Part shown: in pieces, positions 1 to 64,000 of the stretch
Layout of the letters: every line of letters begins with the position of its first letter
Position numbering within the stretch: position 1 is the first letter of the stretch
Source of the DNA: Deltaproteobacteria bacterium
GTDB lineage: Bacteria; Desulfobacterota; Binatia; UBA12015
Direction of reading: 5' to 3'
Length of the DNA: 64,000 bases
Assembly: GCA_016874795.1 (NCBI GenBank)
Contig: VGTG01000001.1
Location: 86,735 to 150,734, forward strand
Notes under the pieces: model-generated
What the model saw: only the letters and a program-made list of their open reading frames with translations
The model's database searches: none
What the model was told of the DNA's origin: nothing
Position numbers and translations under genes: made by a program

Positions 1-472
1 AGGTGACGTCGAACGAGCCGGCGAGATCCTCCGGGACGCCCGTGAAGAGACCGGTGAGAGCGCCCGGCGTCCCGAACGACGCCATCTCCGAAACGTCCGC
101 GAGCTTTCCCGGCGGTCCCGCGCGGAGCTTCGCGCCGTCCGCCTCGACGACGAACGGCTCGGGCGCCTCGACCTCCCAGCGAACGCGCTCGGGCGGCTCG
201 AACGACATCCGCCCCGTCGAGACGAGCGGCTCGCGCAGAAGGGCGACGTGCTTCGTCTGGCGAAAGCGAGCCACGAACGGCTTCGAGCCGCGGCGCGCGA
301 GCAGCGCGGTGAGCTCGGTCGCCGCAGAGCTCGTCTTCGCCGGAGCGCTCGGCGACGTCTCGGCGGCGACCACGGCTCGTCCGTCCGGGACGAGGGCCGC
401 CGCGCAGCCGAGGGAGGCGATCGCCGCCGCAGCGAAGCGTCGAAGCCGGGGCCGACTCCGGCCGGCGTCCAC
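1..472 (-). CDS. LolA-like outer-membrane lipoprotein carrier family protein (partial, 3' end beyond window)
   Basis: Minus-strand frame from GTG at 472: ...FVARFRQTKHVALLREPLVSTGRMSFEPPERVRWEVEAPEPFVVEADGAKLRAGPP..., LolA/aryl-polyene LolA-like pattern. Sits directly after the ACP on the same strand. Confidence 0.7.
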   Translation of the reverse strand, partial: MDAGRSRPRLRRFAAAAIASLGCAAALVPDGRAVVAAETSPSAPAKTSSAATELTALLARRGSKPFVARFRQTKHVALLREPLVSTGRMSFEPPERVRWEVEAPEPFVVEADGAKLRAGPPGKLADVSEMASFGTPGALTGLFTGVPEDLAGSFDVT

Positions 473-479
473 TCGAACC

Positions 480-749
480 CTACCCCGCTGCCGCCTGCCG
501 CTCGGACTGGATGAAATCGGCCAAGGCGTCAATCGAAGCGAAGGCCTTCCGGGCTGCGTTCTCGTCCGGGATCGCGACCCCGAACTGCTCCTCGATCAGC
601 ACGACGAACTCGAGCGCGTCGATCGAGTCGAGCCCGAGACCTTCGCCGAAGATCGGCTCCGAGTCGACGATCTCGTCGGGCGAGATCTCGAGCCGCAGAC
701 CCTCGACGAGGAGCTCTTTGGCGCGCTTGGCGATCTGGATCCGGTCCAT
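480..749 (-). CDS. Acyl carrier protein
   Basis: 89 aa with phosphopantetheine site GLGLDSIDALEFVVLIEEQFG. Confidence 0.93.
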   Translation of the reverse strand: MDRIQIAKRAKELLVEGLRLEISPDEIVDSEPIFGEGLGLDSIDALEFVVLIEEQFGVAIPDENAARKAFASIDALADFIQSERQAAAG

Positions 750-803
750 CGAGCGAGCAGTCTTTAGCCACGTCCCCTGGGGGTTACAACCGGCATCGGC
801 CCA

Positions 804-1823
804 TCAGGAGAGGTGCCCGATCACCGCGCGCGCGAAGCCGGCCGTGTCGAGGTCGCCGCCGATGTCGCGCGTTCGGCGGCCTTCGCCGAGTGCCGCGTCG
901 TAGCCGGAGCGGATGCGCGCGGCCGCCTGACGGCAGGCTTCGTCGCCGCGCGTCTCGGCGAGGTGGTTCAGCATCATCACCGCGGACATCAAGAGGGCCA
1001 GCGGGTTCGCGAGCCCCTTTCCCGCAATGTCCGGTGCCGAGCCGTGCACCGCCTCGAACACCGCGCGCTCGTCGCCGAGGTTCGCGCCCGGAACGACGCC
1101 GAGACCGCCCACGAGGCCGGCGCAGAGGTCGCTCACGACGTCGCCGTAGAGGTTCTCCATGAGGAGGACGTCGAACCGGGACGGATCCTGGACGAGCCGC
1201 ATGCAGCCGGCGTCGATGATCATCGTCTCGAGCTCGATCTCCGGGAACTCCTCGTGGACCTCGCCCGCCACCCGGAGGAACAGGCCATCTGTCAGCTTCA
1301 TGATGTTCGCCTTGTGGAACACCGTCACGCGGCGACGGTCGCGCGCCTTGGCGTAGCGGAACGCGTAGAGCGCGATCCGCCGGCACGCGGCGTCGGTCGC
1401 GACCTTCAGACTCGTGACGACGCCGGGCGTGATCTCGTTCTCGACGCCGCTGTAGAGGCCCTCGGTGTTCTCTCGCACGACGACGAGGTCGATCCCCTGG
1501 AAACGGCTCGCCACTCCCGCGAGGTTTCGCACCGGACGGACCGCGGCGTAGAGGTCGAGAGTCTTCCGCAGCGCGACGTTGACGGACGTGAAGCCGCCGC
1601 CGACCGGCGTGGTGCACGGGCCTTTCAGGGCGACGCCGGTGCACCGGATCGCGTCGAGCGTCTCCACCGGCAAGGTGTCGCCTCCCTGCGCGAGCGCCGC
1701 AACGCCCGCCTGACGCTCGATCCAACGGAGAGGCGCGCCGGCCTTTTCGAGGATCTCGCAAACCGCCGCGGAAACCTCCGGTCCGATTCCGTCTCCGGGA
1801 ATGAGGACGACTTCGTGAGACAT
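804..1823 (-). CDS. Isocitrate/isopropylmalate dehydrogenase family protein (NAD-dependent isocitrate dehydrogenase-like)
   Basis: MSHEVVLIPGDGIGPEV...RENTEGLYSGVE...HKANIMKLTDGLFL...MLLNHL-type motifs. Internal Met chosen over the upstream ORF start at 1883. Confidence 0.9.
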   Translation of the reverse strand: MSHEVVLIPGDGIGPEVSAAVCEILEKAGAPLRWIERQAGVAALAQGGDTLPVETLDAIRCTGVALKGPCTTPVGGGFTSVNVALRKTLDLYAAVRPVRNLAGVASRFQGIDLVVVRENTEGLYSGVENEITPGVVTSLKVATDAACRRIALYAFRYAKARDRRRVTVFHKANIMKLTDGLFLRVAGEVHEEFPEIELETMIIDAGCMRLVQDPSRFDVLLMENLYGDVVSDLCAGLVGGLGVVPGANLGDERAVFEAVHGSAPDIAGKGLANPLALLMSAVMMLNHLAETRGDEACRQAAARIRSGYDAALGEGRRTRDIGGDLDTAGFARAVIGHLS

Positions 1824-1883
1824 GCCCCGAGCATAGCGCCAACCGCATGTCGAGTCCCGGTGGCTCGCCCGCGCCCTCGTCAA

Positions 1884-3254
1884 CTACAAACGTGACCGAT
1901 CGAGCTTGCCACGCGACGTCCGCGGCAGCTCGTCGCGGAGCTCGATCGAGCGCGGGATCTTGTAGGAAGGAAGGCTTGCCTCGCACCCCCGCAAGATCTC
2001 CTCGCGATCCACGCCGGGAGCGGCCGCGACGACGGCGCGGAGACCCTCCACGACGTCCGAGCGCGCCTGCGCGACGACCACGACGTCGCGCACGCCGGGC
2101 ACGCGACGGATCACCGCCTCGATCTCGCCCGGATGCACGCGGTGCCCGTGGATCTTGACGAAGTCGACTGCGCGCCCGACGAGGTGGAGTCGGCCCGCCG
2201 CGTCGAGCCGGCCGAGGTCGGCCGTGAGGAGGCTCGCCTCCGAGATCTCCGGGCTCGCGACCGGAAAGGTCCCCGTGGCGACCGAAGCGCTCCGTACGCG
2301 CACGCGGCCGACGCCTTCGTTCTCGTCGACGAGATCGACGCGAACGCCGTCGAGCGGCGTGCCGACGCAACCGTCGGGAAGATCCGCTTCGCCCACGCGA
2401 TCGAAGGTGATGCCGCCGCATTCGGTCGCGCCGTAGAACGTCCGCGGCCGGAGGCCGAAGCGCTTCGCGAACGCCTCGCGAACGGTGGCGGGAAGCGGTG
2501 CGCCGGCCGAGACGACGAGACGCAGGGCGCCGAGCGCCGCGGCACCGCGCGCCGACGAGCGGCTCAGCACGTCGAGCAGCAACGGAACCGCGGGCCAGAC
2601 GGTGATCCCGCTGTCGGCGAGCACGGCGCGCAGACGGCGCGGAATCAGATCGCCGAGCAGCACCGCCGGCGCTCCGAGCGTCGCGAGCACGCCGATCACG
2701 TTGTCGAACGCGTATGAATGCGCGAGAGGAAGCGTGACGAGGTTCCGGTCCTCGGCGCGAAGCCCCATCGTCGAGACGATCTGCGCGACGCCGTGCGAAA
2801 GCGCGCTCTCGGAGACGGCGACCGCGCGCGGCTCGCCGGTCGAGCCCGAGGTGAGCTTCAGGACCGCGGTGTCGCGTGGAATCGCCGTCGCGGAGTTCCC
2901 TTCGCTCGGCCGCACCGTCCAGGACGTGTCGCAGACGACGCCGCGCGCGCCGAGCGAGCGGCTGATCGCCGCGACCTCCGCTTCGGAGCGCTCGCGATCG
3001 ATCGGCATCGGAATGCGGCCCTCGCGCCAGCTCGCGAAGACGATCGCGAGAAGCTCGGCGGAGTTCCCGAACCATGCGGGGACGACGCCTCCGGCCGGCG
3101 CGACGTCGCGCACGACGGCGGCAGCGTGGTCGATCCGGCGAGCGAGGTCGTCGCGCGTGAGAAGCGCACCGCCGTCGATGTCGAGCACGGCGAGCGCCCC
3201 GCCGTCTCGCCGGCGAAGATCCTCGAAGCCCGCGTGGAAACCCTCACCTGCCAC
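1884..3254 (-). CDS. AMP-dependent acyl-CoA/acyl-ACP ligase (ANL superfamily)
   Basis: LKLTSGSTGEPRAVAVS P-loop, TFYGATECGGITFDRVG, GRAVDFVKIHGHRVHPGEIE, C-terminal SRGKLDRSRL. Confidence 0.9.
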   Translation of the reverse strand: MAGEGFHAGFEDLRRRDGGALAVLDIDGGALLTRDDLARRIDHAAAVVRDVAPAGGVVPAWFGNSAELLAIVFASWREGRIPMPIDRERSEAEVAAISRSLGARGVVCDTSWTVRPSEGNSATAIPRDTAVLKLTSGSTGEPRAVAVSESALSHGVAQIVSTMGLRAEDRNLVTLPLAHSYAFDNVIGVLATLGAPAVLLGDLIPRRLRAVLADSGITVWPAVPLLLDVLSRSSARGAAALGALRLVVSAGAPLPATVREAFAKRFGLRPRTFYGATECGGITFDRVGEADLPDGCVGTPLDGVRVDLVDENEGVGRVRVRSASVATGTFPVASPEISEASLLTADLGRLDAAGRLHLVGRAVDFVKIHGHRVHPGEIEAVIRRVPGVRDVVVVAQARSDVVEGLRAVVAAAPGVDREEILRGCEASLPSYKIPRSIELRDELPRTSRGKLDRSRL

Positions 3255-3319
3255 GCCGACTCCCGAGCCCGTACCTGTTGCTCCAAACGACGGGTTTCGC
3301 GAGGATGGGTCGGGGCGGA

Positions 3320-4060
3320 ATGGATCTCGAGCTATCCGGCAAACGTGCCCTCGTCACCGGGGCGAGCCGTGGAATCGGCCTGGCGACGGCACGACGCCTG
3401 TCCGCCGAGGGAGTGCGCGTGGCTCTGAACTCGGGGCACTCGCGCGAGCCTCTCGAAGCAGCGGCCGCGGAGCTGCCGGGCGCGATGGCGTGCTTCGCCG
3501 ACGTCCGCGATCCCGCCGCCGTCGACGCCATGTTCCGAGCGATCAAGCAGGAAATGGGTGGAATCGACATCCTGGTGAGCAATGCGGCCGTCGCGCGCGA
3601 CTCCCTCGTGATGATGCTCTCACCGGACGCCTGGCGTGAGGTCCTCGACGTGAACCTCGACGGCGCTTTCCATTGCGCCCGGGCCGGACTGCGCTCGATG
3701 ATCGGTAGCCGATGGGGACGAATCGTCAACGTCGTGTCGCCGGCCGCGTTCCTCGGGAAGCCCGGCGCGGCGAACTACGCCGCCGCGAAGGCCGCGCTCG
3801 TCGCGCTGACGAAGACTCTCGCCGCCGAGTCGGCGCGCTACGGAATCACCGTCAACGCGCTCTGTCCGGGCTGGGTGGACACGGAGCTGACCGCGGGGCT
3901 CGGCGAAGACGCGCGCGCTGCGGAGCGCGCACGCATTCCCGCGGGACGATTCGCCGCTCCGGAGGAGATCGCGGACGCGATCGTGTTCCTCGCTTCGGAG
4001 CGCGCACGCTACGTCACCGGAACGACTCTCGTCGTCGACGGTGGCTTGACGATGCTCTGA
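3320..4060 (+). CDS. 3-oxoacyl-ACP reductase (FabG-like SDR)
   Basis: MDLELSGKRALVTGASRGIGLATA...NVVSPAAFLGKPGAANYAAAKAAL...LVVDGGLTML. Confidence 0.92.
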   Translation: MDLELSGKRALVTGASRGIGLATARRLSAEGVRVALNSGHSREPLEAAAAELPGAMACFADVRDPAAVDAMFRAIKQEMGGIDILVSNAAVARDSLVMMLSPDAWREVLDVNLDGAFHCARAGLRSMIGSRWGRIVNVVSPAAFLGKPGAANYAAAKAALVALTKTLAAESARYGITVNALCPGWVDTELTAGLGEDARAAERARIPAGRFAAPEEIADAIVFLASERARYVTGTTLVVDGGLTML

Positions 4061-4063
4061 GCG

Positions 4064-5293
4064 ATGCGAACGGTCGAGCAGAAGAAGCGCGTCGTCGTCA
4101 CCGGCCTCGGAGCGATCACCAGCGCCGGCCCGACCGCCGATCACCTGCGGCGTGCCCTGCACGGCGAGTCGACGTGTTTGCGCGAGGTCTCGCTGTTCTC
4201 GACCGAAGGGCTGCGCGTTCACATCGGCGGCGAGGTCGAGCGGATCCCGAGCTCGGCGCTCGCGACGACAGCCGCACGGAGGCGCGGCTCGCGCTCGGAC
4301 CTTCTCGCCCTCTGCGCCGTCGAGGAGGCGCTCACACGGAGCGGCCTCGATCTCGCGCAAACGTCGCGCGAGCGCATCGCGACCGCGCTCGGCAGCTCGA
4401 CGGGCGGAATGCTCGAGACCGAGTCCTTCTACGCCACGCGGCTCGAGGGGCGACCCGCGGGGCGCTTCCGCCGGCAGCTCCTGTCGACGTCCGTCGGCGC
4501 GCCGACGGAGCTCGTCGCCGCATGCGTCGGCGCGCTCGGACCGCGGCTCTCGCCGTCGACCGCTTGCTCGAGCAGCGCGATCGCGATCGCGATGGGACTT
4601 CTCTGGATTCGCTCCGGAGCGGCCGACGTCGTCCTCGCCGGCGGAACCGACGCGCTCTGCCGCATGACCTTCACCGGCTTCCACGCGCTGCAGGCGCTGA
4701 GTCCGAGCCCCTGTCAGCCGTTCGATCGCGGACGCCAGGGGATCTCGCTCGGCGAGGGCGCGGGCGTTCTCGTGCTCGAGTCGGAGGAGCACGCGACCGC
4801 GCGGGGTGCCGCGATCCTCGGCGAGATCGCGGGCGCCGGCATCTCGTGCGACGCCGCGCACCCGACCGCGCCGCACGCGCAGAGCCGCGGCGCGATCCAG
4901 GCGCTCTCGACCGCTCTCGCGGACGCCGGCGTCGAGCCGCACGAGCTCGACTACGTCAACGCACACGGGACCGGAACGCCGCAGAACGACGTCTGCGAGG
5001 CGACGGCGATTCGCACCGTCCTCGGCGAAGCGGCAGGACGCGTGCCGGTCTCCTCGACAAAGGGACTGATCGGGCATCTGCTCGGCGCGGCGGGCGCCGT
5101 CGAGTGCATCGTCACGCTGCTCGCGGTCGCGGAGGGAGCAGCACCGCCGACCTTCGGTCTCGTCGACCCCGACTCCGAGTGCATGCTCGATCACGTGCTC
5201 GGTCGGGCGCGGACCGGCACGCTCGCGACGGCGGCTTCGAACTCCTACGGCTTCGGCGGCAACAACTGCACGCTGATCGTCAGGGCGGCATGA
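4064..5293 (+). CDS. Beta-ketoacyl-ACP synthase (FabF-like, catalytically intact)
   Basis: TACSSSAIAIAMG, NAHGTGTPQND, KGLIGHLLGAAGAVE: Cys-His-His all present. Confidence 0.93.
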   Translation: MRTVEQKKRVVVTGLGAITSAGPTADHLRRALHGESTCLREVSLFSTEGLRVHIGGEVERIPSSALATTAARRRGSRSDLLALCAVEEALTRSGLDLAQTSRERIATALGSSTGGMLETESFYATRLEGRPAGRFRRQLLSTSVGAPTELVAACVGALGPRLSPSTACSSSAIAIAMGLLWIRSGAADVVLAGGTDALCRMTFTGFHALQALSPSPCQPFDRGRQGISLGEGAGVLVLESEEHATARGAAILGEIAGAGISCDAAHPTAPHAQSRGAIQALSTALADAGVEPHELDYVNAHGTGTPQNDVCEATAIRTVLGEAAGRVPVSSTKGLIGHLLGAAGAVECIVTLLAVAEGAAPPTFGLVDPDSECMLDHVLGRARTGTLATAASNSYGFGGNNCTLIVRAA

Positions 5294-6510
5294 GCGAGCC
5301 GATCGTCGTCACGGGGCTCGGCTTCGTCACGCCGCTCGGCACCGGCATCGAGGAGGTCTGGAGCGCCTTCACCGAGCACCGGAGCGGCGTCCGGCTACTC
5401 GGGGAGGACGACCCGCGGACGGCGCGCGGCGTCGATCCGAACCCGCTGCCGCCGTCGGGCCGGGCCGGCCTCGTGCGCGGCTTCCAGCCGCGCGATCACG
5501 TGAAGTCGCCGCATCTCCGGCGCATGGACTGGTTCTCGCGTATGGTCGTCGCCGCGACGGCACAGGCGTTCTCGGACGCGGCCACCTCCGATCTCGACGA
5601 CGAAGCGCGCTCGCGCTGTGCGATCGTGATCGGCTCGCGCTTCGGCAATCAGCGCGAAACGTCACGCTATCTCGAGCGCGTGATCCGTGCCGGTCCGTGC
5701 GCCGGACAGCCGCTTCTCTTCCCGAATCTGGTCTTGAACGCCGCGGCCGGCTACGCCGCGATCGAGCTCGGCCTCCGCGGGCCGAACCTGACGGTCTCCG
5801 AGCACGAGGCGTCGGGCGAAGCGGCCGTCGCGAACGCGATGGACCTCTTGCGAGGCGGGCTAGCGGACCTCGTCGTCGTCGGCGGCGCCGACGAGTTCGG
5901 AGAGGTCTATCTCGACGCGCTACGCGAGCGTCGGCTCCTCGATCCCGAGAGCGTGCCCCCCGGCAGCCCGCGCCGCTCGACGCGAGGCACGATGGTTCCC
6001 GGCGAAGGTGCTGCGGCGCTCGTCCTCGAGACCGCTTCGCACGCGCGAGCGCGCGGACGCGCGCCCTACGCGGCGGTCGCGTGCGCGCGAAGCGGTGCCC
6101 TCCCCGCAGCGCCGTACGGCTTCCCCGAGCCCACCGCCGCCGCGGAGCGTCTCCTCGCACTGACCGGGAACGGAAGCGGCGCGCCCCTGCAGGTCGCGGG
6201 CCTGATCGGCGGCGCTTCCGGTGCGGCGCCGCGCGATGCGATCGACGGAGCGCTTCTCGAAGCACTGCGTGCCCGTCAGGCGGAGCCGGTCACCTACGTC
6301 CGGCTCGACCGTCTCGTCGGAGAATGGGGAGGACGCGGTGCGCTCGCCGTCGCTCTCGCGAGCCTCGCGATCGCCCGCGGCAATCTGCCCGCGCTCGATC
6401 CAGGATCGCCGGAAGCAGCCGCCGCGATCGCACCCGGTAGGATTCTCGTCCCCGGCGCGGCGCGCGGCGGGGTTCTCGTGCCCGTCGTCGTGGAGAGCGC
6501 CGCGAATTGA
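5290..6510 (+). CDS. Degenerate ketosynthase / chain-length-factor-like protein
   Basis: KS fold start MSEPIVVTGLGFVTPLGTGIEEVW. The active-site Cys region reads LTVSEHEASGEAAV, and the second His region reads RLVGEWGGRGALAVA. Overlaps the preceding KS by ATGA. Confidence 0.85.
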   Translation: MSEPIVVTGLGFVTPLGTGIEEVWSAFTEHRSGVRLLGEDDPRTARGVDPNPLPPSGRAGLVRGFQPRDHVKSPHLRRMDWFSRMVVAATAQAFSDAATSDLDDEARSRCAIVIGSRFGNQRETSRYLERVIRAGPCAGQPLLFPNLVLNAAAGYAAIELGLRGPNLTVSEHEASGEAAVANAMDLLRGGLADLVVVGGADEFGEVYLDALRERRLLDPESVPPGSPRRSTRGTMVPGEGAAALVLETASHARARGRAPYAAVACARSGALPAAPYGFPEPTAAAERLLALTGNGSGAPLQVAGLIGGASGAAPRDAIDGALLEALRARQAEPVTYVRLDRLVGEWGGRGALAVALASLAIARGNLPALDPGSPEAAAAIAPGRILVPGAARGGVLVPVVVESAAN

Positions 6511-6545
6511 TTCTTCGGCCCTTGCCAGGTTAGATCGGCCGAGCG

Positions 6546-7719
6546 GTGGAGCGGGACGGCACAGCGGAGTTCCGACTCGATCCGGCGACCGTCGAAGACG
6601 TGCTGCGGTCCGGGCGGGAGCGCGCAGCTTCCACGGAGGGCAGCGCGCTGCTCGATCGCGCTCGAGACGCCACGAGCGTCTCTCTCGAGGACGTCGCGGC
6701 GCTCTGGCTCGCGGACGTCGACGGGGCGAGTCTCTACGCGGTCGCGCTCGAGCGTCGCCGGCGGCGTCCGGCCCCGCTCGAGACGTTCTCGCCGCTCTAC
6801 TTGACCAACACCTGCGACGCCGAGTGCCGCATGTGCGGGATGCGGCGCGACAACGCGGCTCTCCAGCGCGAGACGGCGAGCGAGGACGAGGTCGACGAGC
6901 AGCTCCGCACGCTGCAGCGGCGCGGCATGAACGCCGTGGCGCTCCTCACGGGGGAGTATCGCCGCGAGCGCCGCTCGTGGGCGATCGCGCGCGTCAACCG
7001 TGCGCTCCGGAGCACGGAATCGCTCGGCTTCGGACACGTGCTGATCAACGTCGGCTCGCTCGACGACGACGAGATGGAGATTCTCCTCGACGGCATCCCG
7101 CGGCACGAGGACGGCTCCGTCGTCCCGAAGCTCACGAGGTGCACGTTCCAGGAGACGTACTCGCGTCCGCACTACGCGCGCTTCATGGGACGCGCCGACG
7201 AGAACCCGCGTGCGCACTACGACCGGCGCCTCGCGAACTTCGACCGCGCGCACGCGGCGGGAATCCGCGTCGCGAACCCGGGCATCCTGGTCGGCCTCAA
7301 CCCCGATCTCGGCTTCGAGCTGATCGCGCTCGTGCTGCACTCGCGCCATCTGCTCGCGGCAGGGATGGAGGTCTACCTCTCCGTGCCGCGGCTCCGTCAG
7401 ATCGCCGGCGGCAAGCAGCGGAGCGACGGACGCGGAGTTCGTCCGGCTCGTGTCGCTGCTGTCGATCGCGGTCCCGGAGGGAAAGATCGTGCTGACGACG
7501 CGCGAGCCGCCGGCGATCCAGCACGAGCTCGTGCCGATCGTGACGGTGCTCTCGGCGGGCTCGGCTTCGGTCGCTCCCTATACGGAGACCGGGGCCCGCT
7601 TCCCGCTCGAGACGAGCCAGTTCGAGGTGATCGATCAGCGTCCGTTCGAGGAGATCCTCGCGGAGCACCGCCCGCGCTCGGGCGAGATCGTGAACTTCCG
7701 CGCTCCCGCGGCGAGCTGA
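6546..7719 (+). CDS. ThiH/HydG/NosL-family radical SAM protein, apparently frameshifted near 7420-7435
   Basis: LTNTCDAECRMCGMRRDN (CxxxCxxC), FQETYSRPHYARFM. The C-terminal half continues in the +1 frame: VPEGKIVLTTREPPAIQHELVPI...LSAGSASVAPY...SQFEVIDQRPFEEIL, which resembles the ThiH C-terminus. Confidence 0.82.
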
Positions 7720-7732
7720 CCGAAACTCGAAC

Positions 7733-7830
7733 CCTCCGCGCGTAGCGCGCGGCCAAGCGCAGCGAGGGCGGGGAGTGAGGCTCCGGACGGCGTTGCCGTG
7801 TGGAGCGAGGGGGCGCGTGCCCCCTCGTTC
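7733..7830. repeat. Dispersed intergenic hairpin repeat, copy 1 (between convergent genes)
   Basis: Hairpin cgagggggc-gcgt-gccccctcg at 7806-7827. Its reverse complement aligns with the copy at 26631-26735. Confidence 0.75.
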
Positions 7831-7839
7831 GACTACGGA

Positions 7840-9405
7840 CTACCCGCGCGCGGCGGCACTTCGCGGCCGCGTGAGCTTGCCGCGCGCCGAACGCGGCAGG
7901 GCTGCAACGATCTCGAGGCGCAGCGCGCGCAGATGGCGGTCGAGGCGCGTTCGCACGTGCGCCGCGAGGCGGCGCGAAGCCGACACGGGATCCAGCCCCT
8001 CGTCGAGCACGACGTGCGCCGCGATCCCCGAGAGGCCGTCCGGAGACTCCTCCGGAAAGACGAGGCACTCGCGCACGCCCTCGACCTCGAGCAGCGAGCG
8101 CTCGATCTCGAGCGGGTGAACGAACTGGCCGCGCACCTTGAAGCGGTCGTCGACGCGGCCGAGGAAGCGGAAGCGGTCGTCGACGCGGCCGAGGAAGCGG
8201 AAGCGGCCGTCGGCCTCGACCGCGACTTCGTCGCCGGTCTCGCACCACTCGCCGTCGACCGGCTCGATCCGTTCGCTCTCGCCGTCGACGGACATCGCGA
8301 CCGCGCGGCTCTCGCCGCGCACGGCGAGCGCGCCCCGCGCGTGCGGTCGCGGCGCGACGACGCCGACGCGGACGTCGAAGCCCGGTACGACGCGTCCGAG
8401 CGAGCCCGGACGCGCTTCCTCGGCCGGAGCGGCGAGAAACGAGTTGAACATCTCCGTGCAGCCGAGGTTGTCGACGATCGGCTGGCCGAACGTGTCCCGC
8501 CAGCGGAGGAACACCGCCGGCGGCAGCGCTTCACCCGCGGACAGGACGATCCGCAGCGCGCGCAGTCCGTCGCGCCAGCGGTCGCGATCCGCGAGCCGCA
8601 CCATCGCCTCGAGCGACCACGGGCCGCTCACGAGCACGGTCGCCGCGTGCTGCTGCAGCGCACCGAGAACACTCGGCAGGAGCAGGTCGGACGGAAGGAT
8701 CGCCGCGCCGCGCGCGAGGAGCGGGAACAGGAAGGCGTTGCCGAGCGCGTAGACGAACGGGAGACCCGCCGTCGCGATCGTGCGATCGCCGCGGCCGAGA
8801 CGCACGATGCCCCGCCCGAACGCCTCGAACGCCGCGACCGGGCCGCGATGGCCGTGCACGACGGCGCGCGGCTCGCCCGTCGTCCCCGACGTGAACGTCC
8901 AGAAGGCCGGCTCGTCGGCTCGTACCGCAGGAAGCTCGAAGCGCTCGAGCGAGCCTTCGCCGCCCTTCGTCTCGATCCACGAGCGGATCCGGTTCTCGTC
9001 GACGAGCGGGATGCCGAGCGATCCGAGAAGACGTCTCTCGCCGAGCGCGCCCGCGACGCGAAAGCGGCGCGCGATCCGCTCGAGGCCGGCTGCCGAAAGC
9101 GGGTCGACGAGAAGCGGGATCGAGCGCGAGCCGAGTGCGGCGAGAAACGCGAGCGCCGCCGTCTGCTGATCGTACGCCGCGACGAGGAGCCGACTTCCCG
9201 GCGCGACCCGCGCGTCGATCTCTCTCGCGCCACGCGCGCTCGCGCGTGCCAGGTCGGCGTAGGTCCGCGTGCGCTCGCCGCCGAGAAGAGCGGGCGCGTC
9301 CGCGTCCTCTTCCAGAGCGGAGAGGACCGTCGCCCAGAGAAGGTGAGCGTGCGAGGACGGCGGCTTTCGCCGGCCCTGGGCGCGCGGGTGCGAGTCTCGG
9401 ATCAC
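7840..9405 (-). CDS. AMP-dependent ligase (benzoate/aryl-CoA-ligase-like ANL protein)
   Basis: FWTFTSGTTGEPRAVVHGH, NLGCTEMFNSF, GRVDDRFKVRGQFVHPLEIE, SARGKLTRPR. Contains a duplicated A8 hinge segment. Confidence 0.9.
   Translation of the reverse strand: MIRDSHPRAQGRRKPPSSHAHLLWATVLSALEEDADAPALLGGERTRTYADLARASARGAREIDARVAPGSRLLVAAYDQQTAALAFLAALGSRSIPLLVDPLSAAGLERIARRFRVAGALGERRLLGSLGIPLVDENRIRSWIETKGGEGSLERFELPAVRADEPAFWTFTSGTTGEPRAVVHGHRGPVAAFEAFGRGIVRLGRGDRTIATAGLPFVYALGNAFLFPLLARGAAILPSDLLLPSVLGALQQHAATVLVSGPWSLEAMVRLADRDRWRDGLRALRIVLSAGEALPPAVFLRWRDTFGQPIVDNLGCTEMFNSFLAAPAEEARPGSLGRVVPGFDVRVGVVAPRPHARGALAVRGESRAVAMSVDGESERIEPVDGEWCETGDEVAVEADGRFRFLGRVDDRFRFLGRVDDRFKVRGQFVHPLEIERSLLEVEGVRECLVFPEESPDGLSGIAAHVVLDEGLDPVSASRRLAAHVRTRLDRHLRALRLEIVAALPRSARGKLTRPRSAAARG
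8141..8206. repeat. Perfect 30-bp tandem duplication (2.2 copies) inside the ligase CDS
   Basis: aagcggtcgtcgacgcggccgaggaagcgg at 8141-8170 and 8171-8200, then aagcgg. Encodes RFRFLGRVDDRFRFLGRVDDRF. Confidence 0.97.
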
Positions 9406-9454
9406 GTTCCCGACTCAGGTGAAGGAACGCAGGTCCGGGCGGCTCGGCTCAAGT

Positions 9455-11323
9455 CTACTCGTCGCTCGACGGCGGCGATGCCGCTCCGTTCGGAGCCGAG
9501 GCCCCCGCCTCCGACGTCCCACCCGGACCGCGGCGGCGCCGACGGCGTCCGCGCCGTGCGCGCTTCCCCTGCCTGGGCTGGTTCTGTCCATTGGGGCCGT
9601 TCGGACCCGGAGCGCCCGAGGACGCCTGCGCGGGCCGAGGGCCGCCGAACTTGTCCGGACGGCCGCGACCACGGCGGCGCTTCTTGCCGCGTCTCGGCGG
9701 AGCCGCGATCGCCTGGAAGAACGTCGCGGGCCTCTCGGGACGGCCACGGCAGATGTCGCACAGACCGCACACCTCGCCGTCGTCCTCGCCGAAGTAGCTG
9801 CGCAGATACATCGCGCGGCACTGCGTGTTCGCCGCGTAGTCCGCGATCGAATCGAGACGCCGCGAGTCCTGCGTGCGCAGGTTCTCGAACTGCCCTGCGA
9901 GGCTCGAGACGCGCTCCTCGACCTCGGCGGCGGGAATTTTCACCACGACGTTCTGGTCGTCGAACTCGATGATGCCGGCTTCCTCGATCGGCACGAGAAG
10001 CGCGTTCGTCGCGCGGTCGCCGAGCTCGGCGGAGAGCGCCAGCGCCGCCAGGTCGGGCGTACGGTTCTCCCCGGCCCACGCCGAGAGCGCCCGGCCGAGC
10101 CGGTAGAGCTGGTCCGGCCGCAGGCGGCTTCGCGAGAGGAGCGCTTCGTGCGTGGTGCGATCCTCCGGGTCGTGGAGGAGGATGCAGTTCGACTTCTGCC
10201 CGTCGCGGCCGCTTCGTCCCGCCTCCTGCACGTACTGCTCGAGCGAGGCCGGCGACTGCTGATGGACGACGTAGCGGATGTCCGGCTTGTCGATGCCGAG
10301 ACCGAACGCGCTCGTCGCGACCATCACGGTGCGGCGACCGGGCCGCATGAACAGCTCCTGCTGCGCGTTCCGCTCGGTGGAGGTCATCTTGCCGTGGTAG
10401 CGGTGCGACGGGATGCCGAGCTTCATCAGCATCGCGTAGACCGTGTCCACCTCGCGCGTCGTCGTGCAGTAGATGATCCCGGGCCGACGCAGACGCTGTG
10501 CGAGACGAGCCAGCGCGCGGAGACGGGCGGTGTTCGCGCAGTGCAGGACCTCGAAGGCGAGGTTCGAGCGGTGCGGCGAGCTCGCGACGACCTTCGGCTT
10601 CCGCATGCCGAGGAAGCGCACGATGTCGGCGCGGACCTTCTCGGTCGCGGTCGCCGTCAGCGCCATCAAGGGCGGCGCGCCGAAGGCCCGCAGGCGCTCT
10701 CCCAATCGCTGGTACGCGGGACGGAAATCGTAGCCCCACTCGGAGATGCAATGTGCTTCGTCGATCGCGGCGAGCGAGATGCCGGACTTCGAGATCACCT
10801 CGGCGAAGGGCTCCGAGCCGAGCGTCTCGGGCGTCGTCATGACGAGGAGCGAGCCGCCCTTCTTGATCCGCGCGAGCGCTTCGGTGCGCGCCTTCCCGCG
10901 GACGGTGCCGTCGAGCCGGACGCACGGGATCTCGTGCTTGATCAGCTTCTCATGCTGGTCGCGGAGCAGCGCCAGAAGCGGCGAGACGAGCACCACCGGC
11001 TTCGGCAGGATCATCGACGGCACCTGGTAGATCGCCGACTTTCCGAAGCCGGTCGGCAGCACCATGAGGACGTCTTCTTCGTCCAGAGCGGCCTGCACGC
11101 CGCTCTGCTGCTCCGGGTAGAGCTTCCGGATGCCGAGACGTCGTGCGGCGCGGTCGATGTCGTCCGCCGGCTCGCCGTCCGGAGCGGCCGCCGGCGAAGC
11201 GTCGCCGACACCGGCGCTCCCGCGCGTGCTGCGCTTCGAACCACGTCCCCGGCGGCGCCGCCGACCTTGACCGGTCGCGGCTGCGGGTTCCTCGATGGCC
11301 TGGCCTACAGGTCCAGCCGTCAT
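9455..11323 (-). CDS. recQ: ATP-dependent DNA helicase RecQ-like, with Arg/Gly-rich N- and C-terminal extensions
   Basis: LMVLPTGFGKSAIYQVP, DEAHCISEWGYDFRPAY, LTATAT, GIDKPDIRYVVHQQ, QEAGRSGRDG, Zn site CRAMYLRSYFGED...CGLCDIC. Confidence 0.93.
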   Translation of the reverse strand: MTAGPVGQAIEEPAAATGQGRRRRRGRGSKRSTRGSAGVGDASPAAAPDGEPADDIDRAARRLGIRKLYPEQQSGVQAALDEEDVLMVLPTGFGKSAIYQVPSMILPKPVVLVSPLLALLRDQHEKLIKHEIPCVRLDGTVRGKARTEALARIKKGGSLLVMTTPETLGSEPFAEVISKSGISLAAIDEAHCISEWGYDFRPAYQRLGERLRAFGAPPLMALTATATEKVRADIVRFLGMRKPKVVASSPHRSNLAFEVLHCANTARLRALARLAQRLRRPGIIYCTTTREVDTVYAMLMKLGIPSHRYHGKMTSTERNAQQELFMRPGRRTVMVATSAFGLGIDKPDIRYVVHQQSPASLEQYVQEAGRSGRDGQKSNCILLHDPEDRTTHEALLSRSRLRPDQLYRLGRALSAWAGENRTPDLAALALSAELGDRATNALLVPIEEAGIIEFDDQNVVVKIPAAEVEERVSSLAGQFENLRTQDSRRLDSIADYAANTQCRAMYLRSYFGEDDGEVCGLCDICRGRPERPATFFQAIAAPPRRGKKRRRGRGRPDKFGGPRPAQASSGAPGPNGPNGQNQPRQGKRARRGRRRRRRGPGGTSEAGASAPNGAASPPSSDE

Positions 11324-11633
11324 GCCCTCTCCCTGTGCAGAGCGGCCGCTGCCTGATCGCCCTGAACGGCCGCGAACACAATGTTCGGCAGCCAGGGATG
11401 GCGGCCCACCGCGGGAGTGCGGGCTCGGGCCGCGGGCGGAACGCCGCTCGCAGGAGGAGCGTAGCGCGGCGGGCGACGGCAAATCAAGAGGGAAGGGGTC
11501 GTTCTCTGCGACGCCCCGAGGTCGATCGAAAGGTCGGCGGCGGCCCTCCCGCGACCGTTCCGGAGGCCGAGGAGCCGGCCTCCAGACCCCCGCGCCGCGT
11601 GGGTTTGGCCCGTAAAATCTGCTTGAAGGTCGC

Positions 11634-14039
11634 ATGCGGCGCCGCGCGCCCGCGATCCTGACGCTCGCCGCACTGTGCACGCTCGCGTTCCTGCTGCGGA
11701 CCACGAACGCGGCGTCGGTGCTCGTCGGCGACGCGGTCGTCTTCGCCGAGAACGACCCGTACTACCACATGCGGCGGGTCTTCCAGATCCTCGCCGCGTT
11801 CCCGAGCGTGCCATGGTTCGATCGGGGGATCGATCCGCCGCGCGGCGCGCCGGTCGTCTTCGCGCCGCTCTTCGACTTCGCGATCGCGGCGCTCGCGAAG
11901 CTCTTCGGACTCGGCGCCTCCGATCGCCTCGCGGTCGAAACACTCGCGGCGTTCGTTCCGCCCCTTCTCGGTGCGCTCACGTGCTTGCCCGTCTTCTGGC
12001 TCGCGCGGCAGACGACGTCGAGGACGGCCGCGTTCCTCGCTGCGACGCTGACGGCGCTCGTTCCCGCGCACATCTGGTACTCGCGCTTCGGCTTCGTCGA
12101 CCACCACGTCGCGGTGACGCTCCTCTGGGTGACGACGTGCGCCCTCGTGCTGCGAGCGCTCGGCGTCGGGCGAAGCGAAGCTCTCGGCGCCGAGGCTCCG
12201 GCGCGCTCGGCACTCTTCGCCGCACTCGCGACGCTCGCGCTCGCGGCGGGCCTGCTCGCTTGGAACGGCTTCCTGCTGCTCGCGGCGATCCTCGACGTCT
12301 CTCTCGTCGCCGCGTTCCTGACTGCGCCCCCCGAGGGACGACCACGCATCGCGCGGCTCGCTTCGGTTCTCCACCTCGGTGCGGCTCTCCTGATCCTCCC
12401 CGTCGTCGTCGACGCCGTCGCTTCCGGGTTGCCGGCGGTGAGCGTCGTGACGCTGTCGTACCTTCACGTCGTCCTCCTCGCGGCGTTCGCCCTCTTCGCC
12501 GCGACCGTCGCACGCGCGAGCGCCCACGGCGGCTCCCTGCGCCGGCTCGCGATCCCGGTCCTGGCGATCGCGGCGGCGGCTCTCGCGGCGCTTCTCCTCG
12601 AGTGGAATCGGGTCGCCGGAGCGCTGCGCTGGGTCCTCGCTTCGGACCCGTTCATGAGCGCGGTGCAGGAGTCGGTCTCGATCGTGCTCACCTCGGACGG
12701 GCGGCTCGATCTCGGCGAACCGGGAGTCTGGATGACACGGTTCTTCTTCGTCGTCCCCGTCCTCCTCGGGCTTCTCGCGGTGCAGCTCGCGCGCAACGGC
12801 TTTCGCGACGCCGGTCGCACCTTCGTCCTCGTCTGGGCGACCGCTCTCTTCGGGCTGGCGCTCCGGCAGCGGCGTTTCGGGGAGACGTTCGCCCCCGCGA
12901 TGGCCGTCCTCGTCGCGAACTTTCTCGTCGCCCTCACAAAGGGGATCGAGCGGAAGCTCGCGACGCGTGCGATCTCGGCGAGCGCCGCGCGGAGCGCCTC
13001 GATCGCCGTGGTCGCAGTCGTCGTCTTCTTCGCCGTGGCGCCGTACTACTCGGGCCTTCTCGCGGCGCCCGAGCGGTTGACCACGCTGCTGCGAGCACCG
13101 ATCGCCTCTCTGTCCGTTCCGGATCGCTTCTCCGCGGCGGATCGGGCGGAGCAGGAGGCATCGGAGGAGGCGCGCCTCGACCGGGCCCTGAGACGCTTCG
13201 GCGAGCTCGCGGCCGGTCCGGACGGCGCGCCCGTCATGAACCCGTGGCCGCTCGGCCACAAGCTCCTCTACGTCGCATCCGTTCCGGTCACCGCCACGCC
13301 GTTCGGCTCGTACGTCGGGGGCTCGGCGTTCGAGGACTCGACCGACTTCTACCTCGCGAGCGACGAGGCGCGCGCGCTCGAGATCCTCGACCGCCGCGGT
13401 TCCCGCTGGGTCGTCGTCGACAACGACCTCGGGACGATCGGCGCCGCCATCGTCGGACGCGGCGAGAACCCGCGCGACTACTACGGGAAGACCTCCGGCC
13501 CGGAGGGGACGACGTACCAGCTCCTCCCGCCGCTGATTCGGACTCTCTATCTGCGCTTGACCAAGCTCGGCGGCACGGAGGTGCGGATCGCCACCGCGGA
13601 CGGAGCCTCGGAGACGGTTCCCGCGCTCGACCATTTCCGTCTCGTCCTCGACTCGCCCGAAGACGACGCGCCGGGACACCCGAAGGCGTACGAGGTCGTC
13701 CGGGGTGCGCGGCTTCTCGTGCGGACGGAGCCCGGTGCCCCGGTGACGCTCCGCTACGCGTACACGAGCGGCGCGGGCCGTCCGCGCGTCCTTGAGAAGA
13801 CCGCCGTCGCCGACGCGGGAGGAGAAGCTCGAGCCGTCCTGCCGTACTCCTCGGAGCGGCCCGATCTCGGGCAGACGGCGGCCTGGACGGTGGAAAGTGC
13901 AGGGCGCTCCCGCGAGGTGGGAGTCGGGGAAACGGACGTCCGGGAAGGGCGTGAGCTCGTCGTGGTCCTCGATCGAGGAGGCCTCGCATCCGCCGCGGCG
14001 TTTGCACGCTCGTCGCGAGACGCGCGTTGCCGTTCATGA
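11634..14039 (+). CDS. STT3/PglB-family oligosaccharyltransferase-like membrane protein
   Basis: GDAVVFAENDPYYHMRRV (first acidic loop), WYSRFGFVDHHVAVTLLW, multiple TM segments, C-terminal VMNPWPLGHKLLYVASVPVTATPFGSYVGG. Confidence 0.85.
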   Translation: MRRRAPAILTLAALCTLAFLLRTTNAASVLVGDAVVFAENDPYYHMRRVFQILAAFPSVPWFDRGIDPPRGAPVVFAPLFDFAIAALAKLFGLGASDRLAVETLAAFVPPLLGALTCLPVFWLARQTTSRTAAFLAATLTALVPAHIWYSRFGFVDHHVAVTLLWVTTCALVLRALGVGRSEALGAEAPARSALFAALATLALAAGLLAWNGFLLLAAILDVSLVAAFLTAPPEGRPRIARLASVLHLGAALLILPVVVDAVASGLPAVSVVTLSYLHVVLLAAFALFAATVARASAHGGSLRRLAIPVLAIAAAALAALLLEWNRVAGALRWVLASDPFMSAVQESVSIVLTSDGRLDLGEPGVWMTRFFFVVPVLLGLLAVQLARNGFRDAGRTFVLVWATALFGLALRQRRFGETFAPAMAVLVANFLVALTKGIERKLATRAISASAARSASIAVVAVVVFFAVAPYYSGLLAAPERLTTLLRAPIASLSVPDRFSAADRAEQEASEEARLDRALRRFGELAAGPDGAPVMNPWPLGHKLLYVASVPVTATPFGSYVGGSAFEDSTDFYLASDEARALEILDRRGSRWVVVDNDLGTIGAAIVGRGENPRDYYGKTSGPEGTTYQLLPPLIRTLYLRLTKLGGTEVRIATADGASETVPALDHFRLVLDSPEDDAPGHPKAYEVVRGARLLVRTEPGAPVTLRYAYTSGAGRPRVLEKTAVADAGGEARAVLPYSSERPDLGQTAAWTVESAGRSREVGVGETDVREGRELVVVLDRGGLASAAAFARSSRDARCRS

Positions 14040-14077
14040 AACCGAGGCGTTCTCCCGATACAATCCTGCGAACCGCC

Positions 14078-14824
14078 ATGCGCAGGATCCTGGTCTTCCA
14101 GCACGTCGCTCACGAGATCCTGGGGACGCTCAACCCGCTCCTCAAGATCGCGGGCTTCCGCATTCGATACGTCAACTTCGGACGCCATCCCGACGCGCAG
14201 CCGAGCCTCGACGGCTACCACGGCGTCGTCGCGCTCGGCGGTCCGATGAACGTCGACGACGCCGAGAACCATCCGCACCTGAAGACGGAGGTCGCCCTGC
14301 TCCGCGAAGCGCTCGATCGCGGCATGCCGATCCTCGGCATCTGCCTCGGTGCACAGCTCCTCGCGCGTGCTCTCGGCGCGCCGGTCGGACCCGCGATCCA
14401 GAAGGAGATCGGCTGGTACGACCTCTCGGTGTCGGAGCCCGGGCGCAGCGATCCGCTCCTCGCGGGCTTCGGCCGCACCGAGCGCATCTTCCAGTGGCAC
14501 GGCGACACGTTCGAGATCCCGGCGGGCGCGGTACACCTCGCCTCCTCCGACCTCTGTCCGAACCAGGCCTTCCGCTACGGAGAGAACGCGTACGGCTTCC
14601 AGTTCCACCTCGAGGTCGACGAGCCGCTGATCGACCGCTGGCTCAACGTGCCGATGCACCGCGCCGAGATCGAGGCGCTTTCCGGGCTCGTCGATCCCGA
14701 GGAGATCCGGCGCGAGACGCGCGCTCGCATCGTGCGCGCACGCCACCTCAGCGATCAGACGTTCGGCGAGTGGGTCCGCTTGTTCGGTCCGGAGAGACGC
14801 GGCCGCATCCTCGCGTCCCGGTAG
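14078..14824 (+). CDS. Class I glutamine amidotransferase (GMP synthase-like domain)
   Basis: GGPMNVDD, PILGICLGAQLLARALG nucleophile elbow, QFHLEVD. Confidence 0.9.
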   Translation: MRRILVFQHVAHEILGTLNPLLKIAGFRIRYVNFGRHPDAQPSLDGYHGVVALGGPMNVDDAENHPHLKTEVALLREALDRGMPILGICLGAQLLARALGAPVGPAIQKEIGWYDLSVSEPGRSDPLLAGFGRTERIFQWHGDTFEIPAGAVHLASSDLCPNQAFRYGENAYGFQFHLEVDEPLIDRWLNVPMHRAEIEALSGLVDPEEIRRETRARIVRARHLSDQTFGEWVRLFGPERRGRILASR

Positions 14825-14832
14825 GCAGGACG

Positions 14833-15519
14833 TTGCGGATCCTCCTGATCGAAGACGATCGCGAAGCGGCCCGCTACCTGATCAAGGGCCTCGGGGAGAG
14901 CGGCTACGTCGTCGATCACGCCGAGGACGGCCCACGCGGTCTCCTCCTCGCGACGAGCGAATCGTACGACGCGCTCGTCGTCGACCGCATGCTTCCCGGC
15001 GTCGACGGCCTCTCGGTGATCGAGGCGCTCCGCAAGAACGGCAAGGCGATGCCCGTCCTGATCCTGAGCGCGAAGGGAAGCGTCGACGATCGCGTCAGCG
15101 GGCTTCGCGCCGGAGGCGACGACTATCTCGTCAAGCCGTTCGCGTTCGCCGAGCTGCTCGCGCGGCTCGAAGCGCTCATGCGCCGCACGCAGCCGGGAGC
15201 GGCGCCGCAGGTGCAGCTGCGCATCGGGGATCTCGAGATGGATCTCCTCTCGCGCACGGTGACGCGCGGGGGGCGCGGGATCGAGCTGAAGCCGCGCGAG
15301 TTCAAGATCCTCGAGGTGCTGCTGCGCCACGCCGGACACGTCGTCACGCGCACGATGCTGCTCGAGAGCGTGTGGGACTACCACTTCGATCCGCAGACGA
15401 ACGTCGTCGACGTACACATCAGCCGGCTTCGCCAGAAGATCGACGCCGGGTTCGACCGGCCTCTGCTTCATACCGTGCGCGGCGCGGGCTACCGCTTGGC
15501 CGAGAATGCGTCGCCGTAG
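14833..15519 (+). CDS. OmpR/PhoB-family response regulator
   Basis: RILLIEDDREAARYLIKGL, DALVVDRMLPGVDG, LVKPFAFAELLARL, winged helix VVDVHISRLRQKI. TTG start inferred. Confidence 0.93.
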   Translation: MRILLIEDDREAARYLIKGLGESGYVVDHAEDGPRGLLLATSESYDALVVDRMLPGVDGLSVIEALRKNGKAMPVLILSAKGSVDDRVSGLRAGGDDYLVKPFAFAELLARLEALMRRTQPGAAPQVQLRIGDLEMDLLSRTVTRGGRGIELKPREFKILEVLLRHAGHVVTRTMLLESVWDYHFDPQTNVVDVHISRLRQKIDAGFDRPLLHTVRGAGYRLAENASP

Positions 15520-16861
15520 CCTGATCTTCCGCTACACGCTGCTGCACGGGACGCTCTTCGTCCTGGTGTTGAGCGGCGCGCTCGCGTTCCTCTACGGGTC
15601 GACGCTCAGCGCGCACCAGGACGCGCTCGACGAGGAGATCGCGAACGACGCCCGGGACCTCCAGGGCCGGCTCGTCGGGCTCTCGGTGCGCGAGATGGCC
15701 GCGGTCGTCACGCGCACGACGTCGGAGTCGCACGGACGCGATACGGTCTACATGCTCGCGACCGAGACGCGGAAGTACGTCGCGGGGAACATCCGCGAGT
15801 GGCCGAACGGAGTGCTTTCCGAGGGAAGCGAGAAGCTGCTCGAGTTCCCGCTCCCCGATGCTCCCGCCGCGCGCGCCCGCGCCCGCGAGCTCACGCTGCC
15901 CGCCGGACAGAAGCTGCTCGTCGGCCGGAGCATGGAGGAGCGAGAGCGCTTCCGCACGTTGATCGGCCGGGCCTTCCTCGCGGCCCTGCTCACGACCTTC
16001 GGTCTCGCGATCGGCGGCGGCTACGTGATCAGCCGCCGCGTCGCGCGACGTCTCGACGAGATCAACCGCAACAGCGAGGCGATCCTGCGCGGCGAGCTCG
16101 GCCTCCGCATGCCGGTCCGCGGTAAGGGCGACGAGTTCGACGAGCTCGCCGGCAACCTGAATCGCATGCTCGACCGGATCTCCAACCTGATGGTCGCGAT
16201 GCGCGAGGTGACGGACGACATCGCACACGACCTTCGCGGACCGATCTCGCGCCTCCGGAGCCGGATCGAGGTGGCGCTCCTCGGCTCGCACGACGAGGCG
16301 ACGTACCGGGAGACGCTCGAGAAGACGATCCAGGACGCGGACGCGATCCTGAAGGTGTTCAACTCGCTCCTGACGATCGCGCACGCCGAGTCGGGCGAGC
16401 CCAGGGCGCGCTTCGCGCCGGTCGACCTCGCGCGCATCGCGGGGGACGCGGTCGAGATCTACGAGCCGGTCGCCGAGGAAGCCGGCGTCGCGCTCGAGCT
16501 CGAGGCGTCGAGCGAGCCCGTGACGATCGCGGGCGACCCGAGCCTCCTCGGACAGGCGATCGCGAACCTTCTCGACAATGCCGTCAAGTACGTGCCCCGT
16601 GGCGGACGCGTGACCGTTCGCGTCGCGGCGGCGGACGGACGGGCCCGCGTCTCCGTCGCGGACGACGGACCGGGGATCCCCGAAGCCTTCCGCGACAAGG
16701 CCTTCGACCGCTTCAGCCGGCTCGACGAAAGCCGCGGATCGCCCGGGAGCGGCCTCGGATTGAGCCTCGTCCGTGCCGTCGCGCGTCTGCACGAGGGCGA
16801 GGTCTCGCTCGGCGGCGCGAAGCCGGGCCTCGTCGTGACCCTGGAGCTGCCGAGCGGCTGA
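15506..16861 (+). CDS. Sensor histidine kinase (HAMP-HisKA-HATPase)
   Basis: DDIAHDLRGPISRLRSRIE H-box, NLLDNAVKYVPRGG N-box, DDGPGIPE, GSGLGLSLVRAVA. Overlaps the response regulator. Confidence 0.94.
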   Translation: MRRRSLIFRYTLLHGTLFVLVLSGALAFLYGSTLSAHQDALDEEIANDARDLQGRLVGLSVREMAAVVTRTTSESHGRDTVYMLATETRKYVAGNIREWPNGVLSEGSEKLLEFPLPDAPAARARARELTLPAGQKLLVGRSMEERERFRTLIGRAFLAALLTTFGLAIGGGYVISRRVARRLDEINRNSEAILRGELGLRMPVRGKGDEFDELAGNLNRMLDRISNLMVAMREVTDDIAHDLRGPISRLRSRIEVALLGSHDEATYRETLEKTIQDADAILKVFNSLLTIAHAESGEPRARFAPVDLARIAGDAVEIYEPVAEEAGVALELEASSEPVTIAGDPSLLGQAIANLLDNAVKYVPRGGRVTVRVAAADGRARVSVADDGPGIPEAFRDKAFDRFSRLDESRGSPGSGLGLSLVRAVARLHEGEVSLGGAKPGLVVTLELPSG

Positions 16862-16867
16862 TCGATC

Positions 16868-16888
16868 CGAGAGGGGCGGCGCCTCTCG
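16868..16888. repeat. Dispersed intergenic hairpin repeat, copy 4 (short), likely terminator
   Basis: gagaggggcggcgcctctc is the exact reverse complement of the hairpin at 32826-32844. Lies 6 bp after the kinase stop. Confidence 0.65.
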
Positions 16889-16910
16889 CCATCTATGATA
16901 CGCCTGCGGG

Positions 16911-17621
16911 ATGCTCTTCCTGCACGAGACGCACGAGGTCCGGGGCGCGCGCGAGAGCGACTTCGACGCGGCGTACCGGGAGGTCTGGATGTCGACGCTC
17001 GCCCGCGGCGACGAAGCGCGGCTCCTCTACTTCCTACGTCACGCGCACGGCACCGGCCCGTCGTATCGCATCGTCACGATCACCGCGGTGCGCGACGGAG
17101 CCGCCTGGGAGAAGCTCGCGCGACGCATCGAATCGGGCGACCTCACCGAGTGGGCGGCTTCCGTCGACGAGCTCCGGCACGAGGTCGAGGCGAAGATCCT
17201 CATCCCGCTCCCGTGGTCGCCGCTGCAATCGATCGACTTGGCAGCGGTGCCGACCGACGCGCGCACCCACGACCTCTCCCTCTTCATGGAGGACACGGTC
17301 TGGCCGTACGAGGGCAAGCTCGGCGAGTACATCGAGCGCTCGGGCTCGCACTACGCGGAGGAGATGAAGCACGCGACGGAGGTCGGTCCCCGCATCCTCA
17401 CCGTCGACGCGAGCTACCGCACGGCGTTCGGAACCGGCCGCCGCCGGGAGATCGTCCTGTGGCAGAAGGTCGTACAGACGGCCGCTCTCGAGCGTCTCCT
17501 CTGCCGCGAGGTCCCGGAAGCGTACCTCCGTCCTGGGACGTGGATGCACGACGCTCTCGCGCTGCGCGATCAGTGGCGAAGCCGCCTCCTGCGCACGGTG
17601 AGCTGGTCTCCCCTGCACTGA
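16911..17621 (+). CDS. Conserved hypothetical protein (possibly NIPSNAP/dimeric alpha-beta barrel-like)
   Basis: Clean 236-aa ORF (MLFLHETHEVRGARESDFDAAYREVW...). Family assignment is weak. Confidence 0.6.
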   Translation: MLFLHETHEVRGARESDFDAAYREVWMSTLARGDEARLLYFLRHAHGTGPSYRIVTITAVRDGAAWEKLARRIESGDLTEWAASVDELRHEVEAKILIPLPWSPLQSIDLAAVPTDARTHDLSLFMEDTVWPYEGKLGEYIERSGSHYAEEMKHATEVGPRILTVDASYRTAFGTGRRREIVLWQKVVQTAALERLLCREVPEAYLRPGTWMHDALALRDQWRSRLLRTVSWSPLH

Positions 17622-17634
17622 CCGAGCCCGGAGC

Positions 17635-19941
17635 GTGTCCGAGAAGAACAGCCCGTTCACGCGGACGGACGTTTGGATTGCGCTGGGTGTCGCGGTCGCC
17701 GCGATCGTGTTCCAGTGGCCGATCCACGACCGCTGGCTCGCGCTCCTGGACGAGGGCTACGTGCTCTCGATCGCGGACTACATCAACCGCGGCCTCGTCC
17801 CGTATCGAGACGTCACGATCGACGCGCCCTTCCCCGCGGCGTTCTACCTCCTTGCGTGGTGGTTCCGGCTGACCGGGACCTCGGTCGAGAGCTCGCGCCT
17901 CCTCGTCCTCGGGGCATTCGCGCTCTACGCCGTCGCGTTCTACCGCATCGCCCGCGCGCTGCTGCCGCGCACGTGGTCCCTCGCTCTCGTCGTCCTGCTC
18001 TTCTGCTACCGCTTGTGGGCGTTCCCGCACTGGCAGTTCTACAGCTACTCGCTCGTCGCGGCGACGCTCGCGACGGTCGCCACGGCGCTCGTCTTCGTCG
18101 CGGTGCGCGCGGGAACGACGCTCCCGCTCCTCGCGGCGGGTGCGGTCGCGGGTCTCGCGACGCTCTCCAAGCAGGACTACGGCGGCTCCGTCTCGCTCGC
18201 GCTCGCCGCGGCGCTGCTGGTGATCGCGTGGCTCCAGGAGCGGCGCGGCTGGCTCCGCTCGGTCGCTCCCGCTTTCTTCTTCGGGCTCGGCGCGGCGGCG
18301 GTCGTCGTGCCCGCGTTTCTCCATCTCATCGCGAACGGGGCTCTCGACGCGATGATCCAGCAGACGATCGTCTTCCCCTTCGAGGTGATGGGGAAGGCGT
18401 CGTACCCGCGGCTCCCCGCGCTCTGGCCGCCGTGGGGACGGGACGAAGCGCTGCGTGCCGGGATCGGAAACTACTTCCCGTCCATCCTCGCGACGCTCTG
18501 GTGGAACGAGTGCCCGGGCTGCTGGGCGAGCGATCTCGGCCAGAGCTGGGCCTATCGCAGCACATGGATCTGGGACGTGACGCTGAAGCTCGCGTTCTGG
18601 GCACCGCTCCTGCTGACGCTTCTCGCGCTCGTCCTGTGGATCCGGCGGCTCGTCGCGGCCGCGCGCAACGGCTCGCCCGATCCGCAAGCGGCGCCGCGCA
18701 TCCTGACGCTCGCGTTCGCGATCGGATTCCTGCTCTCGTTCAACCCGCCGCGCGACTGGGTGCACCTGATGATGGTCTATCCGCCGACGGCGCTCCTCCT
18801 CGGCGCCGTGCTCGCGCGGGACGCGAGCGTCGCCGTCGGTCGCCTTCCCGCGTTCGGGCTCCGCGCGGTGCTCGGCGCGGCGGCTCTGGCGGCGCTCGTC
18901 GTCACGATTGCGCTGATGTCGGACCTCCGCGACCGCGTCGATCACTGGATCGGCGATCCCCGCGGGCGCGTCTACGCGGACCGCTCGAACGGCCCTCTCC
19001 TCGACGACGTGATCGCGTGGTCGAACCGCTCCGTCCCGCCGGCCGTGCCGATGCCCGTCTATCCGATGCAGCCGATGATCGGCTTCCTCGCGGGACGCTC
19101 GACCGTCGCCGGCTATCACGTGATCTGGCCCCATCAGACCGCGGAGCGGGATCGCCGCATCGTCGAGGCCCTCGACGCCCAGGACGTCCGATACCTCGTC
19201 TTCAGCCTCTCGCAGTGGGGCCACCTGCAGCCGTTCCAGGCGAACGCCGCGCACCTGTTCGACGCGCTCGTCGAGGGCTGGGAGATCGACCAGGTGTTCT
19301 CGCGCGAGTGGAACGGTCCTATCGTCGTCTCGCTGAAACGCCGGCCCGCCGGGAGTCGGCACACGACGTCGCTCCAATCGGTTGCAGTCGCCCGGGACGC
19401 CGCGTGGACGCGCTGGCCGTTCGACGAGGTGCTGACGCATGCGGTCGGAACGACGGACGAGTCGGCGGCGCGCATCGAGCTGACCGTTCCGGAGGATCGC
19501 CCGTTCGTCGACACCGCGTTCGGGATGAACCCCGATCGCTGGTACGGGCCGCCGACCGGCCCGATCACCTTCGAAGCTTTCGTCGAGGCGCCGCCCGGCG
19601 GCGAGCGGCGAAGCCTCGTTCGGCAGACGATCGATCCCCGGTCGGTGGTGGCGGATCGCCACTGGTTTCCGGTGACGTTCGACCTCTCCGCCGAAGCGGG
19701 ACGGCCCGTGACGCTCGTGCTCACGGCAAGCGTCGAAACGATCCCGCCGGAGAGCGCAGATCTCGTCGGCTGGCGAGACCCCGAGCTTCGCGGAACGCGG
19801 CAGCGCCGATCGCGCGGACGCAGTCCGAGCGGCGAGGATCCGCAGGCCGTCGAGCTCAACCGTGGTGCCGCGGGAGCGGCCAACGCCTTGCGTGCGATCG
19901 CGCCCGGCTCGAAGACTAGGCCGCCACCAGCCGCTCGCTGA
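17635..19941 (+). CDS. GT-C/ArnT-PMT-like multi-pass membrane glycosyltransferase (paralog of 27732-29903)
   Basis: LLDEGYVLSIADYINRGLVPYRDVTIDAPFPAAFYLL...YRLWAFPHWQFYSYSL, many TM helices plus a soluble C-terminal domain. Confidence 0.8.
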   Translation: MSEKNSPFTRTDVWIALGVAVAAIVFQWPIHDRWLALLDEGYVLSIADYINRGLVPYRDVTIDAPFPAAFYLLAWWFRLTGTSVESSRLLVLGAFALYAVAFYRIARALLPRTWSLALVVLLFCYRLWAFPHWQFYSYSLVAATLATVATALVFVAVRAGTTLPLLAAGAVAGLATLSKQDYGGSVSLALAAALLVIAWLQERRGWLRSVAPAFFFGLGAAAVVVPAFLHLIANGALDAMIQQTIVFPFEVMGKASYPRLPALWPPWGRDEALRAGIGNYFPSILATLWWNECPGCWASDLGQSWAYRSTWIWDVTLKLAFWAPLLLTLLALVLWIRRLVAAARNGSPDPQAAPRILTLAFAIGFLLSFNPPRDWVHLMMVYPPTALLLGAVLARDASVAVGRLPAFGLRAVLGAAALAALVVTIALMSDLRDRVDHWIGDPRGRVYADRSNGPLLDDVIAWSNRSVPPAVPMPVYPMQPMIGFLAGRSTVAGYHVIWPHQTAERDRRIVEALDAQDVRYLVFSLSQWGHLQPFQANAAHLFDALVEGWEIDQVFSREWNGPIVVSLKRRPAGSRHTTSLQSVAVARDAAWTRWPFDEVLTHAVGTTDESAARIELTVPEDRPFVDTAFGMNPDRWYGPPTGPITFEAFVEAPPGGERRSLVRQTIDPRSVVADRHWFPVTFDLSAEAGRPVTLVLTASVETIPPESADLVGWRDPELRGTRQRRSRGRSPSGEDPQAVELNRGAAGAANALRAIAPGSKTRPPPAAR

Positions 19942-20767
19942 TCTCCCACAGCCGCGCCGCGTCGCTCCGGCTCTGTCCCGCCTTCGACGGCGTCGCCGGC
20001 CGGCAGGTGGCGAAGTACTTGCCGCTGACGCCGCGCACCGAGGGATCGCTCGCGAGGAAGATCGACGTACGCGCACCGCCCTCGGGGGAGGTCATGAAGG
20101 GCCTTCCGATCGCGAGGATCGTCTTCCAGAGCCCGGTGCTCTCGCGGCCGAAGCCGGTCGCGACGACGCCCGGATGGAGCGAGTTCGCCGTGACTCCCGT
20201 CCCCTCGAGACGCCTCGCGAGCTCGAGGTTGAAGAGCACGTTGCAGAGCTTCGAGCGGCAGTAGACGGTCCAGCCGTCGAAGGAGCGCTCGCTCTGCAGG
20301 TCGTCGAAGTCGAGCTGCGCGCGCTTGTGCGCCCGCGATGCGACGTTGACGATGCGCGCTTCGCCGCTCTTCCGGAGATGCTCGCGGAGGAGCTCCGTCA
20401 GGAGGAAGGGAGCGAGATGATTGACGCCGAACGTGTACTCGAAGCCCTCGCGCGTCGTGCGGCGCTCCGTCAGCATGAGCCCCGCGTTGTTGACGAGCAC
20501 GTGAAGCGGCCGGCCGATCCCCTGCACCTCGGCGGCGAGACGGCGCACGTCGTCGAGCGAAGCGAAATCCGCGTAGAGGATCGCCGCCACGTCGCGGCCC
20601 GTTGCCTGGCGGATCCCGGCGCGCGCGGCGTCGCCCTTCCGCTCGTCGCGGCAGGAGAGGATCACGTCCGCACCCAACCGTACGAGCTCGCGCGCGGTCA
20701 CGAGGCCGATCCCGGAGTTCGCTCCGGTGACGAGACAGACCTTTCCGGACATGTCGACGTGGTTCAC
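19916..20767 (-). CDS. Short-chain dehydrogenase/reductase (retinol dehydrogenase-like)
   Basis: MSGKVCLVTGANSGIGLVTAREL, NNAGLML, YCRSKLCNVLFNLELAR. Confidence 0.9.
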   Translation of the reverse strand: MNHVDMSGKVCLVTGANSGIGLVTARELVRLGADVILSCRDERKGDAARAGIRQATGRDVAAILYADFASLDDVRRLAAEVQGIGRPLHVLVNNAGLMLTERRTTREGFEYTFGVNHLAPFLLTELLREHLRKSGEARIVNVASRAHKRAQLDFDDLQSERSFDGWTVYCRSKLCNVLFNLELARRLEGTGVTANSLHPGVVATGFGRESTGLWKTILAIGRPFMTSPEGGARTSIFLASDPSVRGVSGKYFATCRPATPSKAGQSRSDAARLWEISERLVAA

Positions 20768-20780
20768 GGTTCCTCCGTCG

Positions 20781-22223
20781 TCAGCTCAGGTTCAGCCGCT
20801 TTTCGAAGATCAGACGCAGCATTTTGAGGCCCGTCCGCACGCTGTGCCAGCGACTCGACGAGTGCTTCGAGGCACCGCCCCGGCGGCGGTAGTAGCTCAC
20901 GGGGATCTCGATCACGCGCCCCTGCGCCCGGAGCATCTCGATCATGAACTCCGGCGAGAACGATGCGTCCTCGCGCGTCACGTGCGGCCGGATCCGCTCC
21001 CAGGCGTCCCGCCAGATCGCACGATAGGTGCAGCCGACGTCGGTGAAGCGCGGCTCGACCTTCCACCAGAGCGCCTCGATGATCTTCCCGACGACGACGT
21101 TCCCCCAGCGGAGCAGGCCGTCCATGTTGGCGCCCTGCTCGATCATTTGGCGCGTCGTGCGCGTGCCGATGACCATGTCCGCATCCTTCAGGTACTCGAG
21201 GAACTTGCCGAGGTCGCGCGCGGTGAAGGTGCCGTCCGCCTCGACGAGGACGAGGATGTCTCCGGTCGCCGCGTCGAGTCCCTTGCGGAGCGCGTCCCCG
21301 TAGCCGCGAAGCCGCATCGAGTGCACCGTCGCGCCGAGCTCGCGCGCGATCTGTCCGGTGCCGTCGGGCGACTCGTTGTCCATGACGACGATCTCATGGA
21401 CGTGGTCGCGGAAGTCGCGGATCACCGCGCCGATCGACGTCGCCTCGTTGTACGCCGGGATCACGACGCTGATGCGCTTCGTCGCGAAGGTGCTCGCGCG
21501 GCAGAGGTAGTTCCCGACGTTCAAGTCCTCGACCGTGTTGACGTTCAGGTAGCGGCCGCGGAGCTCGAAGGCGCGCACCTGGCCGGTCTCGCGAGCGGCT
21601 CGGTCGATGATGTCGGTGAGCTCGAGGCGTCCGGTGCGCTCCGACGGCGGCGTCTCGCGCGCGAAACGGAAGATCTCCGGCGTGAAGACGTAGGTCCCGC
21701 AGCCGACGTACGGGGTCGGTGCGATCTCGGGCTTCTCGCGCAGTCCGACGATCGAGGCCTGCTCGAGCTCGATGGAGTAGTTTCGCCGGATCACCTCGAG
21801 GTCGTCGGTCGGATGGATCGCGCAGATCGCGACGTACGGCTCGCTCGTCGCCGTGAGCTCGGCGTGATTGCTCTCGAGGTAGAGCTCGTCGCCGAGCAGG
21901 AGGACGAACGGCTCGCGCACGTGCGGCTCGAGAACGCGCAGCGCCGTTCCGAGTCCCGCGTCCGGCTCCGGGTTCTCGACGTAATGGAGATGCACGCCGA
22001 GGGAGCTTCCGTCGCCATAGGCGCTCCGGATGTCGTTCGCCCGGTGTCCGACGATGAGGTAGATGTCCGTGATGCCGAGCGCGTCGCGCAGGATCCCGAT
22101 CTGCCGGGTGAGAAGCGGCGTGCCCCCGACCGGAAGCATCACCTTCGGGACGTGCACGCTCTTCGGATGGAGGCGCGTGCCTCGACCACCTGCGGCGATC
22201 GCGCCGATGCGACAGACGTTCAT
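20781..22223 (-). CDS. Fusion protein: sugar-1-phosphate nucleotidyltransferase + DPM1-like GT2 polyprenyl-phosphate glycosyltransferase
   Basis: N-terminal AIAAGGRGTRLHPKSVHVPKVMLPVGGTPLL. C-terminal ISVVIPAYNEATSIGAVI...LVEADGTF...SYYRRRGGASKHSSSRWHSVRTGLKML. Confidence 0.92.
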   Translation of the reverse strand: MNVCRIGAIAAGGRGTRLHPKSVHVPKVMLPVGGTPLLTRQIGILRDALGITDIYLIVGHRANDIRSAYGDGSSLGVHLHYVENPEPDAGLGTALRVLEPHVREPFVLLLGDELYLESNHAELTATSEPYVAICAIHPTDDLEVIRRNYSIELEQASIVGLREKPEIAPTPYVGCGTYVFTPEIFRFARETPPSERTGRLELTDIIDRAARETGQVRAFELRGRYLNVNTVEDLNVGNYLCRASTFATKRISVVIPAYNEATSIGAVIRDFRDHVHEIVVMDNESPDGTGQIARELGATVHSMRLRGYGDALRKGLDAATGDILVLVEADGTFTARDLGKFLEYLKDADMVIGTRTTRQMIEQGANMDGLLRWGNVVVGKIIEALWWKVEPRFTDVGCTYRAIWRDAWERIRPHVTREDASFSPEFMIEMLRAQGRVIEIPVSYYRRRGGASKHSSSRWHSVRTGLKMLRLIFEKRLNLS

Positions 22224-22399
22224 CGTGTATTCGAACGGTGGAAGGTCGTGAGGACCACGGTGGAGCAGGCTGTTCTTAGAACACGCTTCTCGAACCCCGC
22301 AAGGGAGCTGAACTGACGCACGGCCGGCTCACCGCGCTCGCGATCCTCGTCGGCACGATCGCGTACGTCCTCCTTCACCTGCTCGAGCCGCGGCTCGCG

Positions 22400-23731
22400 A
22401 TGACGTGGGCGCATGCGCATCTCTGGCGGCATCCCGCTCTCGCCATCCTCGGCGTTGCGTTGCTTCTCGTCCTGCCGCCTCTCGCGGTTCGCGCGGGCAC
22501 ACGGGCGTGGGCGTCCCTCCCCCTACCCGTCCCCTCGCGCCGCGTCGCCGTGACCGCGGCGGTGGCGGCCGGGGCACTGTTCCTCGCCCTCGGGTTGCTC
22601 TTCCCGTCGCACGCGATCTGCTTCGACTCGGTCGAGTTCTCGATCGAGGTGTGGAAGGGACAGCTCCGGAACCTGCGGTGGTACTTGACACTTGCGAGCT
22701 ACCACGGTGCCCTGCGCGCCGTCGCGGCCATCGCCCCGATGCCGATCCCCGCGCGCACGTTCGTGCCGGTGGTGAACGCGTTCGCGACGGGCGTCGCCTA
22801 CGTCGCTCTCGCCGGAGCGGCACGGCGCCTCGGGCGTACGCGCTTCGAGGTCGGAGTCATCACGCTCCTCGCGTGGACCGCGTTCGGGAACCTGCAGCTC
22901 GGCCTCTTCTACGTCGACGTCTATCCGGTCGCGCAGCTCGCGATGGCGCTCTTCGCGTGGACGGCGCTCCGCGCTCTCGACGGCGACGGGCATCCGGTCT
23001 GGCCGATCCTGATCGCGGCGGTCGGGCCTCTCTTCTACATCGGGCTCGTGCTCGTCGCGCCGGCGGCTCTCGTCGTCGTCGCGGCGGAGCTGCGCCGGCG
23101 AGGCGGGCTCGCGCGCGTCGGCGTTTCGATCCTCGCCGCGGTCGTCGCGACCGGAGGCGCGACGATGCCGGCCTTCGGGCGGCCGTTCGCGTTCCGCGAT
23201 CTCCTCGAGCGGCTCGTCGCTTCGAGCGGCGCGGCCCGCGGTCTTTCGCCGGACAGCAGCCTGCTGCCGGCAGACTACCTCTTCAGCGCGCCGCACGCGC
23301 TCGAGATCGTGCAGGGATGGATCCTCGTCGACGGCGTCGGAGTCCTGCTCTCGCTCACCGCGGGCATGGTCCTCCTGGCGAAGGCGCTGCGCGGGCCGCT
23401 CGATCTTCGCACGCTCCTCCTCGCCGGACTCGTCGGGCCGGTGCTGCTCTACGCGGCGCTCATGGATCCGCTCTGGGGCCCGTATCTCGACTGGGACCTC
23501 TTCAGCTACGGCGCCGTCGCCACCAGCCTGTTCGGCGCCTACGCCCTGGTCGTTTGCGGGCGTGGCTGGCCCCGCGAGCGCGCTTTCCTCGCAGGGCTTC
23601 TCGTCGCCGCCTCGATCCTGCATCTCTGCGCGCGCCTGAACGCGCTCGAGGTCGACTACCGCGCCCACCTGGCGGAGTCGCCCGCGCACATGAGCGACGT
23701 CGACGAGGCGCTCGCTCCGCCCGAGCGCTAG
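22400..23731 (+). CDS. Multi-pass membrane protein, GT-C-like hypothetical (start may lie further upstream)
   Basis: Hydrophobic 443-aa ORF (SVEFSIEVWKGQLRNLRWYLTLASYHG...). Stop TAG lies inside the inverted repeat of the 23727-23913 element. Confidence 0.7.
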   Translation: MTWAHAHLWRHPALAILGVALLLVLPPLAVRAGTRAWASLPLPVPSRRVAVTAAVAAGALFLALGLLFPSHAICFDSVEFSIEVWKGQLRNLRWYLTLASYHGALRAVAAIAPMPIPARTFVPVVNAFATGVAYVALAGAARRLGRTRFEVGVITLLAWTAFGNLQLGLFYVDVYPVAQLAMALFAWTALRALDGDGHPVWPILIAAVGPLFYIGLVLVAPAALVVVAAELRRRGGLARVGVSILAAVVATGGATMPAFGRPFAFRDLLERLVASSGAARGLSPDSSLLPADYLFSAPHALEIVQGWILVDGVGVLLSLTAGMVLLAKALRGPLDLRTLLLAGLVGPVLLYAALMDPLWGPYLDWDLFSYGAVATSLFGAYALVVCGRGWPRERAFLAGLLVAASILHLCARLNALEVDYRAHLAESPAHMSDVDEALAPPER

Positions 23732-23913
23732 CCTGCATTTCTCACCAGATCACGTCGCGAGGCGGTCGAGAGTGCCGAAGATTCGCGAGCCTCGGACCGG
23801 AGGGCGACGCAGACGTACTTGAACAGTACGTCGAGGAGCCCGGAGGGAGAAGCTCGCGAAGATTCGGTGCTATCGGCCGCCGCAGTAGGGATCTGTGAGA
23901 AATGCAGGCTAGC
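23727..23913. mobile_element. MITE-like palindromic element, 187 bp, 19-bp perfect terminal inverted repeats
   Basis: gctagcctgcatttctcac (23727-23745) versus gtgagaaatgcaggctagc (23895-23913). Central hairpin gacgtact-tgaac-agtacgtc at 23812-23832. No ORF encoding a transposase. Confidence 0.75.
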
Positions 23914-24043
23914 ACCGACGGGCGACACCGTGAGCTCCGCTCGACCGCCGACTCGACGGTCTCTAGATCTAGATCGCGCAATTGCGACGGACGAACCTCG
24001 CCGGCGCTCCGCCTAGCTTGGCTGGAGGCGCTCCGGGACGGGG

Positions 24044-25534
24044 CTATCTCGACTGGAAGAGGCGGCGATGCAGGTCCGTCTCGAGCAGACCTTCGGGGTC
24101 GAGCTGGCGCTTGAACGCGAGGACGCGCTGCACGTCTTCCTCCCCGAGGTACGGCGCCCAGCTCTCGCGCGACAGGGTCGCGTCCTTCGCGAGATAGAAG
24201 CGGCCTCCGGAGCCGATCACGAGCTGGTCGAAGTCGCGCGCGAGCGCCCAGAGATCGGCGCGCCTCTCGGCGTGCACCGGAAACTCGAGCGCGAGCGAGT
24301 ATCCCTCGACGCCGTGCGTGATGCAGAAGCGATCCGTGCGATGTCGCTTCAGCACGCCGAGGAACGGCGTCAGCTTCCGATCCTGCGCAAGTCGGATCTG
24401 CTGGCGAAAGACCGCCGCCGCGCTCTCGGCCGGAACGAAGCTCTGGTACTGGATCATCCCTCCGCGACCGTAGGCGCGCTGCCACCCGGGAAAGAAGTCC
24501 AGCAGGAACGCGAACTGCGCGTGCGGCTCGCGATAGCGAGAGCCCATCTCGCGCCGGCCGAGCAGGTACTTGGCGAAATTCACCGCGCGCATGCCCGGCC
24601 TGTGGAACAGAGCGCGCATGAACAGCCACGCCTGCGATTTCGGCAAGAGGCCGAAGAGCGTGTCCGGCAGCTCCTGCGCCGAGCGGCGTAAGGTCCGGTG
24701 CGGCTCGTGGTCCTCGCCGGGCTGCAGATAGCGCGCCTGGTGCACGAGACCGCGGCCCAGGGAGCCTCCCTGCGCGAAGCAGTCGACCCAGCCGACGAGG
24801 TAGTCTGCGACGTCGAGCCGCCCGAGGAACACGTCGAGCATCTCGTCCAGGTTCCGCGCGGACAGCGCCTCGACGTCGAGCAGGCCCGAGTGGACCTTCG
24901 TCAAGCGCAGAGTCACGCTGAGGACGATCCCGAGGAGACCGAAGCTGCCGATCATGGCTCGGAACAGGTCCGGGTCTCCGAGCGGGTCGATGCGCCGCAC
25001 GATGCCGTTCGGGAACAGCACCTCGATCTCCTCGATGTGCTCGCCGATCGGCCCCTTCTTCCACGCATTCTTGCCGTGGATGTTCGCGGAAGCACAGCCG
25101 CCGAGGGACGCGGAGCGAGGAGCCCGATCGCCCGTCGGCCACCAGCCGTCCTCGATCACGTACTGCCAGAGCTCGCGGATCGTGACGCCGGGCTCGACGC
25201 GAATGCGGCCGCCCTCGGGATCCCAGTCGAGCACCCGGCGCAGGCGCGAGACATCGAGGCACAAGTTTCCCGTGCTGAGCGCCGCGTCGCCGTAGCTCTG
25301 CCCCGCGCCGCGCACGCCGAGCCGGAGGCCGTGACGGCGCGCCAGCGCGATCGCCTCGTACACGCCCTCGCGCACGCTCGGCCGCGCGACGTGAGCCGTG
25401 CCGCCGAGAGCGCGTCCCCAGCCGAAAAGCTGCTCGCGCGGGGGCAGCTCGCTCGGACCGCCGAGAGTCGCGGGAAGTCCGCTCGCCGACGAAGCCGCGT
25501 ACGTGGTCTCTGCGGAAGACGCAGGCTGCGACAC
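24044..25534 (-). CDS. FAD-binding oxidoreductase (DprE1-like, FAD_binding_4)
   Basis: GVRGAGQSYGDAALSTGNLCLDVSRL, SLGGCASANIHGKNAWKKGPIGEHI, VPAE...GGRFYLAKDATLSRE. Confidence 0.85.
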   Translation of the reverse strand: MSQPASSAETTYAASSASGLPATLGGPSELPPREQLFGWGRALGGTAHVARPSVREGVYEAIALARRHGLRLGVRGAGQSYGDAALSTGNLCLDVSRLRRVLDWDPEGGRIRVEPGVTIRELWQYVIEDGWWPTGDRAPRSASLGGCASANIHGKNAWKKGPIGEHIEEIEVLFPNGIVRRIDPLGDPDLFRAMIGSFGLLGIVLSVTLRLTKVHSGLLDVEALSARNLDEMLDVFLGRLDVADYLVGWVDCFAQGGSLGRGLVHQARYLQPGEDHEPHRTLRRSAQELPDTLFGLLPKSQAWLFMRALFHRPGMRAVNFAKYLLGRREMGSRYREPHAQFAFLLDFFPGWQRAYGRGGMIQYQSFVPAESAAAVFRQQIRLAQDRKLTPFLGVLKRHRTDRFCITHGVEGYSLALEFPVHAERRADLWALARDFDQLVIGSGGRFYLAKDATLSRESWAPYLGEEDVQRVLAFKRQLDPEGLLETDLHRRLFQSR

Positions 25535-25550
25535 GACTTCTGCCTAGCGG

Positions 25551-26627
25551 ATGTCCGGAAGCGGTGGTAGCGTCGACGCAATCGCCGTGGAAACGGATTC
25601 GCTGAACGCGCGCCCGACCGACGCGATTGCGACGCCCGACTCCGCGAGCAACGGCACCCCCCGGACGCTTTTCCCCGGCAGCCCCGCGCTCGACGGCCTT
25701 CGCACCGCAGACGGCTCGAGCTGGCCCGAGCTGCGCCGTCGCTTGCCGGCACGCTGGGGACGGCTGTGGCTCGACATCGGGCTCCGCTACCTGATGCTCG
25801 CGCTGGGTCTCGCTCTGGCGTGTGCGGTGGCGGCGCGCTTTGGAAACGGCTTCGGTCTCGTCGCGGCACCGTTCGTCGCAGTGTGGATGGGCTTCTGGTT
25901 CGCCTCGATCGTCCTCTTCATCCACGAAGCGGCCCACTACAACCTGCATCCCGACAAGGACAAAAACGACCGGCTCGCCGGGAACGTGATCTGCGTCCTG
26001 ATCGGGAACGACATCAAGCACTACCGCGCGCATCACTGGAAGCATCACCTCTACCTCGGCGACACGGCGGACACGGAGATCTCGTATCACTGGGCGCCGA
26101 CGCTCCGGTTCGCCATCGAGACGATGGTCGGCGTCCACGCCTGGCGGGTCTTCCGGGCACACCGGAACGCGGGGCTCGACGCCTTCCCGAAGGCGAGCGC
26201 GCGCTCGCGCAACACGCTCGCGCTCGCGCGCGGGATCGTGTTCCATGGAGCGATCCTGCTGCCGATCGTACTCGCCGGGTGGTGGAGCGCCGCCGTTGCG
26301 TGGGCTCTCGCGGTGCTCGTCGTGTTCCCGTACCTCTCGGCGCTGCGCCAGCAGCTCGAGCATCGGTCGCCCGACGCCGCGAGTGACGTCGACTACACGA
26401 AGGTGCCGCACGGCGCCGTGAACCGCATGTTCGGCGGCGATCCGTTCGCTCGCGCGTTCGGCTGCGCCGGCTTCCGGCGCCACCTCCTGCACCACTGGGA
26501 TCCGTCGACCTCGTACACGCGCTTCGACGAGCTCGAAGGCTTCCTGATGCAGACCGAGGTCGCTCCGCTGATCGACGGCGCGCGCACGACGTACTTCGCC
26601 GCCTGGCGCGTCCTCGCGCGCGGGTAG
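25551..26627 (+). CDS. Membrane fatty acid desaturase family protein
   Basis: His boxes HEAAHYN, HYRAHHWKHHLY, RRHLLHHWDP, plus TM segments. Confidence 0.88.
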   Translation: MSGSGGSVDAIAVETDSLNARPTDAIATPDSASNGTPRTLFPGSPALDGLRTADGSSWPELRRRLPARWGRLWLDIGLRYLMLALGLALACAVAARFGNGFGLVAAPFVAVWMGFWFASIVLFIHEAAHYNLHPDKDKNDRLAGNVICVLIGNDIKHYRAHHWKHHLYLGDTADTEISYHWAPTLRFAIETMVGVHAWRVFRAHRNAGLDAFPKASARSRNTLALARGIVFHGAILLPIVLAGWWSAAVAWALAVLVVFPYLSALRQQLEHRSPDAASDVDYTKVPHGAVNRMFGGDPFARAFGCAGFRRHLLHHWDPSTSYTRFDELEGFLMQTEVAPLIDGARTTYFAAWRVLARG

Positions 26628-26630
26628 TTC

Positions 26631-26735
26631 CACGAGGGGGCACGCGCCCCCTCGCTCCACGCGGCAAAGCCTAAGCTGCGCCTCACTCCCCGCGCTCGCT
26701 TCGCTCGGCCGCGCGCTACGCGCGCGGATGTGCTC
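26631..26735. repeat. Dispersed intergenic hairpin repeat, copy 2 (between convergent genes)
   Basis: Hairpin cgagggggc-acgc-gccccctcg (26633-26654). Shares an identical 30-mer ctccacgcggcaaagcctaagctgcgcctc with copy 3. Confidence 0.8.
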
Positions 26736-26757
26736 GAGTCTTGCGTCGAACTCCTCG

Positions 26758-27714
26758 CTACCGCGGCCGCGCGACGAGCTGCTGGTTCGAGGTCCACCAG
26801 AATCGCTGGTGGAGGATCTCGAGCAGGGTCACCGGAGCGAGTAGCAGCGGATTGAACGGGCTCACGACGCGCTCGGCGAAGCGCTCGGCGCCGCGTTCCT
26901 TCAGCCAGTTCTGCACCGAGATGATCCAGAACTGCGGGCACACGAGCGGCTTCTGCGCGACCTGCACGAGGCCGGCGCTCTCGACGAGTCGATGCAGCCC
27001 GCGCGTATCGAAGAGGTGGAAGTGCCGCGGCAGGTGGTAGCCGCCCCAGTAGCGGCGCCGGAAGAGACGCGCGTCGAGCGAGTCGATGTTCGGGGTCTCG
27101 ATGAAGAGATGGCCCTTCGGCTTGAGCGAAGCGCCGATCCGCTCGAGCACGTCGCGCGGATCGCGCACGTGCTCGATGAGCTGGTTCAGGATGACGAGAT
27201 CGAACGCGCGCGCCGGAAGCTCGACCTCCTCGATCCGCCCGCAGTGCACGCGATAGCCGGCCGCCTCGGTCGCGGCGATGCCGTGATCGGAGAACTCGAC
27301 GCCTTCGAGCGCGAGCGGATGCGGATAGGCCTCGCCGATCTGCCGCAGCAGGTGGCCGTCGCCCGAGCCGATGTCGAGCACGCGCGCACCCGGAGAGAGA
27401 TAGGGCTCGTACGCGCGCGCCTTCGCCCGCTCCGTGAACGCCTTGAAGCGCATCACGAGTGGCCCGAGCTTGTTCGCGAAGTCGTACGAGTAGTAGTTGC
27501 TCGGGTAGATGCGCGCGAGCGCTGCCGGTGCCGGACGCGGATCGAGGAAGACGCCGCCGCAGGCGCAGCGGCGGAACGTGAGCTCGTCGTGCGTCGTGCC
27601 GTACTCGAAGTCCCAGCCGCGTGCGAAGGGGCTGCCCTCGCGGCTGCCGCAGAGCGCGCACGCTCCCGGCTCGGTGGGGAGGGCCTCTTCGACGGTTTGC
27701 GGAGCGAGGGACAC
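26758..27714 (-). CDS. Class I SAM-dependent methyltransferase with N-terminal zinc ribbon
   Basis: CALCGS...RRCACGGVFLDPRP, VLDIGSGDGHLLRQIGE, LNQLIEHVRDPRDVLERI. Confidence 0.9.
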   Translation of the reverse strand: MSLAPQTVEEALPTEPGACALCGSREGSPFARGWDFEYGTTHDELTFRRCACGGVFLDPRPAPAALARIYPSNYYSYDFANKLGPLVMRFKAFTERAKARAYEPYLSPGARVLDIGSGDGHLLRQIGEAYPHPLALEGVEFSDHGIAATEAAGYRVHCGRIEEVELPARAFDLVILNQLIEHVRDPRDVLERIGASLKPKGHLFIETPNIDSLDARLFRRRYWGGYHLPRHFHLFDTRGLHRLVESAGLVQVAQKPLVCPQFWIISVQNWLKERGAERFAERVVSPFNPLLLAPVTLLEILHQRFWWTSNQQLVARPR

Positions 27715-27731
27715 GCGGCTTCGAAGGGAGT

Positions 27732-29903
27732 CTACTGCGCGCTGCCGCTCGCGGCATCCGGCTTCACGCGGACGGTCCAGCCGGCGAGATCGCGGGGTTG
27801 TTTCGGACGCTCCGTCGCCGCGACGCGGAGCACGACCTCGACCGGCTCGCGGGCGAACGGCGCGAGATCGACCTCCGCCGCGCGCCAGGCGCGTGCGGAG
27901 ACGTCGCCCGCAGGATCGATCGTCTCGCGGAGCACCTCGTGCGGTACTCCGCCGGACAGAGGCACGACCTCGGCCGTGAACGTGAAGGGTCCGTCCTGCA
28001 GGTCCATCCAGCGATCCGGGTTCAGTCCGTAGGAAAGGGCAAGAAGCGGCCGATCCGGGTCGACGCGAAGCCGGAGACGCGCCGAGCGCGGCTCGAGCGG
28101 CGTCCCGACCTCGACCTCGAGAACGTCCGCGAACGGCCAGCGCGCGGGCTCGGCCCCGTCGAGCGCGCGCTCACCGTCGTACGGAAGCGACGTCGCGTCA
28201 CGCAGCTCGTCCGGCCGGCGTGCGAGCCCGACGAGGAGAGGCCCGAGGCGCTCGCGCGAGAACACGCGATCGATCTCGTAGTGGTCGACGAGGTAGTCGA
28301 AGAGCTGCGGCGCGTTGTCCTGGAAGCGGCCGAGGTGCTGGTACTGCGAGAGGCTGTAGACGACCCGCGCCGGCCGGCGCCGCTCGAGATCGTCGATGAT
28401 GCGCACGTCGCGCGACGGATCCTGCACCGGCCAGATCACGTGGAAGCCGCCCGCGATCTCGCGCCCGGCGAGGAACGGCAGCATGGGCTGCAGCGGGTAC
28501 ACGGGCAACGGCTCTCCACTCGGCGACTCTTCGCGCGCCCAGGCGAGGACGTCGTCGAGGATCGGCCCGTTCTGCACGTCGGCGTAGACGCCGGCTCGGG
28601 GCGAGTCGATCGGCCAGCTCATCTGTCTTCGCAGCTCGATCGCCATCGCGAAGCCCGAGAGGAAGAGCGCCGCGACGACGATCGCGGCACCGACCCGGAG
28701 AACGCGACGCAGGGTGCCTCCGAGCCTTCGATCGAGATCGAAGAGCAGCACCGCCCCGACCGCCGCCTGCGGCGGATAGATCATCATCAGGTGCGTCCAG
28801 TCGCGCGGCGGCGGAAACGCGATGAGGAAACCGCCCGCGAACCCGAGCAGCAGGACCCGCGCCGGCGACACGAAGAGCGAAGCGGGCCGTCCGCGCGCCG
28901 CATCGGCCGCGCCGCGTCCGAGCCACAGGGCCGCGGCGAGCGCGTAGGCCAGGATCGGCAGCCAGAAGACGACCTTCAGCGTCACGTCCCAGAAGGCCGT
29001 GTCGCGCCAGAGCGAGCCGACCGAGAGGCTCGACCACCAGAGCGTCACGAGGATCGACGGGAAGTAGTGCCCGACCTGCTCACGGAGGTGCGCGTCCTGA
29101 CCCCAGAGCGGCCACGGATCCGGAAGCCGCGGGTAGGCGCCGAACCCGACCGCACCGCGCAGCGGTTGCACGACCGCCTGCTGGACGAACTCGTCGAGTG
29201 CGCCCCGGGACGCGAGCCAGAGCACCATGAAGCCGAGGACCACTGCGACGCCGGCGCCGAACGTCGCGGGTCGCGCGATCCAGTCCGTCCAGCCTTTCGC
29301 TTCGCGTCGCAGGAGCGGCAAGAGAAGGAGCGCCAGCCCGAGGCCGCCCGTCACGGCGAAGCCGTAGTCCTGCTTGCAGACGGCGGAGAGACCGGCGACG
29401 AGCCCCGCCGCCGCGATCCACGCGAAGGAGCCGTGCTGGACCGCGGAGACGAGCAGCGCCGCGGCAGCCGTGATCAGCGTCGCCGACGCGAGCGAGTAGC
29501 TGTAGACCTGCCAGTGCGGGAACGCCCACACGCGGTACGCGAACAGGAACACGATGAACCCGAGCGCCCACGCGCGCGGGACGCTCGCGCGGACGATGCG
29601 ATAGAACGACGCCGCGTAGACCGCGAAGCCGACCAAGGCGAGGACGCGCGAGCTCAGGACCGACGTCCCGAAGAGCCGGAACCAGAGCGCGAGCAGGTGG
29701 AAGGACCCGGGGAACGGGTTGTCGATGTAGACGTCCCGGTAGAGCACCGCGCCGCGGTTCACGTCGTCCGCGATCGCGTGGATGTAGCCCTCGTCGAGGA
29801 GACCGATCCAGCGGTCGAAGAAGAAGAGCGGATAGAGGAGCGCGGCGACGCCGATCAGCGCGGTGATCGCGGCGTCGGTGCGGTCGAACGGGCGCGGCTC
29901 CAC
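27732..29903 (-). CDS. GT-C/ArnT-PMT-like multi-pass membrane glycosyltransferase (paralog of 17635-19941)
   Basis: LLDEGYIHAIADDVNRGAVLYRDVYIDNPFPGSFHLLALWFRLFGTSVLSSR...YRVWAFPHWQVYSYSLAS. Confidence 0.82.
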   Translation of the reverse strand: MEPRPFDRTDAAITALIGVAALLYPLFFFDRWIGLLDEGYIHAIADDVNRGAVLYRDVYIDNPFPGSFHLLALWFRLFGTSVLSSRVLALVGFAVYAASFYRIVRASVPRAWALGFIVFLFAYRVWAFPHWQVYSYSLASATLITAAAALLVSAVQHGSFAWIAAAGLVAGLSAVCKQDYGFAVTGGLGLALLLLPLLRREAKGWTDWIARPATFGAGVAVVLGFMVLWLASRGALDEFVQQAVVQPLRGAVGFGAYPRLPDPWPLWGQDAHLREQVGHYFPSILVTLWWSSLSVGSLWRDTAFWDVTLKVVFWLPILAYALAAALWLGRGAADAARGRPASLFVSPARVLLLGFAGGFLIAFPPPRDWTHLMMIYPPQAAVGAVLLFDLDRRLGGTLRRVLRVGAAIVVAALFLSGFAMAIELRRQMSWPIDSPRAGVYADVQNGPILDDVLAWAREESPSGEPLPVYPLQPMLPFLAGREIAGGFHVIWPVQDPSRDVRIIDDLERRRPARVVYSLSQYQHLGRFQDNAPQLFDYLVDHYEIDRVFSRERLGPLLVGLARRPDELRDATSLPYDGERALDGAEPARWPFADVLEVEVGTPLEPRSARLRLRVDPDRPLLALSYGLNPDRWMDLQDGPFTFTAEVVPLSGGVPHEVLRETIDPAGDVSARAWRAAEVDLAPFAREPVEVVLRVAATERPKQPRDLAGWTVRVKPDAASGSAQ

Positions 29904-30059
29904 GGAGGCTCGACTTTATCGGTTCCCGGGGCGCGCCGCCGCCGCGTCTTCTCGGCCGGGCGGGCGCATCGAGCCGTCACCGGACGCCAAACGCAGCTCG
30001 GCCCGCCGAGCGGTAGCTCGAGCGGGCCGAGTCGAGACGAAGATCGTTCGTTTGCCGGT

Positions 30060-30809
30060 TCAGCGGGAGAGGGCGCCGCCATCGATCGGTTGGAAGACCC
30101 CGCCGCCGCCCGGGTTCCCCACGACCAGAGCCTTCGTGCAGGTGCAGTGCGTGGTGAGCCAGCCGTTGATGCAGGTGATCACGCCGTCGACCGTGGCGTC
30201 GGTGCAGACGGCCGTCATGTCCTCGCAGTCGTTCTCGATCGACTTGTCGCAGGTGCACTCCCCGTTGGTGCAGCTGAAGCCGAGGCCGCCGCTCGGGCCA
30301 CCGCCGTTGTTGACGAGAGCCGTCCAGGTCATGACGTTCTCGACCGAGCTGTAGCCGTCGGTGCTCCCCTGCGAGCTGACCGTGTCCTCGCCCGAAGCTC
30401 CGACCACGATGGCCGCAACCGCCGGATCGGCGTGGATCGCGGCGAAGTCGTCACCCGCTCCGAGGTTGACGTTCAGCATGCGGACGCCGAGCGCACCGCC
30501 GGAGGCGAGCTGTACGGACAGGGAGTCGCTCCCCCCGCCGAGACGGATCTTCACCGTCTGCACCGGAGCGGCAGCGAAGCTCCCGACGGGAACACCGCCG
30601 GCGGAGACCTCGATCGCGCTGCCGTCGAGCAGCACCGCGATCTCGTTCGCCTCGCCGTCGCCAACGATCGTCAGCGTGCGGCCGCTTCCGGCGGCCATCG
30701 CCTTCACGCCGGCGTGCGCCTGCGTCGGAACGATCGCAACGGCGAGCGCCACGGCGATCCAGGTGATCCGGTTGAGTCCTGCGATTGCGGTCTTGATCGA
30801 GCGGTTCAT
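30060..30809 (-). CDS. Secreted protein with Cys-rich C-terminal domain
   Basis: Signal peptide (IAVALAVAIVPTQAHA), GGGSDSLSVQ/GAGDDFAAI segment, eight Cys in the last ~75 aa. Confidence 0.65.
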   Translation of the reverse strand: MNRSIKTAIAGLNRITWIAVALAVAIVPTQAHAGVKAMAAGSGRTLTIVGDGEANEIAVLLDGSAIEVSAGGVPVGSFAAAPVQTVKIRLGGGSDSLSVQLASGGALGVRMLNVNLGAGDDFAAIHADPAVAAIVVGASGEDTVSSQGSTDGYSSVENVMTWTALVNNGGGPSGGLGFSCTNGECTCDKSIENDCEDMTAVCTDATVDGVITCINGWLTTHCTCTKALVVGNPGGGGVFQPIDGGALSR

Positions 30810-30817
30810 CTTTCATT

Positions 30818-30859
30818 CCCCCTGCCCCTTCGGGGCGCCGAGCCGTTGTTGGCAGGGGG
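30818..30859 (-). promoter_or_regulatory. 5'-UTR hairpin sequestering the G-rich ribosome-binding region of the secreted protein gene
   Basis: 9-bp inverted repeat ccccctgcc (30818-30826)/ggcaggggg (30851-30859) with nested cccc-ttc-gggg, directly upstream of the start at 30809. Confidence 0.5.
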
Positions 30860-31199
30860 CATCGCAAGGTGGGTGCCACGCGTGCAGAAGCGAATTCCTC
30901 AGCATCCACGGGCGTGGAATCGGGTTCGGCGCCGGCCCAGATCAATCCGCCATATCCCGCGGAGCCGTCGACCTCCTCGACGCGACCGGGCGCGCACCGG
31001 TAGCTGCGGTCGCATTGGGTTGCAGATGGACGCACACGATCCTTGCAGTTGGACGCAGCGGTGCCTGACACTTGGACGGTGGCCCTCAAGTGTGAACGCC
31101 TGCTTCCTACAGCGCATGAAGAGCACTACCCGTTCTGGCGTGACGCGCGTACGGAGCTCAACGAGCTACCGCTGGCGGACTTCGGGCGAAACGATCGAC

Positions 31200-31901
31200 T
31201 CACACCTCGTGCCAGCGCTCGGACTCGTGATCGAACCAGCGGTCCATCCGCGACCCGCTCCAATGGTAGGTGAGGTGCGGCCCCTGGACCGGAAGCCCGA
31301 CCGCTCGCGGGCGGAAGGCGCCGAGACACCGACCGCCGGGGCTCCGCACGCTGTCGTAGGCGACGCCGTTCGAGCCGGCGGCGCGGAGGCGACTTCCCAG
31401 AGCCTGCGCCGGAGCGTAGTCGTCCGGATCGTGCAGACGCCGCCAGCGCGGCGCACCGCCGCGCACGTCGTGGAACGCGCCGTCGATCCGCCCGACGAGG
31501 ACGCGCATGTTCACGTCGAGCGGAGGCTCGCGCGTCGCCGCGTAGAACCGTCCCATGTGGAAGAGCGTCTCGTGCGTCGCCGTCCGCTGCTCGCGGGCGC
31601 AGTAGTAGACACCGTAGCGCCCGTCCGAGAAGCGCGACGGTCGCCCGAGGTGCGTGAACGGCGCCATCACGAAGCTCGCGCCGGAGCCGGACACGCGATC
31701 GGTCGGAGGCACGATCGAGATGTCGCCGATCTCCTGACGGACCCGGTCGTTCGTCAGCGTCTCGATCTCGGCGAGCGTCTCCCAGTCCGCCGGATCGGCG
31801 ACTCTCTCGAAGAGCTGGATCGGCGGATGCCGCGAAACGATGATGCGGAAAGCGCGCGACCAGCGGACCCGCCGTACCGGCGGATCCGTCGCGCTCGTCA
31901 A
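31200..31901 (-). CDS. RES-domain toxin (type II TA)
   Basis: FRIIVSRHPPIQLFERVADPADWETLAEIETLTNDRVR...GVYYCAREQRTATHETLFHMGRF...GVAYDSVRSPGGRCLGAFRP. TTG start overlaps the antitoxin stop (TTGA). Confidence 0.87.
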   Translation of the reverse strand: MTSATDPPVRRVRWSRAFRIIVSRHPPIQLFERVADPADWETLAEIETLTNDRVRQEIGDISIVPPTDRVSGSGASFVMAPFTHLGRPSRFSDGRYGVYYCAREQRTATHETLFHMGRFYAATREPPLDVNMRVLVGRIDGAFHDVRGGAPRWRRLHDPDDYAPAQALGSRLRAAGSNGVAYDSVRSPGGRCLGAFRPRAVGLPVQGPHLTYHWSGSRMDRWFDHESERWHEV

Positions 31902-32308
31902 GCTCCGCCTCCACGTGCGGCGTCGAGCAGCGCTCGAACCGCGGCGAGATCGGTGACGTCTCCCGCGCACATGCGCGCGAGCGCCGTCTGCCCGCCGAGG
32001 AGGTCGTTCTCCTTCTTCACCCAGGCGTCGGCCTGGGCCGGGCTCGGGAAGAGGAGCTGCAGCGCCTTGTAGATCCCGAGGACGTAGCTGATCCGCTGCA
32101 GCGTATCGTGCGGCGCGCCGCGCACCTGCCCCTTCTTCCAGAGGAAGAACGTCGCACGGCTCGGACGGCCGAGGAGGATGCGCGCGGCGTCGTTGTCGAC
32201 GCCCCAGGCGTCCATGATGCGGAAGAAGGCGCGCATCCCGGTCGCGAGGCGATCCGGGCTCCGCTCGCGAGCGGGGCGAGCGGCTCGTTTCGTGGCGGTC
32301 GGCGCCAT
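31898..32308 (-). CDS. Xre/MbcA/ParS-type antitoxin
   Basis: LGRPSRATFFLWKKGQVRGAPHDTLQRISYVLGIYKALQLLFPSPAQADAWVKKEN...LGGQTALARMCAGDVTDLAAVRALLDAARGG. Confidence 0.87.
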   Translation of the reverse strand: MAPTATKRAARPARERSPDRLATGMRAFFRIMDAWGVDNDAARILLGRPSRATFFLWKKGQVRGAPHDTLQRISYVLGIYKALQLLFPSPAQADAWVKKENDLLGGQTALARMCAGDVTDLAAVRALLDAARGGGA

Positions 32309-32368
32309 GGTCCAGATCTGGACTTATGGAACCGATCCGTCGAGATCAAGACTCGGCTTCGGCGAGGC

Positions 32369-32815
32369 TCAGGTATAGGCGGGGCTCGCTCCCGGAGCGT
32401 GCTTCCGCACCCACGCGACACTCTCCGCGTCCATTCCGTCCGGGTACTCGTCGACGAGCTCGACGATCGCGCCGTCCCGGTAGCGCGCCGTCGAACGCCC
32501 GCGCAGCACGAACGGCGGCGCGCCGACGGGGGCGTACGTCGCGGTCCACCCGACCGTGATCGTGTCGCCGGTCTCGGTCGGACCGTCCGTCACGCCGAGC
32601 TCGCGCTTGGGCATGCGGCGATCGAAGCCGTCGAGCGACTTCTTCATCCCGCGGAGGATCGCCGGCACACCCTCGAGCTTGCACGCGAACGCGACGTTCT
32701 TCACCTCGTAGGTCGCGTCCGGCGCGAAGAACCGCTCGAGGCGCGACCAGTCGTCGTCGTCGTACGTCTTCTCGAACTCTTGCGCGTACTCGAAGAAGCT
32801 CTGCATCGGGTTCAT
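32369..32815 (-). CDS. SnoaL/NTF2-like domain protein
   Basis: YAQEFEKTYDDDDWSRLERFFAPDATYEVKNV..., typical NTF2-like fold pattern. Confidence 0.8.
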   Translation of the reverse strand: MNPMQSFFEYAQEFEKTYDDDDWSRLERFFAPDATYEVKNVAFACKLEGVPAILRGMKKSLDGFDRRMPKRELGVTDGPTETGDTITVGWTATYAPVGAPPFVLRGRSTARYRDGAIVELVDEYPDGMDAESVAWVRKHAPGASPAYT

Positions 32816-32822
32816 ATTCGAT

Positions 32823-32930
32823 CGAGAGAGGCGCCGCCCCTCTCCTCCACGCGGCAAAGCCTAAGCTGCGCCTCCTCTCCCCGCTCGTCTCGCTCGGCCG
32901 CGCGCTGCGCCCGCGGAGGGACGAGTCTGG
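32823..32930. repeat. Dispersed intergenic hairpin repeat, copy 3
   Basis: Hairpin gagaggcgccgcccctctc (32826-32844), then 30-mer ctccacgcggcaaagcctaagctgcgcctc identical to 26655-26684. Confidence 0.8.
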
Positions 32931-32963
32931 CGGCTTCGTTCACCGCGCTCAGCTCCAACATCG

Positions 32964-34364
32964 TCAGCTCGCGCCGACCCAGTTCCCGTGGAACCCGTAG
33001 GGCACGCGGTGCGGCAGTCGTACCCGGGCGACCGGCTCGCCGGTGAAGTCGCGCGCGTCGACGACGAGGAAGTCGCTCGCGTTCCGCTCGTGGTCGTAGG
33101 CGAGGTAGAGCACCCAGCCGTCGTCCTCCGCCGAATCGTCGCGACGCGGCACGAAGACCGGCTCGCCGCAGCCGTTCCCCTTCCCGTGCGGACGGACCTC
33201 GGTGCGGCTGCCGCGCTCGAGGTCGATCTTCACGACGGAGGTGAACTCGGGCAGGAGCGAATCGTTGCCCTCCGGCCCCGTCGCCGCGAAGTAGCCGAAG
33301 CGATGCCGACGGCCGACGAGGCGCTCGTCGACGCGCGGGAACTCGCCGCCGTGGTCGTCGAGCGGCTCGGAGCGGACGCTGCCCTTCGCCGGATCGAGGC
33401 GCCAGCGGTGCAGGTGCGCGATCTGCTTGTCGTGCGACGAGGGATCGCGCGCGGCATTCGGGTTCATGAAGAGGAGCTCTTCGTAGCGGTGCACGTCGAG
33501 GACGACATCGTCGCCGTCGTCATACGCGTTCATCGGATGGAAGACGTAGCAGGGATCGGTCTCGAGCCAGCGCACGTCGGCGCTCCGCCCGCGCCGCGGC
33601 ATGATCCCGATGCGCGTGCCGCGCTCCGGCTCCCAGGAGAAGATCGAGCCCTTGGAGAGCGCCTTCTCCAAGTCGAAGACGATCGGGCAGAGGAGGAAGA
33701 CGACGTGCTTCTCCGTCACCGCGAAGTCGTGGATCATCGACGGCCACGCGAGATCGATCGGCTCCGCGTGCACGATCGCTCCGCTGCGATCGACGACGTA
33801 GTACTGCAGGTACGGCGGGAACGGCGAGTAGCCGAAGAACAGCATCTCCCCATTCTGCGCATCGAGCTTCGGGTGCGCGGTCATCGACCCGGCGAGCTTG
33901 CCCGCGAAGTCGTAGAGGCCGCGCGTCTCGAGCGTCCTGTGGTCGAGCTCGGTCGGCAGCGAGCTCTCGACGAGCGCCAGAAGCCGCTTCGCGTGCGACA
34001 CGATGTTCGTGTTGCCCGTCACCTTGAAGCGCGGCGCCTCGGTCGCCTCGAACTCGAGGAGGCCCGGATAGAGTGCGTGTCCCGCGGCGCGCTCCTCTTG
34101 CAGGCCTTCGCTCGCGACCCATCGGTTCCGGTAGTGCGCGCGGCCGTCCTCGACGTGGATCGCGTGCACCATCCCGTCGCCGTCGAACCAGTGGTAGCGG
34201 CCGATCGGCTCGAAGGCCTGGTTCGGTCCGTTTCGATAGTACGTGCCGCGCAGCTCCCGCGGCAGCTGGCCTTCCACCTCGAGATCGGGAGCTTCGCCCT
34301 CCATGCGCCAGGGTGCGAAGTTGCCGCGCAGGAACGGGTTCACCTCGGACTCACGTGCCGCCAT
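32964..34364 (-). CDS. Carotenoid oxygenase (RPE65/CCD family)
   Basis: LPRELRGTYYRNGPNQAFEPIGRYHWFDGDGMVHAI; conserved His context MTAHPKLD, IHDFAVTEKH, HPMNAYDDGDDVVLDV, GFHGNWV. Confidence 0.93.
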   Translation of the reverse strand: MAARESEVNPFLRGNFAPWRMEGEAPDLEVEGQLPRELRGTYYRNGPNQAFEPIGRYHWFDGDGMVHAIHVEDGRAHYRNRWVASEGLQEERAAGHALYPGLLEFEATEAPRFKVTGNTNIVSHAKRLLALVESSLPTELDHRTLETRGLYDFAGKLAGSMTAHPKLDAQNGEMLFFGYSPFPPYLQYYVVDRSGAIVHAEPIDLAWPSMIHDFAVTEKHVVFLLCPIVFDLEKALSKGSIFSWEPERGTRIGIMPRRGRSADVRWLETDPCYVFHPMNAYDDGDDVVLDVHRYEELLFMNPNAARDPSSHDKQIAHLHRWRLDPAKGSVRSEPLDDHGGEFPRVDERLVGRRHRFGYFAATGPEGNDSLLPEFTSVVKIDLERGSRTEVRPHGKGNGCGEPVFVPRRDDSAEDDGWVLYLAYDHERNASDFLVVDARDFTGEPVARVRLPHRVPYGFHGNWVGAS

Positions 34365-35010
34365 GACGTTCTCCCTTCGTCTTTCGCTGCATTGGCTTCT
34401 GCTGCTTGACCTTCTTCGACTTCGCGCTGGGCCGCGTGAGCTGTGAGAGGATCGCGTCGCGCGCGAGCGCGATCGCCGGCGCCTCGCGCGTCCAGAACCC
34501 GGAGATCAGGAGCGAGGTGACGCCGTGCACGGACGACCAGAACGCGGCCGTCGCGTCCTCGACCGGCGCGAGGAGCCGACCGGCGTCGTCGATCGCGCGC
34601 ACCATGCGGCGCAAGCGATCGTAGGATGCGAGACCCGCGGGCGTCGGCCGCCCGTGCGGGCGCTGGAACATCAACCGGTAGTGGACCGCGTGCGTGGCGC
34701 CGTACTCGACGTACCGGTCGAAGCCGAAGCGCAGGCGCTCGACCGGATCGACGGGCGGCGTGCGACCCTCGAAGGCGCGGTCGAACGCGGCGAAGCAGTC
34801 GTCGACGACGCGGTCGACGAGCGCCGCCTTGTCGCCGAAGTGGTGGTAGATCGTCGGCGGCGTCACGCCGGCGAGGACGCAGATCTCGCGGATCGAGAGC
34901 CCGTCTTCGCCGCGGCTCGCGAGCAGCTCCTCGGCGGCGTCGAGGATCGCTCGACGCGTCGCCTCGGAGCCTGCGGCGCGTGGACCGGGTGTCGGCGACG
35001 GGGCTCCCAT
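34351..35010 (-). CDS. TetR-family transcriptional regulator
   Basis: RRAILDAAEELLASRGEDGLSIREICVLAGVTPPTIYHHFGDKAALVDRVV. Overlaps the carotenoid oxygenase start by 14 bp. Confidence 0.93.
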   Translation of the reverse strand: MGAPSPTPGPRAAGSEATRRAILDAAEELLASRGEDGLSIREICVLAGVTPPTIYHHFGDKAALVDRVVDDCFAAFDRAFEGRTPPVDPVERLRFGFDRYVEYGATHAVHYRLMFQRPHGRPTPAGLASYDRLRRMVRAIDDAGRLLAPVEDATAAFWSSVHGVTSLLISGFWTREAPAIALARDAILSQLTRPSAKSKKVKQQKPMQRKTKGERHGGT

Positions 35011-35016
35011 GGCCGG

Positions 35017-35035
35017 TCTATATCGCCGATATAGA
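35017..35035. promoter_or_regulatory. Probable TetR operator palindrome
   Basis: tctatatcg-c-cgatataga: perfect 9-bp arms, 6 bp upstream of the TetR ATG. Confidence 0.8.
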
Positions 35036-35110
35036 ACCTATGTCAACTGCCAGCCGGAGCCCTGCCATTACTGCATGTTTGGGTATAACGTCGCTATTCC
35101 TTCGATCGGG

Positions 35111-37015
35111 TCAGCGGGTCGGGTAGAGGTCCGGCAGCACCGGCGGCGCCATCCCGGCCGACTCGCCTTCCGCAGCGCGTGCGGCGGAGCGGAGCTCGCG
35201 CCAGAACGAGTCGCCGTCGAAGCCCGACGATTGCGGCGCGTAGAGGCAGCGCTCGAGCGCGGTCGCCTGCGCAGCGAAGCCTGCATGTCCGAGCCGGCGC
35301 GCGATCGCCGCCGGGCTCGCGGGAGCCGTCGCACCGAAGCTCGCGCGCGCCCAGCGCAGCAACGCATCACGTACGGCCGCCGCGTCGTTCGTCTTGCAGG
35401 CACGCTGCACGTCGTCGAGGAGATCACGGCTTCGGGCCGGAGCGCTCCCTCCGACGGAGCCGCTCGCCGAGGGCATCGCGCGGCGGCGCAGGACGAGCCA
35501 GACCGTCCCGCTCGCAAGGCCGGCGCTCGCGAGCACCACGACGGCGAGCCACCAAAGCGGGACTTGATCCGCATCCGGAGCGGGAGGCGTGGCCGGAGCG
35601 ACTTCGGAAGCCTGCGCCGTCTTCGCGTGCGGCTCCGCGGCCGGAGCCTGCACCGCGGGAGCCTGGTGCTTCGCCGAAGCCGACCCAGAAGCAGGAGCCG
35701 GAGCGGGCGCCGCCTGCTGCACGGTCGAGCCCGGCACGCCCTTCACCTCGATCGTGCGCGCGGGAAGCGTCGCCTTCCGCGCCGTCTTCGCCTCGACGTC
35801 CCACCAGGTCACTTCGATCGCGGGGAGGACGAAGCTTCCCGCGCGCTCCGGCACGAGCGCCACGGTCTTCTGCTTGACGGAGACGACGCCGTCGTCGGTC
35901 GGAACGCTGTCCTGCTTCGCGCCCTCGTCGTACTGCCGGATGCCGTCGACCTGCGGGAGCGCGACGTCGGGAAGCTGCTCCGCGGAAGCGCCTAGCGCGC
36001 GCAGCTCGACCGTGCGACGCACGGCCTCGCCCACCTCGAACGTCGGGTTCGACGGCTCGAGCGTTTCGAGCAGCGCCACGTGCTTCGCGGGAAGGAACCA
36101 GCTCTCGGCGGCACCGTCCGGGCGCGCCTGCACGTCGAGGGAGATCGGGTTCGAGCGGACGCGCACCTCGCGGCCGCGGTTGATCATCCGGTCGAAGATC
36201 CCTGAGGGGAACCCCTGTCCGAAGCCGGCGAACGGGTCGCCGCCGAAGAACGGATCGTCGGCGAAGAAGTCGTCGAACGGCGAGCGTCCGGCGCGTCCGC
36301 GCCGCCCCGCGTCCGGATCCGCGACGCGCGCCTCGAGCACGACGGGCGGGATCACGATCGCACCGCTCGTCTGCGGCGCGATCGCGTACTCGCGCTCGTG
36401 CACCCGGTACGGCCGGCCGTGGACCACTTCCTCGTACGTGCGGCCTTCGCCGATCGGCGTGACGCGCGCGTTCTCGGCCTGCGGCTCGGTGAGCGCACCT
36501 TCGCGGATGCCGACGCCGTCGTAGACCTTGACGGTGTAGCGCACCTCGCCCTGCACGTACGGCGCGTTCTGGTCGACCGAGCTCTCGACGAAGAGATCGG
36601 GCGCATCGCTCCGGCTCGGCGGCGGACCCGCTTCGGCGACCTTCAGCGTGAGCGGCTCGCTCGAAGAGGAGCCTGCCGCGATCGCGGGAACGACGATCTC
36701 GCCGGTGCGCTTGGGAAGAAGCGTCACGATCCAGTCGAGGCTCGCCTCGCGGCGCCCGTTCACGATCGAGACCTGCTGGCTCTGCTGCGTGCCGAGGATC
36801 TCGAAGTCCTTCTGCAGAGGCGAGAGATCGGGCGTCTCGAGATTTCCATCGAGCTGCGAGCGCAGCACGAGCTGCACCGGCTCGCCCTCGCGCACGACGG
36901 TGTGGCCGAGACGCGCTTCGAGCGAAGCGGAAGCGCGCGCGGGCACGACGGAAGCCCCCAGTGTGAGTGCGAGTGCCGCGGCGACGGCGAAGAAGCGGTT
37001 CCGGTTCACCACCAT
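35111..37015 (-). CDS. batD: BatD/oxygen-tolerance family protein
   Basis: ASLEARLGHTVVREGEPVQLVLRSQLDGN...PDLSPLQKDFEILGTQQSQQVSIVNGRREASLDWIVTLLPKRTGEIVVPAI, C-terminal TM. Confidence 0.88.
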   Translation of the reverse strand: MVVNRNRFFAVAAALALTLGASVVPARASASLEARLGHTVVREGEPVQLVLRSQLDGNLETPDLSPLQKDFEILGTQQSQQVSIVNGRREASLDWIVTLLPKRTGEIVVPAIAAGSSSSEPLTLKVAEAGPPPSRSDAPDLFVESSVDQNAPYVQGEVRYTVKVYDGVGIREGALTEPQAENARVTPIGEGRTYEEVVHGRPYRVHEREYAIAPQTSGAIVIPPVVLEARVADPDAGRRGRAGRSPFDDFFADDPFFGGDPFAGFGQGFPSGIFDRMINRGREVRVRSNPISLDVQARPDGAAESWFLPAKHVALLETLEPSNPTFEVGEAVRRTVELRALGASAEQLPDVALPQVDGIRQYDEGAKQDSVPTDDGVVSVKQKTVALVPERAGSFVLPAIEVTWWDVEAKTARKATLPARTIEVKGVPGSTVQQAAPAPAPASGSASAKHQAPAVQAPAAEPHAKTAQASEVAPATPPAPDADQVPLWWLAVVVLASAGLASGTVWLVLRRRAMPSASGSVGGSAPARSRDLLDDVQRACKTNDAAAVRDALLRWARASFGATAPASPAAIARRLGHAGFAAQATALERCLYAPQSSGFDGDSFWRELRSAARAAEGESAGMAPPVLPDLYPTR

Positions 37016-39075
37016 GGGTCCATTCCTCCTTGCGAGAGCCGGGCGCCGTAGCGCTTCTCGGCGTACTTCCGGTGGATCTTGGCGCGGAGCAGGCCCGCGG
37101 GGTCGTCGGGGACCTGCCGCAGGCGCTGCTCGTGCGCCTGCTCTTCCTCGGTCATCGGGCGCTGGTCGGCGCTCGCGAGCGCAGTGCCGTGCGGCTTCTC
37201 CTCGCTCGGCTCCTTCGCGGGCTCTTGCAGCGCTTGCTCGACCTGCTGCTGCAGATCGTCCTCGGGCTTCGTCTCGGGGCTCTGCCGAGCCTGCGCGGCC
37301 TTCGCCGGATCGGGCTCCTCGGCGCCGTTCTTCTTCTCGTTCGGGTCGCCGGTCGTGTCGGCCGCCGCCTTCTGATCCTGCTTCGGCTCGTCGTTCTTCG
37401 GCTCGTTGCCAGCGCTCACGGACTGCTGCTGCTCTTCCGGCTGCGCGGATTGCGGCTCCGCGCCGGCGTTCTGCGGCTGCTTCTCGTCCTGGTCGCTTTC
37501 GTTCTTCTCGTTCGGCTCTGCGCTCTGCGAATCCTGCGCGCTCGCCTGCTGCGAGTCTTCGCCGTCCGACTTCTGCTCCTGGCCCTGCGAGCCCTGGCTC
37601 TGCTGCTGCTGTTGCTGCTGGTCCTGCCCGCCGCCCTGGTCCTGCTGATTCTGATTCTGCTGCCGTTGCTGGTTCTGCTGCTGCTTCTGCTGCTCGAGGA
37701 GCTTCGCCACGAGGTCGCGATTGAAGCGCGCGTCCTCGTCGTTCGGCGCTTTCGCGAGCGTCTCGTCGTACGCTTTCAGAGCGTCCTCGTAGCGGCCGGC
37801 TCGCGCGAGCGAGTTGCCGAGGTTGTAGGTGTTCTCCGTCCCTTCGAGCGCGCCGTACGCCTCGATCGCCTGCTCGTACTGCCCGCCCTCGTAGTGCGCG
37901 GCCGCGCGCCAGTCGGGCTTCTCGAAGAGCTCGGCCGCGGCAGTCGCGTCGCCGGCCTGGAGCGCTTCCGCGCCCTGCTGGTCGCGCGTCCTCCAGAGGT
38001 CGTCCCACGTCGAGGCGTCGGAGTCGCGCGGCGTCGCCGCGAGCACCGCAAACGTCAGCACCAGGAGCCAGCCGCGACGGAACGCGAACGGGGCGAGGAG
38101 AAGGGGAAGGAAGAGCAGGTAGACACCCGCGTCCTTCCAGATCTCGACGTCCGCCCCGTCGACGCTCGCAGTTCCGCTCGCGTCGCTCTCGCTGCCGAGT
38201 GAGATCGGCTCCGCGAGGAGCGCGTCGATGTCGGCGCCGTCCGCGCGAACGAGCGCGAAGCGTCCCTGTCCGGCCGTCGCGACCGCTTCGAGCTCGGCGC
38301 GCGGAAGCGTCGCCGTGATCGTCTTGCCGCTCGCGTCACGGGCGAGCCCGCCGCGCGGATCGCGCATCGGCGCGCCCGCTTCGGTTCCGACGCCGAGCAC
38401 GGACACGCGGCGACCTGCCGCAACGGCGGCCGAAGCGGCGGCACGCGCCGCTTCCGGGTCTTCGCCCGCGGAGTCCGCGAGGACGAGGATCCGTCCACCC
38501 GGAACGCCTGCTTGCTCGAGCAGCGCCGCCGACTGCTCGATCGCACGATCGAGGCGGCTGCCGCGGCCCGGCATCAGGTCGCTCGTGAGCGTCGGAAGGA
38601 TCTCCGAGAGGACGCGTCCGTCGTCCGTCAACGGCGCCGCGACGAAGGGCTCGTCCGTGTAGACGACGAGGCCGATCTGCCCGCCCGCGTTCCGCGCGAG
38701 CACGTCCTGGATCTCGTAGCGTGCGCGTGCGAGCCGCGAGGGCGTCACGTCGTCGACGTCCATCGAGAGGGACATGTCGAGCGCGACCACGGTCGGCTCG
38801 ATCGTCTTCGTCGTCGGCTGCGGGACGCGCTCCCAGCTCGGACCCGCCATCGCGAGCGTCGCGGCGACGAGTCCGGTCGCGAGAAGCGCGTGCGGCCAGC
38901 GCTGCGCGCCGCTCTCTCCCGGGATCATCAGGTGGCGAAGAAGGTGCGCGTCGACCGCGCGCCGCCAACCGCTCGCGAGCGTGCCGGAGCGGAACGCGCT
39001 CCACACGAGGATCGCGACCGGCACGAGTGCCAAGAGCCACGCCGGCCGTTCGAAGTGGAAGTCGTTCGGGATCAT
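37006..39075 (-). CDS. BatB/BatC-like protein: VWA domain + TPR repeats + Gln/Glu-rich tail
   Basis: VALDMSLSMDVDDVTPSRLARA MIDAS, TPR segment NTYNLGNSLARAGRYEDALKAYDETLAKAPNDEDARFNRDLV, then a polyQ tract. Confidence 0.9.
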   Translation of the reverse strand: MIPNDFHFERPAWLLALVPVAILVWSAFRSGTLASGWRRAVDAHLLRHLMIPGESGAQRWPHALLATGLVAATLAMAGPSWERVPQPTTKTIEPTVVALDMSLSMDVDDVTPSRLARARYEIQDVLARNAGGQIGLVVYTDEPFVAAPLTDDGRVLSEILPTLTSDLMPGRGSRLDRAIEQSAALLEQAGVPGGRILVLADSAGEDPEAARAAASAAVAAGRRVSVLGVGTEAGAPMRDPRGGLARDASGKTITATLPRAELEAVATAGQGRFALVRADGADIDALLAEPISLGSESDASGTASVDGADVEIWKDAGVYLLFLPLLLAPFAFRRGWLLVLTFAVLAATPRDSDASTWDDLWRTRDQQGAEALQAGDATAAAELFEKPDWRAAAHYEGGQYEQAIEAYGALEGTENTYNLGNSLARAGRYEDALKAYDETLAKAPNDEDARFNRDLVAKLLEQQKQQQNQQRQQNQNQQDQGGGQDQQQQQQQSQGSQGQEQKSDGEDSQQASAQDSQSAEPNEKNESDQDEKQPQNAGAEPQSAQPEEQQQSVSAGNEPKNDEPKQDQKAAADTTGDPNEKKNGAEEPDPAKAAQARQSPETKPEDDLQQQVEQALQEPAKEPSEEKPHGTALASADQRPMTEEEQAHEQRLRQVPDDPAGLLRAKIHRKYAEKRYGARLSQGGMDPWW

Positions 39076-40109
39076 CCCACCACCTCCGTGATCTCGGCGC
39101 CGGATCGCGCGCTCGCGAGAGCGCTCCAGGGACGCGCCTCCGCGAAGCCGAGCCCGAGGCTCAGCGCGAGGGCCATGCCGAGGGGCCACTGGAAGAGCTC
39201 CTTCGTCGGCCGCACGTAGAGCGGCTCGGCGATGCTGGGCTCGAGCTCGTCGATCTCGCGGTAGACGTTCGCGAGGCCTTCGACGTTCTTCGCGCGGAAG
39301 TACTCGCCGCCCGTGAGGTCGGCGATCCCGGCGAGGGTGCGCTCGTCGAGGTCCGCGGACGGATTGACGATGCGGCTTCCGAAGAGCCCCGGCACGGCGA
39401 TCTGATCCGCGCCGACGCCGATCGTGTAGATGCGGATGCCTTCCGCCGCGGCGAGCTTTGCGGCCTCCATCGGATCGAGCGCACCGGCGTTGCTCGCGCC
39501 GTCCGTCAAGAGGACGAGCACGCGGCTCTCCGCCGGACGATCGCGAAGTCGCTTCGTCGCGATGCCGATCGCGTCGCCGATCGCGGTCTCCTCGCCGGCG
39601 AGGCCGATCTCGGCGTCGTCGAGGAACGTGCGCACGGTCGGTCGATCGAAGGTCAGCGGCGACTGCAGATACGCGCGCGTGCCGAACAGCACGAGGCCGA
39701 CGCGGTCGCCCTCGCGACGTCCGATGAAGTCGTTCGCGACCGCCTTGACGACGGTGAGCCGATCCGCGGCCTGTCCGCCGACGGTGAAGTCCTCGCGCGC
39801 CATGCTGCCGGAGATGTCGACCGCGAGCATCAGGTCGCGGCCTTCCGCGGGAAGTGCGACCGGCTCGCCGACCCACGTCGGACGTGCCGCCGCCACGACC
39901 AGGGCCAACCAAGCGACGGTCATGGCGGCGAGCACGCCCGTCCGCCCGCGCGCGGCGGTGGTATGTGCACCGCGCAGCGAGGCGACGGAGTCGAAGAAGG
40001 GGATGCGGAGAGCACCCGCGCGGCGCTCGGGCGCCGCCGGTGCGAGCCGGCGGACGATCCACGGAAGCGGAGCGAGTGCGAAAGCCCAGGGCCAAGCGAC
40101 CTCGATCAT
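39072..40109 (-). CDS. batA: BatA-like VWA domain protein
   Basis: RDLMLAVDISGSMAREDF, DRVGLVLFGTRAYLQSPLTFD, VLLTDGASNAG. Confidence 0.92.
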   Translation of the reverse strand: MIEVAWPWAFALAPLPWIVRRLAPAAPERRAGALRIPFFDSVASLRGAHTTAARGRTGVLAAMTVAWLALVVAAARPTWVGEPVALPAEGRDLMLAVDISGSMAREDFTVGGQAADRLTVVKAVANDFIGRREGDRVGLVLFGTRAYLQSPLTFDRPTVRTFLDDAEIGLAGEETAIGDAIGIATKRLRDRPAESRVLVLLTDGASNAGALDPMEAAKLAAAEGIRIYTIGVGADQIAVPGLFGSRIVNPSADLDERTLAGIADLTGGEYFRAKNVEGLANVYREIDELEPSIAEPLYVRPTKELFQWPLGMALALSLGLGFAEARPWSALASARSGAEITEVVG

Positions 40110-40753
40110 GAATTCCACCGGATCCAGTCGCGCGCGGCCGCGACGACGCCGTTTCGCTCGACGGTCTTCCCGCCGAGAGCGAAGGCCGCCGAGCCCGGCG
40201 GCGTGTAGGGAGCGAGCGCCAAGAGGCGGCCCGTTTCGTCGCCGAACGCGGCACGCCGGCGGCGAAGACGAATGCGCGAGCCGCTCGGGCTCGAGGGGCC
40301 GTTCTCGCAGAGGAAGCGCTGCCAGTCCGCGCCGTGCAGGCTCGCGACGCGCGTCTGCCCGAACCGGCGTAGCGCGACACGGCGGAGAAGAGCGGACGTC
40401 GCGACGGCGAGACCCTGCAGGTCCGTCGACTCGCGCGACAGCCGATCGAGCTCGCGCAGCGCGTGGTGCGCGAGGCTCGCGCGACGTGCGCGTCGCCAGA
40501 CGAGTGCGACGACGATCGTCGCGAGCACGAGAGCGCCGGCGCCCCACCAACCCGGTGCCGGCGGCCAAGCGCCGACCGCGTCGGGAAGGTGCAGGCCGCG
40601 GAGCTGCGCGAGCGGGTCCGGGGCGGTCGCTCCGGTCGCAGCGAGCGAGTTCGCCGATGGTGCATTTGCGGGAGCCGCAAGCGCGTTCGCGGCAGGCGCG
40701 GGAGCGGGCGCCGCGCGTGTCGTCGGCAGCACGTTCGAGTCGGGCGTGCTCAT
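40106..40753 (-). CDS. DUF4381-type membrane protein of the Bat operon
   Basis: LRGLHLPDAVGAWPPAPGWWGAGALVLATIVVALVWRRARR...; position between the BatA and DUF58 genes. Confidence 0.82.
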   Translation of the reverse strand: MSTPDSNVLPTTRAAPAPAPAANALAAPANAPSANSLAATGATAPDPLAQLRGLHLPDAVGAWPPAPGWWGAGALVLATIVVALVWRRARRASLAHHALRELDRLSRESTDLQGLAVATSALLRRVALRRFGQTRVASLHGADWQRFLCENGPSSPSGSRIRLRRRRAAFGDETGRLLALAPYTPPGSAAFALGGKTVERNGVVAAARDWIRWNS

Positions 40754-41748
40754 GCGCGACCTCCGCCGTTGCGGGCGCCGCGGAACGCGCGCGCGAAGCG
40801 ATCCGCGCGCAGCACCTCCTGGCACTCCTGCCCGGTCTGCAGCGGGAGGAGCGCGATCCCGCGCCGCGCGCAGAGCCCTTCGAGACGTGCGCGGCGCTCC
40901 GCGAAGCGCGCCGCATACTCGCGGCGCCAGGCCGCGTGCTCGGTCGGAAGGCGCATCACGCGCTCCCCGTCGCTCACGCGATAGTCGCCGCCGCTCGGTG
41001 CTTCGGCCTCGAGCGCGTCGTGGATCAACAAGCAGCCGACGTCGCAGCGCATCGCGAGCCGGCCGATCTCGCGCTCGGCGGCTTCGTCGAGGTCGTCGAA
41101 GTCGCTCAGCAGGAAGACGAGCGTGCCGGGCCGCGCCACGCGCGCGAGCCGTGCGACGCCTTCGTGTAGGGGGGTGGCGGCGCCGGTGGTGACTTGGGGG
41201 GGCCCACCGGCGCCGCCAGTGGCGGTCGCGTCGCTCACCCGGCGGAGGAGCGTGAGCAGACGACCGCGACTGCGATGCGGGGCGAGCTCGATGTGGCCGG
41301 AGCTCGCGAGGACGATTCCACCGACGCGATCTCCCGCGTCGCGCGCGGCCCAGGCGAGGGTCGCGGCGGCGCGAGCGGCGAGCACGGACTTGAAGCAGTC
41401 ACGCGTGCCGAAGCGCATCGGCGGACGAAGATCGATCAGGAGAAGGACCGGCCGCTCGCGCTCCTCGTGGAAGAGCTTCGAGTGCACGCGGCCCGTGCGC
41501 GCGGTGACGCGCCAGTCGATCGTGCGGACGTCGTCGCCGGGCTGGTACGCGCGCGACTCCGCGAACTCCATCCCGCGGCCCTGGAAGACCGAGTCGTAGG
41601 AGCCGGAGTGCAGCGTGCGCACGCGGCCGGTCGGCGCCATTCCGGCGCCGAGGGGCGAGCGCTGCCGGACGAGCTCGTCCAGGCTCGCGACGATGCCGTA
41701 GTCGGCGCTGCGCGCGTCGTCTGCAGACCCGTGGCGTGGATTCGACAT
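40750..41748 (-). CDS. DUF58 domain-containing protein
   Basis: GRGMEFAESRAYQPGDDVRTIDWRVTARTGRVHSKLFHEERERPVLLLIDLRPPMRFGTR. Confidence 0.92.
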   Translation of the reverse strand: MSNPRHGSADDARSADYGIVASLDELVRQRSPLGAGMAPTGRVRTLHSGSYDSVFQGRGMEFAESRAYQPGDDVRTIDWRVTARTGRVHSKLFHEERERPVLLLIDLRPPMRFGTRDCFKSVLAARAAATLAWAARDAGDRVGGIVLASSGHIELAPHRSRGRLLTLLRRVSDATATGGAGGPPQVTTGAATPLHEGVARLARVARPGTLVFLLSDFDDLDEAAEREIGRLAMRCDVGCLLIHDALEAEAPSGGDYRVSDGERVMRLPTEHAAWRREYAARFAERRARLEGLCARRGIALLPLQTGQECQEVLRADRFARAFRGARNGGGRA

Positions 41749-41773
41749 GGTTCCCGACCTCCGCTGCTCTCGC

Positions 41774-42787
41774 TCAGACCAGCGGGACGCGAGCGATCAT
41801 CTCGTCGAGGAACGCGTCCGGCGTCATGCCGTCCGCCTCGGCCTCGAAGGTGAGGAGCACGCGGTGACGGAGCACGTCCTTCGCGATCGCCTGCACGTCC
41901 TCCGGGGCGACGAACTCGGCGCCGCGGAGCCACGCGTGCGCGCGCGAGCAGCGGTCGAGAGCGATCGTGCCGCGCGGCGAAGCGCCGCAGCGCACCTTGT
42001 TCGCGAGATCCGCGCCGTACGCGCCCGGCTGCCGCGTCGCGAGGACGAGCTGGATCATGTACTCCTCGAGCGCCGGCGCGAGGTACAGGTCGAGCACCTG
42101 GTTCCGCGCCGCGAAGACCGTCGACTGCGAGACGTGCGCTACCTTTGGACGCTCGGTGCCGCGCGCTTCGCCGCGCACGAGCTCGAGGATCTTCCGCTCC
42201 GAGTCGCCGCCCGGGTAGCCGATGCGGATGTGCATCAGGAAGCGGTCGAGCTGCGCCTCGGGCAGCGGGTACGTGCCCTCCTGCTCGATCGGGTTCTGCG
42301 TCGCCATGACGAGGAAGAGCTTCGGCAGGTCGTACGTGTGGCGTCCGACCGTGACTTGACGCTCGGCCATCGCCTCGAGGAGCGCCGACTGCACCTTCGC
42401 GGGCGCGCGGTTGATCTCGTCCGCGAGGACGAGGTTGTGGAACACGGGGCCCTGCTCGAAGCGGAAGCTGCCGTCCTCGGGGCGGTAGACGTCGGTGCCC
42501 GTCAGGTCGGCGGGGAGAAGGTCCGGCGTGAACTGGATGCGATGATGGTCCGCCTCGACGGCGGCCGAGAGCTCGCGAATCGCCTTCGTCTTGGCGAGGC
42601 CCGGAGCGCCTTCGACGAGCAGGTGCCCGTCGGCGAGGAGTGCGACCAGGAGCCGGTCGATCAGCACCTCCTGACCGAGGATGCAGCGGTTCAGGTGCTC
42701 GCGGAGCCGCTCGAAGTGGCCGTGCGGCCGGGTCGACTCGGTCGGAAAGGATGCAACGTGCTCGTTCATGGGCTGTGTTTCCTCCAT
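41774..42787 (-). CDS. MoxR-family AAA+ ATPase
   Basis: LLVEGAPGLAKTKAIR Walker A, FHNLVLADEINRAPAKVQSALLEAMAERQVT, ATQNPIEQEGTYPLPEAQLDRFL. Confidence 0.95.
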   Translation of the reverse strand: MEETQPMNEHVASFPTESTRPHGHFERLREHLNRCILGQEVLIDRLLVALLADGHLLVEGAPGLAKTKAIRELSAAVEADHHRIQFTPDLLPADLTGTDVYRPEDGSFRFEQGPVFHNLVLADEINRAPAKVQSALLEAMAERQVTVGRHTYDLPKLFLVMATQNPIEQEGTYPLPEAQLDRFLMHIRIGYPGGDSERKILELVRGEARGTERPKVAHVSQSTVFAARNQVLDLYLAPALEEYMIQLVLATRQPGAYGADLANKVRCGASPRGTIALDRCSRAHAWLRGAEFVAPEDVQAIAKDVLRHRVLLTFEAEADGMTPDAFLDEMIARVPLV

Positions 42788-42869
42788 CGCCGTGCGGCGG
42801 TCGTTCGAGATCGCCGTGTTCGCCTTGTTCGACGTGGAGCGTAGCCCCGAGTGCTTTTCCGGAGGCTTT

Positions 42870-42898
42870 CCGGAACATGAACTCTGGTTCATGTCCGG
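42870..42898. promoter_or_regulatory. Operator-like palindrome in the divergent MoxR/alcohol dehydrogenase intergenic region
   Basis: ccggaacatgaac-tctg-gttcatgtccgg, 13/12-nt arms with one bulged A. Confidence 0.5.
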
Positions 42899-42950
42899 GG
42901 CCGTGCGGGGGCGCTGCTTCCCGCGAAGGCTTGGTGCTAGAAGCCCAGCC

Positions 42951-44174
42951 ATGCTGTTCGAGCTCCGCCTCCTCGCCTATCGCCTGGCGAAGCCGCTCCA
43001 GTGGCCCGTGTCGCGCGTCGTCGCGATCCCGCGGCCGACGGCCCTCGTCGGGCCTGGGTCCGCGCAGCGGCTGTGTGCGATGATCGGCGAGTTCGGCGTC
43101 CGCCGCGTGATGATCGTGACGGACGCCGTCCTCGTGAAGCTCGGCATGGTCGAGCCGCTGCGCGGTGCTCTCGCCGGGCACGGCATCGACGTCGCCGTGC
43201 ACGACGCGATCACGCCCGATCCGACCTATCCCGTGCTGCAGGCGGGGCTCGCGGCGGTCCGCGCGCATCGCAGCGACGCGATCCTCGCCATCGGTGGCGG
43301 CTCGGTGATCGACGCGGCGAAGGTGATCGACGCGATGGCCGTCAGCGGAAAGTCGCCGCAGAAGCTCGTCGGCGTCCTCAAGATCGGGAAGCCGATGCTG
43401 CCGCTCTTCGCGATCCCGACGACGGCGGGAACGGGATCCGAGGTGACGGTCGCCGCGGTCGTGACCGATCCGGTGAAGCACGCGAAGGCGGCGGTGATCG
43501 ATCCGCGCCTCGTTCCGCTCGCGACCGCGCTCGATCCCACGCTGATGACGGGAATGCCGAAGCCGATCACTGCGGCGACGGGCATGGACGCGCTCACGCA
43601 CGCGGTCGAGGCGTACGTCAATCGCTGGCCGCACGGGGAGACGGCCTTTCACTGCATCGCGGCGACGCGCATGATCTTCGCGAACCTGCCGCGCGCGTAC
43701 GAGCACGGCGACGATCTCGAGGCGCGCGAGGCGATGGCGGTCGCGGCGTTCTACGCGGGGCTCGCGTTCACGAAGGCCTACGTCGGCTACGTACACGCGT
43801 TCTCCCACAAGATCGGCGGGATGTACGGCGTGCCGCACGGGCTCGGGAACGCGGTGACGCTGCCGTACGTCCTCGACTTCCTGAAGGACGCGCCGCGTGC
43901 GGAGGAGCGGCTCGCCGAGCTCGCGGTCGCGATCGGCGCGGGAACCGAGTCGGAGCCGAAGCCCGTCCTCGCGCAGCGCTTCGTCGACCGCGTGCGCGAG
44001 CTGAACCGGGCGGTCGGGATTCCCGAGGAGATCGAAGCGCTCGAGCGGTCCGACGTGGGAGAGATCGCGCGCGCCGCGATGATCGAGGCGCACCGCGACT
44101 ACCCGGTGCCGAAGACGATGTCCCTTCCCGAAGCGGAGTCGCTGCTACGACGAATGCTTCGAACGGCCCATTGA
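42951..44174 (+). CDS. Iron-containing alcohol dehydrogenase
   Basis: AILAIGGGSVIDAAKVID, IPTTAGTGSEVT, MDALTHAVEAY, YVHAFSHKIGGMYGVPHGLGNA. Confidence 0.95.
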   Translation: MLFELRLLAYRLAKPLQWPVSRVVAIPRPTALVGPGSAQRLCAMIGEFGVRRVMIVTDAVLVKLGMVEPLRGALAGHGIDVAVHDAITPDPTYPVLQAGLAAVRAHRSDAILAIGGGSVIDAAKVIDAMAVSGKSPQKLVGVLKIGKPMLPLFAIPTTAGTGSEVTVAAVVTDPVKHAKAAVIDPRLVPLATALDPTLMTGMPKPITAATGMDALTHAVEAYVNRWPHGETAFHCIAATRMIFANLPRAYEHGDDLEAREAMAVAAFYAGLAFTKAYVGYVHAFSHKIGGMYGVPHGLGNAVTLPYVLDFLKDAPRAEERLAELAVAIGAGTESEPKPVLAQRFVDRVRELNRAVGIPEEIEALERSDVGEIARAAMIEAHRDYPVPKTMSLPEAESLLRRMLRTAH

Positions 44175-44205
44175 GACGTTCCTCGAAGGAACGCCGGGAG
44201 ATCCC

Positions 44206-44727
44206 ATGCCGACCGAAACGGAACGCGAAGCCCGCGAAGCCTACGAGCGCCTCGTCGCCCTGCGCGACGAGATCGACGTCGGGAGGAAGCCGTGGTCCGC
44301 CCTCGCGGACTTCTTCACCGAGGACGCGGCCTACATCGATCCCGCGTGGGGACGCATCGAGGGCCGCGAGAGCATTCGCGAGTTCTTCGAGAAGTCGATG
44401 GCCGGGCTCACGGGCCACGGCTGGTCAACGCCGGAGAACTGGATCATGGTCGACGGGCCGCGCGTCGTCAGCCAGTGGGACCAGATCCTCGGCGAGAGCG
44501 CCGAAGGCAAGAAGTGGATGGTACCCGGGCTGTCAATCCTATACTACGCCGGCAACGGGCTCTTCTGCTACAGCCACGACATGCTGAACATGACCCACGT
44601 CGGTCAGACGATGAAGGCGATGGCGTGGAAGCCGCCGGCGGGAATGCTCAACATGCCGCCGCGCGAGCCGAACCGCGACGTCTCGCTGCCGAAGGCGTGG
44701 CAGCACCTCGAGCCGAACCGGCCGTAG
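44206..44727 (+). CDS. SnoaL/NTF2-like domain protein
   Basis: KPWSALADFFTEDAAYIDPAWGRIEGRESIREFFEKSMAGL. Confidence 0.85.
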   Translation: MPTETEREAREAYERLVALRDEIDVGRKPWSALADFFTEDAAYIDPAWGRIEGRESIREFFEKSMAGLTGHGWSTPENWIMVDGPRVVSQWDQILGESAEGKKWMVPGLSILYYAGNGLFCYSHDMLNMTHVGQTMKAMAWKPPAGMLNMPPREPNRDVSLPKAWQHLEPNRP

Positions 44728-44910
44728 CGGGCAGGCTACGACGACGGGGCGGCAACGGGCTCGCCGAGCGGCGAGCAGCGCTCGAGCGTGAAGAAGCTCG
44801 GCGTCGGGATGTTCGCGAAGCCGAGATCGAGGGGAAGCGCATCCGGTCCTCGCGAGTCCTCACGTACCGGCGCGGCACGGTCGCGGCAAGAAGCGAGATC
44901 CGCCGCCGCT

Positions 44911-45747
44911 TCAGTCCCTCGCGTCGAGGAACGCGAGCACCTCGCGGTTGAAGACCTCCGGGGTCTCGAAGTTGAAGCCGTGGCTGCCACCCGGAACCTT
45001 GACGAGCTTCGCGTCCGGGATCTCCCGGGCGAGGATGTCGGAGTTGGCGGGCGGAATCAGTCGATCGGCGTCGCCGGTGATCACCAGGGTCGGTACGCGG
45101 ATCTGGTGCAGGCGATCTGTCGCACGGTGGCCCATCACTGCGGCGACCTGGCCGAGGATCGCCTCCATGCTGAATCCGTACTGCAGCGCCCCCGAAAAGA
45201 CCTGCATCAGCTTCGGGAGCTCGCTCTCGATGAACGCCTGGTTGAACACCGTCGGCAGCATCTGCTGGAGAAAGGCGAAGGGATCGAGCGACTTGACGTC
45301 GATCTCGATCCCGCCCCCGGAGGTCACCTTCCCGCCGAGCTGCGAGACCGAGAACTCACGTTGCTGCTCGATCGCAGCGTCGGGCTCGGGATAGGTGCAG
45401 GCCAGCACCAGGCGGCGCACCCGCCCCGGGTGACGCAGCACCAGCTCCTGCGCGATCATCCCGCCCATCGAAACGCCGACGACGTGCGCGCTCGCGATGC
45501 CGAGGTGGTCGAGCAGCTGCGCGGCCTCGTCCGCCATCTGGTGGATCGAGTAGGGTCCCGCCGGCTTCGAGCTGCGGCCCACGCCACGGTTGTCGAAGGC
45601 GATGGTGCGATGGCGCCCGGCGAAGGCCGGCATCTGGAAGACCCAGGCCTGGCTGTCCGCGGCGAGCCCCATGATCAGGAGGAGTGGCTCACCGCTGCCC
45701 TGCTCCTCGTAGTATAGCTCGATGTCTCCGATTCGTGCGGTAGCCAT
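44911..45747 (-). CDS. Alpha/beta hydrolase
   Basis: GSGEPLLLIMGLAADSQAW, FDNRGVGRSSKPAGPYS, VVGVSMGGMIAQE, GGSHGFNFETPEVFN. Confidence 0.94.
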   Translation of the reverse strand: MATARIGDIELYYEEQGSGEPLLLIMGLAADSQAWVFQMPAFAGRHRTIAFDNRGVGRSSKPAGPYSIHQMADEAAQLLDHLGIASAHVVGVSMGGMIAQELVLRHPGRVRRLVLACTYPEPDAAIEQQREFSVSQLGGKVTSGGGIEIDVKSLDPFAFLQQMLPTVFNQAFIESELPKLMQVFSGALQYGFSMEAILGQVAAVMGHRATDRLHQIRVPTLVITGDADRLIPPANSDILAREIPDAKLVKVPGGSHGFNFETPEVFNREVLAFLDARD

Positions 45748-45813
45748 CCGAACCTCCCGGGAAGAGCCCCGACGCGAGGCCTTCCTTTGGGACCCGTACC
45801 GTTCGCGCGCGGC

Positions 45814-46254
45814 TCAGTCTCGTCGCGCGCCCAGGACCTCGAGGGCGCGGTCGATGAAGACTCGCTGGTCCGGATGGAGCCGAGCGCGGGCCTCGTCCGC
45901 TGGCAGGAACTCCGCTTGGTCGATCTCCCAGTCCATTTCCGCGAGCACCGTCACGGCCGGCGGCTCGAGCGGCTCGGCGAGGTAGGCGACGATCTCCTTG
46001 CGGCTCTTGACGTAGCGGGACTCGCCGAGCGCGTGCGTGATGCGGCACGCGAGCCCCGTCTCCTCTCGCGTCTCGCGCACGGCCGCAGCGGCTTCGTCCT
46101 CGCCCTTCTCGAGCATGCCCTTCGGGATCGACCACGGCTTGCCGCGGTTGTACCAGCCGCTCGGGTGGACGATGAGGAAGCGAAGCTCTCCCTCGAATCG
46201 CGCGACCACGAGGCACCCTGCCGTCCTCTTGCCCGGCTTCGTCCCTTTTCCCAC
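45814..46254 (-). CDS. NUDIX hydrolase
   Basis: GKPWSIPKGMLEKGEDEAAAAVRETREETGL Nudix box. GTG start inferred. Confidence 0.9.
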   Translation of the reverse strand: MGKGTKPGKRTAGCLVVARFEGELRFLIVHPSGWYNRGKPWSIPKGMLEKGEDEAAAAVRETREETGLACRITHALGESRYVKSRKEIVAYLAEPLEPPAVTVLAEMDWEIDQAEFLPADEARARLHPDQRVFIDRALEVLGARRD

Positions 46255-46342
46255 GGTGAGGACGCATACGCCATCCGCAAGAGCCGCGCGACGGCTTGAA
46301 CCGGCCCCGGTGCTGGCCGAAGATGGCCGCGATGGTGGCCGC

Positions 46343-46876
46343 ATGAAGACGTCGCTCGTCCTCACCTGCATCGGTCCGGATCGCCACGGGCTCGTCGAGG
46401 CGCTCGCACGCGCCGTCGCAGAGCACGACGGCAACTGGGTCGAGAGCCGGATGGCCCGCCTCGCCGGGAAGTTCGCGGGCGTGCTGCGCGTCGATCTCCC
46501 CGAGGAGCGCGCCGCGGATCTCACGAAGGCGCTCGAAGGCCTCTCCGGCGCCGGGCTTCGCGTCACCGTCGAGCCGAGCCGCGAGGAAGAGTCGCGTGCA
46601 CCCTCGCGCCTCGTGCAGCTCGCTCTCGTCGGTCGAGACCGGCCCGGCATCGTGCGCGACGTGTCGCGCGTCCTGGCCGCGCGCGGCGTCAACGTCGAGG
46701 AGCTCGAGACCGAGTGCACGAGCGCGCCCGAGTCCGGCGAGCCGCTCTTCCAGGCGAACGCGACGCTCCACGTCCCCGAAGCGCTTTCCACCGACGACCT
46801 CCGCACGGCTCTCGAGGAGATCGCAAACGACCTGATGGTCGACGTCGTGCTGGAGGATGCAGCGAAAGGCCGCTGA
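46343..46876 (+). CDS. ACT-domain protein (GcvR-like, two ACT domains)
   Basis: SLVLTCIGPDRHGLVEALARAVAEHDGNWVESRMARLAGKFAGVL...VQLALVGRDRPGIVRDVSRVLAARGVNVEELE. Confidence 0.88.
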   Translation: MKTSLVLTCIGPDRHGLVEALARAVAEHDGNWVESRMARLAGKFAGVLRVDLPEERAADLTKALEGLSGAGLRVTVEPSREEESRAPSRLVQLALVGRDRPGIVRDVSRVLAARGVNVEELETECTSAPESGEPLFQANATLHVPEALSTDDLRTALEEIANDLMVDVVLEDAAKGR

Positions 46877-47807
46877 GCCGCCCGCCGATCGCGCGCCGCC
46901 GGGAACGCCCGTCACGGGAGGCGATCTCGAGAGCGCGCTCGAGCGGCTACGCAGCGAGGTGGACGACCCCGTCGCCGGCCTCTTCGGGCCGGGCTCGAAG
47001 GTCTGGGAGGTGAACCGCGAGGGCGTCCTCTTCCTCGGCGGCGGACGTGCGGTCCTCCTGCAGCTCGCGCATCCCTTCGTCGCGCACGCGATCGAGCAGC
47101 ACTCGACGACGCGCCGCGATCCGGTGGCGCGGTTCCAGCGTACGTTCGAGCACGTCTTCGCGATGGTCTACGGCGACCTCGACTCCGCGATCGACTCCGC
47201 GCGCCGCGTTCACGCCCTTCACCGGCGCATCAACGGGGCGATCGACGAGGACGTCGGCTCGTTCCGCCGCGGCGATCCCTACGCCGCGAACGTCGCCGAA
47301 GCGCTCCTGTGGGTGCACGCGACGCTGTGGGACACGTCCGTGCAGGTGTACGAGCTCGTCGTGCGGAAGCTCTCCGCCGAGGAGAAGGATCGCTACTGGT
47401 CGGAGACGAAGCGCTTCGCTCTGCTCTTCGGGATCCCCGAGGCGATCCTTCCGGTCGACTGGAGCGGCTTTCAGGAGTACTGCCGCTCGATGTTCGCTTC
47501 GTCGACTCTCGCGGTCGGTGCTCCGGCCGCGGAGATGGCGCGCTTCATCCTGGCTGCGCCGGGGTGGCCGCTGTCGTCCTGGTTCGCGCCGGTGACGATG
47601 GCTCTCCTGCCCGAGCGGATCCGCCATCAGTATCGCGAGCCGCTCGGGCTCGCGGAGCAGGCGCTGACGAACGTGTCGCTCCAGGCGCTGCGCGCCGCCT
47701 GGTGGGCGATGCCCGGGTGGCTTCGTCACCTGCCCGCGTACCGCGCGGCACAGAGACGGATCGCGCAGGCGCCGGCATCGCGAGTGCGCGTCGCGACGGA
47801 ACGATGA
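46857..47807 (+). CDS. MpaB/DUF2236 oxygenase-like protein
   Basis: GGGRAVLLQLAHPFVAHAIEQHSTTRRDPVARFQRTFEHVFAMVYGD...LLWVHATLWDTSVQVYE. Confidence 0.88.
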   Translation: MQRKAAEPPADRAPPGTPVTGGDLESALERLRSEVDDPVAGLFGPGSKVWEVNREGVLFLGGGRAVLLQLAHPFVAHAIEQHSTTRRDPVARFQRTFEHVFAMVYGDLDSAIDSARRVHALHRRINGAIDEDVGSFRRGDPYAANVAEALLWVHATLWDTSVQVYELVVRKLSAEEKDRYWSETKRFALLFGIPEAILPVDWSGFQEYCRSMFASSTLAVGAPAAEMARFILAAPGWPLSSWFAPVTMALLPERIRHQYREPLGLAEQALTNVSLQALRAAWWAMPGWLRHLPAYRAAQRRIAQAPASRVRVATER

Positions 47808-48490
47808 AGCGCTGGCTCCGGAATTCACTCGTCGCCCTCGGCGTCCTCGTCGCGCTCGCAGCCGGCGCCTGGTTCTACTCGACGGCGCGCGAAGCGGTCC
47901 CCGAGACGTCGACCTTCGAGCTCGATCTCGGCGAGGCGCGGCGGCTCGCGCGCGCTCGCGCCGATCACATCGTCTTCACGCACGAGCACGGCGATCACAT
48001 CGACGGGGCCGCGCGCCACGAGCCGCCGGAGGAGATCGCCTCGCGAGTCCGGTTCAACCGCGCCCAGCTCGAGAACGCCCCGCGGCTCGACGAGGTCGCG
48101 ATGCCCGAGGTTCTGCGCCGCACGACGCCGATCGACTACGACGGGTTGCACGCGCTCTCCCCGGGCGTCGTCCTCATCGCGGCGCCGGGTCACACGCCCG
48201 GCAACCAGCTCGTCTTCGTAGTGCTGGAAGATGGGCGCGAGCTCCTCTTCATCGGCGACGTCGCCTGGCACATGGACGCGCTGCGGAACCTGCACTACCG
48301 GCCACGGCTCGTCACCGACTGGTTCCTCGGCGAGGATCGCGCGGCGGTGCTCGCGCAGTTCCGGACGCTACACGACCTGCTCGAGACGGATCCGAAGGTG
48401 CAGGTCGTCGTCTCGCACGACCCGGATCAGCGAGCGGAGCTGCTCCGCACGGGCGCGCTCGTCGACGGCTTCTCTCTCGCTTCGCCGTGA
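47804..48490 (+). CDS. MBL-fold metallo-hydrolase (N-terminally shortened)
   Basis: IVFTHEHGDHIDG, APGHTPGNQLVFV, FIGDVAWHMD, VVVSHDPDQ; N-terminal TM segment. Confidence 0.8.
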   Translation: MKRWLRNSLVALGVLVALAAGAWFYSTAREAVPETSTFELDLGEARRLARARADHIVFTHEHGDHIDGAARHEPPEEIASRVRFNRAQLENAPRLDEVAMPEVLRRTTPIDYDGLHALSPGVVLIAAPGHTPGNQLVFVVLEDGRELLFIGDVAWHMDALRNLHYRPRLVTDWFLGEDRAAVLAQFRTLHDLLETDPKVQVVVSHDPDQRAELLRTGALVDGFSLASP

Positions 48491-48546
48491 GCTCGCCGCT
48501 CGAGCATCGACTCTACCCGCTCGCGTCGAAGTAGGATCCGGCGTGG

Positions 48547-48971
48547 GTGCTCGCGAACCAGATGGGGCCGAACGCCCTCTGGCTTCTCGAGTGGCTCTGC
48601 GGCGACATGAAGCTCGCGCGCGGGATGCGCGTCCTCGACATGGTCTGCGGGAAAGCACTGACGAGCGTCTTCCTCGCGCGCGAGCACGGCGTGCAGGTGT
48701 GGGCGAACGATCTCTGGATCGAGCCGACGGAGAACTGGCAGCGGATCCGCGAGGCCGGTCTCGAGGAGCGCGCGGCCTCGTCTCGATCGAGGTCGCGGAC
48801 GCGCTCGCGGACGGCTGGCTCGACTGGGTGCGCTTCCTGGAGATAGTCCTCGCGAGCGGGACGCTCGATTCCGAGTGGACCTCCAGCACCGAGCGCGAGC
48901 TCGCGAAGATCCGCGAGGACGCCGGAAGGACGATGGGGTTCGTGCGCGTGATCGCGCGCCGCGTGCGGTGA
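48547..48971 (+). pseudogene. Remnant of SAM-dependent methyltransferase (centre deleted, frameshifted)
   Basis: N-part GPNALWLLEWLCGDMKLARGMRVLDMVCGKALTSVFLAREHGVQVWANDLW. C-part in another frame: SIEVADALADGWLDWVRF...EDAGRTMGFVRVIARR. Confidence 0.75.
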
Positions 48972-49037
48972 GCGTCGCAGGTCGAGGCGCGCCGCGCGTG
49001 CCTGGCGAAGCGCCCTGCGGCGCGATAGGACGGCCCC

Positions 49038-49808
49038 ATGTTGCTCGATCGCTTCAGGCTCGATGGCAAGGTGGCACTCGTCACGGGCGCCGGGCGCGGG
49101 ATCGGTGCCGGATGCGCGCGCGCGTTCGCGGAGCAGGGCGCCGACGTCGTGTGCGCGGCGCGCTCGCTCGATCAGGTCGAGGCCGTCGCGAAGGACCTGC
49201 GCGGCCTCGGTCGGAGGGCGACCGCGGTCGCGTGCGACGTCATGCAGCGCGAGCAGCTCGAGCGGCTCGTGCAGCAGACGATGGACGAGTACGGGCGGAT
49301 CGACATCCTCGTCAACAACGCCGGCGGCTTCCCGCCGGTGCCGTTCCTCCGCACGAGCGAACGCGCCTTCGAGGAGGCGTTCCGCTTCAACGTGACGACG
49401 GCGTTCCTGATGAGCCGCTTCGTGATCCCGAAGATGCTCGAGAAGGACGGCGGCTCGATCGTCAACATCTCGTCCGCGGCGGGGCGGCTCCCGATGTCCG
49501 GCTTCGTCGCCTACGGTACCGCGAAGGCCGCGCTTTCGTTCATGACGCGCGAGCTCGCGATCGAGTTCGCACCGCGGGTGCGCGTCAACGCGATCGCGGT
49601 CGGCTCGGTCGAGACGTCGGCCCTCGCACCCTTCCTCGACGCGGACGCGCGCTCGAAGATGGAAGCGCTGACGCCGATGGGTCGCCTGGGACAGGTCGAG
49701 GACATCGCGCTCGGCGCGCTCTATCTCGCCTCACCGGCGGGAAGCTTCCTCACGGGCAAAGTCGTCGAGATCGACGGCGGCCTCACCTCCGGCAACTGGC
49801 CGTTCTAA
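49038..49808 (+). CDS. SDR-family oxidoreductase (FabG-like)
   Basis: GKVALVTGAGRGIGAGCARAFAEQGADVV, NNAGGFPPVPF, YGTAKAALSFMTRELAIEF, IDGGLTSGNWPF. Confidence 0.93.
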   Translation: MLLDRFRLDGKVALVTGAGRGIGAGCARAFAEQGADVVCAARSLDQVEAVAKDLRGLGRRATAVACDVMQREQLERLVQQTMDEYGRIDILVNNAGGFPPVPFLRTSERAFEEAFRFNVTTAFLMSRFVIPKMLEKDGGSIVNISSAAGRLPMSGFVAYGTAKAALSFMTRELAIEFAPRVRVNAIAVGSVETSALAPFLDADARSKMEALTPMGRLGQVEDIALGALYLASPAGSFLTGKVVEIDGGLTSGNWPF

Positions 49809-49809
49809 C

Positions 49810-49902
49810 GGGGTCCGGTTCGTTACGGCACATCTGCACCCAGGCTCCCTCAGGCTCCCTCGCCGAGCCTGGGTGCAGATACGCCCTATCGAACCGGACC
49901 CC
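49810..49902. repeat. 93-bp imperfect palindrome (hairpin element; possible small MITE and/or terminator)
   Basis: Outer ggggtccggttcg/cgaaccggacccc and inner atctgcacccaggct/agcctgggtgcagat inverted repeats. Loop has tandem caggctccct x2. Confidence 0.75.
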
Positions 49903-50048
49903 CCTTCGAGCGATCGGAGCGACAGGCCGCCCGCGACCGCCAGCACGGCGGAGAGCCCCAGCGCGATGCTCTTGCCAGGCACTCGAGACGAACCCTACTA
50001 CGGCGCTCTCGCAGCGTCAGCCCCTGACGCTCCGCTCGAGCTGACGAT

Positions 50049-51164
50049 TCAGGACAGGAGCCGCGTCCGCTCGACGAGCCAGGCGAGGCCGGCGACGCCG
50101 ACCGCAAGCGACACGCCCTTCGCGGCGATCGTCCCGTACCTCGTCCGACCCAGGAGCGCGAAGACCGGATAGCACGCGAGGACGAGCGCGATTTGACCGA
50201 GCTCGACCCCGACGTTGAACCCGGCAAGAGAGCGCATGAGACCGGAGCTCGAGAGATCGAGCTCGCGCAGAACGCCGGCGAATCCGAAGCCGTGCACGAG
50301 GCCGAACGCGAAGGTCAGCCGCCAGCGCGCCGCGTGGCCGCTCCGCCAGAGATTCTCCACGGCGATCCACACGATCGTCAGCGCGATCGCGACCTCGATC
50401 CAACGCGACGGGAGCTGCACGAGACCGAGCCCCGCGACGGCGAGCGTGATCGAGTGCGCGACCGTGAAGGAGGAGACGATTCCGATGAGCTCGCGCAGGC
50501 GGCTGACGACGAGGAGGCCGATCAGGAAGAGCACGTGGTCGAGGCCGCCGTAGATGTGCTGCACGCCGAGGATCACGAACTGCCCGAACTGCCGCAGCCG
50601 CGACGGCGGCGCCTCCGTGAAGTAATCGAAGTCCGGCTCCGCTTCGGTGAAGACGATCTCGAGCTCCTCGCGGCCTTCCTCGCGAACGTGCGTCAGGTTC
50701 GTGTGGCTCGGACCGAGCTCGGGCCAGACCGCGAGCGAGACCGTGAGAAGCTCCGGATACGCCGCGAGCGGCCTGCGGAACGGGAATGCGACGAGCGTCT
50801 GCGGGAAGGAGCGCTCGCGCACCGATTCGATCTTCGGCGGCCAGACCGGTGCGAGCGGCTCACCGAGAGACGGTGCGCCGCCGTCGAGCGAGAGCTCGAT
50901 CCGCTTCGCCAGGTAGCTCTGCACTGCGCGCCCCGCGTGCTCGCGCTCGCCGGCGTCGATCCGATGATCGCCGTCCGCGTCGAGGTCGACGATGCGGCGC
51001 AGGACGTGCAGATCGAGGACGACCTTCGCGTCGATCGCCTCGGAGCCGACGGCGACGTCGAGATAGCTCGTGTCCGCCTGGTGGGCAGCGGCCGGCGCCG
51101 CGCATGCGAGGACGAGCGCGGGGAGCGCGAAGGCGATGCGGAGCGCGGCGCTGCCGTACCTCAT
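50049..51164 (-). CDS. HupE/UreJ-like membrane protein with N-terminal periplasmic domain
   Basis: Signal peptide ending AAAHQADTSYLDV, then GVQHIYGGLDHVLFLIGLLVV, TVAHSITLAVAGL, AFGLVHGFGFAGVL. Confidence 0.88.
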   Translation of the reverse strand: MRYGSAALRIAFALPALVLACAAPAAAHQADTSYLDVAVGSEAIDAKVVLDLHVLRRIVDLDADGDHRIDAGEREHAGRAVQSYLAKRIELSLDGGAPSLGEPLAPVWPPKIESVRERSFPQTLVAFPFRRPLAAYPELLTVSLAVWPELGPSHTNLTHVREEGREELEIVFTEAEPDFDYFTEAPPSRLRQFGQFVILGVQHIYGGLDHVLFLIGLLVVSRLRELIGIVSSFTVAHSITLAVAGLGLVQLPSRWIEVAIALTIVWIAVENLWRSGHAARWRLTFAFGLVHGFGFAGVLRELDLSSSGLMRSLAGFNVGVELGQIALVLACYPVFALLGRTRYGTIAAKGVSLAVGVAGLAWLVERTRLLS

Positions 51165-53758
51165 TCGTTCTCCGTCCACGTGACCCAGACCGGCGACGTC
51201 CACACGAGCTCGTCGTTGTCCTGATGGCCGCGCACGTAGTAGACGCTCGCCTGGTCCGGCTTCGGATCCGGATCGGTCCACGACTCCTCGACGACCGCCT
51301 TCCCGGGAGCGAAGCGCTTCACGACGGCGCCGTCCTTGACGATCGCGACCTCGTCGAACGGCGCGGTCCCTTCGAAGCGCAAGCGCAGAGCGGGAGCTTC
51401 GTCGGTCGAGAATTCTTCTCCCATGAAGTGCGCTTCGTCCTCGGGGCCGGCCCAGAGCTCGGCGATGATGTCGTCCGTCGCGGCGTACACGCGGCGCGCG
51501 CGCATCGCTTCGAGGAGAGAGGCTCGCGTGGGCTCCTTCGCCCAGACCATCGCGTAGCTGATGTGCGTCGAATGGTGATCGCTGCTCGCGATGAACCCGA
51601 GCCGATATCCCTTGGCGAGCGCGTTCGAGACGAAACCCTCCTTCCGTAGACCATTCAGGAAGACTCCCGCCGGCTCGCGCGGTGCGCCCGGCATCTCGTA
51701 GCTGTTGCGGGAGCCCTGGTAGATCTCGACGAACGGCTCGACGGCGGGATCGTTGTTGCGCCAGTCCGTCCCCATGCGCGTCGCGCTCGTGTGTGGAGCG
51801 CTGATGCCGCCGAACTCGTGCAGATAGCGGTAGAGCAGCAGCGTATCCGGCGCGGGGGCGGGATTCTTCTCGTCCGAGAGCGGCAGCCGCGGCAAGGGGC
51901 GCACGCCGCGCTCCGCGAAGATCACGTTCCGGTGGCCTTCCGGGTAGGGAAGGCTCCGCTCGTACGAGAAGACCGTCGTGAACGTGCCGGGGATGTGGAA
52001 CGCGTCCGTGGTCTTCTGGATCATCCACCAGGGATATTCGCGGTTGTGCCCGTTGTCGTGATCACCGTTTCCGACCCAGTCGAGCGCCGCGACGTCGATG
52101 GCGTAGCGCCACATGTCCTCAAGCGGTCCATCCGCGCCGCCGTCGCTCGAGAGCTCGGTGTGGCGATGAAACTCGCCGCGGAGAAGCTGCATCGTCTCGC
52201 CGCGAAGACGGATCCGCGCGGCGCGCGAGCGCACGATCGCGGCGCGCTCCGCGAGCGTCGCCGCGCTCGGCGCGACGGATTCTGCCGGCGGAGAGGAGGC
52301 CGGACGGAGCCGCGGCGCTTCCGGCTGTCCCGCCGCGGAGAGATGCCCGACGTAGAGATCGTTGTCCCACGGATCGGTCAGCGCGAGAGCGACGTCGAGC
52401 CCGAGCGGCGCTTCCGCCGCCTTCCTCGAGATGCGCCGCTGCCGGTTGTCGCTCGCCCAGACGAGACCGATCCCTCCGTCCGGCGGCGAAACGACGGCGG
52501 GCACGCTGTAGAGCAGGTTGTCGCTGTTCGGCACGAGGATCGGACCCGTCCAGTGCCCGCCCTCGTAGTACGCGGCCCATTCGAGCCACGTCGTACCGAC
52601 GGTCGAGGACACGTCGACGGCACGGCTCCGAAACAGCAGCCACGGGCGTCCTGCGCGGTCGACCGCGAGACGCGAGACGTTGTGGAAAGGCTGGCGCAGA
52701 AGCGGCCGCGCCGCTTCCATCGCCTCGGAGATCGGCTCGTCGGTCGACGGCAACGGCAGCGGGGCGTTCTTGCGGCCGCGCGGCATCACCTTCTCGACGC
52801 TTTCCTCGGGCTCGAGCCACGTCCCGTCGGGAGCGAGGACGATCAATCCGATGCGCCGATCCTTGAGGAGCGGAATTCCGTCCGCGTAGTCGAGGGTGCC
52901 GTAGTCCTTTCCCCACGTCGGCCCGCTCCACTCCCAGGAGATCCACAACCGGCCCTCGTGGTCGTACGCGGCGGTGGCGCGCGCTTCGTACTCGGGGCCG
53001 TTCGCGACCGCCTTCGGCGCGCTCGGTCGTCCTTCGAGGTCGAGCTCGCGCAACCACACGTCGTAGTCGCCCTTGTCGTAGCCGTCCCAGACGATCGCGA
53101 CGCGCCCCGGATCGGCTTCGGTGCGCCGGCTCGCCGCGATCGCGGGAGCCCAGCTGCTTCGATCGCTCGTGCTGACGACGGTCTCCTCGCCGAAGTCGCC
53201 GTCCCGGAGCTGACGTCGCGCGAGGATGCGGAACACGCCCTCGCGTACACCCTGCCACGCGACCCAGACGCGCCCCGCCGCGTCGGTCGTCGCGACCGGA
53301 GAGACGTCGTTGCCCGGGGCCTGCGAGATCCGCACCGGATCCGACGCCTTGCCGTCCACGACCGGACGAGCCCAGACGTCGAACTGGCCTTCGTTCCGCT
53401 CCGACCAGAAGACCCAGACGCGATCCTGCGCGTCGACGGCGACCGCGACCTTGTACACGTCCCGCCCCGGCTCCGTGATCGGGATCGGTGACTTCGGCGT
53501 ACCCCCTCCCGTCGGGATCGTGCGGAGCCGCACCTGATCGCCGCCGGGCGGAGCCGTCAAGAACGAAAGATCGTCCGGGGCGGTACGGAAGTTCATCGGA
53601 CGCGCCTCTCCGGGCCGCGCCGGAACGAAGCGGATCCACGCTATGTGCTCGTTTCCCTTCGAATCGAGCGCTGCCGCGGGAAAGTCGTCGTCGAGCGGCG
53701 TCTTGATGAGCGGCTCGAACGCAGCGGTCCGCTCGACCTCGACCGCCCCGCCGAGCAT
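51161..53758 (-). CDS. DUF3604-family protein (beta-propeller-like region + PHP-like C-terminal region), probably 3' part of a split gene
   Basis: LLRGEFHRHTELSSDGGADGPLEDMWRYAIDVAALDWVGNGDHDNG...IASSDHHSTHISYAMVWA. Confidence 0.88.
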   Translation of the reverse strand: MLGGAVEVERTAAFEPLIKTPLDDDFPAAALDSKGNEHIAWIRFVPARPGEARPMNFRTAPDDLSFLTAPPGGDQVRLRTIPTGGGTPKSPIPITEPGRDVYKVAVAVDAQDRVWVFWSERNEGQFDVWARPVVDGKASDPVRISQAPGNDVSPVATTDAAGRVWVAWQGVREGVFRILARRQLRDGDFGEETVVSTSDRSSWAPAIAASRRTEADPGRVAIVWDGYDKGDYDVWLRELDLEGRPSAPKAVANGPEYEARATAAYDHEGRLWISWEWSGPTWGKDYGTLDYADGIPLLKDRRIGLIVLAPDGTWLEPEESVEKVMPRGRKNAPLPLPSTDEPISEAMEAARPLLRQPFHNVSRLAVDRAGRPWLLFRSRAVDVSSTVGTTWLEWAAYYEGGHWTGPILVPNSDNLLYSVPAVVSPPDGGIGLVWASDNRQRRISRKAAEAPLGLDVALALTDPWDNDLYVGHLSAAGQPEAPRLRPASSPPAESVAPSAATLAERAAIVRSRAARIRLRGETMQLLRGEFHRHTELSSDGGADGPLEDMWRYAIDVAALDWVGNGDHDNGHNREYPWWMIQKTTDAFHIPGTFTTVFSYERSLPYPEGHRNVIFAERGVRPLPRLPLSDEKNPAPAPDTLLLYRYLHEFGGISAPHTSATRMGTDWRNNDPAVEPFVEIYQGSRNSYEMPGAPREPAGVFLNGLRKEGFVSNALAKGYRLGFIASSDHHSTHISYAMVWAKEPTRASLLEAMRARRVYAATDDIIAELWAGPEDEAHFMGEEFSTDEAPALRLRFEGTAPFDEVAIVKDGAVVKRFAPGKAVVEESWTDPDPKPDQASVYYVRGHQDNDELVWTSPVWVTWTENE

Positions 53759-53770
53759 CTTGCGCTTCGT

Positions 53771-54265
53771 TCAGAAGGGAACGTCCGAGAGAGCGAAGGA
53801 GAAATCGCCGCGGCTCGTCGTGACGTCGACGCGGCTCGAGTCGTCCACGCTGGCGAGCGAGACGAGCACGCCATTGTCGAGCATCTTCCCGCCGCCGCCC
53901 TTCGCTCCCGGGCGATTGCTCCGCCGCGCCACGCGATCGGTCATCGCGACCCACTCCGAGCCGGAAGCGCGATCCCGACCGGCGAAGCGCCAGCCGTCGA
54001 TGCCGACGACGCGGCCCGGGCTCACCTCGATCTTGCCGGACCAGTCGTTCGGCTGGCGATCGTGCAGACCGAAGCGGATGCGGAGACCGACGTCCTCGGC
54101 TCGCGACGGCGCGGCGAAGCCGAAGAGAGCGAGGATGAAGAGGGCCATCCGCCGAACGCGGTGCCGCAGGAACGAGGCCCGCGCAGCGAGGAGCATCGGC
54201 GCGGGATCGTATCCGAGGGTGCGAAAGCGCGCGAGAGACGCTTCGCGCCGTGCGGCGAATGCCAT
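53771..54265 (-). CDS. N-terminal fragment of the same DUF3604-family gene (signal peptide + first domain), ending at an in-frame TGA
   Basis: LFILALFGFAAPSRAEDVGLRIRFGLHDRQPNDWSGKIEVSPGRVVGIDGWRF...FSFALSDVPF*. The next ORF resumes 4 codons later in the same frame. Confidence 0.75.
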   Translation of the reverse strand: MAFAARREASLARFRTLGYDPAPMLLAARASFLRHRVRRMALFILALFGFAAPSRAEDVGLRIRFGLHDRQPNDWSGKIEVSPGRVVGIDGWRFAGRDRASGSEWVAMTDRVARRSNRPGAKGGGGKMLDNGVLVSLASVDDSSRVDVTTSRGDFSFALSDVPF

Positions 54266-54304
54266 GGCGTCCGACGACGCTCGCGCCTTCTCGGGCGCTC
54301 GGCT

Positions 54305-55720
54305 TCAGGCGTTCGGGGTCGACTCCACGGACGGACGGAGCAAGCGCCAGAGCTGGCCCTTGATCTTGCGCCGCCGGAGCTTCTGCAGGATCTCGACGTT
54401 CGTGCGGATGCTCTTCCCCGGCACGATCCAGTTCGCGTGCGAGCGCGCGTGCGCTTCGATGCGCGAGATCAGGTCGCCCTGCAGCGTCGGCGCGATGTAG
54501 AACCGCGGGTAGACGAGGTCGTCGTCGGGGTCGATCTGGCCGTCGCGGAGCGCGATGTCGACCATGCCCGTACCGGGAAGGATGCGGATCCCGGTCATCG
54601 CGATCACCGCCGTCGGCTGCAGCTCGTCCATCAGGTCGATCGTCTCCTCGACCGTCGCCTCGGTCTCGCCGGGACCACCGAAGATCAGGCTGTGGCAGAA
54701 CTTGAGACCGTGCTCGTGGCAGAGCCGCGACGTGCGGCGCAGGTCCTCGGCGTCGAACTCCTTCTTCAGGTTCTCGATCATCGTCGCCGAGCCGGCGTCG
54801 GTGCCGAACTCGATCGCCTTGCAACCCGAGCGCGCCATCAACGCACAGAGCTCGTCGTCGATGAACTTCGGATTGAGATAGCCGGACCATTCGACATCGA
54901 GCTCGCGGCGGACGATCTCCTCGCAGATCGCCTTCGCGTGGCGCATCGGCAGGTTGAAGATGTTGTCGACGAAGAACCAGTGGCGGATGCCGTGCTCCTC
55001 GCGGATCGCCTGGATCTCGTCGACGACGGACTCGGCGGTGCGCATGCGGACCTTCGACCCCTCGATCAACGGATAGCTGCAGAAGACACACTCGAACATG
55101 CAGCCGCGCTTCGTCTGGATGTTCAGGGCGCCGCCGCGCTCGTAATAGACCTCCATGTCGAATCGCTGACGCATCGGGATGCCGGTGACGTCGAGGTGCT
55201 TGATGCGCGTCGCCGCCGAGACGAGGACGCCGTCGCCCGCGCGCGTGCAGCCGAACTCGGGCGTGCTCTCGAGCGGCAGCCCCGCCGCGAAGCGCTCGAG
55301 GATCCACGGGAACGCTTGCTCGCCCTCGCCCGCGACGCCCGCCTCGGCACCGAGGAGCCGCAGGATGTTCTCGGGCATCACGGTTAAGCCAGCGCCGCCG
55401 AGAACGAGCTTCGCGTCGCTGCGGCTTCGGATCGCGTCGACGAGGGCCCGGTAGTCGTCGATGTACGACGTGTTGTCCGGGTAGGAGGTGGAGTCGAGGT
55501 TCCGGAGCGAGATCCCGACGACGTCGGGCGCAAACATTCGGAGCTTCTCCTCGACGGCAGCTTCTGCCTGCTCGAGGAAGCAGAGGTCCAGCGTCTCCAC
55601 CTCGTGACCGGCGCGCTCCGCGACCGCCGCCATGTACGCGGCGCCGATCGGGAAGACGGGGTCCGGGAGCTTCTCGGTGTTGGCCGAGATCAGGAGAACG
55701 CGCAGCGTCCTGCTCGCCAT
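54305..55720 (-). CDS. Cobalamin-binding-domain radical SAM protein
   Basis: B12-binding-like N-terminus VLLISANTEKLPDPVFPIGAAYMAAVAERAGHEVETLDL; radical SAM KRGCMFECVFCSYPLIEG. Confidence 0.92.
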   Translation of the reverse strand: MASRTLRVLLISANTEKLPDPVFPIGAAYMAAVAERAGHEVETLDLCFLEQAEAAVEEKLRMFAPDVVGISLRNLDSTSYPDNTSYIDDYRALVDAIRSRSDAKLVLGGAGLTVMPENILRLLGAEAGVAGEGEQAFPWILERFAAGLPLESTPEFGCTRAGDGVLVSAATRIKHLDVTGIPMRQRFDMEVYYERGGALNIQTKRGCMFECVFCSYPLIEGSKVRMRTAESVVDEIQAIREEHGIRHWFFVDNIFNLPMRHAKAICEEIVRRELDVEWSGYLNPKFIDDELCALMARSGCKAIEFGTDAGSATMIENLKKEFDAEDLRRTSRLCHEHGLKFCHSLIFGGPGETEATVEETIDLMDELQPTAVIAMTGIRILPGTGMVDIALRDGQIDPDDDLVYPRFYIAPTLQGDLISRIEAHARSHANWIVPGKSIRTNVEILQKLRRRKIKGQLWRLLRPSVESTPNA

Positions 55721-55762
55721 GCCTTTGAAAGCGATACCACGGGGTCTTGCGAGTCGAAACCG

Positions 55763-57164
55763 CTACCGACCGCGTGCGTCCTCGCGTGTCAAGCGACGTC
55801 GCCGTGCCGCGTTCTTGACCTGGCGGCGCGCGAGGTGGAACAGCGTCTTGCCGTCGAAGCGCGGCCACTCGAGCAGCGCCTCCATGATCGTGATCGTCTT
55901 GCGGCCCGAGCCGCGCCAGTCGCTGATCACGGACGGCTTGTAGATCGTGGGCGTGCGGAAGAGCGCGCTCCGGTCGAGGACCTCGTTCGGTCCGAGGCGC
56001 TCGATCGTGATCGGCATCCCGAGTCGCTCGCGGAGGCGGCGCTCGGCGTCCTCGGGATGCGGGCGCGATGGGTCGGCGACCTCCATCAGCAGATGCAGCT
56101 CGCGCGGGCGGATCAGGATGAAGAAGATGCGCGTCCCGAGCCGGTCTGCGAACTCGTAGGCCGCATCGAGGATGTCGTAGTGCATCGCGCGAGCGTCGCC
56201 GATCTCGACCGTCTCCTCGAGCCGCCCGAGGACCTCCGCGGTCGGACCGCCGCGCCCGCACGGACACGGATCGGCGTCGAGACGCACGAGATCGCCGGTG
56301 ACGTAGCGCACGAGCGGCATCACCTCGTGCACGAGGCTCGTGACCGTGACGATGCCGCGGCCGCCCGGTGCGATCGGCTTCCACGTCTCGGGATCGAGGA
56401 TCTCGAGCTCGAGGAGATCCGTGCAGAGGTGCAGGCGGCCGGAGGTACAGCCGACGCCCATCAGCATCGTCTCGTTCGAGCCGTAGATCTCGACGACACG
56501 GGCACCCCAGTCGCTCTCGATCGCACGCCGCAGCGCCGGCGGCAGGACGGCGCCGCCGCAGAAGATCACCTTCAGCGAGCCGAGGTCACGGCGCGGATCG
56601 ATCCCCTGCTCGCGCGCGAGCTCGAGCAGGAGCACGGGCTCGAGCGGCAAGCTCGCGAGCGCCGTCACCTTCAGCTTCTGCAGGAAGTCGAGAGCGCGCG
56701 TGAACGGGACGTCCCAGCTCACGTTCCCGGCGGCGATGTGGCAGGCCTTCGCCTCGCGGAGCGCCTCCTCGAACACGAACGAGACGGGCGCGAAGAGCGG
56801 GAACCGGTTCAGGAGGACCGTCTCCTCGTCGAGCTCCGGAACCATTCGGTGCACGTACGACGCCATCTCGCGGAGCTCTTCGAGGCCGCACCACGTCGAG
56901 ATCGGCTCGCCCGTCGTGCCGCTCGACTCGTGGTAGTGCCAGGCGCGCGCGGCGGGCACCGCGAGCATCCCGTACGGGCTCGCGTCGCGCAGGTTGCTCC
57001 TTTCGCGTGAACGGCAAGCTCTCGAGATCGGCGCGCGAGTGGAGCGTGTGACCTTCGAGGTGATGCGCGTAGAAGGGACTTCTCCGCGCGCGCTCGATCG
57101 CCGCACGCAGGACGGCGTCGCGATCGGTCGTACTCGCGGGGGCGGCTCCGAAGCTCTCTGGCAT
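55763..57164 (-). CDS. PaaK-like AMP-dependent ligase, apparently frameshifted near 56990-57005
   Basis: Main frame: YHESSGTTGEPISTWCG, VEIYGSNETMLMGVGC, LVRYVTGDLVRLDADPCPCGR. True N-terminus in another frame: MPESFGAAPASTTDRDAVLRAAIERARRSPFYAHHLEGHTLHSRADLESLPFTRKE. Confidence 0.85.
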
Positions 57165-57214
57165 CGCCGGCTATCCCAGCACGGGCAAAACAGGGCCGCC
57201 ACACGGCCGTACCC

Positions 57215-57901
57215 TCAGCGCCATCGCGTGACGAGAAGGGGTACGACGGTGAAGATGATTCGGACGGTGTCGATCCACGGGTCGTAATGGCTCACGAGCT
57301 CGCCGGGCGGCGGATCCCAGACGCGCACCGGGACGGAGCGGACGTCGATTCCCTGACGCGAAGCGAGGATCAGAACCTCGCTCTCGAACTCGTAGCGGTC
57401 GGCGCGCACGCCGAGGCGAAGCGTCGCATCCACGGGATAGATGCGGAAGCCCGACTGCGTGTCCGGGAACGTCTGCCACGCGGCGAGCGAGACCCACCAG
57501 TTCGCGAACTCGTTCCCGAAGCGGCGATGTCCCGCGACCTCGCCGTCGCGGATGCGCGCGCCGATCACGATTGCACCGGGATGCGCCGCCGACTCGCGCA
57601 GCAACGCCGGCATCTCCGCCGCGAGGTGCTGGCCGTCGCCGTCGAGGGAGAACGCGTGCGTGAACCCCTCGCTCCGTAGCCACTCGAGGCCCGTGCGGAG
57701 AGCGGCGCCCTTCCCGCGCGTGGCCGCGTGCCGCAGCACGGTCGCGCCCGCGGCTTCCGCCAGGCGCGCGGTCTCGTCGGTGGACCCGTCGTCCACGACG
57801 ACGACGCTCTCGACGTGCGCGAGCGCGCCGCGCACCACACCGTCCACCGTTGCCGCGACGTCGAGACAGGGAACGAGCGCCGCGATCCGTGTCGCGCTCA
57901 C
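57215..57901 (-). CDS. Glycosyltransferase family 2 protein
   Basis: IAALVPCLDVAATVDGVVRG, VVVVDDGSTDETARLAEAAGATVLRHAATRGKGAALRTGL, SLDGDGQH, DTQSGFRIYP. Confidence 0.94.
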   Translation of the reverse strand: MSATRIAALVPCLDVAATVDGVVRGALAHVESVVVVDDGSTDETARLAEAAGATVLRHAATRGKGAALRTGLEWLRSEGFTHAFSLDGDGQHLAAEMPALLRESAAHPGAIVIGARIRDGEVAGHRRFGNEFANWWVSLAAWQTFPDTQSGFRIYPVDATLRLGVRADRYEFESEVLILASRQGIDVRSVPVRVWDPPPGELVSHYDPWIDTVRIIFTVVPLLVTRWR

Positions 57902-57908
57902 TCCGCCG

Positions 57909-58691
57909 CTACGCCTCGCGGGCGCGCGCGAGCCGCGCGGCGATGCGGGAGCGCACGTCGTCGCGGAGCGCGTCGCGATCGTCGATCGTCATCGAGGTCG
58001 TGTCGATCGGCGGGAGCACCTCGATCACGACCGTGCCCGGACGGATCGAGAGATACCTGCCGCGCGGCATGACGCCCGACGTCCCGTGGATCGCGACCGG
58101 CACGACCGGCCGCTTCATCTGGATCGCGAGCGAGAAGGCGCCCTTCTTGAACGGCTGCAGCCCGCCCTCCGCCGAGCGCGTCCCCTCGGGGAACATGATC
58201 AGCGAGAACGCCCCGTGTCCGTGCGCCTCGAGACGGTTCAGGCGCTCGATCGACTCGCGCGGGTCCTCGCGGTCGATCGACACCATCCCGAGCGTCTTCA
58301 TCACCATGCCGAGGACCGGCTCCTTGAAGAGCTCGCGCTTCGCGGCGAAGCGGTTGTTCCCGGGGAGGTACCCGAGGAGAGCCGCGATGTCGTAGTGGCT
58401 CGCGTGGTTCGGCGTGATGATGCTCGGCTCGCTCGGGAGGTGCTTCGTCCCGAAGAGCTTCACCGTCACGCCCGCCGCAACGCCGAGAGCACGCGCGGAC
58501 GTCTTCGCCCAGCGCCAGGCGATCTCCTGGTTCACCTGGTGGAGACCGACCGCGACGCTGCCGCAGCTGAACAGCATGCCGCGGAAGATCATGCGGTTCA
58601 GGAAGATCCGGAGGTCCGACGCGTCGGCGGCGCCGATCGGCGTGACGAGCTCGTCGGCCCACTCTTGCGGCGGAATGCGAAGCTCCTGCAT
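57909..58691 (-). CDS. 1-acyl-sn-glycerol-3-phosphate acyltransferase-like protein (PlsC family)
   Basis: ITPNHASHYDIAALLG (NHx4D), FPEGTRSAEGGLQPFKKGAF, VVPVAIHGT. Confidence 0.93.
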   Translation of the reverse strand: MQELRIPPQEWADELVTPIGAADASDLRIFLNRMIFRGMLFSCGSVAVGLHQVNQEIAWRWAKTSARALGVAAGVTVKLFGTKHLPSEPSIITPNHASHYDIAALLGYLPGNNRFAAKRELFKEPVLGMVMKTLGMVSIDREDPRESIERLNRLEAHGHGAFSLIMFPEGTRSAEGGLQPFKKGAFSLAIQMKRPVVPVAIHGTSGVMPRGRYLSIRPGTVVIEVLPPIDTTSMTIDDRDALRDDVRSRIAARLARAREA

Positions 58692-58696
58692 GGCTT

Positions 58697-59623
58697 TCAG
58701 GTACCCCAGACGCGGTGAAACTGGAACCACTGGTGCGGATGGGCCCGAACGTGCCCCTCGAAGCTCCGCACCACGTCGCGCATGACCGCGAAGAGCTCCT
58801 CGTCGCTCGCCCCGCGCGGAATGCGCCGTGTCGGCTCCGGAAGGAAGTCGAACACCCTGCGCCCGAGCCGCGCGACGAAGACCGGCCAGAGCGGGACGTC
58901 CGCCGCGCGCGCGAGCGCGAACGGGCCGACCTGGAACTCCGCCGGCTTCCCGAAGAACTCGACCGCCCGCGTCACCTGCCCCGGTCCGGCGCGATCGAGC
59001 TGGATCGCCACGATCTCGCCGCGGCGGAGCGCGCGGATCATCTCGACCGAGGCGAAGAGGGAGGAGTCGGAGTGGATCACGCGGAGCCCGTGCCGCTCCC
59101 GCTTCGACGTGTTGAAGCGTTCCACCGTGCGGTTCGCCTCGGTCGCCATCACGAGGTTCACGGGCCGGTCGAGCTTCTGCATCACCCGCGCGCCGATCTC
59201 CCAGGACCCGAAGTGCGAGGTGAGGACGACGAGCCCGCGGTCGCCCTCGAACAGCGCGTTCGGGTCGAACCCGGGCGGCACGCGGATGTCGAGGTCGAGC
59301 TTCTCGTCGAGCTCGGCGCCGTGGACGTCGTGTCCCTCCGCCTCGAGCGTCTCCTCGAAGACGTAGGCGAACTCGACGAAGGTGCGGAGCGCTTCGCGGT
59401 GATCGCGGACGAAGCCGCGCGAGCCGTGGACCTGCCGGAGGTTCTCGATCACGGCGCGACGGTTCCGCCCGATCAACGCGAAGAGGAGCGCCGCGATCAC
59501 CGGCGGCGAGCCGCGCCGCCACCACTCCGGCCCGTACACCGAGCCGAGGTACGCGAGCCGCCTCCAGAAGAGCCCGTCGTACCGGAGCGCGCCCGCGAAG
59601 CCGGACCTCCCCTCCGCATCCAC
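58697..59623 (-). CDS. LpxL/HtrB-family lysophospholipid acyltransferase
   Basis: GLVVLTSHFGSWEIGARVMQKL, FEETLEAEGHD, VEFFGKPAEFQVGPFALARAADVPLWPVF. Confidence 0.92.
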   Translation of the reverse strand: MDAEGRSGFAGALRYDGLFWRRLAYLGSVYGPEWWRRGSPPVIAALLFALIGRNRRAVIENLRQVHGSRGFVRDHREALRTFVEFAYVFEETLEAEGHDVHGAELDEKLDLDIRVPPGFDPNALFEGDRGLVVLTSHFGSWEIGARVMQKLDRPVNLVMATEANRTVERFNTSKRERHGLRVIHSDSSLFASVEMIRALRRGEIVAIQLDRAGPGQVTRAVEFFGKPAEFQVGPFALARAADVPLWPVFVARLGRRVFDFLPEPTRRIPRGASDEELFAVMRDVVRSFEGHVRAHPHQWFQFHRVWGT

Positions 59624-59780
59624 AGCGAGGGTCTTACGGGTGCGCTCCCGCGGCGTCTACGCTCGGGCGAGTTTCGGGTTCTTCCCGGGGACGGCGTACC
59701 TCGAGGTCGCGACGCGGCTGGATCAAGACCAAGACCGGGTGCAGGTCCTCTTCGGGACCCGCCAGCCGTCCTAGGCGAAG

Positions 59781-60155
59781 CTACTCGTCGTCGTCCTGGG
59801 GCGGAGGAGGTGCAGCGGGGTCCGGGTCCGGCATGTCGGAGGCGCCCATCAGCGTGTCGACGATCTGCTGCTTCGTCATGCCCGCGGCCTGCGCGCGCAG
59901 GATCGCCTGGCGACACTCCGGATCCTCGATCGAATCCGCGAGAGCGGTCGACGTGCCCGAATTCTTCAGCCGGTCGAGGTGCGGCGCGCAGAGTGCCAAG
60001 TCGAGCTTGATGTCCTCGCGGCCCGCGGCACCCTCGACGCGCTCGCTCTGCGTGTCGTTGAAGATCGACTGCGCCAGAGCCGGCGTGGCACCGAGCGCGC
60101 TCACGACAAACGCCGCCGTTGCGGCACGAAGCTGCTTCGCTCGTCTCGAATCCAT
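59781..60155 (-). CDS. Small secreted hypothetical protein
   Basis: Signal peptide ...VVSALGATPALAQSIFNDTQ, two Cys, acidic/Pro tail PDPDPAAPPPPQDDDE. Confidence 0.7.
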   Translation of the reverse strand: MDSRRAKQLRAATAAFVVSALGATPALAQSIFNDTQSERVEGAAGREDIKLDLALCAPHLDRLKNSGTSTALADSIEDPECRQAILRAQAAGMTKQQIVDTLMGASDMPDPDPAAPPPPQDDDE

Positions 60156-60166
60156 CCTGCCTCCCC

Positions 60167-61477
60167 CTATCGCGCGAGCAGCGTGTGCCCCGAAGCGCTC
60201 TCCACACGCACGCGCACGAGATCGCCCGGAAGCGCGCCGTCGTCCGGAAAGACCGTCGTCTTGAAGTTGCGCGACTTCCCGACGAGATGCCCCGTCGGCC
60301 GGCGCGCGGGTCCCTCGACCATCACCTCGACCTCGCGGCCCACCTGATCCTGGTTCTTCTCGAGGCTCACCTGCTCCTGGCGCTCGATCAGCTCCTTCAG
60401 CCGGCGCCCCTTCTCTTCCTCGGTCACGGTCTCGGTCATCTTGAACGCGCGCGTTCCGGGACGAGCCGAGTACTTGAAGAGATACGCGAAGTCGTAGCGC
60501 GCCTCGGCGAGGAAGTCGGCCGTCGCCGCGTAGTCGCTCTCGTCCTCGCCCGGAAATCCCACGATGAGATCCGTCGAGACGGCGAGGTCGGGAATCGCTT
60601 CGCGCAGCCTCGCGAGAAGAGCGCGGTAGTCGGCGACCGTGTAGTCGCGCGCCATCTCGTGCAGGATCCGATCCGAAGCGGACTGCAGCGGCATGTGGAT
60701 GTACGGCATCACCTTCCGCTCGTCGACCATCGCTGCGATCAGCGAATCGGAGACCTCGGCGGGATGCGGCGACGTGAAACGGATGCGCTCGAGACCGTCG
60801 ACCTGCGCCGCGAGCCGCAGGAGCCCGCCGAAGTCGACGTCGTTCGAGCGATACGCGTTCACCGTCTGGCCGAGGAACACGATCTCGCGCTTTCCGCCGG
60901 CGACCGCGGCCTCGACCTGCGCGACGACCGCGTCGGGCGGCAGGCTCCGCTCGCGCCCGCGCGTCAGCGGAACGACGCAGAACGTGCAAAACTTGTCGCA
61001 ACCGCGCATCACGCTGAGCCAGGCGCGCGGGCCCGCGGCGTGATCCGGAGCGAGGTCCGCGTACGTCTCGCCGCGATCGAGCCGCACGTCGATGCGCGGA
61101 TCGACGGCGTCGTCGAGCAGCGCGGGAAGATCGCGATAGCCGTCCGGGCCGACGATCACGTCGAGGTACGGAGCTCGATCGAGGAGACGCTCGCGCAGGT
61201 GCGAGGCCATGCAGCCGAGAACGCCGAGCTGCACCGCCGGCCGCTCGATCTTGAAGCGGAGGAGCTCGCTCAGGCGGCCGAGAACGCGCTCCTCCGCGCG
61301 CTCGCGGATCGCGCACGTGTTGAGAAGGAGCACGTCCGCTTGCGCGGGGTCCTCGGTGCGGAGGTAGCCGTGACGTCGCAGCACGCCGCCGACGAGCTCG
61401 GCGTCGGCGACGTTCATCTGGCAGCCGTACGTCTCGAGGAAGACCCGACGCGGCGCCGGCTCGGGAAACTCCGCCAT
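60167..61477 (-). CDS. miaB: tRNA-2-methylthio-N6-dimethylallyladenosine synthase MiaB
   Basis: RVFLETYGCQMNVADAELVGGVL, VMRGCDKFCTFCVVPLTRGRERS, FTSPHPAEVSDSLIAAM, C-terminal TRAM-like segment. Confidence 0.96.
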   Translation of the reverse strand: MAEFPEPAPRRVFLETYGCQMNVADAELVGGVLRRHGYLRTEDPAQADVLLLNTCAIRERAEERVLGRLSELLRFKIERPAVQLGVLGCMASHLRERLLDRAPYLDVIVGPDGYRDLPALLDDAVDPRIDVRLDRGETYADLAPDHAAGPRAWLSVMRGCDKFCTFCVVPLTRGRERSLPPDAVVAQVEAAVAGGKREIVFLGQTVNAYRSNDVDFGGLLRLAAQVDGLERIRFTSPHPAEVSDSLIAAMVDERKVMPYIHMPLQSASDRILHEMARDYTVADYRALLARLREAIPDLAVSTDLIVGFPGEDESDYAATADFLAEARYDFAYLFKYSARPGTRAFKMTETVTEEEKGRRLKELIERQEQVSLEKNQDQVGREVEVMVEGPARRPTGHLVGKSRNFKTTVFPDDGALPGDLVRVRVESASGHTLLAR

Positions 61478-61564
61478 CGACGCGGTGTATAGGGGTCCCG
61501 TCCTTCGGGGGCAAAAACGCGAGCGTCTTGTCGCAGCGGCGAAGCCGGGGGTAAGCTTCGAGCG

Positions 61565-61768
61565 ATGGTTCCGCGCCGGCAGTTCGACTCTCTCGAGGTC
61601 TCCCTGCTGCTCTGCCCGCGGTGCCGCGTCGCGCAGCCGGTACGGAAGCGGCTCCTCCTCTGTCTCCCCGAGGGCGACAAGTACGAGTACCTCTGCACGC
61701 AGTGCGGGAGCACGTGCGGCGACAAGATCGAGGAGCCGCCGCGCGCCGCGGGCTCGGTGCTGCGTTGA
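61565..61768 (+). CDS. Small zinc-ribbon protein
   Basis: 67 aa with CPRC...CTQC. Confidence 0.6.
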   Translation: MVPRRQFDSLEVSLLLCPRCRVAQPVRKRLLLCLPEGDKYEYLCTQCGSTCGDKIEEPPRAAGSVLR

Positions 61769-62712
61769 CGCCGCGCCGGATCGTCTCGCTCCTCCCCAGC
61801 GCGACCGAGATCGTGTGCGCGCTCGGGTTGCGCGACCGGCTCGTCGGCGTGTCGCACGAGTGCGATCACCCCGCTGACGTCGTCGGCTTGCCGATCCTGA
61901 CGGCACCGAAGCTCGACGTGCACGGGTCGAGCCGCGAGATCCACGAGAGCGTCGGGCGCCTCGTCGGAGCGGGTCTCTCCGTCTACCGGATCGACACCGA
62001 GCGTCTCGCGGAGCTCGCGCCGGACCTGATCGTCACGCAGGATCAGTGCGACGTCTGCGCGGTCTCGTACGACGAGGTCGTCGAAGCCACGCGCGCGCTC
62101 GCGGGGTCGCAGGCGGAGGTCGTCTCGTTGAAGCCGCGTCGCCTGCAAGACGTGTGGAACGACGTCCGCGCCGTCGCCGACGCAGCCGGCGTCGCGGAGC
62201 GCGGCGAGACGCTCGCGCGGGAGCTCGAGGAGCGCGTTGCAGGGCTCGCGGAGAGAACGCGTCGTCTCGAGCGCTCGCGCGTCGCGTGCATCGAGTGGCT
62301 CGATCCGCTGATGGCCGCGGGCAACTGGGTGCCCGAGCTCGCCGAAGCCGCGGGCGGTACGGGCGAGCTCGTCGCCGCCGGCGCGCACAGCCCTTGGCTC
62401 GACTTCGCGGAGCTCGAGCGCGAAGCGCCGGAGGTGATCTGCGCGATGCCGTGCGGGTTCGACCTCGCGCGGACGGAAGGCGAGCTGCGCGGCGTTCTCG
62501 ACGATCCGCGCTGGTCCAGGCTCCCCGCCGTGCGCCTGGACCGCGTCTTCGCCGTCGACGGGAACGCGTACTTCAATCGTCCGGGGCCGCGTCTCGTCGC
62601 GTCGGCGGAGATCCTCGCGGGTCTCCTCCACCCCGAGGAATGCGGCGAGCTGGTCCCGCGCGGTGCAGCGGCGCGCGTCTCCGCGGCCGGCGCCGCGAGG
62701 TCGAGAGCATGA
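61765..62712 (+). CDS. BtuF-like cobalamin-binding protein lacking a signal peptide
   Basis: RIVSLLPSATEIVCALGLRDRLVGVSHECDHP...LAPDLIVTQDQCDVCAV...DRVFAVDGNAYFNRPGPRLV. TTG start overlaps upstream stop. Confidence 0.9.
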   Translation: MTPRRIVSLLPSATEIVCALGLRDRLVGVSHECDHPADVVGLPILTAPKLDVHGSSREIHESVGRLVGAGLSVYRIDTERLAELAPDLIVTQDQCDVCAVSYDEVVEATRALAGSQAEVVSLKPRRLQDVWNDVRAVADAAGVAERGETLARELEERVAGLAERTRRLERSRVACIEWLDPLMAAGNWVPELAEAAGGTGELVAAGAHSPWLDFAELEREAPEVICAMPCGFDLARTEGELRGVLDDPRWSRLPAVRLDRVFAVDGNAYFNRPGPRLVASAEILAGLLHPEECGELVPRGAAARVSAAGAARSRA

Positions 62713-63221
62713 GCCACGATCCGGTCCAGAAGCACCGCGCGGAAGGCAAGCGCGCCGCACGCTGCCTCGTCGTCACGGTCAGCGACACGCGCACGCTCGC
62801 CGACGACACGAGCGGGCAGACGGCGTGCGATCTCCTCGTCGCTGCGGGACACGAGGTGCGCGAGCGCGAGATCGTCCCCGACGACCGGAAGCGCATCGTC
62901 GCGTTGATCCGCGCGGGTGTCGCGAATCCCGGGATCGACGCGGTGGTCCTGACCGGCGGTACGGGCGTCGCACCCCGCGACGTCACGTACGAGGCCGTGC
63001 AGGAGGTGCTCGAGAAGCCGCTCGACGGATTCGGCGAGCTCTTTCGCTCGCTCTCCTACGCGGAGATCGGCTCCGCGGCGATGCTGTCTCGCGCGATCGG
63101 CGGCGTCGTCGGGCACACCGTCGTCTTCGCGCTGCCCGGCTCGACGAAGGCCGTGCGCCTCGGCATCGAGAAGCTCGTCGGCCGCGAGCTCGGTCACATC
63201 CTCGGGCTGATCGCGCCGTGA
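62709..63221 (+). CDS. moaB: Molybdenum cofactor biosynthesis protein MoaB
   Basis: CLVVTVSDTRTLADDTSGQ, DAVVLTGGTGVAPRDVTYEAV, ALPGSTKAVRLGIEKLV. Confidence 0.94.
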   Translation: MSHDPVQKHRAEGKRAARCLVVTVSDTRTLADDTSGQTACDLLVAAGHEVREREIVPDDRKRIVALIRAGVANPGIDAVVLTGGTGVAPRDVTYEAVQEVLEKPLDGFGELFRSLSYAEIGSAAMLSRAIGGVVGHTVVFALPGSTKAVRLGIEKLVGRELGHILGLIAP

Positions 63222-63490
63222 CGATCCGGATCCTCCTCTTCGCGTCGCTGCGCGAGCGCACCGGCGAGCGCGCGCTGACCCGCGAGGTCGCGGAGGGAAC
63301 GACGGCGGCCGATCTCCTCGCCGAGCTCCGCCGCGACCTGCCGGCACTGCGGGCCTCGGGCCGGATCTCGCTCGCCGTCAACGAGGAGTACTGCGAGCCC
63401 GAGCGACTCCTGCGCGACGGCGACGAGGTCGCCTTGATCCCTCCCGTCAGCGGCGGACGGGGTTGCCTGCAGCGCGAGCGCTCAGAATAA
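63218..63490 (+). CDS. moaD: Molybdopterin synthase small subunit MoaD, with C-terminal extension past the di-glycine
   Basis: IRILLFASLRERTGERALTREV...LAVNEEYCEPERLLRDGDEVALIPPVSGG|RGCLQRERSE. Confidence 0.9.
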   Translation: MTIRILLFASLRERTGERALTREVAEGTTAADLLAELRRDLPALRASGRISLAVNEEYCEPERLLRDGDEVALIPPVSGGRGCLQRERSE

Positions 63491-63497
63491 TCGAGCC

Positions 63498-63959
63498 ATG
63501 CTCCGTCTCACGCGCGAGCCGATCCGGATCGACGACCTCCTCTCCGCGGTGGGCGATCCGGCCGCCGGCGCCGTCGTCCTCTTCGTCGGGACGACGCGCG
63601 ACCACAACGACGGCCGTCGCGTCGAGCGCCTCGAGTACGAGGCCTATCCCGGCATGGCGGAGAAGGAGATCGAGCGCATCGCGGAGGAGGCGACCGCGCG
63701 CTGGCCGATCGCGCGGATCGCGGTCGTCCACCGGACGGGTGTCGTGCCGATCGGCGATGCGAGCGTCGCAATCGCCGCTTCCTCGGCGCATCGCGCGGAC
63801 GCGTTCGCGGCCGCGCGCTTCACGATCGATCGCCTGAAGGAACTCGTGCCGATCTGGAAGAAGGAGTTCTTCGACGGCGGCGCGGTGTGGATCGGCGATC
63901 AGACGGGCCGCGACGGCTCGTGGCAGGAGCCTGCCGTCGTCAAGGGCTCGCCGAGCTGA
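63498..63959 (+). CDS. moaE: Molybdopterin synthase catalytic subunit MoaE
   Basis: GAVVLFVGTTRDHNDGRRVERLEYEAYPGMAEKEIERI...AVVHRTGVVPIGDASVAIAASSAHRADAF...WKKEFF. Confidence 0.95.
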   Translation: MLRLTREPIRIDDLLSAVGDPAAGAVVLFVGTTRDHNDGRRVERLEYEAYPGMAEKEIERIAEEATARWPIARIAVVHRTGVVPIGDASVAIAASSAHRADAFAAARFTIDRLKELVPIWKKEFFDGGAVWIGDQTGRDGSWQEPAVVKGSPS

Positions 63960-64000
63960 CGGGCGCTTCCGCCTCGCACGGCAATGCGCGCGAAGGATCT

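Follow-up and report, generated by a model that had tools for sequence, protein, structure and literature searches.

Candidate halves of one aryl-polyene-type lipid pathway at two distant loci in a Binatia genome

In a genome from the uncultured class Binatia, five co-oriented genes (block 2) lie about 45 kb from a second biosynthetic locus (block 1), and the question is whether the two sets of genes serve one product or two. We analysed a 64-kb stretch of DNA, here called the window, and block 1 was taken as its first 1-9 kb together with about 5 kb to the left of the window. From homology, gene linkage and co-distribution, we consider it fairly probable that the two blocks belong to one aryl-polyene-type outer-membrane lipid pathway, whose genes were split into two halves in this genus.

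Gene content and integrity of the two blocks

Profile searches identified five co-oriented minus-strand genes, all within 54305-59623, and confirmed the domains of the initial annotation, which had listed a B12-dependent radical SAM enzyme, a ligase, a glycosyltransferase and two acyltransferases (Table 1). The intergenic gaps of 5, 7, 50 and 42 bases are short and fit one transcription unit. Given that orthologues occur in genomes of the same genus (66-82% identity, with gene order kept wherever contigs show it), these genes are real and not chance open reading frames. The block is composite, consisting of an LpxL-PlsC-GT2 triad that is widespread in the class and a branch formed by the PaaK-like ligase and the B12-binding radical SAM enzyme. 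A DUF3604 gene (51161-53758) and a 164-aa open reading frame downstream were excluded, as neither is adjacent to the block in the related genome G001. In block 1, an MMPL exporter gene (PF03176) follows the LolA-like gene outside the window on the left, and the benzoate-CoA-ligase-like gene adjoins the NosL-like gene across the genus (synteny in G001 and G002).

Table 1. Features of block 1 and block 2, with positions in the window and best supporting matches
Block	Feature	Position	Strand	Evidence
1	LolA-like (ApeL-like) carrier	2..532, extends left beyond window	-	PF03548, 28 bits
1	Acyl carrier protein (ACP), ApeE-like	480..749	-	PF00550; 53 bits to ApeE
1	Acyl/aryl-AMP ligase, weakly ApeH-like	1884..3254	-	PF00501, 145 bits; 26 bits to ApeH
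1	FabG-type ketoreductase, ApeQ-like	3278..4060	+	116 bits to ApeQ
1	Beta-ketoacyl synthase (KS)	4064..5293	+	PF00109/PF02801; 206 bits to ApeO; active-site Cys in 'STACSSS'
1	KS-beta / chain-length-factor-like (CLF)	5290..6510	+	44 bits to ApeR; 'SEHEASG', without Cys at active-site motif
1	NosL/ThiH-like radical SAM, putative aromatic-amino-acid processing	6546..7719	+	TIGR04158, 186.7 bits (cut-off 400; frameshifted gene of the window)
1	Benzoate-CoA-ligase-like AMP ligase	7840..9405	-	TIGR02262, 213 bits (below cut-off of 375)
2	B12-binding radical SAM enzyme, 471 aa	54305..55720	-	PF02310 + PF04055; TIGR04072
2	PaaK-like adenylate-forming ligase, putative aryl-acid activating	55763..~57164	-	PF00501, 53 bits
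2	GT2 glycosyltransferase, 228 aa	57215..57901	-	PF00535, 56 bits
2	PlsC/ApeD-type lysophospholipid acyltransferase, 260 aa	57909..58691	-	PF01553, 97 bits
2	LpxL/HtrB-type acyltransferase, 308 aa	58697..59623	-	PF03279, 85 bits

The ligase gene is present as annotated, but it is not a single open frame. Its N-terminal part (57164 to ~57000) is in a different frame, owing to a +1 frameshift: compared with orthologues from the same genus, a single base has been added near 57000. The ligase gene of G001 is intact. The NosL-like gene has a frameshift near 7410. Among about 35 conserved genes checked, frameshifts are clear in these two only, and they may be assembly errors or decay. If the latter, both genes would be pseudogenes of a pathway that is decaying in this genome, which is compatible with a single pathway in its relatives. 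Decay is favoured by the finding that each of the two putative starter-branch genes has one frameshift, while the comparison of about 33 further conserved genes showed no clear case. However, single-base indels are a common metagenome-assembly error and the remaining pathway genes are all intact, and we regard decay as possible but rather doubtful.

Distribution and linkage across the class

The initial annotation had proposed a co-occurrence analysis of both blocks, and the result connects them. Counts were made in 58 genomes of the class (37 genera), and over all 148 class genomes for the pairing of the B12-radical-SAM and NosL-like enzymes. The PaaK-like ligase of block 2 and the NosL-like enzyme of block 1 have the same distribution, being found together in 14 of 14 genomes and in none of the remaining 44 (p = 1e-13; 8 of 37 genera). 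The B12-radical-SAM gene is present in 11 of these 14 genomes and in none of the other 44; over the 148 genomes, both it and the NosL-like gene occur in 14, the former alone in 1, the latter alone in 3 and neither in 130 (p = 7e-16). Orthologues of the block-2 type of LpxL, found in 27 of the 58 genomes, accompany KS-beta in 21, with KS-beta alone in 2, LpxL alone in 6 and neither in 29 (p = 1.6e-8).

Genes of the two blocks are also neighbours in several relatives. For instance, in G038 the PaaK, KS, B12-radical-SAM, FabG, KS, KS-beta, NosL-like, HalFAD, LpxL, GT2 and PlsC genes lie within about 35 kb, and loci resembling this one occur in G057, G020, G111 and G112. LpxL is within a few kb of KS-beta in G045, G032, G052 and G020, and the PaaK and NosL-like genes are spaced by 50-105 bases in G020, G025 (twice), G032, G045 and G015. 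Given this co-distribution and the shared loci, the suggestion that block 2 is a separate second lipid-tailoring locus, or one for a separate methyl-modified glycolipid, is disfavoured. The competing suggestion, that block 2 completes the 1-9 kb pathway, is favoured by the same evidence. The methylation is putative.

The closest surviving form of the former idea is an independent glycolipid-tailoring operon, in which the triad would produce a (methylated) glycolipid of its own and would be tied to block 1 by shared ancestry or supply only. The triad does occur in genomes without NosL or PaaK: an LpxL orthologue is present in 15 of the 44 genomes without NosL, and there are triads without PaaK in G006, G010 and G007. 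In G016 and G055, the triad is beside, and not within, a canonical aryl polyene (ape) cluster that has its own ApeJ and ApeD. Thus, the acceptor of the triad may not be an aryl polyene. Set against this, LpxL follows KS-beta class-wide, at close range in the four genomes named above, and the block-2 PaaK follows the block-1 NosL-like gene with zero exceptions in 58 genomes. On balance, an independent operon seems unlikely.

Likeness to aryl polyene clusters and a different, putative starter branch

The reference for comparison was the ape stretch of E. coli CFT073 (apeA-R; PMC8253772), with the unrelated genes at its edges, including the truncated end of one annotated as enterotoxin, left out. 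In phmmer searches, GT2 corresponds to the N-terminal half of ApeJ (residues 9-225; 110 bits, E 1e-34), LpxL to its C-terminal half (residues 341-549; E 3e-10) and PlsC to ApeD (E 6.5e-9). Matches to ApeJ and ApeD within the window are confined to block 2, despite a further GT2 gene at 20781-22223. With ApeJ (as two genes) and ApeD equivalents in block 2, and a KS and KS-beta/CLF pair, ketoreductase and ACP in block 1, the scaffold matches ape, as the initial annotation had supposed for GT2 and LpxL/PlsC. Of the three ape export genes, the MMPL and LolA-like ones are present; DUF3261 was not recognised.

The likeness is partial. Unlike in E. coli, GT2 and LpxL are separate genes, the genes are divided between two loci, and ApeI/ApeP, ApeK and ApeB were not found nearby. 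No dehydratase (ApeI/ApeP) was detected in the window or in the 20 kb to its left, and thus we class the gene set as one that works like an aryl polyene pathway and not as a full member. FabA-like genes are present elsewhere in the genome, and the G020 and G111 clusters include a dehydratase. The window and the DNA on its left likewise yielded no thioesterase and no ApeB methyltransferase, and a B12-radical-SAM enzyme is present in place of an ApeB-type methyltransferase. The 1884-3254 ligase is a weak match to the starter-loading synthetase ApeH. The genome has one more ape-like cluster, on contig C99, but it matches part of G010:C30 at 97-100% DNA identity; we took it as a probable binning artefact and did not count it.

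The starter branch (NosL-like, PaaK and B12-radical-SAM) is foreign to known aryl polyenes. No aromatic ammonia-lyase that could serve as starter enzyme was found in the genus. The titles and abstracts found among open-access papers held nothing relevant to a part for radical SAM enzymes or cobalamin in making aryl polyenes, and the Binatota paper showed no link. The ligase scores 76.6 bits against phenylacetate-CoA ligase (TIGR02155; cut-off 646), and so we term it PaaK-like only. Among its best NCBIfam scores are PaaK-like ligases that act on aryl acids, in bagremycin/ferroverdin (BagE/FevW, the top match) and flexirubin (FlxY) synthesis, but it is far under both cut-offs (157 of 800 bits and 71 of 520 bits, respectively). 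An orthologue of the NosL-like enzyme matches NosL structures (210 bits), and all full-length members keep the TRE arginine and the GSxxVxPY segment seen in NosL. However, given that the score is below the TIGR04158 cut-off, its substrate and product are guesses.

In nosiheptide biosynthesis, NosI activates and loads the product of NosL (PMC5585349). The side-ring branch NosL/NosI/NosJ/NosN offers a possible parallel series of a NosL-like radical SAM enzyme, a ligase, a carrier protein and then a radical SAM methylase. It differs in that here there is no RiPP peptide, the ligase is PaaK-like, the NosL score is under the family cut-off, and the methylase is B12-dependent, whereas NosN is class C.

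The cobalamin enzyme and the proposed pathway

The B12-radical-SAM enzyme scores 400.3 bits against NCBIfam TIGR04072 (rSAM_ladder_B12; cut-off 360) and has its CX3CX2C motif at C207/C211/C214. Its best PDB match is TsrM, the cobalamin-dependent tryptophan C2 methylase (PDB 6WTE/6WTF), by sequence (207 bits) and by fold (TM 0.76-0.78), with the same domain order and motif. R73 corresponds to the lower-axial Arg69 of TsrM and is invariant in 93 of 93 aligned sequences. In contrast, the position of the Fe-coordinating Glu273 is occupied by I254, and by V, I, L, T or S in 94 of 94 sequences, never by an acidic residue; the two enzymes share 25% identity and differ in gene neighbourhood. With a TsrM-like arginine under the cobalamin but without the Fe-blocking glutamate, the enzyme probably uses 5'-deoxyadenosyl-radical chemistry. 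Selenocysteine was rejected, as the examined TGA flags are the genes' own terminal stops.

Because the family cut-off is passed, the enzyme could be taken to build or modify ladderane or polyunsaturated acyl chains, as proposed for the cyclisation candidate Kuste2803 by Rattray et al. 2009 (PMC2649909). In favour of this, the same study reports that the anammox/Desulfotalea clusters include a 'phenylacetyl-CoA ligase' as well as a glycosyltransferase. However, in a tree of 93 rows the Kuenenia TIGR04072 protein (35% identical) groups with Desulfobacterales/Rhodocyclales, apart from the window's clade, although long branches near it make its exact placement unsure. TIGR04072 is also widespread in non-anammox phyla, and the partners most conserved with it here are NosL-like and PaaK rather than those of the anammox set. 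Cultured organisms in which a TIGR04072 gene adjoins KS/FabG genes include Anaeromyxobacter oryzisoli, Ferrimonas futtsuensis and Alistipes. We rejected this highly improbable reading on that comparison and the tree. That LpxL and PlsC are ordinary lipid A or phospholipid enzymes with unrelated neighbours is scarcely credible: both families include housekeeping members, but the genome has a second LpxL-like gene (contig C195; 78 bits to the block-2 LpxL), the block-2 type is absent from many class genomes, and the triad is conserved in order and co-distributed.

Taken together, co-distribution, linkage in relatives and ape homology make a single pathway the most likely reading of the two blocks, with its reactions and product predicted. 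In this pathway, the NosL/ThiH-like enzyme would convert an aromatic amino acid to an aryl carboxylic acid, which the PaaK-like ligase, in a role comparable to that of NosI, would adenylate and load onto CoA or a carrier protein. The block-1 KS/KS-beta, ketoreductase and ACP may then elongate the aryl starter, and the B12-radical-SAM enzyme may C-methylate the aryl or polyene moiety, probably via a 5'-deoxyadenosyl radical. By homology, GT2 and LpxL (a split ApeJ) and the ApeD-like PlsC would attach the acyl chain to a glyco- or phospholipid anchor; export of the lipid would fall to the MMPL and LolA gene products.

It is unusual that radical SAM enzymes, one of them related to NosL, seem to make or decorate the aromatic end of a lipid. 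It is quite possible, if not yet probable, that this is an undescribed aryl-polyene-type lipid subclass of an uncultured class, with a NosL-type radical starter in place of an ammonia lyase or chorismate route, dedicated PaaK-like activation, and C-methylation by a cobalamin-radical-SAM enzyme whose cobalamin site resembles that of TsrM but whose cluster is competent for radical chemistry. If so, radical SAM aryl chemistry joined with lipid anchoring would be a new starter route, and would bring with it a cobalamin methylase whose mechanism can be tested. The 'ladderane' label of TIGR04072 would be misleading for most members, and cluster callers would miss pathways that, like this one, are divided between distant loci.

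The two blocks and their reading frames

Block 1 carries genes for an ACP, an isocitrate-dehydrogenase-like protein, an AMP ligase, FabG, KS, a KS-beta without the catalytic Cys motif, a ThiH/NosL-group radical SAM enzyme and a benzoate-CoA-ligase-like protein. LolA lies right at the edge of the window, with an MMPL exporter immediately left of it; block 1 and these two genes form a scaffold like that of aryl polyenes. A search around both blocks turned up neither a dehydratase nor a thioesterase. An FG-GAP/ASPIC-UnbV repeat protein pair (L163:9495-11750, L165:1-1078) is absent from the window, although it adjoins the NosL-like gene in the sister species and also in clusters of other families.

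The five co-oriented genes of block 2 (LpxL-like, PlsC-like, GT2, PaaK-like ligase and B12-radical-SAM, TIGR04072) lie where the initial annotation placed them, all with curated Pfam matches above cut-off; the sole correction is the broken PaaK frame. PaaK and the NosL-like gene are the only two clear frameshift cases among about 35 genes compared, and are exactly the two genes of the proposed starter branch. Both are intact in three same-genus genomes (G001, G002, G003). The frameshifts could be assembly errors or a sign that this organism has lost its starter branch.

Features of the window with their coordinates
Feature	Position	Strand	Observation
Block 1	1-9 kb		
Isocitrate/isopropylmalate-dehydrogenase-like gene	804-1883	-	Adjoins the block 1 ACP; kept across the genus
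NosL-like gene	6546-7719		Frameshift near 7410
STT3/AglB-type oligosaccharyltransferase	11634-14039	+	PF02516 and PF18079; archaeal-type AglB domains, bacterial host
Block 2	54305-59623	-	5-50 bases between genes
PaaK-like gene	55763-57164	-	N-terminal 55 codons in a different frame; one surplus base near 57000 (alignment with two same-genus orthologues)
Periplasmic binding protein	61621-62712	+	PF01497, BtuF-like from sequence; may serve cobalamin uptake; about 2 kb from block 2, near it in G001 too

Distribution and linkage

A co-occurrence check across genomes found block 1 and block 2 genes to be co-distributed. PaaK (block 2) and the NosL-like gene (block 1) occur in an identical set of 14 of 58 related genomes, spanning 8 of 37 genera in several families that also include genera with neither. 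Eight genera have both, none a single one and 29 neither (p = 2.6e-8); p-values overstate independence because the genomes have common ancestry, and this genus-level count is a safer figure than genome-level p-values. The B12-radical-SAM is present in 11 of the 14 and, at that similarity, in no others of the 58; across 148 class genomes it co-occurs with the NosL-like gene in 14, with 1 and 3 having a single one and 130 neither. Co-occurrence also links LpxL of block 2 with KS-beta of block 1: 21 genomes have both, 2 and 6 a single one and 29 neither. Presence was called from score gaps (LpxL at least 225 bits, KS-beta at least 140, B12-radical-SAM at least 390 plus a truncated G002 copy) at thresholds picked after the scores had been seen.

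Genes of both blocks lie within a single locus in five genomes (G020, G038, G057, G111, G112), and PaaK is 50-105 bases from the NosL-like gene in G015, G020, G025 (twice), G032 and G045. On a single contig of the sister species G001, about 28 kb separate the blocks, against about 46 kb in the window.

The near relatives that carry names are groundwater and soil MAGs of Deltaproteobacteria. About 20 kb with an ape-like cluster is 97-100% identical between different genera (L185, G000:C99, in the window's assembly; L189/L190, G010:C30), and is probably a misbinned contig in one assembly.

A composite lipid-assembly block

GT2 and LpxL align with residues 9-225 and 341-549, respectively, of ApeJ from the E. 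coli aryl polyene (ape) cluster, and PlsC aligns with ApeD, which bears out the suggested likeness to aryl-polyene clusters; the rest of the 64 kb held no further ApeJ or ApeD matches. The LpxL-PlsC-GT2 triad is found throughout the class, including genomes missing NosL and PaaK, and is therefore a general lipid-assembly module. Other B12-radical-SAM genes often accompany it. In G016 and G055 its neighbour is a canonical ape cluster that carries ApeJ/ApeD of its own. Block 2 is thus composite, PaaK and the B12-radical-SAM being the parts that tie it specifically to the NosL-type pathway. Three lines (distribution, linkage and E. coli ape homology) say yes to the two blocks forming one predicted system, and favour the proposal that block 2 completes the 1-9 kb pathway, although its triad also occurs without NosL/PaaK.

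In G016 and G055 (L199/L200) the canonical cluster, with an aromatic ammonia-lyase, directly adjoins the second triad with its own B12-radical-SAM, an arrangement of two lipid-assembly sets in tandem. One family, f8, keeps a unit of aromatic ammonia-lyase, B12-radical-SAM and GT2 genes (L040, L041, L191); a gene for a CmlS-like FAD halogenase/monooxygenase lies close by.

The proposed starter branch and the TIGR04072 family

Tryptophan is the substrate of NosL. In nosiheptide biosynthesis the NosL product, 3-methyl-2-indolic acid, is adenylated by NosI onto the carrier NosJ, and NosN methylates the ring while it is carrier-bound (PMC5585349). The window has the same kinds of part: a NosL-like enzyme, a PaaK-like ligase, an ACP and a predicted radical SAM methylase. 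The TRE arginine and GSxxVxPY segment of NosL are retained by every full-length NosL-like member; the score is below the NosL family cut-off, so the amino acid and product may differ from those of NosL.

The tryptophan C2 methylase TsrM is the nearest relative of known structure to the B12-radical-SAM, both by sequence (207 bits) and by fold (TM 0.76-0.78; predicted model pTM 0.83). In TsrM the lower face of cobalamin is closed off by Arg69, and Glu273 sits on the unique iron, so preventing the 5'-deoxyadenosyl radical (PMC8992657). Counted from the printed start of the TsrM alignment, Arg69 corresponds to R73, invariant in 93 of 93 homologues, whereas Glu273 corresponds to I254, a position that is acidic in 0 of 94. 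We infer methylation: the enzyme would be a methylase that combines a cobalamin site like that of TsrM with ordinary radical initiation.

The 'ladderane' name of TIGR04072 presumably derives from the anammox cluster described in Rattray 2009 (PMC2649909). Our tree groups the enzyme of the window with its class relatives in a single clade of moderate support (96/67), both halves being strongly supported; this clade adjoins other phyla, and the Kuenenia enzyme lies far away on a long branch. TIGR04072-like genes are present in Nitrospirae, Myxococcota, Verrucomicrobia, Bacteroidales and others, and as a raw count, 21 of the 46 loci that span 12 kb or more have at least two kinds among KS, LpxL, GT2, ACP, FabG, PlsC and FabZ. 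Given this tree position and gene content, the family seems to be linked with aryl-polyene-like lipid loci more than with ladderanes.
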